From Candidatus Uhrbacteria bacterium (lineage in GTDB: Bacteria; Patescibacteriota; Patescibacteriia; JACQRZ01), in the NCBI GenBank assembly GCA_016206175.1, contig JACQSB010000005.1, positions 1 to 36,127 of the forward strand: a DNA stretch of 36,127 nucleotides, given 5' to 3'. The translations under genes and the position numbers were made by a program. Positions 1 through 36,127 of the stretch are shown in pieces (position 1 is the stretch's first letter; the number at the start of each line of letters is the position of its first letter). The notes under the pieces are model-generated. The model saw nothing but the letters and a program-made list of their open reading frames with translations. It was not told the origin of the DNA and did no database searches.

Positions 1-47
1 ATATTATCTCATTTATCGATAATCTTATAGAAGAATAGTATTTGCGT

Positions 48-1520
48 ATGTACAAACAGTTTGAACGCACCCTTACATTTGACGATGTCCTTCTCGTGCC
101 TCAAGAATCAGATGCGCTGCCATCAGATGCTGCTATTACATCTCGCCTTACGAGAAAGATCAATCTGAATATCCCATTCGTGAGCGCCGCCATGGATACG
201 GTGAGTGAACATCGGATGGCGATCGCCATGGCTCTTGCCGGCGGTATTGGAGTCATCCATAAAAACCTTTCGGTCGAAGAACAAGTAAACGAAGTGAAAA
301 AGGTCAAGCGCTTTCGAAATGGCTTTATTCAAAATCCCGTTGTAGTCCAGCCGTCGGACAGTATCGCCCGCGTTGTTCAGATCAGAAGCGAATTAGGATA
401 CAAGAAGATTCCCGTAGTTGATACTGACGGCAAGCTTGTCGGCCTTATCTCCGATGTTGATTATGCATTGCCAAAACATACGGAGCTTTCGGTCAAAGAT
501 CGTATGGTGCCGATAAAAAACTTAGTCGTAGGTACTAGCACGATGGCGCTTTCGCAGGCACAAGAGATGCTTCTCGAGCATCGCTTGCGGGTGCTGTGTG
601 TCGTGGGCGAGGATGGCAGGCTTGCAAGCATAGTCACACGGAGAGATATTGAAAATAATAGCGAGTATCAAGATTCGCTCAAAAATGAACAGGGGCAACT
701 TCGCGTCGCGGCAGCTATCGGAATCGGTAACAATGGATTTCAGCGTGCCGAGGCTCTCCATGAAGCCGGAGTTGATGTGCTTGTCATAGACACCGCCCAT
801 GGGCACTCGAAAAACGTGATAGAGACAGTGCGCAGACTTAAAAGGGCATTCCCCCGTCAGCAGCTGATTGCCGGCAACATTGCAACGGCACAAGCAGCCA
901 TTGTGTTATCCGAGGCGGGGGTGGATGCAGTAAAAGTTGGGATCGGACCGGGGTCGATCTGCACAACGCGCATTATTGCAGGTGTTGGAGTGCCCCAGCT
1001 GTCCGCCATTCTAGACGTGAAACGCGGCATCAAACAGAGCAAGAAAAATATTCCGCTCATATCAGACGGAGGCATTTCTTCATCCGGCGATATTGTAAAA
1101 GCGCTTGCAGCTGGAGCAGATAGCGTGATGATGGGCAATATGCTCGCAGGTACCGAAGAAGCGCCGGGACGCGTTGAGCTGACTACTGAAGGCACCTTCA
1201 AGGTCTATCGAGGAATGGGGAGTATTGAAGCGATGGAACGGGGGAGTAAGGATCGATACGGACAGGGTAATGTCACCGAGAAAAGAAAATTCGTACCCGA
1301 AGGAGTGACGGGCCGTGTGCCCTATAAAGGGCCGGTTAGCAGAGTACTCTACCAGCTTGCGGGAGGTGTACGGAGCGGGCTTGGGTATGTGGGGGCGCAT
1401 ACCATTACACAGCTGCAAAAGAAAGCGCGCTTCGTGACGATAACATCAGCGAGCTTATCGGAGAGCCATCCTCATAATCTGTCGAGGATCGAGAGCGCGC
1501 CAAACTATACTGTTGACTAG
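48..1520 (+). CDS. guaB: IMP dehydrogenase with CBS domain pair (ORF opens at 42; M at 48 gives MYKQFERTLTFDDVLL)
   Basis: LTFDDVLLVP N-terminus; CBS-like insert (IPVVDTDGKLVGLISDVDY); catalytic loop GIGPGSICTTRIIAGVGVPQ; YRGMGS flap motif. Confidence 0.97.
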   Translation: MYKQFERTLTFDDVLLVPQESDALPSDAAITSRLTRKINLNIPFVSAAMDTVSEHRMAIAMALAGGIGVIHKNLSVEEQVNEVKKVKRFRNGFIQNPVVVQPSDSIARVVQIRSELGYKKIPVVDTDGKLVGLISDVDYALPKHTELSVKDRMVPIKNLVVGTSTMALSQAQEMLLEHRLRVLCVVGEDGRLASIVTRRDIENNSEYQDSLKNEQGQLRVAAAIGIGNNGFQRAEALHEAGVDVLVIDTAHGHSKNVIETVRRLKRAFPRQQLIAGNIATAQAAIVLSEAGVDAVKVGIGPGSICTTRIIAGVGVPQLSAILDVKRGIKQSKKNIPLISDGGISSSGDIVKALAAGADSVMMGNMLAGTEEAPGRVELTTEGTFKVYRGMGSIEAMERGSKDRYGQGNVTEKRKFVPEGVTGRVPYKGPVSRVLYQLAGGVRSGLGYVGAHTITQLQKKARFVTITSASLSESHPHNLSRIESAPNYTVD

Positions 1521-3040
1521 TGCCGGAAGCAGCGAATGCCGGTAAAGACCATGGCGATGCCATGCTCATTGCAAGCAGCAATCACATCTTGATCTTTTAG
1601 CGAACCCCCGGGCTGGATCACAGCCTTAATGCCAGTGGCAGCTATTTCATCAATGCTGTCGCGGAATGGGAAAAAGGCATCTGACGCGAGTACAGCGCCA
1701 TGAAGCGAGGAGGTACTTTTTTGAATGGCATGGCGCACAGAATCAATGCGCGATACAAGTCCACAGCCGATCCCGATCGTTACACCATTTTTGTACAGTA
1801 TAATCGCGTTTGATTTTGCATGTTTTACGACCTTCCACGCATTGAGGAGGTCTGCAATTTCGTGATCTGTCGGTACCTTTTCCGTCACAAAGCGCAAATC
1901 TTCTTTTTGTATCTTCGAGTGGTCTGTTTGCTGCGCGAGCAGGCCCCCGAGACATGATCGGTATTCATATGCTTGCCGGATATTTCCAATTAAGGTAAGT
2001 ACGCGGAGATTTTTTTTCTGCAGAAACGTTTCATGTGCAGCATCGTCATAGGCAGGCGCAACAATGACCTCAAAAAAAGTTTTTGCGATTTCATCCGCGA
2101 TTTCTTTTGTACAAGTTCCGTTCATTGCGATAATGCCGCCGAATGCTGAGAGAGGATCAGCGGCATGCGCTGCGCGGAACGCAGCGATATGGGTTGAAGC
2201 AACAGCTACACCGCAGGGATTTGTGTGTTTGACGATTACACACGCGGGTTCCGAAAATTCTTGGCAGAGCCGCAGTGCTGCGTCGGTATCGAGGATGTTG
2301 TTATAAGACAGTTCTTTCCCTTGGTGCTGTTTGATCGTATCATTCAACATCTTGCCTGCTGGACCGTAATACGCCGCGCTTTGATGGGGGTTTTCTCCGT
2401 ATCGCAGCGATACTAATTTTGTATAACTAAGATTAAGCGTCTCATCCAGAGCCGTTTGTGAAAAGTATTGTGATATCACTGTATCATAGGATGCCGTATG
2501 GGAAAAAGCTTTTGCGGCAAGACGTTTGCGCTCGTCAAAAGAAATCCCCCCCTTTGTAATCATATCCGCCAGCGATTCGTAATCTGTTGTATCTACCGCA
2601 ACGCAAACCCATTCATAGTTTTTTGCCGCGCTCCGTATCATCGATGGTCCGCCGATGTCGATTTGTTCCCACGCTTGCTTTTCAGTGCACTGCGGGTCAG
2701 AAACAGTTTTTGCAAACGGGTATAGGTTGCATATAACCAAATCAATCCACTGGATTCCCCGTTTTGCAGCAATTTCAGCATCGATATCCCGCCGTCCAAG
2801 AATGCCGCCATGCACGCGGGGATGCAATGTCTTGACGCGGCCATCCATCATTTCGGGAAACTCGGTATACTCGGCAACATCGCGGATGGGAATGCTTGCC
2901 TCTCGGAGAGTCTTTGCTGTTCCTCCGGTGGAGAGTATCTCCGCACCGTTTTGATGCAATATGTTTGCAAGCTGAACGATCCCCCTTTTATCAGATACGG
3001 ATATCAGTGCACGTTTCACTGTGAGCGGAGCGGTATTCAT
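1517..3040 (-). CDS. purH: Bifunctional AICAR formyltransferase / IMP cyclohydrolase
   Basis: ALISVSDKRGIVQLA; GRVKTLHPRVHGGIL; SLRYGENPHQSAAYYG; KHTNPCGVAVA; VLASDAFFPFRDSIDEIAATGIKAVIQPGGS; terminal VFTGIRCFRH. Confidence 0.97.
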   Translation of the reverse strand: MNTAPLTVKRALISVSDKRGIVQLANILHQNGAEILSTGGTAKTLREASIPIRDVAEYTEFPEMMDGRVKTLHPRVHGGILGRRDIDAEIAAKRGIQWIDLVICNLYPFAKTVSDPQCTEKQAWEQIDIGGPSMIRSAAKNYEWVCVAVDTTDYESLADMITKGGISFDERKRLAAKAFSHTASYDTVISQYFSQTALDETLNLSYTKLVSLRYGENPHQSAAYYGPAGKMLNDTIKQHQGKELSYNNILDTDAALRLCQEFSEPACVIVKHTNPCGVAVASTHIAAFRAAHAADPLSAFGGIIAMNGTCTKEIADEIAKTFFEVIVAPAYDDAAHETFLQKKNLRVLTLIGNIRQAYEYRSCLGGLLAQQTDHSKIQKEDLRFVTEKVPTDHEIADLLNAWKVVKHAKSNAIILYKNGVTIGIGCGLVSRIDSVRHAIQKSTSSLHGAVLASDAFFPFRDSIDEIAATGIKAVIQPGGSLKDQDVIAACNEHGIAMVFTGIRCFRH

Positions 3041-3621
3041 ACGGTGTTTCTATTATTTTTATTCCATGCGCGCAATACTTCAATAAGGGTCTCCCCTTCG
3101 AGTTGTTGGACTTTTTGTTTCAGAGTTTCTGCCGTATCATTTTGCAAAACATCACATTTTTTTTGAAGAAGAATTTTTCCGGTATCCACACCTTCATCAA
3201 CGAGATGGACAGTGCACCCTGTTTTTGCGACTCCAGCATCAAGCACAGCCTGATGTACATTTAGATCCATGCCACCGGCGAATGCCGGTAGGAGTGAAGG
3301 ATGGACGTTGATGATTTTATCTTTGAATTCTCGCACAAACCCAACGGATAGGATGCGCATGTATCCGATCAATAGAATCACATCAGGTTTGAAGCGCTGC
3401 AGCAGTTGTTTTAAGTCGTTGTCAAACGTTTCTCGCGTTTTTCCTTTTGGATCAAGAAAGAACGCAGGTATCCCATGCCGCTTTGCGCGTTCCAGGATAA
3501 AGGCATCCTTGCGGTCAGAAGCGACAACTTCTATCGAAGCATCAAGAATTCCATCTTTAATCGCTGCAATGATTGCTTCCATATCCGTGCCTTTTGTTGA
3601 TCCAAGAATTGCGAGTTTCAT
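3037..3621 (-). CDS. purN: Phosphoribosylglycinamide formyltransferase (ORF opens at 3696 inside purD; MKLAILGSTKG at 3621 is the likely start)
   Basis: NVHPSLLPAFAGG, GCTVHLVDEGVDTGKIL; 4-nt overlap with the purH start. Confidence 0.92.
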   Translation of the reverse strand: MKLAILGSTKGTDMEAIIAAIKDGILDASIEVVASDRKDAFILERAKRHGIPAFFLDPKGKTRETFDNDLKQLLQRFKPDVILLIGYMRILSVGFVREFKDKIINVHPSLLPAFAGGMDLNVHQAVLDAGVAKTGCTVHLVDEGVDTGKILLQKKCDVLQNDTAETLKQKVQQLEGETLIEVLRAWNKNNRNTV

Positions 3622-3676
3622 AATATGAGATCCATCAGCCGACCGTTTGATAGCATCTATGTGTTGTCGCCTTGCA

Positions 3677-5011
3677 TTAGGTCTCATGCCAGGCATACGA
3701 CCGCAAAATTTTCATAGTATCGATTCGCTTCTCCACAAGCATTGGCGAGCCGATATCAGGACGATGGAAAAAGGGACCCCCAACAGCAGAAATCATCTCT
3801 TCTGCAATGTCGGCAGCTTGCGTAATAGTCGGAGCTTTACCAAGTACCGCAAGCGTGCGCGAACCGGTCCCGTAGAATACTCCGCCCTTTTCATCAATAC
3901 CCGCATAATATACATCTACTTCCTTCGGCAAGGCAGAAATATCTATTTTACCACCCTTCATGGGATTATCCGGGTATCCTTCCGGAACCGCATATTTGCA
4001 AACGGTAGCTACATGATCGAAGTTAATCGGTAGCTGTGCAAGCGTTCCTTCAATGATATGGCGGCAAACTTCGACAAAGTCAGTCTGTAAGATACCCAAT
4101 GCATTGATTGACTCCGGATCGCCAAAGCGTGCATTAAACTCAATGAGTTTTACTCCATTACGCGTTGCCATGAATCCTCCGTACAGGATCCCCGTATACC
4201 GCTCTCCGACAGTGTCGCAGAGCACTTTTAGGGACGCTTCATTGATCTTGCGCGCCTCGTTGATATCCGATTCGGCAAGGAACGGCAGAGAATGGTTTGC
4301 ATCAGATATCGATCCCATACCACCGGTGTTTGGACCTTCGTCATTCACAAATGCGCGCTTGTAATCTTGCACTGCCGGCATGTGTGCAAGCGTTATCCCA
4401 TCAGTGAAACTCATAAGGGAAAACTCAACACCAACACATTTCTCTTCAATGACAAAGGGCGATTCCGCAGCGATCAGCTCTTCACAGTATCTAAGAGCTG
4501 ATGGGATATCCGGCAGATGGTCACCGGATACCTTGACGCCCTTCCCGCTCATCAAACCATCGGCTTTGATCACAAATCCATCCCGCAGCTTTGTGAGCAA
4601 TTCAGCCGCACCATCCATCGTATGGAACACTTGATAGTGCGGGATTCCTGGAACAGAAGCAGAGAAAAGTAAATCTCTGGCATAACTTTTACTTGTCTCT
4701 ATCCTTGCCAGTGATTTTTTTGGGCCGATACACGGAATGCCTATGGCTTCCAACGCATCAGCTACTCCAGCTTCCAATGCTGACTCCGGACCAATGATTA
4801 CAAAATCAATTTTCTTGCTAAGAGCGTATTCGGTAATTTTGTCTGTCGCGGTGAGCGAGCCAATAAGGTAATCGCTGCTTACTGTTTGAATGCCAGGATT
4901 TCGAGATGTGCCAAGGCAGTATAATTCAATTTTTTCGCGGGAACGAACGCATGCTTTCGTAATCGCATGTTCCCGCCCGCCGGATCCGATTATAAGGATT
5001 CGTGTTGGCAT
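3677..5011 (-). CDS. purD: Phosphoribosylamine-glycine ligase (GAR synthetase)
   Basis: ILIIGSGGREHAI N-terminus; FVIKADGLMSGKGV ATP-grasp motif; NTGGMGS; EFNARFGDPE. Confidence 0.95.
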   Translation of the reverse strand: MPTRILIIGSGGREHAITKACVRSREKIELYCLGTSRNPGIQTVSSDYLIGSLTATDKITEYALSKKIDFVIIGPESALEAGVADALEAIGIPCIGPKKSLARIETSKSYARDLLFSASVPGIPHYQVFHTMDGAAELLTKLRDGFVIKADGLMSGKGVKVSGDHLPDIPSALRYCEELIAAESPFVIEEKCVGVEFSLMSFTDGITLAHMPAVQDYKRAFVNDEGPNTGGMGSISDANHSLPFLAESDINEARKINEASLKVLCDTVGERYTGILYGGFMATRNGVKLIEFNARFGDPESINALGILQTDFVEVCRHIIEGTLAQLPINFDHVATVCKYAVPEGYPDNPMKGGKIDISALPKEVDVYYAGIDEKGGVFYGTGSRTLAVLGKAPTITQAADIAEEMISAVGGPFFHRPDIGSPMLVEKRIDTMKILRSYAWHET

Positions 5012-5017
5012 GAAGTG

Positions 5018-6481
5018 TTAAACAGTGTTCATTACCTTTTCCTGTTCGAACTTTTCAATTTCTTCGATAAAAATGTCATTTGTAACATACCAACCGTCAA
5101 GATACGGCATCGATGGCCGGTCAATATGATGTTTTCCTTTGCGTGTCACAGCCTCAATAAGGTCCTCAATCGTTTGGTAGAGTAAAATATCTGCGCCAAT
5201 GAAATCTTTAATTTCGTCTTCTGTCATATTGGCAGCGATTAATTCAGCCCGAGATGGCATATCTATGCCATAAAAATCAGGATATTTGACAGGAGGACAG
5301 GCCGAGGCAAAGTAGACCTTGCGTGCTCCTGCGTGGCGCATCAATTTTACGATTTCTTTGCTGGTGTTTCCTCGCACAATCGAATCGTCCACCAGCAATA
5401 CGTCCTTCCCGCGGATTTCAATTTCCTGCGGAGAAAGTTTTTGGAGAATAGATTTTCGCCGGATATCCTGCCCTGGCATGATAAATGTGCGTCCGACAAA
5501 TTGATTTTTATACAGCCCTTCGGAGTATCTCACGCCAAGTTCATGCGCCATGCTTAATGCAGCGGTGTTTGAAGTAAATGGAATGGGTATGACAACATCC
5601 GGCATTATTTTGGGGTATCGTTCTTTCCACCGCTTGCCGAGATTTTGCCCCATACGAAGGCGTGAGCGGTATACGCTTACGTCGTTGATAATACTGTCAG
5701 GCCGCGAGAGATACACGTATTCGAAAATACAGGGAGTGAAAAGTTCGTTACGCAGCGTGCGCCGCTGTATCTTTCCCAGCTCATCCACATACACGACTTC
5801 TCCGGGCGCCACATCTCCCATAAGCTCAAAGCCAAGCGGATAGTACATCGTGTTCTCGGAAGAAAATATATAATCTGTCGTGCCATCATGATTTTTGCGC
5901 TCTCCGTAGACAAACGGGCGGATCCCATGCGGATCGCGAAACGCAAACATGCCTCTCCCGGCAATCATGCCGATGACAGAATAGGCGCCGCGCGCTCTAT
6001 CAAATACTGATTCCACGGCATTGCAGATATTTTCAAACATCGGATCTTCCGGATTGAGAGATTGCAGTTTTGCTGCAAAGATATGCTGGATCACTTCAAG
6101 GTCAGACGAAGAGTTGCAGTGTCTCCGATCCTTAATGAGAAGTTCGCGCTTAAGCTCCGCATAATTTGTCAAATCTCCGTTATGCGCCAGAGCGATGCCA
6201 TACGGCGAAGAAATAGAAAACGGCTGAGCGTTCTCTACACTTGATTTTGACCCAGCCGTTGGATAGCGTGTGTGGCCGATGCCCCATGACCCTTTTAGGC
6301 GATCGATCGAGTCTTGATCAAAGACTTCCCGGACATAGCCCGGTCCTTTCACGATGTGGAATTGATTGCTAAAGGTTGCAATGCCGGCAGCATCCTGTCC
6401 CCGATGCTGAAGATGAATCAGGGATTCATAGATTTCTGTTGCTACCGATTTACGGGAGAAGATTCCGACGATGCCGCACAT
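5018..6481 (-). CDS. purF: Amidophosphoribosyltransferase
   Basis: MCGIVGIFS (Cys2 Ntn nucleophile); LQHRGQDAAGIAT; PRPP loop VLLVDDSIVRGNTSKEIV; ACPPVKYPDFYGIDMPSR. Confidence 0.97.
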   Translation of the reverse strand: MCGIVGIFSRKSVATEIYESLIHLQHRGQDAAGIATFSNQFHIVKGPGYVREVFDQDSIDRLKGSWGIGHTRYPTAGSKSSVENAQPFSISSPYGIALAHNGDLTNYAELKRELLIKDRRHCNSSSDLEVIQHIFAAKLQSLNPEDPMFENICNAVESVFDRARGAYSVIGMIAGRGMFAFRDPHGIRPFVYGERKNHDGTTDYIFSSENTMYYPLGFELMGDVAPGEVVYVDELGKIQRRTLRNELFTPCIFEYVYLSRPDSIINDVSVYRSRLRMGQNLGKRWKERYPKIMPDVVIPIPFTSNTAALSMAHELGVRYSEGLYKNQFVGRTFIMPGQDIRRKSILQKLSPQEIEIRGKDVLLVDDSIVRGNTSKEIVKLMRHAGARKVYFASACPPVKYPDFYGIDMPSRAELIAANMTEDEIKDFIGADILLYQTIEDLIEAVTRKGKHHIDRPSMPYLDGWYVTNDIFIEEIEKFEQEKVMNTV

Positions 6482-6498
6482 AGATAGGGTATGGGGGG

Positions 6499-7878
6499 TT
6501 AGGGCATAGGGATTAGTGAAGCAAGTTTTGCTGCGTATCCGATGTAGCGTTGTGGGCTCAATTTTTTGAGAAGCAACTTGTCCTTGCTTGGTAGCGGGAG
6601 GTCGTCAATTAAAACATGGTAGTCCTCCTGCGAAAAAGCCATGCCCCGAGTTTTATTCTTAACAATTTCGTAAGCATCTTGTTTTCCGGCTTTACGCAGC
6701 AGCGTCTGGATAGCCTCCGCAAGGACTTCCCAGTGCACATCAAGTTCATGCGATAATGACTGCCTATTGGGAGTGATCCGCTCGAGCCCAGAGATGATAG
6801 TATGGCACGCTGTGAACGAATGCGCAAGCGCACATCCTTGCGTGCGGATCAGTGTACTGCCGGATAGGTCGCGTTGAAGACGTGACACAGGTAGAGCGGA
6901 AGCTAGGTGATAGAGTTGCGCATTTGCAGCGCCAAGATTGCCCTCTGCATTTTCAAACTGTATCGGATTGATCTTGTGCGGCATGGTGCTGGACCCCACT
7001 TCTTTGGAGAGCCTGCGCAATCGCAAATGGCCGCGCATGCAGTACAGCCAGATATCGCGTACAAGATCAAGGAGGATCGTATTGATTTGCGATATACGCA
7101 GATAATTTGCCGCAAGAGCATCTCCATTTTCGATCTGCGTCGTATGCAAGGTTGGGAGAAGACCAAAACTTTTCAAGAAATTGGCAGAAAATTTCATCCA
7201 GTCAACATTCGGGTAGGCAATCACGTGTGCCGCCCATGTGCCAACGGCTCCGTTGAATTTTCCGGAATACTCATGATCACAGAGAGCTTCAAGTTGTCGT
7301 GAGAGGCGGTATGCAAATACTGATATCTCTTTTCCTAGTGTAGTCGGGCTCGCGCTCTGTCCATGGGTGAGAGATAAGAGGGGAATGTCCGACCATTGGT
7401 GAGATAAGGTATACAATTTTTTATGCAGTTGCCGCAACAACGGAACGTATGCGTTGCGTATTGCATCACGCCACATCAGTGTGTATGCGATATTATTCAC
7501 ATCTTCAGATGTCAGGGCGAAATGAAGGAATGGCAGCAGGTGTTTTGCGTCAAGATCGGTGATTTTTTTCTGTAAAAAATACTCAATTGCCTTAACATCG
7601 TGATTCGTTTTTTTCTCAAGCTGTTTTATTTTTTTTGCATCGGCCAGAGAAAAATCTTTGACAATATCACGGAGCTTTTTTTGCAGATCGCGTGAAATCG
7701 GTTTGCACTCTCTGACTTCCTTTTGAAAACTGAACGCAATAAGATATTCAATCTCGACAAGGCAGCGGTATTTCATGAGTGCATATTCGGAAAGATATGC
7801 TCGTAATGGTTCTGTACGGTGCGCGTATCGTCCGTCAAGCGGCGAGATCGCTGTGAGAGGTGAGAGCGGCAGTTTCAT
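6499..7878 (-). CDS. purB: Adenylosuccinate lyase (E. coli-like long form)
   Basis: LTAISPLDGRYAHRTEPLRAYLSEYALMKYR; THGQSASPTTLGKE; signature GSSTMPHKINPIQFENAEGNL. Confidence 0.97.
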   Translation of the reverse strand: MKLPLSPLTAISPLDGRYAHRTEPLRAYLSEYALMKYRCLVEIEYLIAFSFQKEVRECKPISRDLQKKLRDIVKDFSLADAKKIKQLEKKTNHDVKAIEYFLQKKITDLDAKHLLPFLHFALTSEDVNNIAYTLMWRDAIRNAYVPLLRQLHKKLYTLSHQWSDIPLLSLTHGQSASPTTLGKEISVFAYRLSRQLEALCDHEYSGKFNGAVGTWAAHVIAYPNVDWMKFSANFLKSFGLLPTLHTTQIENGDALAANYLRISQINTILLDLVRDIWLYCMRGHLRLRRLSKEVGSSTMPHKINPIQFENAEGNLGAANAQLYHLASALPVSRLQRDLSGSTLIRTQGCALAHSFTACHTIISGLERITPNRQSLSHELDVHWEVLAEAIQTLLRKAGKQDAYEIVKNKTRGMAFSQEDYHVLIDDLPLPSKDKLLLKKLSPQRYIGYAAKLASLIPMP

Positions 7879-8393
7879 TTCTTTTTCAGATACGCGTGAT
7901 AGCCGAGGCGTTTGAGACCGGCAGCTTTTTGCTGAACCGTTTTTTCCATGGATTCATGATAAGCCTCAAGCAGATGCTGAACTCGTGGATCCCAAACGGC
8001 AAGCATTCGGACACTGATCAATGCCGCATTGCCGGCATTGTTGATACCGACAGTCGCTACCGGTACGCCAAGAGGCATCTGTACAATTGAAAGCAGCGAG
8101 TCGATGCCCTTGAAGGATCGAGTTATGATTGGTACGCCAATGACAGGCACGGTCGTCAGCGCGGCTGCAACTCCCGGCAGATGCGCCGCTCCGCCTGCTC
8201 CAGCAATGACCGCTTTGATGCCGCGGGAAGATAAGGTTGCGGCATACGCTGCCATTCTTTTCGGCGAACGGTGCGCCGATACTACCGTAATTTCATAGGG
8301 AATTTTAAATTCATCTAATATGCGCGCGGCTTCACTCATGATGTTTAGATCAGAGTCAGACCCCATAATAATGGATACAATCGGTTTTTTCAT
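7875..8393 (-). CDS. purE: N5-carboxyaminoimidazole ribonucleotide mutase, class I PurE
   Basis: IIMGSDSDLNIMSEAARIL; VVSAHRSPKRM; GAGGAAHLPGVAAALTTVPVIGVP; SLLSIVQMPLGVPVATVGI. SAHR and SLLSIVQMP indicate class I. Confidence 0.96.
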   Translation of the reverse strand: MKKPIVSIIMGSDSDLNIMSEAARILDEFKIPYEITVVSAHRSPKRMAAYAATLSSRGIKAVIAGAGGAAHLPGVAAALTTVPVIGVPIITRSFKGIDSLLSIVQMPLGVPVATVGINNAGNAALISVRMLAVWDPRVQHLLEAYHESMEKTVQQKAAGLKRLGYHAYLKKK

Positions 8394-8402
8394 ACGGATA
8401 TG

Positions 8403-9248
8403 TTATATTGAATGGTTTTTGTTTTCACTCATAGTATTACCTATGCGGCGAGAATCGGCAAACATTGGCTTCAGACGAGGTCGTTTTGGGGGCAGAGAAC
8501 ACACCAGACGTACGTGTTCCTCAAATTGGCTTATCGTACATGATTTAATCGTATGAGCGCCGCTCTCATGCACATGGGGAATGATACTGAGGACAAAAAT
8601 ATCTTTTTTTTCCGTTGCAACAAATTCGATTGATATGACGCCAACATAGCGAAGCGATTCCGCGATGCGCCGTGAGATGCTTTTGATTTTTCTTGCGTCG
8701 CCCGTCGATAGTTGCGCACGCACAGAAATGATGTCGACATTTTTACCTTTCATAGCTATTTCTGTCGTCGGAAAATAAAAGAGCCTGCCATCATGCGCGC
8801 GACCGAGAGGAAGGATATACTTGCGGTGATGTGCAGCAGATTTTCGTTTTGCCGCAGCCGGGACAACAGGTATCTGGAGCGATGTCAAAAACTGCTGCAG
8901 AAATAATGAATCTTGCGTAATTGAAAATGTTTCAGGACTTGGATGGATTGGTATGACAGCGGCATACTTTCGCAGGATGCCGACATCGCAGGTATCGCTT
9001 ACATAGGTGAGATGGGTAGATGCCGCAATGAGCGCGCGGATCGAGTGTTCGTCGTTGAGTGCGCCGGTAAAGGGGAAATCACAGATGCGTAGCGCCGGCG
9101 CGCGCGACGAGGGATCTAATATAGCTGTTTTAACACCAATGGCATGCGCAGCTTGAACAATGAGGGATCCGAGAGATCCGCCGCCAAGAATGCCAAGAAC
9201 AAGTGAGTCGGCTGGTATATTACATTTACTATGCGATTCGCAACCCAT
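8403..9248 (-). CDS. purK: PurK-like protein (5-(carboxyamino)imidazole ribonucleotide synthase fold), lacking the ATP-grasp A-subdomain and C-terminal domain; possible pseudoenzyme
   Basis: LGILGGGSLGSLIVQAAHAIGV; IHPSPETFSITQDSLFLQQFLTSLQIPVVP; SRRIAESLRYVGVISIEFV; HTIKSCTISQFEEHVRLV. Position in the operon next to purE. 281 aa against ~355-390 aa for typical PurK. Confidence 0.8.
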   Translation of the reverse strand: MGCESHSKCNIPADSLVLGILGGGSLGSLIVQAAHAIGVKTAILDPSSRAPALRICDFPFTGALNDEHSIRALIAASTHLTYVSDTCDVGILRKYAAVIPIHPSPETFSITQDSLFLQQFLTSLQIPVVPAAAKRKSAAHHRKYILPLGRAHDGRLFYFPTTEIAMKGKNVDIISVRAQLSTGDARKIKSISRRIAESLRYVGVISIEFVATEKKDIFVLSIIPHVHESGAHTIKSCTISQFEEHVRLVCSLPPKRPRLKPMFADSRRIGNTMSENKNHSI

Positions 9249-9255
9249 TGTTGTG

Positions 9256-10119
9256 TTATGTTACTAGTTCACTTTCACTTTTGCCTGTCAGCATGCTGTA
9301 TATTTTCACGTAGCGGCCACTCAACTCACCTATTAGCTCCCCCGGTATCGGAGGCAGGGGATTGGTGCTGTAGGGGTCAGAGTGTTCTTTTATCCAAAGC
9401 CGTATAAATTCCTTATCGAAGTTTTCCGGCTCCAGACCTTGCGCGAGACGTGCTTCGTAAGTGTCCGCCTTCCAGTAGCGGCTTGAATCGGGGGTATGGA
9501 TTTCGTCGATCAACAAAATGTTTCCATCTTTGTCGAATCCAAACTCGTATTTCGTATCTACGAGAATCAAGCCGCGTTCACGCGCTACAGACACGCCGTA
9601 TAGATACAGCTCAATCGCTTTACCGGAAAGATACTGCCACTGATCCTCGGTCAGAATGCCTTGCGAAATGATCTGCTGTTCTGTAATGGGCCTGTCGTGG
9701 TTCTGCTCTTTTGTTGTTGGCGTCAAGACAGGGCGAGGAAGCTGCTGGTTTTTCTTCATTCCTTCTGGCAGTGTCAGTCCGTCGAATTCACGCTCACTTT
9801 TGCAGTATTTCACCCACATTGATGTATCTGTTGTGCCAGTGATATACCCGCGTACGACAATCTCCAGAGGAATAGCGCGGCATTTTTTTACGATCATGAT
9901 GTTCGGCTCCGGCGTGGCCAGACAATGGTTTGGTATGATATGCGCGGTTTTTTCAAACCACCACGCACTGATGCTATTCAGGGCGGCTCCTTTGGATGGC
10001 ACCTCGCAAATAATGCGATCAAACGCGCTTAGGCGATTTGTTGTGACTATCTTGAGCGTATCTCCTTGATCATAGATATCGCGCACTTTGCCACTGTAAA
10101 AAGGTACTTCTGATGCCAT
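9256..10119 (-). CDS. purC: Phosphoribosylaminoimidazole-succinocarboxamide synthase (ORF opens at 10197 inside purQ; MASEVPFYSGKVRD at 10119 is the likely start)
   Basis: YSGKVRDIYD; LSAFDRIICEVPSKG; PLEIVVRGYITGT; LILVDTKYEFGFD; IDEIHTPDSSRYW. Confidence 0.95.
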   Translation of the reverse strand: MASEVPFYSGKVRDIYDQGDTLKIVTTNRLSAFDRIICEVPSKGAALNSISAWWFEKTAHIIPNHCLATPEPNIMIVKKCRAIPLEIVVRGYITGTTDTSMWVKYCKSEREFDGLTLPEGMKKNQQLPRPVLTPTTKEQNHDRPITEQQIISQGILTEDQWQYLSGKAIELYLYGVSVARERGLILVDTKYEFGFDKDGNILLIDEIHTPDSSRYWKADTYEARLAQGLEPENFDKEFIRLWIKEHSDPYSTNPLPPIPGELIGELSGRYVKIYSMLTGKSESELVT

Positions 10120-10132
10120 AGATGATATTTCG

Positions 10133-11407
10133 TTATGGGTTATAACGCATACAGATTTGCGAATTGGGGTTATACAGGATATTCGTAGAAAGGACATTAT
10201 CTATCACACTCTGTTGTGATTCGACAGCCGATTCTACCGTCCAAAGCACGCCACTTATGCTCGATTCGATATCAGTAAAACCGTGATGATTTCGTAAAGT
10301 TTGAAGCTTGCTGGAGCCTGCATTATCGTCTCGATAGCGCACCAGATACCAAGCAAACGGTGATTGCGATCGCGGCGCAAGCTTGGATGAATCAATAGAG
10401 CGTTCTTTATTCGTATTACATAATTCTCCACTCGCGATAATTGCGGATACCGTCGACGGCAGAGCTCCTTGTCGGAGAGCTATTTCCCAATGTGCATATC
10501 GACGTACGCGCACATTGATACCATGCGCGCGGAGCGCGGTCTGCACCGTATATGCCGCATTATCAGTAATTATTGATTCCACGATTATTTCATGCCTATC
10601 CTGTTTTTTTACGTAGTCGGGGATGGAGCGCTCGATCTTCGGACAATCGATAAGAGAAAGGCGCGGCGTTGTTTGTTCTGCAATATATTTTCGCATCGAC
10701 TGAAATACGGGTAGGCCGCTTGTGGTGCGTTCTGGATGCGGCATGAGCGCTAGACAATTACCATTTGCATTGCTTACCCCCGCAAGATTGTACGCCGAAC
10801 CGTTTGGATTGACAGGAAACTCGTCGATGATTTCTCCATTTGGCGCGCAGTAGCGGAATGTTGTACATTGTTTTTCCTTCAGTTCGTTCAGAAGATTGTC
10901 TTCCATCATAAAGCGTCCTTCTCCATGCGCTACGGGTACGCGCATGGTAAAATCAGGCTGCATCGCACAGGTAAATGCAGAAGCACGCGGATCGCAGCCC
11001 ACCATCAGCGTCACCCACGCGTTGTAAAATCCGGTGCCGAGTATGCGATTATTTTTGATACGTTTGTTTTCTGTAAGCGCCATGCCGAGTGCATATCCAT
11101 CGCACCCCGGCACGAACCCTGCTTCGACGAGAATCTGCGCGCCATTACAAACACCCAGAATCGGTTTCCCTTTCTCATTTTCTGTACGGAGATATTTCAT
11201 GATCGGATCGAGAGAGGCAATAATGCCGGCTCGAGAACGGTCCTCATACGAAAATCCACCGACAATGAAATATCCGTCAAACAGCGAAAGGTCTGATGGA
11301 TTGCGATTCCACAAGAACTCCTCGGCACCCATACCAGCAGCACGTACTGCGCGGATTGACTCTGATTCGCAGTTGCTGCCGGGGAATTGTATAATGGCAA
11401 TTTTCAT
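10133..11407 (-). CDS. purQ: Phosphoribosylformylglycinamidine synthase glutaminase subunit PurQ with a ~170 aa C-terminal extension resembling two tandem PurS domains
   Basis: MKIAIIQFPGSNCE; GGFSYEDRSRAG; nucleophile elbow GVCNGAQIL (Cys87); MPHPERT (His224/Glu226). Residues ~271-340 and ~350-422 share a PurS-like pattern and resemble each other. Confidence 0.92.
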   Translation of the reverse strand: MKIAIIQFPGSNCESESIRAVRAAGMGAEEFLWNRNPSDLSLFDGYFIVGGFSYEDRSRAGIIASLDPIMKYLRTENEKGKPILGVCNGAQILVEAGFVPGCDGYALGMALTENKRIKNNRILGTGFYNAWVTLMVGCDPRASAFTCAMQPDFTMRVPVAHGEGRFMMEDNLLNELKEKQCTTFRYCAPNGEIIDEFPVNPNGSAYNLAGVSNANGNCLALMPHPERTTSGLPVFQSMRKYIAEQTTPRLSLIDCPKIERSIPDYVKKQDRHEIIVESIITDNAAYTVQTALRAHGINVRVRRYAHWEIALRQGALPSTVSAIIASGELCNTNKERSIDSSKLAPRSQSPFAWYLVRYRDDNAGSSKLQTLRNHHGFTDIESSISGVLWTVESAVESQQSVIDNVLSTNILYNPNSQICMRYNP

Positions 11408-11454
11408 ACTCGAGTCTTTCAGCTGTTCACCTTATTGTACTTTACTATACTTCA

Positions 11455-12585
11455 TTATCGTATCTGTAGCGATGTTTCGCTATAGGTGACTCCAAGAGAC
11501 TTGAGTACGACTTCTTTCTTTCCACTACGCACGACACCCGCATCCATAGCAGAGAATCCATTACTCTTCATAATTTCCAAGACTTTTTTTGAGTTGTTTT
11601 CTGGAACATAAAGCGCATAATCCTGACCCATATTAAACGTCTCATACATTTCATAGTCAGATAGTGCGGCAGTTTTTTGTATGAATAAAAACTCTTCCTG
11701 TGGCTCGAATAGTTTTTCGATGACGTAGGTAAAATCTCTTTTTGGGCGCATGAGCTTGCGCAACCCATGGCCGGTGATGTTGACGATGTAGTGCAAATTA
11801 ACATTTGCATCTTGCAGTGCAGAAATGAGGCGCGCATAGATGTTGCTTTTTGCAAGGAGAGCCTCGCCAAAGGTTTTGCCTGACGGAAGTGTTTCCGCAA
11901 AGCCTCGAGTCGTCATTGCGGCTACCTTTCTTGCGAGCGTGAGCCCGTTGGCATTGATGCCATTACTCTTGATGAACAGTATTCGATCGCCATGGCGGAT
12001 ACCGTGTTCTGTAATCAAGTGTTTTTTTGTCGGGATGATGCCCACAGCAGACCCCGCAAGATCAATGGTGGATTGTTCAATGATCCCCGAATACGCAGGA
12101 GTCTCGCCGCCGCCCCACACAACATCCGCGATATCGCATGCCCGCTTCCATCCGCGAATTAAATCAGACGCACGTTTTGTATCAGCAAACCAAGCGCTGT
12201 CGCCAACTGCCCAGTATGCATGTACGACGAGCGGCCGCGCGCCGACCGTTATGAGATCATTAATAATTGTTGCAACCGTATCGTGGGCAACAGCGGCATA
12301 GTATGTTTTCTTCCCATATTTTTCCATTGCGTCAGCCACAAGATTTTTCGTGCCGAGCCCTTCAATGACCGAAGCAAAATAGTGCGATCCCTGCTTCCAT
12401 ACATATGCCGACTCGCCGCGGGTCTGTGCTACTTCCCGTCCGCCATTTTGTTTTAGGTGTCGCCCGGTAAGCTTGGCAGCTTTTTGCGCGGCAATTTTAA
12501 TCGGGTCGAGCATTCCGTAGCTGACCCCGGCATTTTCATATGCTGATTTTGTTTTTATAATTTTTCTCGCAGGCCGTTTTGCCAT
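11455..12585 (-). CDS. purM: Phosphoribosylformylglycinamidine cyclo-ligase (AIR synthetase)
   Basis: SYENAGVSYG-like N-terminus (SAYENAGVSYGMLD); GLGTKNLVADAM; DTVATIINDLITVGARPLVV; WGGGETPAYSG; NITGHGL; FNMGQDYALYV. Confidence 0.94.
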   Translation of the reverse strand: MAKRPARKIIKTKSAYENAGVSYGMLDPIKIAAQKAAKLTGRHLKQNGGREVAQTRGESAYVWKQGSHYFASVIEGLGTKNLVADAMEKYGKKTYYAAVAHDTVATIINDLITVGARPLVVHAYWAVGDSAWFADTKRASDLIRGWKRACDIADVVWGGGETPAYSGIIEQSTIDLAGSAVGIIPTKKHLITEHGIRHGDRILFIKSNGINANGLTLARKVAAMTTRGFAETLPSGKTFGEALLAKSNIYARLISALQDANVNLHYIVNITGHGLRKLMRPKRDFTYVIEKLFEPQEEFLFIQKTAALSDYEMYETFNMGQDYALYVPENNSKKVLEIMKSNGFSAMDAGVVRSGKKEVVLKSLGVTYSETSLQIR

Positions 12586-14927
12586 AGCTGTTTTGCTTTT
12601 GAAATATCCAAAGTGAGTTGATGATTATGAGTAGGCATCGCGGCAGTAATTGTCTTTTTGTTTGTTGTTGTGCCGATAGGAAAGAGTTCAACTTTCGATT
12701 GCGCGAAACGGGATTCAATAGATTCCCTGTTATCCGGCGCGACCTCTATAACAAAGCCCGGCGTTTCAGAGAAAAGGAAGATGTGAAGCGGCAGTTCATC
12801 AGACATTTCTATACTGCATCCGATTTCATTGCCAAATGACATCTCGGCAAGAGTGACGGCAATGCCACCGTCGGAAATATCATGCGCGCTCAATACAAGT
12901 CCGGCAGAAATTGCGCTCACGAGAGAATGGATCTGCCTGTTTGCTTCCTGCACATCTGATGATGGAAGATTGCTTCCGAGTTTGCCAGATAACGAGTAAA
13001 AAACGCTGCCGCCGCATTCGTTGTTTCTCTTGCCGATGAGATAGAGTTGGGAGCCAGGCTTTTTGAAACTCATGGTGATTGCACGCGATGCGTCATGCAA
13101 TACGCCTAAGCATGCGATGATCGGGCTTGGCGCAACCGCGCTACCATGAGATTCGTTATACAATGACACATTTCCGGAAATAATAGGAACAGGGGAGTCT
13201 GGATACTGTATGTGCCGTAAACATTGAGCGGCTTCGGCAACTCCGCGTACTGCTTGTACAAATTCCCACATTTGCTCAGGCTTTTCCGGATTGCCAAAGT
13301 TAAGACAATCTGTCAGCGCAGCGGGGAATGCGCCAACTGCGGCAACGTTTCTGGCTGCTTCCAGCACGGCAAGCACACCTGCTTTGTATGGATCAATTTT
13401 ACCGTAGCGCGGGTTTTGATCAACTGACAATGCAACGCCGCAGGTGCGTATTTCAGCCGGATAGGATTCATCGATAAATGGCTGCAAGACGCCGGCATCA
13501 GCCTGTCCCGGTTCAATGATCGTTTGCCCCTGTACTTGTTTATCATAGCGTTCGTAAATCGGCTCGCGGGATGCAACATTTTCGTGCGACAGGATTTTGT
13601 AAAAAATGTCGGCGCACCACGTCAGGTATTCATTCCCATCAGATGGAATGTGTAGTTCCTCATCTGTTGGTTCCGATATAGTTCTTTTCGGTTCCGTGAT
13701 TGGACGATCATACCGCAGACCGCGAGTGACGTCTGATGCTTTTGCATGGACAATAGCAACGCTGCCGGAACGGACAATAAAATCATCGTGGTTTTTGATT
13801 TTTCCAATCACTGCGGCACGGGCTCCGTATGCCATCGACGGCAGGTCGAATGTCGTATTGTAGTGCTCTAAAATCAGAGGCGTAATGTCAGGACGCACTG
13901 CCCAGAGATACCGCTCTTGTGTTTCAGAGCAGAGGACTACGGCGGGATGCAGACCTTTCATGCTCACCGGCACCTTGTCGAGATCAACCTCCGCGCCATA
14001 TCCGGCACTATCAGCGATTTCTACCGAAGCACAGGCAATGCCGCCAGCGCCAAGGTCTTTGAATCCGACATATTCCAGCAGATTTCGCTCTTTAAGTTTT
14101 GGCAGAAGAGTGTAGAGCGCTTTGAGTAAATGGCGTTTGAGAAATGCGTTTGGTTCTTGCACCGCACCTTTGTTGAGCTCTTTTTTGGATTCATCGAGTT
14201 CGCCGGAAGCAAAGGCAGCGCCGCCAAATCCGCTGTTATCAGTCGCTTTCCCGACAAGGATTAAATCATAGCCATCGGCGTTTTTTGGCGCGCGGGAGTG
14301 TATTACTTCATCTGCGCGCACCGTCCCGAGTGTGACGACGTTTACAAGGCAGTTTTCATTATATGATTCGTCAAAATATACATCACCTGCGATGGTGGGA
14401 ACGCCGATCGGATTGCCGTATCCGGCAATGCCCGCAACCACGCCGTCTTGGATCCAGCGGGTTTTAGGAGCATCAAGCGCACCAAAACGTAGCGGGTCAG
14501 CATTTGCAATAACTTTCGCGCCCATACATGATACATCGCGCACGTTTCCGCCGATGCCGGTTGCCGCGCCTTCATACGGGACGACTTGCGAAGGATGATT
14601 ATGCGACTCGTGGCTCATCACAATGCCGTATCTGTTCCCGGCATTATCTCGCGCGACTTCGACAATACCCGCGTCTTCCGACGGGCCAAGGATGACATTT
14701 GGCGCATCGGTGACAAATTGTTTGAGATGCGAGCGGCTGCTTTTATATGAACAGTGCTCTGATCCTTGGATAGACCAGAGGATGCACTCGGTGAGCGTTG
14801 GCGGGCGCTTGAGAATCTCGTTCTGTATTTTAAGAACTTCTTCCGGTGTGAGAGAGATGCGATGCCTAGAAAGCATCTCACGGCACTCTTCTGATGAGAG
14901 AGATGCGAAGTCAATGGTTTCGTTCAT
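12555..14927 (-). CDS. purL: Phosphoribosylformylglycinamidine synthase, small PurL type
   Basis: EHCSYKSSRSHLKQF; SHNHPSQVVPYEGAATGIGGNVRD; FKDLGAGGIACASVEIA; TDCLNFGNPEKPEQMWEF; SGNVSLYNES; AHDISDGGIAVTLAEM. 790 aa with no glutaminase or PurS region. Confidence 0.97.
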   Translation of the reverse strand: MNETIDFASLSSEECREMLSRHRISLTPEEVLKIQNEILKRPPTLTECILWSIQGSEHCSYKSSRSHLKQFVTDAPNVILGPSEDAGIVEVARDNAGNRYGIVMSHESHNHPSQVVPYEGAATGIGGNVRDVSCMGAKVIANADPLRFGALDAPKTRWIQDGVVAGIAGYGNPIGVPTIAGDVYFDESYNENCLVNVVTLGTVRADEVIHSRAPKNADGYDLILVGKATDNSGFGGAAFASGELDESKKELNKGAVQEPNAFLKRHLLKALYTLLPKLKERNLLEYVGFKDLGAGGIACASVEIADSAGYGAEVDLDKVPVSMKGLHPAVVLCSETQERYLWAVRPDITPLILEHYNTTFDLPSMAYGARAAVIGKIKNHDDFIVRSGSVAIVHAKASDVTRGLRYDRPITEPKRTISEPTDEELHIPSDGNEYLTWCADIFYKILSHENVASREPIYERYDKQVQGQTIIEPGQADAGVLQPFIDESYPAEIRTCGVALSVDQNPRYGKIDPYKAGVLAVLEAARNVAAVGAFPAALTDCLNFGNPEKPEQMWEFVQAVRGVAEAAQCLRHIQYPDSPVPIISGNVSLYNESHGSAVAPSPIIACLGVLHDASRAITMSFKKPGSQLYLIGKRNNECGGSVFYSLSGKLGSNLPSSDVQEANRQIHSLVSAISAGLVLSAHDISDGGIAVTLAEMSFGNEIGCSIEMSDELPLHIFLFSETPGFVIEVAPDNRESIESRFAQSKVELFPIGTTTNKKTITAAMPTHNHQLTLDISKAKQLWQNGLREKL

Positions 14928-14947
14928 GTGATCATTGCTATCCCCTC

Positions 14948-14975
14948 ATTTTACAGAGAAAAAAGTAAAGGTCAA
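14948..14975 (-). promoter_or_regulatory. Putative sigma-70-type promoter for the purL-led operon
   Basis: On the - strand: TTGACC - 16 nt - TAAAAT; predicted start ~14 nt before the purL ATG. Confidence 0.55.
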
Positions 14976-14988
14976 ATCAGAATTGACA

Positions 14989-15008
14989 ACCAAAGCGTTC
15001 CCTTTGGT
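14989..15008. repeat. Perfect 7-bp inverted repeat ACCAAAG-N6-CTTTGGT upstream of the purL promoter
   Basis: Read directly; no U-tract on either side. Confidence 0.55.
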
Positions 15009-15075
15009 AGGTAGTCGCGATTACCGGTTATACAATCGTTCTTGCTCGGCTGCTGAACAAAATAGCGGCAGGGCA

Positions 15076-15915
15076 TTATTTATTTTCTGCCGCAATCACG
15101 ACATTTCGGAGTAGGCATGCTACCGTCACTGGTCCAACACCACCGGGTGTTGGCGTGACAGCAGATGCATGTTGGAGCGCTTCTTCCACCACAACATCCC
15201 CAACCATTTTTCCATTTACAAAATCTACACCTGCGTCAACAACGATTGCTCCGTCTTTTACCATATCGCCGATAATGGTACCTGCTTTCCCGACGCCACT
15301 CACAAGAATATCCGCTGATCGGCATTTTTCTTTGATATCACTTGTTTTACTGTTACATGTCGTTACGCTTGCGCGTTCGTTCATAAGCATGACGGCAAGC
15401 GGTTTGCCCACCAGAGCGCCGACACCGACAATCGTTACATTTGCTCCGGTAAGATCAGACCGCTGGGAAGCGATAATCTCAAGGATCGCTGCCGGAGTAG
15501 GCGGGAGAAAGAGAGACTGCTTCATCACCAGTCGCCCGATATTTTCATACGTGAGGCAGTCAACATCTCTTGAAGGGTGTATCGCGTTTAAGACAACATT
15601 TGTATCGATATGATCGGAGAGCGGCAACTGCACGATCATGCCGCTTGTCGTACCGTCTGCTTGGATCGCAACAATTTCATCCAAAAGTTTTTCTGTTGAA
15701 ATGTCTGCCGGATACTTTTTCAGTACAAACTTGATCCCTATTTGTTCTGCCGCCTCGCCCTTTTTCCGCACATACGTCGCAGATGCTTTATTGTCACCGA
15801 CCAGGATCACGGTAAGCGAGGGTGGATTGCCGTGTTCAGCAAGTTTACGCACTCTTTCCTGTAGAGAATCCACGATTGACTCGGCAATTTTTTTCCCATT
15901 GATATGTATACCCAT
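15076..15915 (-). CDS. folD: Bifunctional methylenetetrahydrofolate dehydrogenase / methenyltetrahydrofolate cyclohydrolase (ORF opens at 16077; MGIHINGKKIAESI at 15915 is the likely start)
   Basis: ILVGDNKASATYVRKKGEAAEQIGI; VQLPLSDHI; DVDCLT; GVGALVGKPLAVMLMNERASVTTCNSKT; TPTPGGVGPVTVACLLRN. Confidence 0.95.
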   Translation of the reverse strand: MGIHINGKKIAESIVDSLQERVRKLAEHGNPPSLTVILVGDNKASATYVRKKGEAAEQIGIKFVLKKYPADISTEKLLDEIVAIQADGTTSGMIVQLPLSDHIDTNVVLNAIHPSRDVDCLTYENIGRLVMKQSLFLPPTPAAILEIIASQRSDLTGANVTIVGVGALVGKPLAVMLMNERASVTTCNSKTSDIKEKCRSADILVSGVGKAGTIIGDMVKDGAIVVDAGVDFVNGKMVGDVVVEEALQHASAVTPTPGGVGPVTVACLLRNVVIAAENK

Positions 15916-15927
15916 ATATGGTATACT
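15899..15927 (+). promoter_or_regulatory. Putative promoter of the MFS gene with an embedded 21-bp inverted repeat
   Basis: TTGATA (15899-15904) - 17 nt - TATACT (15922-15927); GTATACC-N7-GGTATAC at 15906-15926 fills the spacer and covers most of the -10. Confidence 0.6.
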
Positions 15928-15991
15928 ATATATCATAGTGCAGCGCATTGCACAAATGCGCATATTTGTGATTGTGAGATTATTTGTTCGC

Positions 15992-17239
15992 ATGGAAGCC
16001 AAAGAAGCGAAGCAGCCGACAAAATTTTTCGGATTATCAAAAAATGTCATATCAATGGGGGTCGTGAGTCTTCTCAACGACCTCTCATCGGATATGATTT
16101 TTCCTTATATCCCGATTTTTCTCACCAGCGTGCTTGGCGCTTCGGCTACGTTTGTCGGTATTGTCGAAGGGGTCGCTGAAGCCACGGCAAGCGCTCTTAA
16201 AGCGGTTTCAGGGAGAATTTCAGATCGCATCCATCGCAGGAAACCTCTTATCGTTTTCGGATATACACTATCCGCGATTTCAAAACCCCTCCTTTCTCTC
16301 GCAGTCGCGCCCTGGCATGTGCTGGTCGTACGATTTTTTGATCGCGTAGGTAAAGGATCGCGCGATGCGCCGCGCGATGCGTTATTAAGCGTATCGATCA
16401 AGCATCGCATCATTGGCAAAGCGTTTGGGTTTCATCGCGCGGCAGATACGATGGGTGCTGCCCTCGGACCGATCTTCGCTTTTTTAATTCTACCGCTCAT
16501 CGATAACAATTTGCGGACATTATTTCTATTGTCATTCATTGCAAGTTTTTTTGCGGTGTTGCTGATCATCTTTTTTGTAAAGGAGGTACGGAATGGCGAG
16601 ATAACAAAAGCGCCTTCAGATTATCCGGAAGACGTGGCTAAAAAACAGAAATTCCATCTCGGTTCTCTCGGCCTTCCCTTTATGCTTTTTCTAGGGGTCT
16701 CTACGTTGTTTTCGCTTGGGAAAGTATCCGAAGCGTTTTTGCTGCTGCGCGCGCAAGATATCGGCATAGCGCTTGCTTTTCTGCCACTGCTTTATTTTGT
16801 CTACAACATTTCACTTGCGTTGCTTTCAACCCCTGCCGGCATTCTTTCCGATAAGATTGGACATCGAAATACTTTTATGATCGGGATGGCGATATTTGCT
16901 CTGACCTATTATCTATTTTCAACCATCTCGAGCGGGACGGCGATCTGGTTTCTTTTTGCGCTTTTGGGGTTATACGCAGCGCTCACCGAAGGAGTCGGCC
17001 GCGCGATCGTTGTCGGTCTTGTTGATGTCGAACACCGCGCAACAGCATCCGGTGTGTACCACGCATTCACAGGACTCGCCGCATTGCCTGCCGGCGTGAT
17101 CTTTGGAGTGCTGTGGGATCGTTTTGGTGCTGCTGCTTCTTTTCAGTATAGCGCTGCCCTTGCGTTACTTTCGCTCTTTGTTTTCATTATCCTCCGATTC
17201 AGTTTTCCTTACAAAGTATATCGTGCGCAAGAGGGATGA
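15992..17239 (+). CDS. MFS transporter, ~12 TM (start 15992 MEAKEAKQP, or 15956; the ORF start at 15638 is an overrun into folD)
   Basis: Multiple hydrophobic helices; GRISDRIHRRKPLIVFGY and GILSDKIGHRN MFS loop motifs; RFFDRVGKGSRDAPRDALL. Confidence 0.9.
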   Translation: MEAKEAKQPTKFFGLSKNVISMGVVSLLNDLSSDMIFPYIPIFLTSVLGASATFVGIVEGVAEATASALKAVSGRISDRIHRRKPLIVFGYTLSAISKPLLSLAVAPWHVLVVRFFDRVGKGSRDAPRDALLSVSIKHRIIGKAFGFHRAADTMGAALGPIFAFLILPLIDNNLRTLFLLSFIASFFAVLLIIFFVKEVRNGEITKAPSDYPEDVAKKQKFHLGSLGLPFMLFLGVSTLFSLGKVSEAFLLLRAQDIGIALAFLPLLYFVYNISLALLSTPAGILSDKIGHRNTFMIGMAIFALTYYLFSTISSGTAIWFLFALLGLYAALTEGVGRAIVVGLVDVEHRATASGVYHAFTGLAALPAGVIFGVLWDRFGAAASFQYSAALALLSLFVFIILRFSFPYKVYRAQEG

Positions 17240-17292
17240 ATCTTGCTTTCAATCTGATGTCATCTGTGATACTGTAAGCATTGAAAAATGAC

Positions 17293-17311
17293 AGCATGTG
17301 AATAACATGCT
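17293..17311. repeat. Perfect 7-bp inverted repeat AGCATGT-N5-ACATGCT upstream of amt
   Basis: Read directly; lies between the MFS stop and amt start, without a U-tract. Confidence 0.5.
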
Positions 17312-17350
17312 CGCCAATCCTTGAGCTTCTTATTCTTTAATATCATTCGT

Positions 17351-18640
17351 ATGAGCCCGGTATTGAGGATTATTACAGGAGGCCTGGTTTTATTCTATCC
17401 CGCAGCTGCGTTTGCGCAGACAACGGAATTAAACACGGGAGACATTGCATGGGTAGCAACCGCTGCCGTTCTCGTGATGATCATGACGCCCGCTTTGGGC
17501 TTTTTTTACGCCGGTTTGGTGCGTACTAAAAACATTATATCGACACTCACGCAGTGCGTTGGCATTTTTGCCGTCGTGAGTTTGGTTTGGACACTGTGGG
17601 GCTATAGCATTGCTTTTGGACCAAGTGTGAATGGATTATTTGGCGATCTTTCCTGGTTCGGATTATCCGGCGTCGGTGCAGCACCAAACGCGGCATACGC
17701 AGCAACGATTCCAGCACTGCTCTTTTATTTCTTTCAGCTGAAGTTTGCCGCCATTACGCCCGCGCTTATCATCGGCGCATTTGCCGAAAGAGTGCGTTTC
17801 ATGTCACTTTTGATATTTGTCGTTTTATGGACGACATTTGTGTATTCTCCGATCGCGCATTGGGTGTGGAACCCCGATGGTTGGCTGCGAAAATTAGGTG
17901 CGCTTGATTTTGCCGGTGGCACGGTGGTGCATATTGCCGCAGGGTTTTCTGCGTTAGCCTGTGCATGGCTTATCGGCAGGCGCAAAGACGCTTCGAATGG
18001 CGCAGAACTCAAGCCAAGCAATATTCCTTTTGTGATTCTGGGCGCAGCATTGCTCTGGTTCGGATGGTTTGGGTTTAATGCCGGAAGCACGCTTGCTGCC
18101 GGAGAGCTTGCCGTGTCTGCCCTTGTCGTCACAAATGTTGCTGCAGCAGCAGGTGCCGTAAGCTGGATGCTCATGGACTGGAGCAGGAAACGAAAAGCAT
18201 CAGCAGTTGGCATCGCAATCGGTGCCGTATGCGGTTTGGTCGCTATCACGCCGGCATCGGGGTTTGTCAACGTCAGTTCATCACTGCTCATCGGTTTCGT
18301 CGCCGGTATTGTTTCAAATATCGCGGCAAATTGGCGAGTGCGTACGCGGCTTGATGATTCACTCGATGTATTTGCCTGCCATGGCGTCAGCGGCATCTGG
18401 GGATCGCTTGCAACAGGTCTTTTTGCTACGCTTACGGTAAATGCCGCAGGTGCAAATGGATTTTTTTACGGCAATTCATCGCTTCTTTGGAATCAAGTAC
18501 TCGCGGTTGCGGCAGTTGCAGCATTTTCGTTTTTTGGTTCGGCATTGATATGGAAGATTACAAACAGCGTTTTTCCGCTTCGCGTGGAGGAATCAGAGGA
18601 AGAACAGGGGCTCGATACTACACAGCACGGTGAAACATAA
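17351..18640 (+). CDS. amt: Ammonium transporter, Amt family (ORF opens at TTG 17321; ATG at 17351)
   Basis: Signal-like N-terminus; MTPALGFFYAGLVRTKN; FAERVRF; FAGGTVVHIAAGFSAL; DVFACHGVSGIWGSLATGLFAT. Confidence 0.96.
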   Translation: MSPVLRIITGGLVLFYPAAAFAQTTELNTGDIAWVATAAVLVMIMTPALGFFYAGLVRTKNIISTLTQCVGIFAVVSLVWTLWGYSIAFGPSVNGLFGDLSWFGLSGVGAAPNAAYAATIPALLFYFFQLKFAAITPALIIGAFAERVRFMSLLIFVVLWTTFVYSPIAHWVWNPDGWLRKLGALDFAGGTVVHIAAGFSALACAWLIGRRKDASNGAELKPSNIPFVILGAALLWFGWFGFNAGSTLAAGELAVSALVVTNVAAAAGAVSWMLMDWSRKRKASAVGIAIGAVCGLVAITPASGFVNVSSSLLIGFVAGIVSNIAANWRVRTRLDDSLDVFACHGVSGIWGSLATGLFATLTVNAAGANGFFYGNSSLLWNQVLAVAAVAAFSFFGSALIWKITNSVFPLRVEESEEEQGLDTTQHGET

Positions 18641-18658
18641 CACAATCGCTTGCATTCT

Positions 18659-20350
18659 ATGCAATTAACTCCTGATGAACTTCACACACTCCTTGTTGAG
18701 AAAGGCTTTTTGAAGGCGGAAGCATTTGATGAAGCTCGCAAGGCAGCAGAGGAGCAAACCATTCCACTTGAATTGTATCTTGTCGATCATGAGTTGATTA
18801 AAGATGAGCAGCTCGGTCTTGTAATAGCCGAGCATTATGAAGTGCCGTTTATCGATCTTGGAAATGTCAAAATCGATGACGCGGTATTGGTGCTCGTGCC
18901 GGAAGTGGTTGCTCGGTCACGCGGCATCATTGCATTTGGAAGAGACGAGAAGGGCTTGCGCATCGCCATGCGCCAACCTCACGATCTTGAGATGATCCAT
19001 TTGATCGAAAAGCGTGCCGGTATGCCCATTGCGCCGTATTATGTGACGCTGCATGACTTTCTCTCCGCGCTTGAACGATACAAAGCGAGCCTCTCCGTAT
19101 CGTTTGAAAAGATTCTTGCCCGTCTCAAAGATCAGCTGTTGAGCCGCGATGAAAGGGATGAAGCGATTGTGGAGCTCATGGATATGCTTGTGCAGTATGG
19201 ATACCAAAACAAGGCTTCAGACATTCATGTATCTCCGATGGCGCGGCATGTCATGGTGCGGTTTCGCATTGATGGCGTTTTGCACGATGTGCTTGAGATG
19301 CCGAAAGAGTTGCTTGATCCGGTCGTGATGCGCGTCAAAATTTTATCAAAAATGCGTACTGACGAACACCGTGCGGCGCAGGACGGGAAGTTTCGCTTCA
19401 ATGCCAAAGAAGAGGTGATTGACGTGCGCGTATCGATCGTGCCAACCACGTATGGCGAAAATGTCGTCATGCGTTTGCTTTCATCAAAACTGCGGCGATT
19501 CAGCCTTGTTGACCTCGGTTTTCAGGAAGCTGATCTGGAAAAGGTGAACCACGCGAGCGAAAGCCCGCACGGCATGATACTGGTGACTGGTCCGACCGGC
19601 AGCGGGAAAACGACGACTGTCTATGCGGTATTAAAGATTTTGAACACGCGCGATATACATATCGCAACGATCGAAGACCCGGTTGAATATGATATCGAAG
19701 GCGCTACGCAGATACAGGTGAATCCGAAAACGGGCCTTACGTTTGCAAAAGGGCTTCGATCTATCGTTCGACAGGATCCCGACATCATCATGGTTGGCGA
19801 AATCCGAGACAGTGAGACAGCCGGCATAGCGGTAAACTCCGCAATGACGGGCCACCTGGTACTCTCTACTCTCCATGCGAATGACTCGGCGACCACATTT
19901 CCTCGATTATTCGATATGGGTATCGAGCCATTCCTGATCGCGTCAACAGTGACGATCGTGATTGCCCAGCGTCTCGTGCGAAAGACCTGCGAAAAATGCC
20001 GTGCCTCGTATGTGCTTACGGCAGAGGAATGGGAGTTGATTGAGGAAGAGCCATCGATCGAGAAATTTTTTGAGTCGCGAGGCTTTACGTCGAAGTCGCG
20101 GCCTCGGGGATATAAAGGAAGCGGTTGTATGGTGTGTGCTGATACCGGTTATTCCGGAAGGCTCGGGATTTTTGAAGTACTGGAAATGAACGACGAGATC
20201 AAACAGTTGATCTTAAAACGCGCTACCAGCGATCAGATCATGAGCGCTTCCAAAAAGGGTGGGATGACGAGTATGCTCGAAGATGGACTCGAAAAAGTTT
20301 TGCTTGGGCTTACTACACTTGAGGAAGTGTTGCGCGCAACAAAGGAATAA
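18659..20350 (+). CDS. pilB: Type IV pilus assembly ATPase PilB/GspE family (ATG 18659; ORF also opens at TTG 18650)
   Basis: Walker A GPTGSGKTTTVYAVL; EDPVEYDIEGATQIQVN; VGEIRDSETA; LSTLHANDSATTFPRLFDMG; zinc motif CEKCRASY...GCMVCADTGYSGR. Confidence 0.95.
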   Translation: MQLTPDELHTLLVEKGFLKAEAFDEARKAAEEQTIPLELYLVDHELIKDEQLGLVIAEHYEVPFIDLGNVKIDDAVLVLVPEVVARSRGIIAFGRDEKGLRIAMRQPHDLEMIHLIEKRAGMPIAPYYVTLHDFLSALERYKASLSVSFEKILARLKDQLLSRDERDEAIVELMDMLVQYGYQNKASDIHVSPMARHVMVRFRIDGVLHDVLEMPKELLDPVVMRVKILSKMRTDEHRAAQDGKFRFNAKEEVIDVRVSIVPTTYGENVVMRLLSSKLRRFSLVDLGFQEADLEKVNHASESPHGMILVTGPTGSGKTTTVYAVLKILNTRDIHIATIEDPVEYDIEGATQIQVNPKTGLTFAKGLRSIVRQDPDIIMVGEIRDSETAGIAVNSAMTGHLVLSTLHANDSATTFPRLFDMGIEPFLIASTVTIVIAQRLVRKTCEKCRASYVLTAEEWELIEEEPSIEKFFESRGFTSKSRPRGYKGSGCMVCADTGYSGRLGIFEVLEMNDEIKQLILKRATSDQIMSASKKGGMTSMLEDGLEKVLLGLTTLEEVLRATKE

Positions 20351-20365
20351 TAAGACATTCGATTC

Positions 20366-21451
20366 ATGCCCGAAGAAAAGAAAAATATCCTGTCAGCCGA
20401 TATATCATTTGGCGGGGTGGGGCCAGCCCAGATTTCGATATTGGCAAAACAGCTTGCCGTGATGTTACGCGCGGGGCTTACCCTTAACGAGTCGCTGCTC
20501 ATCGCGCGGGATTCATCGCGAGGCCAGCTGAAGTCATGCCTTTCTTCGGTAAGTTCCTCAATCAGCGCAGGACAGAAATTATCTCGGGCGCTTTCTGATT
20601 ACCCGCGCATTTTTTCACCGCTTTTCATCAATGCGGTTCGTGCCGGTGAGACCTCCGGCACGCTGGTAGAAAATTTTGAGCAGCTTGCGATGCAGCTGCA
20701 AAAAGAAAAGGAGTTGGCATCAAAGATAAAAGGGGCGATGATTTATCCGATCGTTGTGCTGGTCGCGGCACTGATACTCGGAGCAGGGTTGGCGTTTTTC
20801 GTGTTACCGCAAATCACGCCGTTGTTTGAGCGGCTCAACGTTGATTTGCCGATCACGACAAAAATCATTATTTGGATATCAAAGCAAATCCAATCAAATG
20901 GCGTTGCGATCGCCATCGGCTCTGTCGTTGCAATCGTCGGGTTTGCAGTGTTAATCCGCCAGCGTTTTATGCGGCCGATCACCCACGGAGTATTGTTGCG
21001 GATGCCGGTCATTGCTCCGTTGACGCGCCATGCAAACCTTGCGCGTTTCTGCCGCACACTTGGGACGTTATTGGGCAGCGGTTTGAATATCGATGAAGCG
21101 CTGCTTATCCTGCAAGACACGATGGGTAATTTTTACTACCGCAAGGCAGTACAATCCGTGGCACGGCTCACTACGCGCGGCACGAAACTATCGCGCAACC
21201 TCGAAGATCATGAATGGCTTTTTCCCAAACTCGTCACACGCATGATCGGTGTCGGTGAAGAGTCCGGTAAACTGCAAGAAGCGCTGCTCTTTCTCGCTGA
21301 TTACTACGAGGACGAGCTCGATACTTCAACAAAGTCACTTTCCACCGCTATCGAGCCGCTGTTGTTAATCGGCATCGGTTTGGCTGTCGGATTCCTCGCG
21401 CTTTCCATCATTACACCGATCTATGAAATCACGGGAAACGTCAAGAGATAA
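20366..21451 (+). CDS. pilC: Type IV pilus inner-membrane protein PilC/GspF family
   Basis: QLAVMLRAGLTLNESL; FINAVRAGETSGTL; KIKGAMIYPIVVLVAALIL; ARFCRTLGTLLGSGLNIDEAL; RMIGVGEESGKL; AIEPLLLIGIG. Confidence 0.95.
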   Translation: MPEEKKNILSADISFGGVGPAQISILAKQLAVMLRAGLTLNESLLIARDSSRGQLKSCLSSVSSSISAGQKLSRALSDYPRIFSPLFINAVRAGETSGTLVENFEQLAMQLQKEKELASKIKGAMIYPIVVLVAALILGAGLAFFVLPQITPLFERLNVDLPITTKIIIWISKQIQSNGVAIAIGSVVAIVGFAVLIRQRFMRPITHGVLLRMPVIAPLTRHANLARFCRTLGTLLGSGLNIDEALLILQDTMGNFYYRKAVQSVARLTTRGTKLSRNLEDHEWLFPKLVTRMIGVGEESGKLQEALLFLADYYEDELDTSTKSLSTAIEPLLLIGIGLAVGFLALSIITPIYEITGNVKR

Positions 21452-21926
21452 CGGCCGAGGCGGGACGGGTTTTACCCTGATCGAGCTGCTTGTCGTCTTG
21501 ACGATTTTTTTACTTCTTATCGTGGGGTCAATTTCCCTGTTTCGCTCCACGCAGGTATCGGCTCACTTGAACGAGCAGTCGAACGCTCTCATCCATGCCT
21601 TACGCTCCGCCGATATTGAATCTTTGTATGGTCGGCATAATAACTCGCATGGTTTGTATTTTACGGCCGCGCCCGGAGGCGAAGAACAAATCATCCGATA
21701 CACCGGTACGTCGTATGCCGGACGTGTCGCCGGTTCTGAAATTACCTACACATTTCCATCATCGATTGATCTGTCGCTCCAGCTGTCTACGACGACCCCC
21801 GAGATCGTTTTTGCGCGCAATACCGGCGTGCCTAGCGCAACAGGCACGATCCTACTCGATCTTGCCGGTATTGGCTCGAGGACAATATCAGTCAATCGAC
21901 TCGGCGCTGTTGATGAGGTTGATTAG
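21423..21926 (+). CDS. Pilin-like protein with type IV prepilin signal (GspH/FimT-like)
   Basis: Prepilin cleavage motif GTG/FTLIELLVVLTIFLLLIVGS; overlaps the pilC end by 29 nt. Confidence 0.88.
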   Translation: MKSRETSRDNGRGGTGFTLIELLVVLTIFLLLIVGSISLFRSTQVSAHLNEQSNALIHALRSADIESLYGRHNNSHGLYFTAAPGGEEQIIRYTGTSYAGRVAGSEITYTFPSSIDLSLQLSTTTPEIVFARNTGVPSATGTILLDLAGIGSRTISVNRLGAVDEVD

Positions 21927-21951
21927 CGTTCCATTAAACAAATTCCTTATC

Positions 21952-24936
21952 ATGCGTTTTTATCAAAAAGGTGAAAGTCTCCTTGAAGTCGTGCTTGCTC
22001 TCGGTATTTTTTCATTGATGATTGCTGCCATCACGGCGATGCTCACCGGCGGTTTTGGATTATCTCGCATATCGGAATTGTCACTCCAAGGAAATGCACT
22101 TGCGCAAGAAGGGATTGAGAATACGCGCTCGGCGCATGCCGATACGTGGAATATCATTCCCTACACGCAAACAACGACCGAAACACTCGGCAGATTTACG
22201 CGGACAACAACATACAACGCCGTATGTCGAACAGCGGTGCATGAAATAGCAACGTGTCCGGCATCATATACCGATATCCATACAAAGGAGGCTGTTGTGA
22301 CGGTAAGCTGGCAAGATCGGATTGGAATAACGAATTCTGTGCGTCGAGCAACGTATCTGACAAATTGGGAGTCGCAGGATTGGACGCAGACAGATTGGTC
22401 AGGCGGTGCAGGGCAAACGATCTGGAATGATACAACAAAATACGATAGTTCTACATCACTTACCGCGACAAGCAGTCCCGGTACGTTGCGGCTCGGTGAT
22501 GCTCCGGACGGCCAATGGTATATCAGCGGCGGCTCCGAACGTACCGACACCACCGATACCCAGTTCAATGCAGGCACCTTATCGGATGTTGTTGTAAACG
22601 GTTCTGGTGAAAACGCTGGAGTCACGCTTGAGCAGGGTTTGCAGTGGGCGCCACACCAGAACAGCGCGAGTACGACCTCGTCGCATCTGAATGCTATTTC
22701 TCTCCTATCGTCGACCGATATATGGGCATCCGCAAATAACGGAGAGATTATCCGCTACGATGGTTCTTCGTGGTCACTGAATTACGATGTTGGCAGCGCG
22801 CATCTTAACGGTATCGCGATGCGCACCACATCCGATGGTTGGGCAGTGGGGCAGTCAGGAAAAATCTATCACTACAATGGAACAGCATGGAGTGAGAGCG
22901 CAGACAGCGGAAATGATGTATGGTTTGACATTGCATCTCTTGCCAGTAATGACGTATGGGTGGTGGGCAGTGATGACGATGAAGCAGAAGACGACGGCAA
23001 AATCGCCCATTATAATGGTTCCGTATGGTCGTATGTTACCCCGCCTTCTGATCATGTGATCTACGGTGTTGCAGCTGTATCGCCAACAGATATGTGGGCT
23101 GCGGGAAAGAGCGGCCGTATCTGGCGATACAATGGTGTATCATGGAGCCTGCAAACGGATACCGGATCTGAAACATGGAATGACATCGTATTGATTTCAG
23201 CAAACGACGGATGGGTGGCTGGCAAGAGCGGTGCCGTTGCCCATTGGAACGGGTCAGCATGGACTGTTGCTGCCGTACCTTCTCCGGCGGAAATAAAATC
23301 CCTTGATGCCATCTCATCAACCGATATCTGGGCAGTCGGACAAAATGGCAATGTATGGCACTACAATGGGAGTGCATGGGAATATCGTGGGACAGCCGGA
23401 TCTGATAAGTTAAACAACATTACCATGATCAATGCGCAAACCGGCTGGGCCGTAGGAAACAATGGACGCATCGAGTTGTATGGGTTGCTTCTCTATGATG
23501 CAACAGGCACGTATCAGTCAACGGTCGTTGATACGGGTACGGCTTCCCCGATCTGGAGTGTTGCCTCCTGGGTTGAAACTCTTGTTGCAGGAGGCAATGT
23601 GACGATAGCAACACGCACGGGCGCAACTCCCGCACCTGACGGGTCATGGTCATCATGGAGTGGAGAGCTGACACAACCAAACGGATCGCAGATCACGTCG
23701 CCATCCGCACGCTATTTGCAATATCGCATATCATATACACGCGGAGATAATCCTACAGAAAGCCCACGAGTTGATGCCGTCACCATACAATACAATCTTG
23801 CGACATCAGCGAATCTCTACAGCATAGCGGCACTATCGTCATCGGATGTATGGGCCGCAGGAGCGAGTGGTAAGATTATTCATTTTGATGGTACTGGTTG
23901 GGCAGAGTATGCAGATACCGGCAATGAAACATGGTATGCAATGGATTTTCGTACTCCTATCGATGGCTGGGTCGGCGGTATCAGTGGAAGCGTTGCGCAT
24001 TGGAATGGTTCCTCATGGTCAGATTCATCAGTACCGTCCGCAGCGGATATTCGTGCGATCGCTGCTGTTGCTGTTAATGATGTATGGGCCGCCGGCCTTT
24101 CAGGCCGCATTTGGCATTACGACGGTTTATCGTGGACGCTTTTTATCGATACCGGCAACACAACATGGAGAACACTTGCGTTCTCATCTGCCAATGATAT
24201 CTGGGCAGGCGGCGATAGCGGCGCGCTCGCGCACTGGGATGGTTCTTCATGGTCCACTTCAACAATCCCATCTCCGGATACGATATACGGCATGACGGCA
24301 GTCTCGTCATCCGATATGTGGGCTGTCGGCGCGAACGGTAAGATTTGGAATTATAACGGATCAAGTTGGTCACTGCATACCGATACGGGATCGCAGCAGT
24401 GGTTGGGAAGCGCTTTTCCCACAAGTTTTGATGGATGGGCAATAGGAGGAGACGGCGCGATACGGCGATATAACGATACCGCATGGAGTTCCTTTTCTTC
24501 GCCAACCGCGGAGATGCTATCAGCAGTGTCATTTGCGAGTAGAAAGCTCGGTTGGGCTGTTGGTGATGACGGGATGGTGCTGCGTTTTTATCGAGAAAGC
24601 GTATCGGTGATGTCCGGCAGTTTGCAGTCATCAGCTTTTTCCATGAGCGATGCTTCGCCGATCCAAACCATTGAGTGGACTGATGTTAGCACTGATTGCA
24701 GTTCTCCTTGCAAACTGCAATTCCAGCTTCGAGCGGCTCCTGATGCAGGCGGGTCCCCCGGTACCTGGAGTGACTGGTATGGCGCAAACGGTACAAGCAC
24801 GTATTTTACCGTGCCGAATGGTTCTCTTGTGCCAACGGCATTAAATGGCAAGCAATGGGTGCAGTACCGCGCGGAGTTCATAAGCGATGGCACGAGTACC
24901 CCTATCCTTTCCGATGTAACTGTTAATTATCAGTAA
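21952..24936 (+). CDS. Giant pilin-like protein (~994 aa): prepilin N-terminus plus two blocks of seven propeller-type repeats and two beta-sandwich-like domains
   Basis: Start MRFYQKG/ESLLEVVLALGIFSLMIAAITAM (prepilin-like). 14 copies of ...D.WA.G..G.I.HYNG..W... at ~38 aa spacing. The ORF track start at 21595 overlaps the upstream pilin gene and is unlikely. Confidence 0.9.
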   Translation: MRFYQKGESLLEVVLALGIFSLMIAAITAMLTGGFGLSRISELSLQGNALAQEGIENTRSAHADTWNIIPYTQTTTETLGRFTRTTTYNAVCRTAVHEIATCPASYTDIHTKEAVVTVSWQDRIGITNSVRRATYLTNWESQDWTQTDWSGGAGQTIWNDTTKYDSSTSLTATSSPGTLRLGDAPDGQWYISGGSERTDTTDTQFNAGTLSDVVVNGSGENAGVTLEQGLQWAPHQNSASTTSSHLNAISLLSSTDIWASANNGEIIRYDGSSWSLNYDVGSAHLNGIAMRTTSDGWAVGQSGKIYHYNGTAWSESADSGNDVWFDIASLASNDVWVVGSDDDEAEDDGKIAHYNGSVWSYVTPPSDHVIYGVAAVSPTDMWAAGKSGRIWRYNGVSWSLQTDTGSETWNDIVLISANDGWVAGKSGAVAHWNGSAWTVAAVPSPAEIKSLDAISSTDIWAVGQNGNVWHYNGSAWEYRGTAGSDKLNNITMINAQTGWAVGNNGRIELYGLLLYDATGTYQSTVVDTGTASPIWSVASWVETLVAGGNVTIATRTGATPAPDGSWSSWSGELTQPNGSQITSPSARYLQYRISYTRGDNPTESPRVDAVTIQYNLATSANLYSIAALSSSDVWAAGASGKIIHFDGTGWAEYADTGNETWYAMDFRTPIDGWVGGISGSVAHWNGSSWSDSSVPSAADIRAIAAVAVNDVWAAGLSGRIWHYDGLSWTLFIDTGNTTWRTLAFSSANDIWAGGDSGALAHWDGSSWSTSTIPSPDTIYGMTAVSSSDMWAVGANGKIWNYNGSSWSLHTDTGSQQWLGSAFPTSFDGWAIGGDGAIRRYNDTAWSSFSSPTAEMLSAVSFASRKLGWAVGDDGMVLRFYRESVSVMSGSLQSSAFSMSDASPIQTIEWTDVSTDCSSPCKLQFQLRAAPDAGGSPGTWSDWYGANGTSTYFTVPNGSLVPTALNGKQWVQYRAEFISDGTSTPILSDVTVNYQ
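22678..23490 (+). repeat. Protein-level tandem repeat block 1 (7 blades)
   Basis: Blades read as SSHLNAIS..., SAHLNGIAM..., NDVWFDIAS..., SDHVIYGVA..., SETWNDIVL..., SPAEIKSLD..., SDKLNNITM.... Confidence 0.85.
23806..24597 (+). repeat. Protein-level tandem repeat block 2 (7 blades)
   Basis: Blades read as SANLYSIAAL..., NETWYAMDF..., SAADIRAIAA..., NTTWRTLAF..., SPDTIYGMTA..., SQQWLGSAF..., TAEMLSAVSF.... Confidence 0.85.
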
Positions 24937-24940
24937 AGCA

Positions 24941-25486
24941 ATGCAAAGCGCAACTTTTCAATCAACAGCAGTTTCGAGCGACTCTCGGGCATTCACGCTC
25001 ATTGAAGTCATTATCGCAACAGCGGTGATATCGGGTATTGTTTTTGCCTCGGTTGGTTTTTTTGGCGCCGTCCTTGCTGGCCGCGCAAAAACGCAGGCCG
25101 CGCAAGAAGTGCATGACGCGACAAGAATTGCATCAGCGCTTATCACAAAGCGTATTCGAGCGGCAGCAACAGTTGTAAGCGCATCTTCCACATTTGGCGT
25201 CAGTCCCGGCGTTCTAACTCTTTCGATGGCCGACAGCGCTCTGAATCCGACTGTTATATATGTCTCAGGGAATTCCATACTGCAGATAACAGAAGGGACG
25301 TCAGCTCCCGTGAGTGTGACGAGCAACAATGTTTCCATTACGAATCTCATATTTACGCAGACTTCGTACCCGGGAAGCAGTGGAGGCATTACTCTTGATA
25401 TGACAATAGCATATCGTAATCCAGACGCGGATCCGAATTATTCTTATTCATTGCGTCAGCAGACACTTACCTTATTGCGGCCCTGA
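24941..25486 (+). CDS. Minor pilin-like protein (PilW/GspJ-like)
   Basis: Prepilin motif SRA/FTLIEVIIATAVISGIVFASVGFF; operon context. Confidence 0.85.
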   Translation: MQSATFQSTAVSSDSRAFTLIEVIIATAVISGIVFASVGFFGAVLAGRAKTQAAQEVHDATRIASALITKRIRAAATVVSASSTFGVSPGVLTLSMADSALNPTVIYVSGNSILQITEGTSAPVSVTSNNVSITNLIFTQTSYPGSSGGITLDMTIAYRNPDADPNYSYSLRQQTLTLLRP

Positions 25487-25487
25487 T

Positions 25488-25892
25488 ATGGTACATTCCG
25501 TGATACACTCTAAAGCAGCCTCGCTTATCATAGCAGTTATGATTATATCGGCAGCCCTTTTCGTGGTTGCTGTGACGAATATCAATGTCGGGATTGGAGA
25601 TGCTGATCTTGCGCTTGTCGCAACGAAGGGCGAGCAAGCATATACAGCAGCAGAGGGTTGCGTGCAAGATACATTGCGACAGATACGGCGGACTGCTTCG
25701 TATGGCGTAGGCAGTGGTACTATCACATTCACATCAACGATCGGATCGTGTACAATAGATGTCATTGATCTTGGTGGCAACCAACGCAGAATATCTGTCA
25801 CCGGCACCGTCGATGATTTCTCGAGACGGATTACTGTTACCGCAACAGTCGGCGGGTTGGTGATTACTATTCAGTCATGGCAAGAAACATAG
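25488..25892 (+). CDS. Small PilX/GspK-like minor pilin
   Basis: N-terminal SKAASLIIAVMIISAALFVVAVTN hydrophobic segment; 134 aa; pilus operon context. Confidence 0.6.
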   Translation: MVHSVIHSKAASLIIAVMIISAALFVVAVTNINVGIGDADLALVATKGEQAYTAAEGCVQDTLRQIRRTASYGVGSGTITFTSTIGSCTIDVIDLGGNQRRISVTGTVDDFSRRITVTATVGGLVITIQSWQET

Positions 25893-25897
25893 GCCGT

Positions 25898-27610
25898 ATG
25901 AAGCAGACAAAAAAAACAAAGAAATCAAAAAATATCATAGGGATCGACATCGCAGACCATACGTTATCGCTTGTTGAGCTCGAAAAAAATAGAAACCATC
26001 CTCACATCACGTCTGTTACGCGGGTAAGCATACCTTCCGGCATTGTCGTACGAGGGAGGATACGCGATGCCGAAAAACTTCAGGAATTATTTGAATACGC
26101 GATTTCAGCTGCGCATCCTGCGCCGATGGTGTCTCGAAATGCGATCATGGGAATACCCGACAGCCAATTATACACGCATCTTGCGCGTCTGCCTGCAAAA
26201 AAAGATAGTGAATTCGAAGAAGTTGCGCGATCAGAAGCTTTCAATACATTCCCCATCGAGAAACGCGATCTAGTATATTCCTATCGTTCGGTATCCCATA
26301 CCACCGATGGTGCAGACACGGTATTTATTGCTACATCCAAAGAGGTTCTGCGCGAATGGGATTTATTTTTTCGGCGGATAGGCATTTCAGTATTATTTTA
26401 TGACAGCGAAGTTCTCGCGACCGCGCGCGGGTTAGTGGCACACGGAGGCGATAACGCATTTTGTCTTGTGGATATTGGCGCTGCCACCACCACTGTTTCT
26501 GTATTTGATGTGATAGGCATTCGGTATGTGTATTCAATCGAACACGCGGGAAGCGCATTAACAGAAGGCATTGCAAAACTGGAAAGCCTGCCGTTTGATG
26601 AGGCGCAAAAGAGAAAACACGAACTGGATCTTGCTGATATTCCAACGAGCCTTGCAGCGATCCTTCCATCATTTTTTGATCCCATCCTCAAAGAAATAGA
26701 TACGGCAATCAAATACGTATCGCAAAGCTATAACGTTTCTGTTGCAAAAATCATTCTTGTTGGCGGAACAGCTGCCTTGAAAGGGTTGCCGGAATACATC
26801 AGCAAGCATACTGGCATCGATACCGAGCGAGGTGTTTCTATCATTACGAATGCAGAGCAGAGTCGTGTGCAACGCGAGGAGCCAAGCATTGAATCGATCG
26901 GATTAGCGTTATACGGACTCAATCAAAAAGAATACGAGAACTCTCCAAATCTGATTTCTCCTCCGGAAGATACGGCGCAAGGCGAGGTTGTCGCGAAGAA
27001 AGGCGCGCCGCAAGCATATGATGCAAGCGTTGAAAAAATGAAGGAGTTTCGTGACATCAGAAAAGAACAAAAACGCATGCGTAATCAGATTATGACGTTA
27101 GTGGTTGTTTTGGTTGTTGGCACGGCGTTGCTTATGGCAGCGTTTTGGTATCAGCGGCAAGAGCAGGAGCGAAAAGAACAAGCGCTACGCAAGGCGATCC
27201 CGCAATACACGTATCAGCAAACAGCGCAGATGCTCATACCAATTAGCATCCAGGGCTCGGCAGAAGGTATGGCATCGGGTAGTCTGTCTCGGATATCGGT
27301 GCCGGAGGATACGGTTGTCAATGATGCGATACGAGCTGATGCCGAAGTGAACTTGCGCCGCCAACTGCAGGCAGGGCAAGATTATTGGAACAAGCCGTTT
27401 GATCCGCCATTGTCGTTTCTCGTATTTAACAAAAATGAAGTTCGCTTACTTGCCAATGCTATGATTGCCCAACGCGCGGGTACAGCGATACCCTATGATG
27501 TAGGGTATATCGAATATCTAGATGCCGAAAAATCGGAGGATACACCGGTATTTTTTCTGACTGTACGGGCATCCATTAGCGCGCAAGCGCCCCTGCAGGG
27601 TCTGGAATGA
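25898..27610 (+). CDS. pilM: PilM-like actin-fold pilus protein fused to a C-terminal TM helix and extracytoplasmic domain (ORF opens at 25877; M at 25898)
   Basis: NIIGIDIADHTLSLVELE; CLVDIGAATTTVSVFD; KIILVGGTAALKGLPEYI; then QIMTLVVVLVVGTALLMAAFW TM and ~150 aa tail. Confidence 0.85.
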   Translation: MKQTKKTKKSKNIIGIDIADHTLSLVELEKNRNHPHITSVTRVSIPSGIVVRGRIRDAEKLQELFEYAISAAHPAPMVSRNAIMGIPDSQLYTHLARLPAKKDSEFEEVARSEAFNTFPIEKRDLVYSYRSVSHTTDGADTVFIATSKEVLREWDLFFRRIGISVLFYDSEVLATARGLVAHGGDNAFCLVDIGAATTTVSVFDVIGIRYVYSIEHAGSALTEGIAKLESLPFDEAQKRKHELDLADIPTSLAAILPSFFDPILKEIDTAIKYVSQSYNVSVAKIILVGGTAALKGLPEYISKHTGIDTERGVSIITNAEQSRVQREEPSIESIGLALYGLNQKEYENSPNLISPPEDTAQGEVVAKKGAPQAYDASVEKMKEFRDIRKEQKRMRNQIMTLVVVLVVGTALLMAAFWYQRQEQERKEQALRKAIPQYTYQQTAQMLIPISIQGSAEGMASGSLSRISVPEDTVVNDAIRADAEVNLRRQLQAGQDYWNKPFDPPLSFLVFNKNEVRLLANAMIAQRAGTAIPYDVGYIEYLDAEKSEDTPVFFLTVRASISAQAPLQGLE

Positions 27611-27636
27611 CGTTTACGACATATCCACAAGCCGTC

Positions 27637-27665
27637 ATGACATGCCATGGGGAATGTGGTATAAT
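27637..27665 (+). promoter_or_regulatory. Strong putative promoter for the major pilin gene
   Basis: ATGACA (27637-27642) - 17 nt - TATAAT (27660-27665), preceded by TGG (extended -10). Confidence 0.7.
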
Positions 27666-27670
27666 TATTA

Positions 27671-27693
27671 GTGAGAAAAGAGAAGTTTCTCAC
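27671..27693 (+). promoter_or_regulatory. Stem-loop at the predicted 5' end of the pilin transcript
   Basis: GTGAGAAA-AGAGAAG-TTTCTCAC, perfect 8-bp stem beginning ~6 nt after the -10 box. Confidence 0.6.
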
Positions 27694-27738
27694 ATTATTT
27701 GATTTTGTATTATTTTTAATCATTACCTGCGAAATCCT

Positions 27739-28263
27739 ATGAATAGAATGAAAATGCAAGGATCACGCTGTACAAAGGGTTTTACCCTTATTGAGTTGCT
27801 GATCACAATTGCGGTAATCGCGATTTTAGCGGCAGTGGCTTTTGTTGCGTTAAATCCATTGCAGCGTTTCCAAGACACACGTGATGCGCGCCGCGCATCT
27901 GATGTTGCGGCTGTTCTGTCTGCTGCTAAGACGCATCAAGTCGATAATGACGGTGCCTACCTTGCCGCGATCTCCGGACTGACTGCCGGGCAAGTCTATA
28001 TGATTAACGATGGCTCGGCAGCAACTGGCTGCGATGATAACAATGCGCAGTGTGATACGGCTGTGACAAATGATACAGCGTGTGCCAACTTGAGCGGACT
28101 GGTGACAGGAGGGTATCTTGCCTCGGTTCCGATGAGCCCGAATGGCGCGGGTACCTGGACTGCGGCACGATCTGGCTACACGATATCGCGATCAGCAACG
28201 AACGTACTTACGGTGCGTGCCTGTGAATCGGAAAACACAACCGAGATTTTCTCCTCACGATAG
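27739..28263 (+). CDS. Type IV major pilin-like protein
   Basis: CTKG/FTLIELLITIAVIAILAAVAFVALNP prepilin motif; Cys-containing C-terminal region; own promoter and terminator. Confidence 0.92.
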   Translation: MNRMKMQGSRCTKGFTLIELLITIAVIAILAAVAFVALNPLQRFQDTRDARRASDVAAVLSAAKTHQVDNDGAYLAAISGLTAGQVYMINDGSAATGCDDNNAQCDTAVTNDTACANLSGLVTGGYLASVPMSPNGAGTWTAARSGYTISRSATNVLTVRACESENTTEIFSSR

Positions 28264-28283
28264 TTGAGCTGAAAAGATAAACT

Positions 28284-28316
28284 AAGAATAAGCCCCCACC
28301 ATGGGGGCTTATTCTT
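28284..28316 (+). terminator. Intrinsic terminator-like hairpin after the pilin gene
   Basis: AAGAATAAGCCCCC-accat-GGGGGCTTATTCTT, perfect 14-bp stem with a U-rich 3' arm. Confidence 0.85.
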
Positions 28317-28343
28317 GACAAATAGGAAAGAATCCTGTAATAT
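28315..28343 (+). promoter_or_regulatory. Putative promoter of the RRM protein gene
   Basis: TTGACA (28315-28320) - 17 nt - TAATAT (28338-28343). Confidence 0.7.
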
Positions 28344-28506
28344 CCCATCATCTAAGTCAAGTAGTAAGTTTCCTACGTGTTATCAAATATCCAAGGTATT
28401 TCCGAGGAGGTCGCCAAAGACAGGGTTTCCTTTCGATGGTCAGACAAGAGAGACAGTATGAAACGACGAAAGGTCGTGCTACAAAGTAATTGAAATCATC
28501 GAAACA

Positions 28507-28857
28507 ATGGCAAAGAAACTCTACGTTGGCGGACTTCCGTACACAACGACTGAAGACGAGTTGAAAGACGCGTTTTCACAGTCAGGTACGGTTGCATCGG
28601 CAACAATCATCAAAGATAAGTTTTCAGGCCGTTCCAAAGGTTTTGGATTCGTCGAATTTGAAAACGACGAAGAAGCCGACAAGGCTGTCGAACTGTGGAA
28701 TGGCAAGGAACTCGGCGGACGCCGTCTTACGGTAAACGAAGCGCGTCCGTTTCAGCCTCGTCCAGCAGGCGGCGGTCGATCATTCGGCGGCGGCGGTCGG
28801 GGCGGCTACGGCGGCGGCGGTCGGCAGAACTACGGTTCTGGCGGATACAGTTCCTAA
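28507..28857 (+). CDS. RNA-binding protein, single RRM plus glycine-rich tail
   Basis: RNP2-like KLYVGGLPY and RNP1-like RSKGFGFVEF; tail GGGRSFGGGGRGGYGGGGRQNYGSGGYSS. Confidence 0.95.
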   Translation: MAKKLYVGGLPYTTTEDELKDAFSQSGTVASATIIKDKFSGRSKGFGFVEFENDEEADKAVELWNGKELGGRRLTVNEARPFQPRPAGGGRSFGGGGRGGYGGGGRQNYGSGGYSS

Positions 28858-28906
28858 ATTTAGGATATCGATCCACGGTAACCTCTTTAGTTGAGGTGAA
28901 CCAAAT

Positions 28907-28935
28907 AAAAGCGTCCACACCCTGGGCGTTTTTAT
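28907..28935 (+). terminator. Rho-independent terminator after the RRM gene
   Basis: AAAAGCGTCCA-caccc-TGGGCGTTTTT (two G-U pairs), then TTATTATTC. Confidence 0.75.
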
Positions 28936-28958
28936 TATTCTATGTTAGAATGCTTTTT

Positions 28959-29648
28959 ATGAAATCTGAAACAATCCTTCTTTCGGTAGGTGGCTCGCTC
29001 GTTGTGCCTGATGGCGTTGACATTGCATTTTTGAAAAACTTGCGATTACTCGTAGCGCGCCATATCCGCAATGGCAAACGGTTTGCAGTGAGCGTAGGAG
29101 GCGGTTCGACCTGCCGTACGTATCAAGATGCAGCACGTGCCGTGATGCCAAAAACATCACAGCTCGAACTCGATTGGATCGGTATACGGTCAACGGAGCT
29201 GAATGCCTACCTTGTGAAAGTAATCATGGACGAGCTCGCGCATCATGAGGTGATTTCCAATCCCACCAAAAAAATACGTCTCGATAAGCCGGTCGCAGTA
29301 GTAGCAGGATGGAAGCCGGGCTGCAGCACTGACATGGATACCGTGCTTCTTGCCAAGAACTTAGGCATTAAGCGTATCGCAAACCTTACGAATATTGATT
29401 TTGTATACGATAAAGACCCGCGGATACATACTGATGCAAAGCCGCTTCGCGATATTACCTGGAAAGCGTTTCGTGCGATATTACCTCCGCAATGGAAACC
29501 AGGGCTCCACTCGCCATTTGATCCTGTCGCATCAAAGCTCGCGCAAAAACTCGGATTGACCGTTGCCATCATGAACGGTAACGATTTTGCCAATTTGAAC
29601 AAGTATATTACAGGAAAGCCGTTCGTTGGAACCGTGATCCACTCGTAA
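28959..29648 (+). CDS. pyrH: UMP kinase-like amino-acid kinase family protein, archaeal-type PyrH (ORF track start 28695 overlaps the RRM gene; ATG at 28959)
   Basis: ILLSVGGSLVVPDGVDIAFLKNL; SVGGGSTCRTYQDAA; GWKPGCSTDMDTVLLAKNLG; ITNVD-like LTNIDFVYDKDPR; DPVASKLAQKLGLTVAIMNG. Confidence 0.85.
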   Translation: MKSETILLSVGGSLVVPDGVDIAFLKNLRLLVARHIRNGKRFAVSVGGGSTCRTYQDAARAVMPKTSQLELDWIGIRSTELNAYLVKVIMDELAHHEVISNPTKKIRLDKPVAVVAGWKPGCSTDMDTVLLAKNLGIKRIANLTNIDFVYDKDPRIHTDAKPLRDITWKAFRAILPPQWKPGLHSPFDPVASKLAQKLGLTVAIMNGNDFANLNKYITGKPFVGTVIHS

Positions 29649-29653
29649 TAGTA

Positions 29654-32600
29654 TTACAGCTTCACGACCTCAAGTTTTGCAAGGTCGGCATTGCTGATGC
29701 CAAGGCCTTTTTCACGCATGATGGCAAACGCGTCTGACGGCCGTCCGAGATAGTATGCCTTCTTATCTTTCGGATAGACATAGTGCGCACGGCCCTTTGT
29801 ATCTATGTCAATGAGAATCTTTCCCACTACATTAGCAGGGTATTCCATATAGCCTTTTAGAAAGCTGTTTTTTACCCCGAGCCCCAATTTGCGCATGACA
29901 GCAAATGCGTCGGCTGGCCGTCCGAGAGAATATGCCTTACTGTCTACCGGATAGATATAGTAAGCCTCACCATGCGATTGCGTCTGCAATACAATCATTC
30001 CTTTGAGCCGGTCAGCAAATGATAGCGTTTTTGCCGTTATTGGTGATGCACTTTTTTTAGCTGCAAGTGTTTTAACTGCTACCTGATCCATATTGGTGGA
30101 CTCGTTGTTATATTGATCCACGCTACGGACAGTGTAGTAGTATGTTTTTGATGCACTTACCGTCTCATCGGTTGCCTTGGTTTCCGTCGTTGATGATATC
30201 ACGAGTTTGCCGAGATCACCTTTTGTTGATGAGCGGTACACTTTGCTGTAGCTAACAGTGCTTGCAATATCTTTCGCATAACTCCAAGCAAGCGATACAG
30301 CCCCCGTTGACGCCACTGAAGCAGAGACGGTTTGCGGGATCGAGCGCGTCTCTGTCTGTGTGGAAGCGATCAGAGCAAACTTCGTCAGATGCGCAAGCGT
30401 GCCGGTAATCGTATGGTCAGCTTCATTGACAACTGCATTTTGCACTGGTTGCCAGCTGTAGCGTGCTTCATCCCAGAATTGGAGAGACAGATCGGTCGGC
30501 GTGAGACCAAGACGTTTTAATTCTGTCGGCTCATACGGTATAGCTACGGTGATATCCGAATTAAAGGATGATATGTCTCTTCCTTGTGCAGAGCGGACAT
30601 CAACATCATATCCGAGCCCAACAACTCGTGAGGAACCTTGGGAAGGTGTCACAACCTGTGGCGTTATCGAGAGCGCAACGGCGCCGCCCGTGCCTGCCGA
30701 GCCCGGAGGGAGCGAGACTTTTACCCCTTCGCTGTTGCTGACTACTGCGAGCTGGTCAGCATCTGCCGTTGCCGTCACGGGGTCGGGGAGCCGTACATCG
30801 AGTGATGCAAGGCTGATATTTTGCGTGATTTTTTCTTCTGTTCCGATCGGCAACGTGAACTCCGAGCTTTTATATGCCACCCGATCTTTTTCTGACATTG
30901 CGGCGATATGCCATACATCGTTTGCCGCGACTTTCAATTTGTATCTGCCGTCATCATCAGCATATCCATCGGTATAGCCACCCTTATCCGACCATGCCCA
31001 GATGAACGCCCACGATGGCGATCCATCAATCATCGCAGTGCCGCTCAATGTGACGTTGATCGGGCGGAACACAAGCGTGACATCTTTTGTCTCGCCTGCA
31101 GCAGCAGACACTTTTTGTTCCACCGGGTTTGCATAGCCAAGTGAAGGAGGCAAGAAGGATCGGATGTAGTAGGCGGTATCCGGTCTTACCTTAAAGTTAA
31201 ATTTGCCGTCTTGATCCGTGTAGTCGCCATTGAGGTAGGATAATTGTTTTGCGGTTTCCTTGGAGAAGAACGCAAAACTCTTCGTGGAAATCCCAATCCA
31301 TATATTCTGTACCGGTTTTCCTTCCGTATCGATCGCTCTGCCATTTAGGTTAGCATTTGCGCGATAGGCCTTTAGCTCAGCAGAACGATCTTGTCCCGGC
31401 TGCACTGTCATCTTTATGCCGCGCATTTGCTGAGGCTTCAGGTAGGTGCCCGATGGATCACTGATGTCATAGTCTATATACCAATCTCCGGGCGGGAGAC
31501 TCATCTTGAATGTGCCCTTAGTCGTATCAACGTCAGCAGAATACCACGCGCCATTTTTGCCCGCGGTAAAGACCTTGAACGGTACGCCGGTCACCAATGA
31601 TCCGCGCTCATCTACCAGCCTGCCTGAAATGCTTGACGCTTTTGCCGAAACTGTAAAATTTACTTGTTTCCGTTCGCCGGTTGCAAGCGCAACAGAAACA
31701 GCATTCTCCGGTACATACGTTGAGTTTGGCAACGTTTCAAGAGTTAAGATGTATTCTCCGGCAGGCACGCGCAAAGTAAACTCACCATTCTGCACCGGAG
31801 CGCCTTGGGGCAAACGCGTTCCGGATTTCTGCTGCACGGAGACAAAGCCGTAAAATCCGGTGATAATCGCGCCTTCCGGTGTACGGATGTTCCCCGATAC
31901 AAAAGCATCAGATGCTGAAATAGCGAAATCAACAGTCACTGGTTCAGCCCCCGACACTCTGACAATACGCGGTGGCCCTTGCATACTGTAGCCTGACTCC
32001 GGATCTAGTATTACGCTCACCGTCCATTCGCCAGCGGACACCTTTAGGAAGTATTTGCCATTGTCGTCTGTGGCGCCAAAGATTGACTCTCCGGTGGATG
32101 ATTTCCATGCGCCGACTTTCACTCTGCCAAGCGGCATATTTTTATCATCTCTCACCGTCCCTTGGATCACGCGGTTGGTGGTGAGGAGTGTTATTGTTTC
32201 AAGGTCTTTTGATTCTCCATCCGCAAGAGTGATTGTTCTGGGGGGCGGGGGAGTGATGCCGATATTTTGCGTAAGCAATTCGACTACCACCGTATATGAG
32301 CCAGCTGGCACGGGTACCTCAAACCTTCCATCCGCGTCATTCGATATGCTGAATGGCGGCATTTCGGAACGCCCTGTTAGTCGAACGGATACCGACCCCA
32401 CGGGTAGTGCAAGTCCATCTTCGCGCGCAACGCGACCGAATACTTTTGTCGCACTAATGCGGCTAACTGTGAAGTCAACTTGCTTGATCGGCGTTGCAAC
32501 GTCTCCAACAACTACTTCTTTTGGCGGTCCGGACCAATACCAATTTGATCCACCGAAATAAGTATTTGACGCCGGTATAAAGCCGCTGTTTGATTGCGGA

Positions 32601-35600
32601 TTGGCTGTACCTGACGTGAATGGTACAGAACCGCCTCCAGTGGCGGAGGTTGTGAGTGTCTGACACGGGCTTTGGGGTGCTTCGGAGTAAACATCGTAAT
32701 AGTTGCGCGCTGAACGGGATTGCAGCGATAGCATCCATGTGCCTGGCGCTAGGCTCATGCAATACGAACCAGTACTGTCAGTGTAAGCAGACACAGAGCC
32801 CGGACCATCTTTGCGCCAGGCCTCCACAACAGCGTCAGTCACAGGAGTATTATCAGGGTAGCGTATGAACCCTTTGACCGTGAATTGCGATACCGATAGT
32901 GTAAAGTTTTGTTCTCTTGTTTCTGTAGCGCTCAACCCGATCGTAACTTGTTCTGACGAGCGCATACCCTGCTGTCGCGGCGATGGGTGAGCTTGCACGA
33001 TGTAGGTGTTGGCGGCGAGATTGCGGAAGCTGTATTCGCCAAACGCCGTTGTCGTTATAGTCGTGAAGTAGGTGTATGACGCATTGGAGAGCGATACCGT
33101 CGCGTTTGGAACGGGCGTTCCACGAGAGTCGCTTACGATTCCTTTTACCACGCCTGAACCGACAGCAGTGCTTGATTGTGTTGTAAAAGTGTAAGAGTAA
33201 TTGTTTGCGATTGTTTCACCACTTGATGATTTGATTCCTCCCCGTATGGTCACTTCGTACGTCGTATCTGACTGGAGTGCGTCAAATAGTTGGAATCCAA
33301 TACCATACGGATATGTTTGGATAGTTCCATTGAGCGGAGTTGCAGCACCGATGGGCCGTACGGTGATGGTATCTTTTGTGACGGAGGACGAGAGCAATGT
33401 TTTATTCAGCTCTACGCCGATATTTTTATTCGTCACCGGTACTGTCTTGTCTCCCGGTCTCGGCCAGAGCGTTTCGGTTTTGATCCCAAACGGTAATGAA
33501 ACAGACGATTGTTTGGTCTGGAATGAATATGCGGCGGACGATGCAGTATTGCCGCTCGAGTCTTTTGAAGTAACGGTAAAATAGTATGTCGTATTCGGTG
33601 TGAGGCCGGTAAGCTGGATTGAATGGTTGCTCGTGTAGGTACCCGGCGTGGATTCAGCCGCGCTTCCGTACGACTGCGATATGCCGTAATCAACACGTGA
33701 TGTCGCTGGCCTGTTTGTCTGCCAGCCGATCCAGATTGAGTTTCCGTCATCCGATGAACCGGCAGGATTTACATTATAGACGGTAAGCGGTTCGGTGACG
33801 GGATTTGGCGGGATGACTGTCTGGAGTGGCAGGGTGACATTTTGCCGCATCGTTGAGCCGCTAGTAAGCACTACACCCGATATGCGAGAAACACTCCCGA
33901 GATCAGTGCGTGTCGAAGGAGGCGATACACCCATTTCGTATGTACCGGCAGGAATGCCAGGGAAGGCATATTCGCCTTGTGCGTTTGTCATGCCGCTTGC
34001 CCAATAGCTCATGATAGCCGGAACAGGCATGCCCGGCGTAGCAGTATACGACGGAGTGCTTAGCCCAACCGTTGCGCCTTGAAGGGCTGTGCCGTCAGGC
34101 GCTTTTACTACCGCAACGAGATATGCGTCGCCGGGAGGGAATGTATTATTGATAGGTAGATTTGTCGGTTGTGTTGATGCTGACAATGTTTTGAATTGCA
34201 GCTGTGATGAAGGAGCTGATATCACCCCGTCAGTATTTTTTACATACGCTCGAGCGTAATAAATCGTGTCTGGTGCAAGCCCTCGCAATTCAATCGAAGG
34301 CGTAGCAGTTGTAGTGGATGAGAAAGGTGACACAGTGCCGTACTGCGGCGTTGTGCCGTACTCTACTTTCATGGTCACTTGCTGATTTGATGTGCCTTCG
34401 ATCTTTGCTCCGTCACGGAAAATCTCTGCAATCCTGACATTTGACAGCGTGGGTGTGTTCGAAGCCGTCGGCGGAGTGGATGTGGATTGCGTGTCAGAAA
34501 GAGTTGTAAAGGAAAAGTTTGGCTGCGTCGTTGATAATCCCGTTTCATTTGTCGCCACGATTTGATACGTATACGCAGTTCCTTTTGTGAGGTTTGGAAG
34601 ATAGATGCCAATACTTTTAAGATTATCTTTTGAGACGGTGATTTCCGGACTCGCAACAAGGACTCCACCGTCAAGCTTGTATTCAACTTTTGCTTTGCCG
34701 GGCTCATCAAGTTCAAAAGAGATAATGGCTGAAGTCTGGCTGATGTTTGTTGCCCGTACATTGCTGACCACCGGCGGTGTGGTGTCCGGTTGGGCTGTTG
34801 AGTCGGTAAAGGTGGTGTTCAATGAGGAAGCAAGGCCGCCAGCATCGTATGCGCGGATGGCGATGTAGTATGTCTTGCCGGCAGTTAAGCCATTTAAGGT
34901 ATATGACTGCATGGTGCCGCCAGCGACAGGAGTGGGAGGTGCAGGATTGGTGGCGACAAGCGATGATTGCCAGTCAGACTCCGTTTCAATCGGGGTAAGT
35001 TTGTAGCGAATTTCATATCGCGCGGCTGGTTGGGGAGTTGAGCTGATGCCGGGATCCCATGGCGCGGTCCATGAAAAAGCGATTGATGTTGTTGTCACCG
35101 TATCAATTTTTAACCCTGTGATTTGTGCTGGAGGAAATGTGTCTGTGGGGGCTGCGGCAGTTTTAATATCCCAGATACCGGGAAGGGTTGATGCATTTCC
35201 TGTAGCATCATACGAAAGCACGCCAAAACGATACGTGGTATTTGTTTCCAGTCCCGAAATTGTCAATGATTGCGTGACACCCATGGATGCCGGCAATGTC
35301 GGAACAAACGAAAGCTGTGTAGCAGCGATTTCAGGCGCGCTATTCCAAAAGCCGCCATCCGATGGGCTTTGAAATAATGTGCCGCCGTGTTTTTGGTACT
35401 TCACTTGATAGCGCGCAGGACCCGCGCCTGCATTCCAGCCGTCATCTCCCGGTGTTTTCCAGTTAAACGTCACCGTGTCATGCGTTACGGTTACCGTAGC
35501 CGCAGAGCCGAGATTAGCTTTGCCATCGGCTACATTGCCAGGTGCTACCGTATCTGATGCCGGTGTTGCAAAGACGTAATTTGAAGATGAGACGCCATTG

Positions 35601-35926
35601 TTTCCTTCTGATCCGTTTGCCGGCCACGAAACGATCTTGTAGTTATATGTCGTTCCCGGGGTGAGGTTGCTTAGGCGGATGATTTTTCCGCAGTCTGACG
35701 CCGCTTCTTCCTGAAACGCAAATCCATACGCAGTAGTAGGACCATAGTAGACTTTTCCATAGCCGGAACCGCTCAAGGTATAGCAAATCGTCACACTATT
35801 TGATGTGAGATTGCGTATAGATACGTTTGAGCTTGTAATGGTATCGGCAAAGGTTAGCGGCGGATACCCACCAAATAATACTGCCGAGATGCTAACAAGC
35901 GCTAAAAATCGCCTTACTTTTTTCAT
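29654..35926 (-). CDS. Giant secreted multidomain surface protein (2090 aa): FN3-like domains, many carboxypeptidase-regulatory-like (CarboxypepD_reg) domains, Big_5-like domain, ZU5/adhesin-like segment, tandem C-terminal repeat
   Basis: Signal peptide MKKVRRFLALVSISAVLFGGYPPLTFA; FN3-like LTPGTTYNYKIVSW / LTAGKTYYIAIRAYDAGG; repeated G.V.D..G.P...V......G....T.DDG.Y...V.AG.Y.V.; C-terminal GRPADAFAVMRKLGLG / GRPSDAFAIMREKGLG. Confidence 0.9.
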   Translation of the reverse strand: MKKVRRFLALVSISAVLFGGYPPLTFADTITSSNVSIRNLTSNSVTICYTLSGSGYGKVYYGPTTAYGFAFQEEAASDCGKIIRLSNLTPGTTYNYKIVSWPANGSEGNNGVSSSNYVFATPASDTVAPGNVADGKANLGSAATVTVTHDTVTFNWKTPGDDGWNAGAGPARYQVKYQKHGGTLFQSPSDGGFWNSAPEIAATQLSFVPTLPASMGVTQSLTISGLETNTTYRFGVLSYDATGNASTLPGIWDIKTAAAPTDTFPPAQITGLKIDTVTTTSIAFSWTAPWDPGISSTPQPAARYEIRYKLTPIETESDWQSSLVATNPAPPTPVAGGTMQSYTLNGLTAGKTYYIAIRAYDAGGLASSLNTTFTDSTAQPDTTPPVVSNVRATNISQTSAIISFELDEPGKAKVEYKLDGGVLVASPEITVSKDNLKSIGIYLPNLTKGTAYTYQIVATNETGLSTTQPNFSFTTLSDTQSTSTPPTASNTPTLSNVRIAEIFRDGAKIEGTSNQQVTMKVEYGTTPQYGTVSPFSSTTTATPSIELRGLAPDTIYYARAYVKNTDGVISAPSSQLQFKTLSASTQPTNLPINNTFPPGDAYLVAVVKAPDGTALQGATVGLSTPSYTATPGMPVPAIMSYWASGMTNAQGEYAFPGIPAGTYEMGVSPPSTRTDLGSVSRISGVVLTSGSTMRQNVTLPLQTVIPPNPVTEPLTVYNVNPAGSSDDGNSIWIGWQTNRPATSRVDYGISQSYGSAAESTPGTYTSNHSIQLTGLTPNTTYYFTVTSKDSSGNTASSAAYSFQTKQSSVSLPFGIKTETLWPRPGDKTVPVTNKNIGVELNKTLLSSSVTKDTITVRPIGAATPLNGTIQTYPYGIGFQLFDALQSDTTYEVTIRGGIKSSSGETIANNYSYTFTTQSSTAVGSGVVKGIVSDSRGTPVPNATVSLSNASYTYFTTITTTAFGEYSFRNLAANTYIVQAHPSPRQQGMRSSEQVTIGLSATETREQNFTLSVSQFTVKGFIRYPDNTPVTDAVVEAWRKDGPGSVSAYTDSTGSYCMSLAPGTWMLSLQSRSARNYYDVYSEAPQSPCQTLTTSATGGGSVPFTSGTANPQSNSGFIPASNTYFGGSNWYWSGPPKEVVVGDVATPIKQVDFTVSRISATKVFGRVAREDGLALPVGSVSVRLTGRSEMPPFSISNDADGRFEVPVPAGSYTVVVELLTQNIGITPPPPRTITLADGESKDLETITLLTTNRVIQGTVRDDKNMPLGRVKVGAWKSSTGESIFGATDDNGKYFLKVSAGEWTVSVILDPESGYSMQGPPRIVRVSGAEPVTVDFAISASDAFVSGNIRTPEGAIITGFYGFVSVQQKSGTRLPQGAPVQNGEFTLRVPAGEYILTLETLPNSTYVPENAVSVALATGERKQVNFTVSAKASSISGRLVDERGSLVTGVPFKVFTAGKNGAWYSADVDTTKGTFKMSLPPGDWYIDYDISDPSGTYLKPQQMRGIKMTVQPGQDRSAELKAYRANANLNGRAIDTEGKPVQNIWIGISTKSFAFFSKETAKQLSYLNGDYTDQDGKFNFKVRPDTAYYIRSFLPPSLGYANPVEQKVSAAAGETKDVTLVFRPINVTLSGTAMIDGSPSWAFIWAWSDKGGYTDGYADDDGRYKLKVAANDVWHIAAMSEKDRVAYKSSEFTLPIGTEEKITQNISLASLDVRLPDPVTATADADQLAVVSNSEGVKVSLPPGSAGTGGAVALSITPQVVTPSQGSSRVVGLGYDVDVRSAQGRDISSFNSDITVAIPYEPTELKRLGLTPTDLSLQFWDEARYSWQPVQNAVVNEADHTITGTLAHLTKFALIASTQTETRSIPQTVSASVASTGAVSLAWSYAKDIASTVSYSKVYRSSTKGDLGKLVISSTTETKATDETVSASKTYYYTVRSVDQYNNESTNMDQVAVKTLAAKKSASPITAKTLSFADRLKGMIVLQTQSHGEAYYIYPVDSKAYSLGRPADAFAVMRKLGLGVKNSFLKGYMEYPANVVGKILIDIDTKGRAHYVYPKDKKAYYLGRPSDAFAIMREKGLGISNADLAKLEVVKL
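29657..30005 (-). repeat. Two tandem copies of a ~57 aa C-terminal repeat in the giant surface protein
   Basis: GMIVLQTQSHGEAYYIYPVDSKAYSLGRPADAFAVMRKLGLGVKNSFL and GKILIDIDTKGRAHYVYPKDKKAYYLGRPSDAFAIMREKGLGISNADL. Confidence 0.85.
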
Positions 35927-35955
35927 AATGCTCTTCTGATGAATAAGACAAAAAC

Positions 35956-35964
35956 ATTATATCA
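35956..35964 (-). promoter_or_regulatory. Putative extended -10 promoter element for the giant surface protein
   Basis: TGATATAAT on the - strand, ~30 nt upstream of the start codon; no good -35. Confidence 0.5.
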
Positions 35965-36040
35965 AGATCGCGGAATCTGTATTAGAAACTTATCCCCACC
36001 CCCCCACATCATTATGGAGTATACTTATTATTGCATTACG

Positions 36041-36061
36041 AGGGAATACGATTCCCTTTTT
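36041..36061 (+). terminator. Terminator/attenuator-like hairpin upstream of the partial ORF
   Basis: AGGGAAT-acg-ATTCCCT followed by TTTT. Confidence 0.5.
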
Positions 36062-36071
36062 CATCTTTCCT

Positions 36072-36127
36072 ATGAAACAAACTCGACTGCCATATATCCT
36101 CACTGCAGTTGTCGCATCTATCTTCGG
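36072..36127 (+). CDS. Partial CDS, likely secreted protein (MKQTRLPYILTAVVASIFG...), truncated by the window edge
   Basis: ATG followed by a Lys/Arg then hydrophobic signal-like stretch. Confidence 0.5.
   Translation, partial: MKQTRLPYILTAVVASIF

Follow-up and report, generated by a model that had tools for sequence, protein, structure and literature searches.

The window analyzed here is a stretch of 36,127 nucleotides from a Candidatus Uhrbacteria genome. On its minus strand lies a de novo purine biosynthesis operon comprising purL, purM, purQ, purC, a purK-like gene, purE, purB, purF, purD, purN, and purH. The purL and purM genes overlap by 31 bp, a gap of 47 bp separates purM from purQ, and purC lies directly after purQ. 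The features considered below are as follows.

10133-11407, minus strand: predicted purQ-purS-purS fusion gene (ATG start; 424 aa plus stop)
10712-11407, minus strand: PurQ glutaminase domain, residues 1 to 232 (TIGR01737, PF13507; triad Cys87, His224, Glu226)
10607-10711, minus strand: variable linker, residues ~233 to 267, with the lowest conservation along the chain
10385-10606, minus strand: PurS-like repeat 1, residues ~268 to 341 (ITDN..., RxxHWE, SGELxNTNKE)
10136-10360, minus strand: PurS-like repeat 2, residues ~350 to 424 (DDxxG, GVLWTVE, ILYNPxSQ)
12555-14927, minus strand: purL, small type, predicted partner (790 aa; TIGR01736, 671 bits, cut-off 525.75)
11455-12585, minus strand: purM, between purL and purQ, divergent (TIGR00878, 177.5 bits, under the cut-off of 236)
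9256-10197, minus strand: purC open reading frame, operon neighbor; the real start is likely near 10119, immediately after the purQ stop
8403-9248, minus strand: gene for a PurK-like protein (281 aa)

The PurQ equivalog model TIGR01737 covers residues 1 to 232 of the fusion protein with 196.6 bits (cut-off, 177.8), and the Pfam model PF13507 (GATase_5) covers residues 2 to 231 of its 424 aa. With the stricter PurQ model NF002957 a score of 183 was obtained, below the cut-off of 212. All three residues of the class I glutaminase triad are present, and they do not vary across the relatives aligned (n = 8). All of this agrees with the original prediction of a 424-aa PurQ open reading frame with a C-terminal extension; the PurQ models end near residue 232, and approximately 190 aa remain. 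The extension had been described as two tandem PurS-like domains sharing a DNA/QT/LR pattern. Its two-domain layout held up, as detailed below. The pattern itself does occur in both repeats of the window protein, as DNAAYTVQTALRAH at residue 282 and DNAGSSKLQTLRNH at residue 361, but it is not conserved in relatives, the literal DNA..QT..LR motif being peculiar to the window protein alone. Across relatives, the conserved core is ITDNEA...RxxHWE...SGELLNTNKE in repeat 1 and DDxxG...GVVWELE...ILxNPxxQ in repeat 2.

The window protein alone gave no match to the PurS model PF02700 even at an E value of 10, and neither the extension profile nor one relative's sequence matched any PDB sequence. The connection to PurS was made through relatives. 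Five of the eight aligned members matched PF02700, three of them over the curated cut-off and all three in repeat 2 (best E value in the tail of relatives, 6.5e-8), and repeat 1 was matched weakly in three sequences (E, 0.03 to 0.06). A whole-genome PF02700 search independently found the tail of one carrier of the extension (G135). Repeat-specific alignments of 13 sequences were then compared by hhalign with a PurS alignment of six sequences, four from solved structures. Both repeats aligned with PurS nearly over the full length, repeat 1 over 67 columns (P = 7.6e-5) and repeat 2 over 62 columns (P = 3.2e-5), where each P value refers to a single comparison of small alignments. The scores were 27.8 and 29.6, against shuffle maxima of 20.5 and 14.0, respectively. 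The family profiles of the two repeats also matched each other (P = 9.1e-5); since the score of 26.2 was above all 200 column shuffles (mean, 10.3; maximum, 22.6), their likeness is more than chance. In none of the three comparisons did any of the 200 shuffles attain the observed score. The closest match of repeat 2 was unit 1 of the PurS pair in medium PurL (P = 8.9e-7). This route, that is, relatives and profile-profile comparison with small alignments, supports homology between the tail and PurS. AlphaFold2 modeling of the extension alone from a single sequence gave a pLDDT of 33.6 and no confident fold. Derivation of the tail from the N termini of large PurL found no support, there being no significant similarity within the phylum (best P, 0.04).

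The PurL encoded in the window had been predicted to be of the small type, in agreement with its length and TIGR01736 score. Only about 54 residues precede its SEH motif, so that no N-terminal PurS region is present. Neither is it of the medium type, in which approximately 216 residues precede SEH (two measured) and about 160 residues are extra at the N terminus. Across the phylum, PurQ and PurL were both recorded in 82 of 380 sampled genomes. Extended PurQ was accompanied by a short PurL in 23 of 23 genomes, with an open frame of at most 905 aa; in one of these (G147), PurL is split between contigs. In the 21 carrier PurLs that were read, at most 95 residues, and usually 52 to 66, precede SEH even when counted from the most upstream Met. 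Ordinary PurQ occurred in 37 genomes with PurL open frames of 925 to 1,051 aa, the exception being an 893-aa frame at a contig end (G486). The remaining 22 genomes have a one-chain PurL of 1,250 to 1,386 aa. The sample is cleanly partitioned: genomes with PurQ-PurS-PurS have a short PurL, those with ordinary PurQ have a medium PurL, and the rest have one-chain enzymes.

Small PurL had been noted to stand without a visible purS open reading frame, and co-occurrence of the extended PurQ with loss of purS had been put forward as a check. Both points were supported by the search. No separate purS lies between purL, purM, purQ, and purC in the operon. PF02700 had no match in the genome of the window (77% complete), and no separate purS was found with this model in a congener (G001; 100% complete). 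Likewise, no PF02700 gene outside the fusion was detected in the 23 carriers among 380 genomes. It should be noted that PF02700 finds only part of the PurS units of medium PurL and misses many diverged PurS sequences in the phylum; its silence is therefore strong support, but not proof, that carriers lack a separate purS. Apart from units inside medium or large PurL, the PF02700 matches in the 380-genome sample comprised two separate open reading frames, both in genomes without a detected PurL. One is an orphan PurS gene beside a purN-like gene (L068; G211 C6:185062-185280), in a 98% complete genome in which no PurL or PurQ was detected.

Eight full-length sequences with the extension were present among 144 relatives, window included, and 23, again window included, among the 380 genomes spread across the phylum. 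Two further extended PurQ proteins were found within the class. In total, PurQ-PurS-PurS was found in at least 32 genomes, all in the phylum of the window, which is what the genome surveys covered; its genomes measure about 1 Mb and fall into very many families, as would suit Patescibacteria (CPR). In 191 genomes of the class, extended PurQ genes were the only matches of the tail profile. A scan of genome contigs with the single window sequence returned only ordinary PurQ, all from Alphaproteobacteria, and scans of viral contigs found no relative of the fusion protein. The fusion genes of carriers sit in pur operons. A member of the same family as the genome of the window (G008, L020) has a one-chain large PurL of 1,336 aa and no fusion. 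Arrangements are therefore patchy, and horizontal exchange is likely.

In a phylogenetic tree, the PurQ cores of 28 carriers formed one clade (support, 100/100) on a long stem, separate from the PurQ of medium-PurL genomes, of large PurL, and of Alphaproteobacteria. A single origin of PurQ-PurS-PurS would be the simplest reading. Between the window and its congener, identity was 37 to 42% in the tail and 72% in the core. Evolution is faster in the tail than in the core, but the tail is under purifying selection in the pairs that allow dS to be estimated (tail dN/dS, 0.07 to 0.35); several other pairs are saturated. Nine tail columns, including Asn331, Lys334, and Glu335, are kept in at least 25 of 28 sequences. 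In one large carrier family (f130), the middle part of repeat 2 is lost and the terminal xFxNPHAS segment is kept.

Considering these results together, the window protein is very probably the PurQ (glutaminase) subunit of FGAM synthase (EC 6.3.5.3) to which a PurS pair is covalently attached. The pair would fold like the PurS dimer and dock to small PurL, giving a two-gene complex; this estimate applies to the combination. Attachment of the PurS pair to the glutaminase, as originally predicted, is supported by the homology of the tail, the single clade of carriers, and the complementarity with PurL length. PurS is a homodimer that corresponds to the N-terminal domain of large PurL, and the three-subunit enzyme needs it to work efficiently (PMC3815217). 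The PurQ part would release ammonia from glutamine, while the two PurS-like domains would pair like the PurS dimer or the N-terminal domain of large PurL. This pair would dock the glutaminase on small PurL, allowing ammonia to reach the synthetase site. The three-gene complex of one PurL, one PurQ, and two PurS would then need only two genes, for PurL and for PurQ-PurS-PurS, and covalent attachment would fix the 1:1:2 stoichiometry. We infer the fold, the dimer-like pairing, the docking, and the catalytic competence of PurQ-PurS-PurS. In large PurL, the PurS-like domain buries 1,919 Å2 on the glutaminase versus 1,033 Å2 on the synthetase, and an 80% drop in activity has been connected with unfolding of the N-terminal domain (PMC3815217). 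The larger surface buried on the glutaminase makes attachment to PurQ plausible (PMC3815217). Since this domain touches both the glutaminase and the synthetase, the former more extensively, a pair carried on PurQ would most likely keep the ordinary geometry of the complex.

Alternatively, the tail might derive from PurS but be degenerating or otherwise employed, for example allosterically, while an unrecognized small protein supplies the PurS function. The faster divergence of the tail, the reduction of repeat 2 in one family, and the insensitivity of PF02700 to diverged PurS are compatible with this. However, the tail is in frame in every carrier, dN/dS is low where estimable, the complementarity with PurL length is clean, and PF02700 together with the tail profile found no other PurS-like gene in carriers, which makes this explanation improbable. 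Less probable still is an unrelated pair of small α/β domains that resemble PurS by chance or convergence. The window protein alone does lack a PurS match, and neither a confident structure nor a PDB sequence match was obtained. Against this stand three relatives over the curated PF02700 cut-off, the independent whole-genome match, the scores of both repeats well above shuffles, the similarity of repeat 2 to the first PurS unit of medium PurL, and the genomic complementarity with PurL types; coincidence is hardly credible. An artifact, that is, a frameshift, a chimeric assembly, or read-through joining purQ to a neighboring open reading frame, is conceivable for a single draft genome, 77% complete, but is refuted by homologues with the same open frame (410 to 445 aa, no internal stops, conserved tail) in at least 32 genomes, and its probability is negligible.

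The preferred reading of a glutaminase-borne PurS pair can be set against three known arrangements. The three-subunit FGAM synthase PurS-PurL-PurQ of Bacillus subtilis and Thermotoga maritima (PDB 3D54) likewise has a small PurL, a PurQ, and two PurS per complex, but there PurS is a separate homodimer, whereas the window system carries two diverged units on the C terminus of PurQ and no separate purS was found. In some methanogens, medium PurL (mdPurL) has about 200 extra N-terminal residues, usually with no purS gene (PMC3261824), and this type is also common in the phylum of the window. Here, too, the PurS pair is fused to a partner and the separate purS is lost; the pair, however, is on the N terminus of PurL, in contrast to the C terminus of PurQ beside a short PurL. 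Large PurL (FGAR-AT; e.g., Salmonella, 1T3T) also has a region resembling the PurS dimer that is joined covalently to the glutaminase and occurs once per synthetase. Its single chain runs PurS-PurS, linker, synthetase, and glutaminase, whereas the window system consists of two chains and places the PurS pair behind the glutaminase.

Fusion of PurS to PurL in the medium and large types is already known. The order PurQ-PurS-PurS is apparently undescribed, as no description was found in the open-licence literature searched, although annotation-level precedent is possible. PurL with PurQ-PurS-PurS is probably a further FGAM synthase architecture that arose once in the sampled lineage and provides a glutaminase-borne PurS pair with specialized units; as part of the same estimate, specialization would consist in strong conservation of repeat 1 and reduction of repeat 2 in one family. 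PurS would then be known in four settings: as a free protein, fused to PurL, inside a single-chain enzyme, and fused to PurQ. If this is true, the two PurS protomers could be tested for separate roles in one chain, and the built-in asymmetry of the repeats could be used to study what PurS does in ammonia transfer, a role that is poorly understood. Surveys of gene presence would score carriers as lacking PurS, and their ability to make purines could be misjudged.

Several further observations concern the neighborhood of the fusion. In one carrier (G354 C8, ~62.6 to 65.3 kb; L039, L110), an 888-aa chain has the order PurQ-PurS-PurS-PurC-PurE. Its PurE part resembles the class II type, the one joined to PurC in eukaryotic PAICS. 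The divergent PurM of the window is 69% identical to that of the congener and 25 to 31% identical to PurM of other carriers. The PurK-like protein is short (281 aa versus models of ~360 to 380), with a two-piece match under all cut-offs. The other carriers have no purK match, and their PurE is only 29 to 35% identical to that of the window. Both observations suggest that the PurE type changed in the genus of the window. Elsewhere in the window, consecutive type IV pilus genes span 18650 to 27610, and beyond them lies a 2,090-aa open reading frame (29654-35926, minus strand). The product of a UMP kinase gene (28695-29645, plus strand) exceeds the cut-off of TIGR02076, the archaeal-type model, and scores far below that of the bacterial one.

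Follow-up and report, generated by a model that had tools for sequence, protein, structure and literature searches.

The window, a stretch of 36,127 nucleotides from a Candidatus Uhrbacteria genome, carries a pilus operon on its forward strand, within which an open reading frame (21952-24936, +) encodes a protein of 994 aa (MRFYQKGESLLEVVLALGIFSLMIAAITAM). The genes of this operon and the parts of the encoded protein are collected in Table 1. Directly 3′ of the operon lies the gene for a small RRM protein with a glycine-rich tail (28507-28857, +; RRM_1, E 2e-25) and, just beyond the operon on the opposite strand (29654-35926, -), that for a protein of 2090 aa which is predicted to be secreted, in which Pfam finds fibronectin type III, carboxypeptidase-regulatory-like and Big_5 domains and which is a second candidate for a large surface protein. 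A long purine-synthesis run occupies 1517-14927 (-) and includes purH, purN, purD, purF, purB, purE, purC and a purL-type gene, all named by eye from their translations, a rich set for so small a genome. The assembly comes to 934 kb at 77% completeness, its relatives being mostly of 0.6-1.7 Mb, and both it and most of these relatives are fragmented into many contigs. Members of the Candidate Phyla Radiation characteristically lack ribosomal protein L30; it was absent in 19/19 of the genomes searched and present in 13/14 control genomes, and an assignment to the Patescibacteria is therefore likely.

Table 1. Features of the pilus operon and of the 994 aa protein encoded within it
Feature	Position	Strand	Basis
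Ammonium transporter	17321-18640	+	Pfam Ammonium_transp E 4e-122; directly upstream of the pilus operon
PilB-type extension ATPase	18650..20350	+	Pfam T2SSE E 2e-127, MshEN; TIGR02538 E 1e-154, below cut-off
PilC-type platform protein	20366..21451	+	Pfam T2SSF, two stretches, E 1e-56
H-type (GspH/FimU-like) minor pilin	21423..21926	+	Pfam N_methyl above cut-off; weak GspH match
Giant modular minor pilin, 994 aa	21952..24936	+	Translation and all analyses
Prepilin leader MRFYQKG, predicted cut after Gly7	21952..21972	+	Sequence; conserved mature Glu5
N-terminal helix and pilin module, residues 8-142	21973..22377	+	Full-length model, helix 10-32; family alignment
Linker with W-x-QTDW-SGG-GQ motif, residues 143-242	22378..22677	+	Conserved in family alignment
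Propeller 1, seven blades, residues 243-510	22678..23481	+	Repeats, Ycf48 profile, AlphaFold2, Foldseek
First ~105 aa domain, residues 511-612	23482..23787	+	Family HMM 77.7 bits; AlphaFold2 pLDDT <50
Propeller 2, seven blades, residues 619-880	23806..24591	+	Repeats, block-1 HMM; partly modelled in full-length model
C-terminal ~114 aa domain, residues 881-994	24592..24933	+	Family HMM 160.3 bits
W(J)-type minor pilin	24941..25486	+	Pfam N_methyl at cut-off; order kept in relatives
X(K)-type small pilin-like protein	25488..25892	+	No family match; position and order in relatives
PilM-type assembly protein, C-terminal extension	25877..27610	+	Pfam PilM_2 E 3e-29
Major-pilin candidate PilA (KGFTLIELLI)	27739..28263	+	Pfam N_methyl E 6e-9; conserved place, operon end

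A second in-frame ATG is present 5′ of the chosen start, at 21595, and as it falls inside the preceding pilin gene we regard 21952 as the sensible start. Read from there, the N-terminus is of prepilin type, MRFYQKG/ESLLEVVLALGIFSLMIAAITAM, with Glu at mature position 5 (the slash marks the predicted cut). The site itself reads QKG/ESLLE, and Gly at -1, Glu5 and the hydrophobic stretch of a class III prepilin signal are all present (QKG/ESLLEVVLALGIF). The first residue of mature type IV pilins is usually Phe or Met; here it is predicted to be Glu, and the family alignment gives mostly Gln in the relatives and a nearly invariant Glu5 across 21 of them. The Pfam model N_methyl matched the protein with an E of 0.003, below the cut-off, and passed the cut-off in several relatives occupying the same operon slot. 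The original prediction of a prepilin-type start thus agrees with the QKG site, with Glu5 in the family, with the location of the gene within a pilus operon and with the prepilin peptidase encoded elsewhere in the genome. The protein does, as predicted, greatly exceed a normal minor pilin in length, but its size alone is unsurprising because pilins of large, modular build are as a class both known and common (PMC8179133). The protein has the layout of that class, two propellers and two domains of ~105-114 aa lying C-terminal to the pilin module.

To place the protein within the pilus machinery we compared about 20 loci, most of which keep the order PilB, PilC, H, giant pilin, W, X, PilM and PilA; among the deviations, contig ends truncate some loci, the upstream portion is missing in G036, and one extra pilin is present in each of G322 and G340. 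The giant pilin gene sits between the H and J/W genes, which is the I (GspI/PilV) position of the H-I-J-K or FimU-PilV-PilW-PilX set, and this set is the priming and tip complex of type IV filaments (PMC7541494, PMC9934059). I-type models were the commonest matches of the N-terminal module (GspI in 16 of 21 cases, ComGE in 17, XpsI in 13 and PilV in 10), all of these matches being weak and that of the window protein lying below the cut-off, and we therefore draw the I-type assignment mainly from gene order. With a profile of this module, 180 of the 389 class genomes yielded members at E <= 1e-12, and the strongest members are mostly 580-2200 aa in length. As a PilD-type prepilin peptidase and PilT-family ATPases are encoded in the genome, a processed and retractable pilus is plausible. 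A search for PilY1 (PF05567) found none in this genome or in 98 relatives, although no control genome passed the cut-off either.

Most of the protein beyond its linker consists of 14 repeats with a period of 39 aa, arranged in two blocks of seven. The core Trp motifs lie at residues 257, 296, 335, 381, 420, 459 and 498 in block 1, in which blade 3 has one acidic insertion of 7 aa, and at residues 633, 672, 711, 750, 789, 828 and 867 in block 2. The mean pairwise identity of the 14 repeats is 31%. An HMM built from block 1 alone recovered 7/7 of the block 2 blades, with 226 bits in total and 10-57 bits for each, whereas the best total in 2000 shuffles of the protein was 11.5 bits and no single repeat matched above 10 bits. 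These data clearly show that the 14-repeat pattern is real and not due to chance. The two domains that follow the blocks are found again in relatives (the family HMM, whose training set includes both, scores them at 77.7 and 160.3 bits), and the C-terminal one is common to most slot proteins of the class. Against PDB sequences, the ~105 aa domain gave nothing better than E 0.15.

With the 994 aa protein itself as query, Pfam and NCBIfam returned nothing but the N_methyl match below the cut-off and did not identify a propeller family; with each block as query and E values up to 10 allowed, Pfam gave no RCC1 family, and PF05567, the PilY1 propeller domain, gave no Pfam match in the protein. As single-sequence searches gave no propeller family, a family profile was needed, and the one we built from 15 propeller blocks matched the PDB propellers of Ycf48 at E 2.3e-16. 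Taken singly, 5/15 propeller blocks matched Pfam PSII_BNR/YCF48 (best 1.1e-14), and the 994 aa protein alone did not. Ycf48 is itself seven-bladed (in line with PMC8038367). An AlphaFold2 model of propeller 1 and the next domain, for which five sequences were supplied, gave pLDDT values mostly of 85-94 over the propeller and <50 over the domain. When this model was submitted to Foldseek, Ycf48 chains were the top matches (E 1.7e-15, TM to target 0.70), followed mainly by WD40-type propellers such as G-beta. The full-length model, made from only four sequences, was poor overall (pTM 0.40) and nevertheless resolves helix 10-32, propeller 1 and most of propeller 2.

Two seven-bladed propellers of Ycf48 type are therefore strongly supported by the Ycf48 homology, the confident model of block 1 and the blade counts in sevens across genera described below, and the match to closed structures suggests that their rings would close. 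This is in keeping with the original prediction, both in its reading of the repeats as 7 + 7, which the Trp motif positions, the block-1 HMM and the shuffles bear out, and in its proposal of propellers, for which AlphaFold and Foldseek gave a confident propeller 1 (pLDDT ~90) with Ycf48 as first match. Of the ~105 aa beta-sandwich-like domain that it placed after each block, the domain is indeed there and recurs in relatives, and the fold is plausible but not confirmed by AlphaFold2 (pLDDT <50).

We then surveyed pilins with a variable number of blades, using relatives that share the pilin module from about 20 genera of the class, with blades listed singly and the ~105 aa domain taken as the boundary of a propeller block. 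Of the 46 blocks in about 20 related pilins, 40 contain a multiple of seven (7, 14 or 21 blades), with up to 35 blades per protein and, in all, one to five propellers per relative; as the 46 blocks share kinship and are not independent events, no p-value is attached to this count. The window protein, G005, G053 and G322 have blocks of 7,7, as has G001, where they are split over two contigs, and G250, where they stand behind a broken N-terminal part. A single block of 7 was found in G009, G007 and G002, blocks of 14,7 in G024, G036 and G138, of 21,7 in G194, of 7,7,7 in G232 and G113, and of 7,7,7,7,7 in G242. The exceptions are G156 (7,7,6), G340 (7,6), G111 (7,6), G328 (6) and the irregular G205 (about 11, 4, 7 and 7 blades). 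Two weak terminal blades of <3 bits, in G113 and G205, were counted since their core motif stands at the correct spacing; odd counts of 8 and 15 in the raw HMM output arose from extra sub-3-bit matches in neighbouring domains, and with these removed became 7 and 14. Collapse or mis-joining of near-identical repeats may explain some of the blocks that are not of seven, and the irregular blocks of the G205 slot pilin (L086:5593-11217, 1875 aa) reflect either a genuine exception or an assembly error in the repeat. Closed rings of seven blades demand such a pattern of sevens, which recurs over many genera.

In a maximum-likelihood tree of 45 propellers, those of different genera cluster according to their position in the protein. 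G024, G138 and G194 group together in their first propellers with support of 100/100 and in their last propellers with 100/99, while the first propellers of the window protein, G005 and G001 form one clade and the second propellers another, both at 100/100. In addition, the tree contains whole-propeller duplicates, with propeller 1 of G036 beside its propeller 2 (99/98) and propeller 2 of G242 beside its propeller 4 (95/81). The positional grouping together with these duplicates indicates that propellers behave as units of gain and loss, and blade numbers in sevens offer a clean example from nature of a protein evolving by whole propellers and not by single blades. Between the window protein and G001 the two propellers are 71% and 61% identical and the pilin module 78%, and between the window protein and G005 every part is 50-58% identical. 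Unusually fast divergence of the propellers was thus not found in the comparisons with G001, where they are only modestly more divergent than the pilin module, and with G005.

Propellers are not the only modules found in this slot. In the propeller-free slot proteins the same pilin module is kept, and usually the C-terminal domain as well, and between them lie Laminin_G_3 (G043, G082, G157, G175, G210, G233 and G254), CBM_4_9 (G210 and G254), DUF4082 (G108 and G239) or modules without any family. Laminin_G_3 falls in the ConA-like lectin superfamily, to which the module that binds glycans in S. sanguinis PilC also belongs (PMC9934059). Elsewhere in the phylum, where 389 genomes were sampled, the same propeller family occurs, often with 7 or 14 blades, and the pilin N-module is absent from all of the inspected propeller proteins there. 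In this sample, the fusion of pilin and propeller therefore appears as a feature of the class. The carriers in other lineages of the phylum (L133-L141) are non-pilin proteins with blocks of ~7 or ~14 blades, several of them long (1000-2400 aa), and a lipoprotein-like protein of 603 aa from Krumholzibacteriota (L022:7932-9740) has, by eye, 14 blades of the same family. The viral contigs searched gave no relative, and a named genome collection gave only distant, non-pilin propeller proteins (Myxococcaceae, Krumholzibacteriota, Actinobacteria and Archangium).

Building on what the sequences establish, namely the pilin signal, the 7 + 7 blades, the propeller family, the operon slot, the module exchange and the counting in sevens, we propose that the protein is a modular minor pilin of the I position, probably located at the tip, which displays its two propellers as binding heads, and we consider this the probable reading. 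Prepilin peptidase would cut the leader and the N-terminal helix would pack into the filament. The protein would most likely stand at the tip beside the H-, W(J)- and X(K)-type pilins, because the propeller part is too large for burial in the helical shaft, and the two Ycf48-type propellers, each followed by its ~105-114 aa domain, would act as the heads by which the pilus attaches to a target surface, most likely a glycan or protein on a neighbouring cell. We infer both the tip location and the adhesion from the I (GspI/PilV) operon position and from the lectin and carbohydrate-binding modules that relatives carry in the same slot; the host-recognition role also offered by the original prediction is its more tentative part. 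A display platform would have the pilin module as one constant end and, in most cases, the C-terminal domain as the other, and lineages would place between these ends from one to five propellers, or else lectin modules, the number shifting by whole propellers. Against this reading count the N_methyl match below the cut-off, the drawing of the I-type assignment from sub-threshold matches and gene order, the 6/46 blocks that are not of seven, and propellers that do not display the fast divergence a host-recognition head might show.

The same lack of fast divergence would suit propellers that serve as a structural cap or plug with no particular ligand, priming assembly and stopping retraction like the cork role of the PilY1/minor pilin complex; the I-position subunit does prime in known systems (PMC7541494, PMC9934059) and PilT-family ATPases are present. 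We nevertheless consider such a role unlikely, since a plug needs neither one to five propellers nor their exchange for lectin or carbohydrate-binding modules. Those same modules point to glycans or cell surfaces and so argue against a pilus that is mainly a device for DNA uptake or surface motility, whose propellers would bind DNA, minerals or a polymer and not a partner cell. PilB, PilC, PilM, the H-I-W-X minor pilins and the PilT-family ATPases would also fit competence or twitching pili, and ComGE models are among the best, albeit weak, N-module matches, but the propeller pilin of TM7x acts in host binding and its pilus is dispensable for motility or competence (PMC12206443), and we judge this explanation to be quite improbable. 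A single continuous superhelix or open array of the 14 repeats, in place of closed seven-bladed rings, is very improbable indeed: the 14 or 21 blades without an intervening domain in G024, G036, G138 and G194 and the 6 blocks that are not multiples of seven would suit it, but the ~105 aa domain separates the two blocks here, block 1 alone is confidently modelled as a Ycf48-like propeller, and the blocks count in sevens and are inherited as seven-blade units.

With the propellers read as binding heads at the tip, we would tentatively go further and suggest that the fixed slot may be an evolvable display rack, in which whole propellers (one to five) or lectins are swapped and duplicated, propeller number and type setting which neighbouring cells the pilus grips and how tightly. 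If true, the slot would be a self-contained substitute for PilY1 drawn from a different propeller family. How Patescibacteria choose and hold their host cells is an open question, and PilX2 of TM7x is the sole experimentally linked propeller pilin in the literature that we found. The giant-pilin family points to a single gene position bearing candidate binding heads across dozens of genera, by which host preference becomes comparable with propeller number and type, and the isolated heads are directly testable.

Among known systems, the closest in description is PilX2 of the episymbiont Nanosynbacter lyticus TM7x, likewise a minor pilin of a small bacterium with a predicted hepta-bladed propeller, the deletion of which lowered host binding from ~10.6% to 4.6% of host cells (PMC12206443). 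PilX2, taken here by its description, has one propeller of RCC1 type and no predicted PilD signal reported (PMC12206443), whereas the 994 aa pilin has Ycf48-type blades, two propellers, extra domains and the I position. Modular type IV pilins are known in 264 architectures (PMC8179133), and PilB (vWA) and PilC (ConA-like lectin) of S. sanguinis combine, as here, a prepilin start and pilin module with a grafted binding module (PMC8179133, PMC9934059). The lectin module of that PilC binds glycans and its tip location was modelled (PMC9934059), and the likeness extends to the slot relatives with Laminin_G_3; in the 994 aa pilin, however, propellers replace the vWA or lectin module, and its relatives have up to five repeated modules. 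The PilY1/PilC tip adhesins resemble it in having a propeller at the pilus tip beside H-I-J-K pilins, a location that is inferred for our protein, but PilY1 is a separate, non-pilin protein of another propeller family (PF05567). The photosystem II assembly factor Ycf48/HCF136 shares the propeller family, by profile and by fold, and the seven blades, but is a single propeller for photosystem assembly without a pilin module or link to pili. A single-propeller pilin (TM7x PilX2) and modular pilins as a class (PMC8179133) are thus already known, and what seems new here is the family to which the propellers belong, their multiplication to as many as five, the constancy of the slot and the swapping of propellers for lectins.
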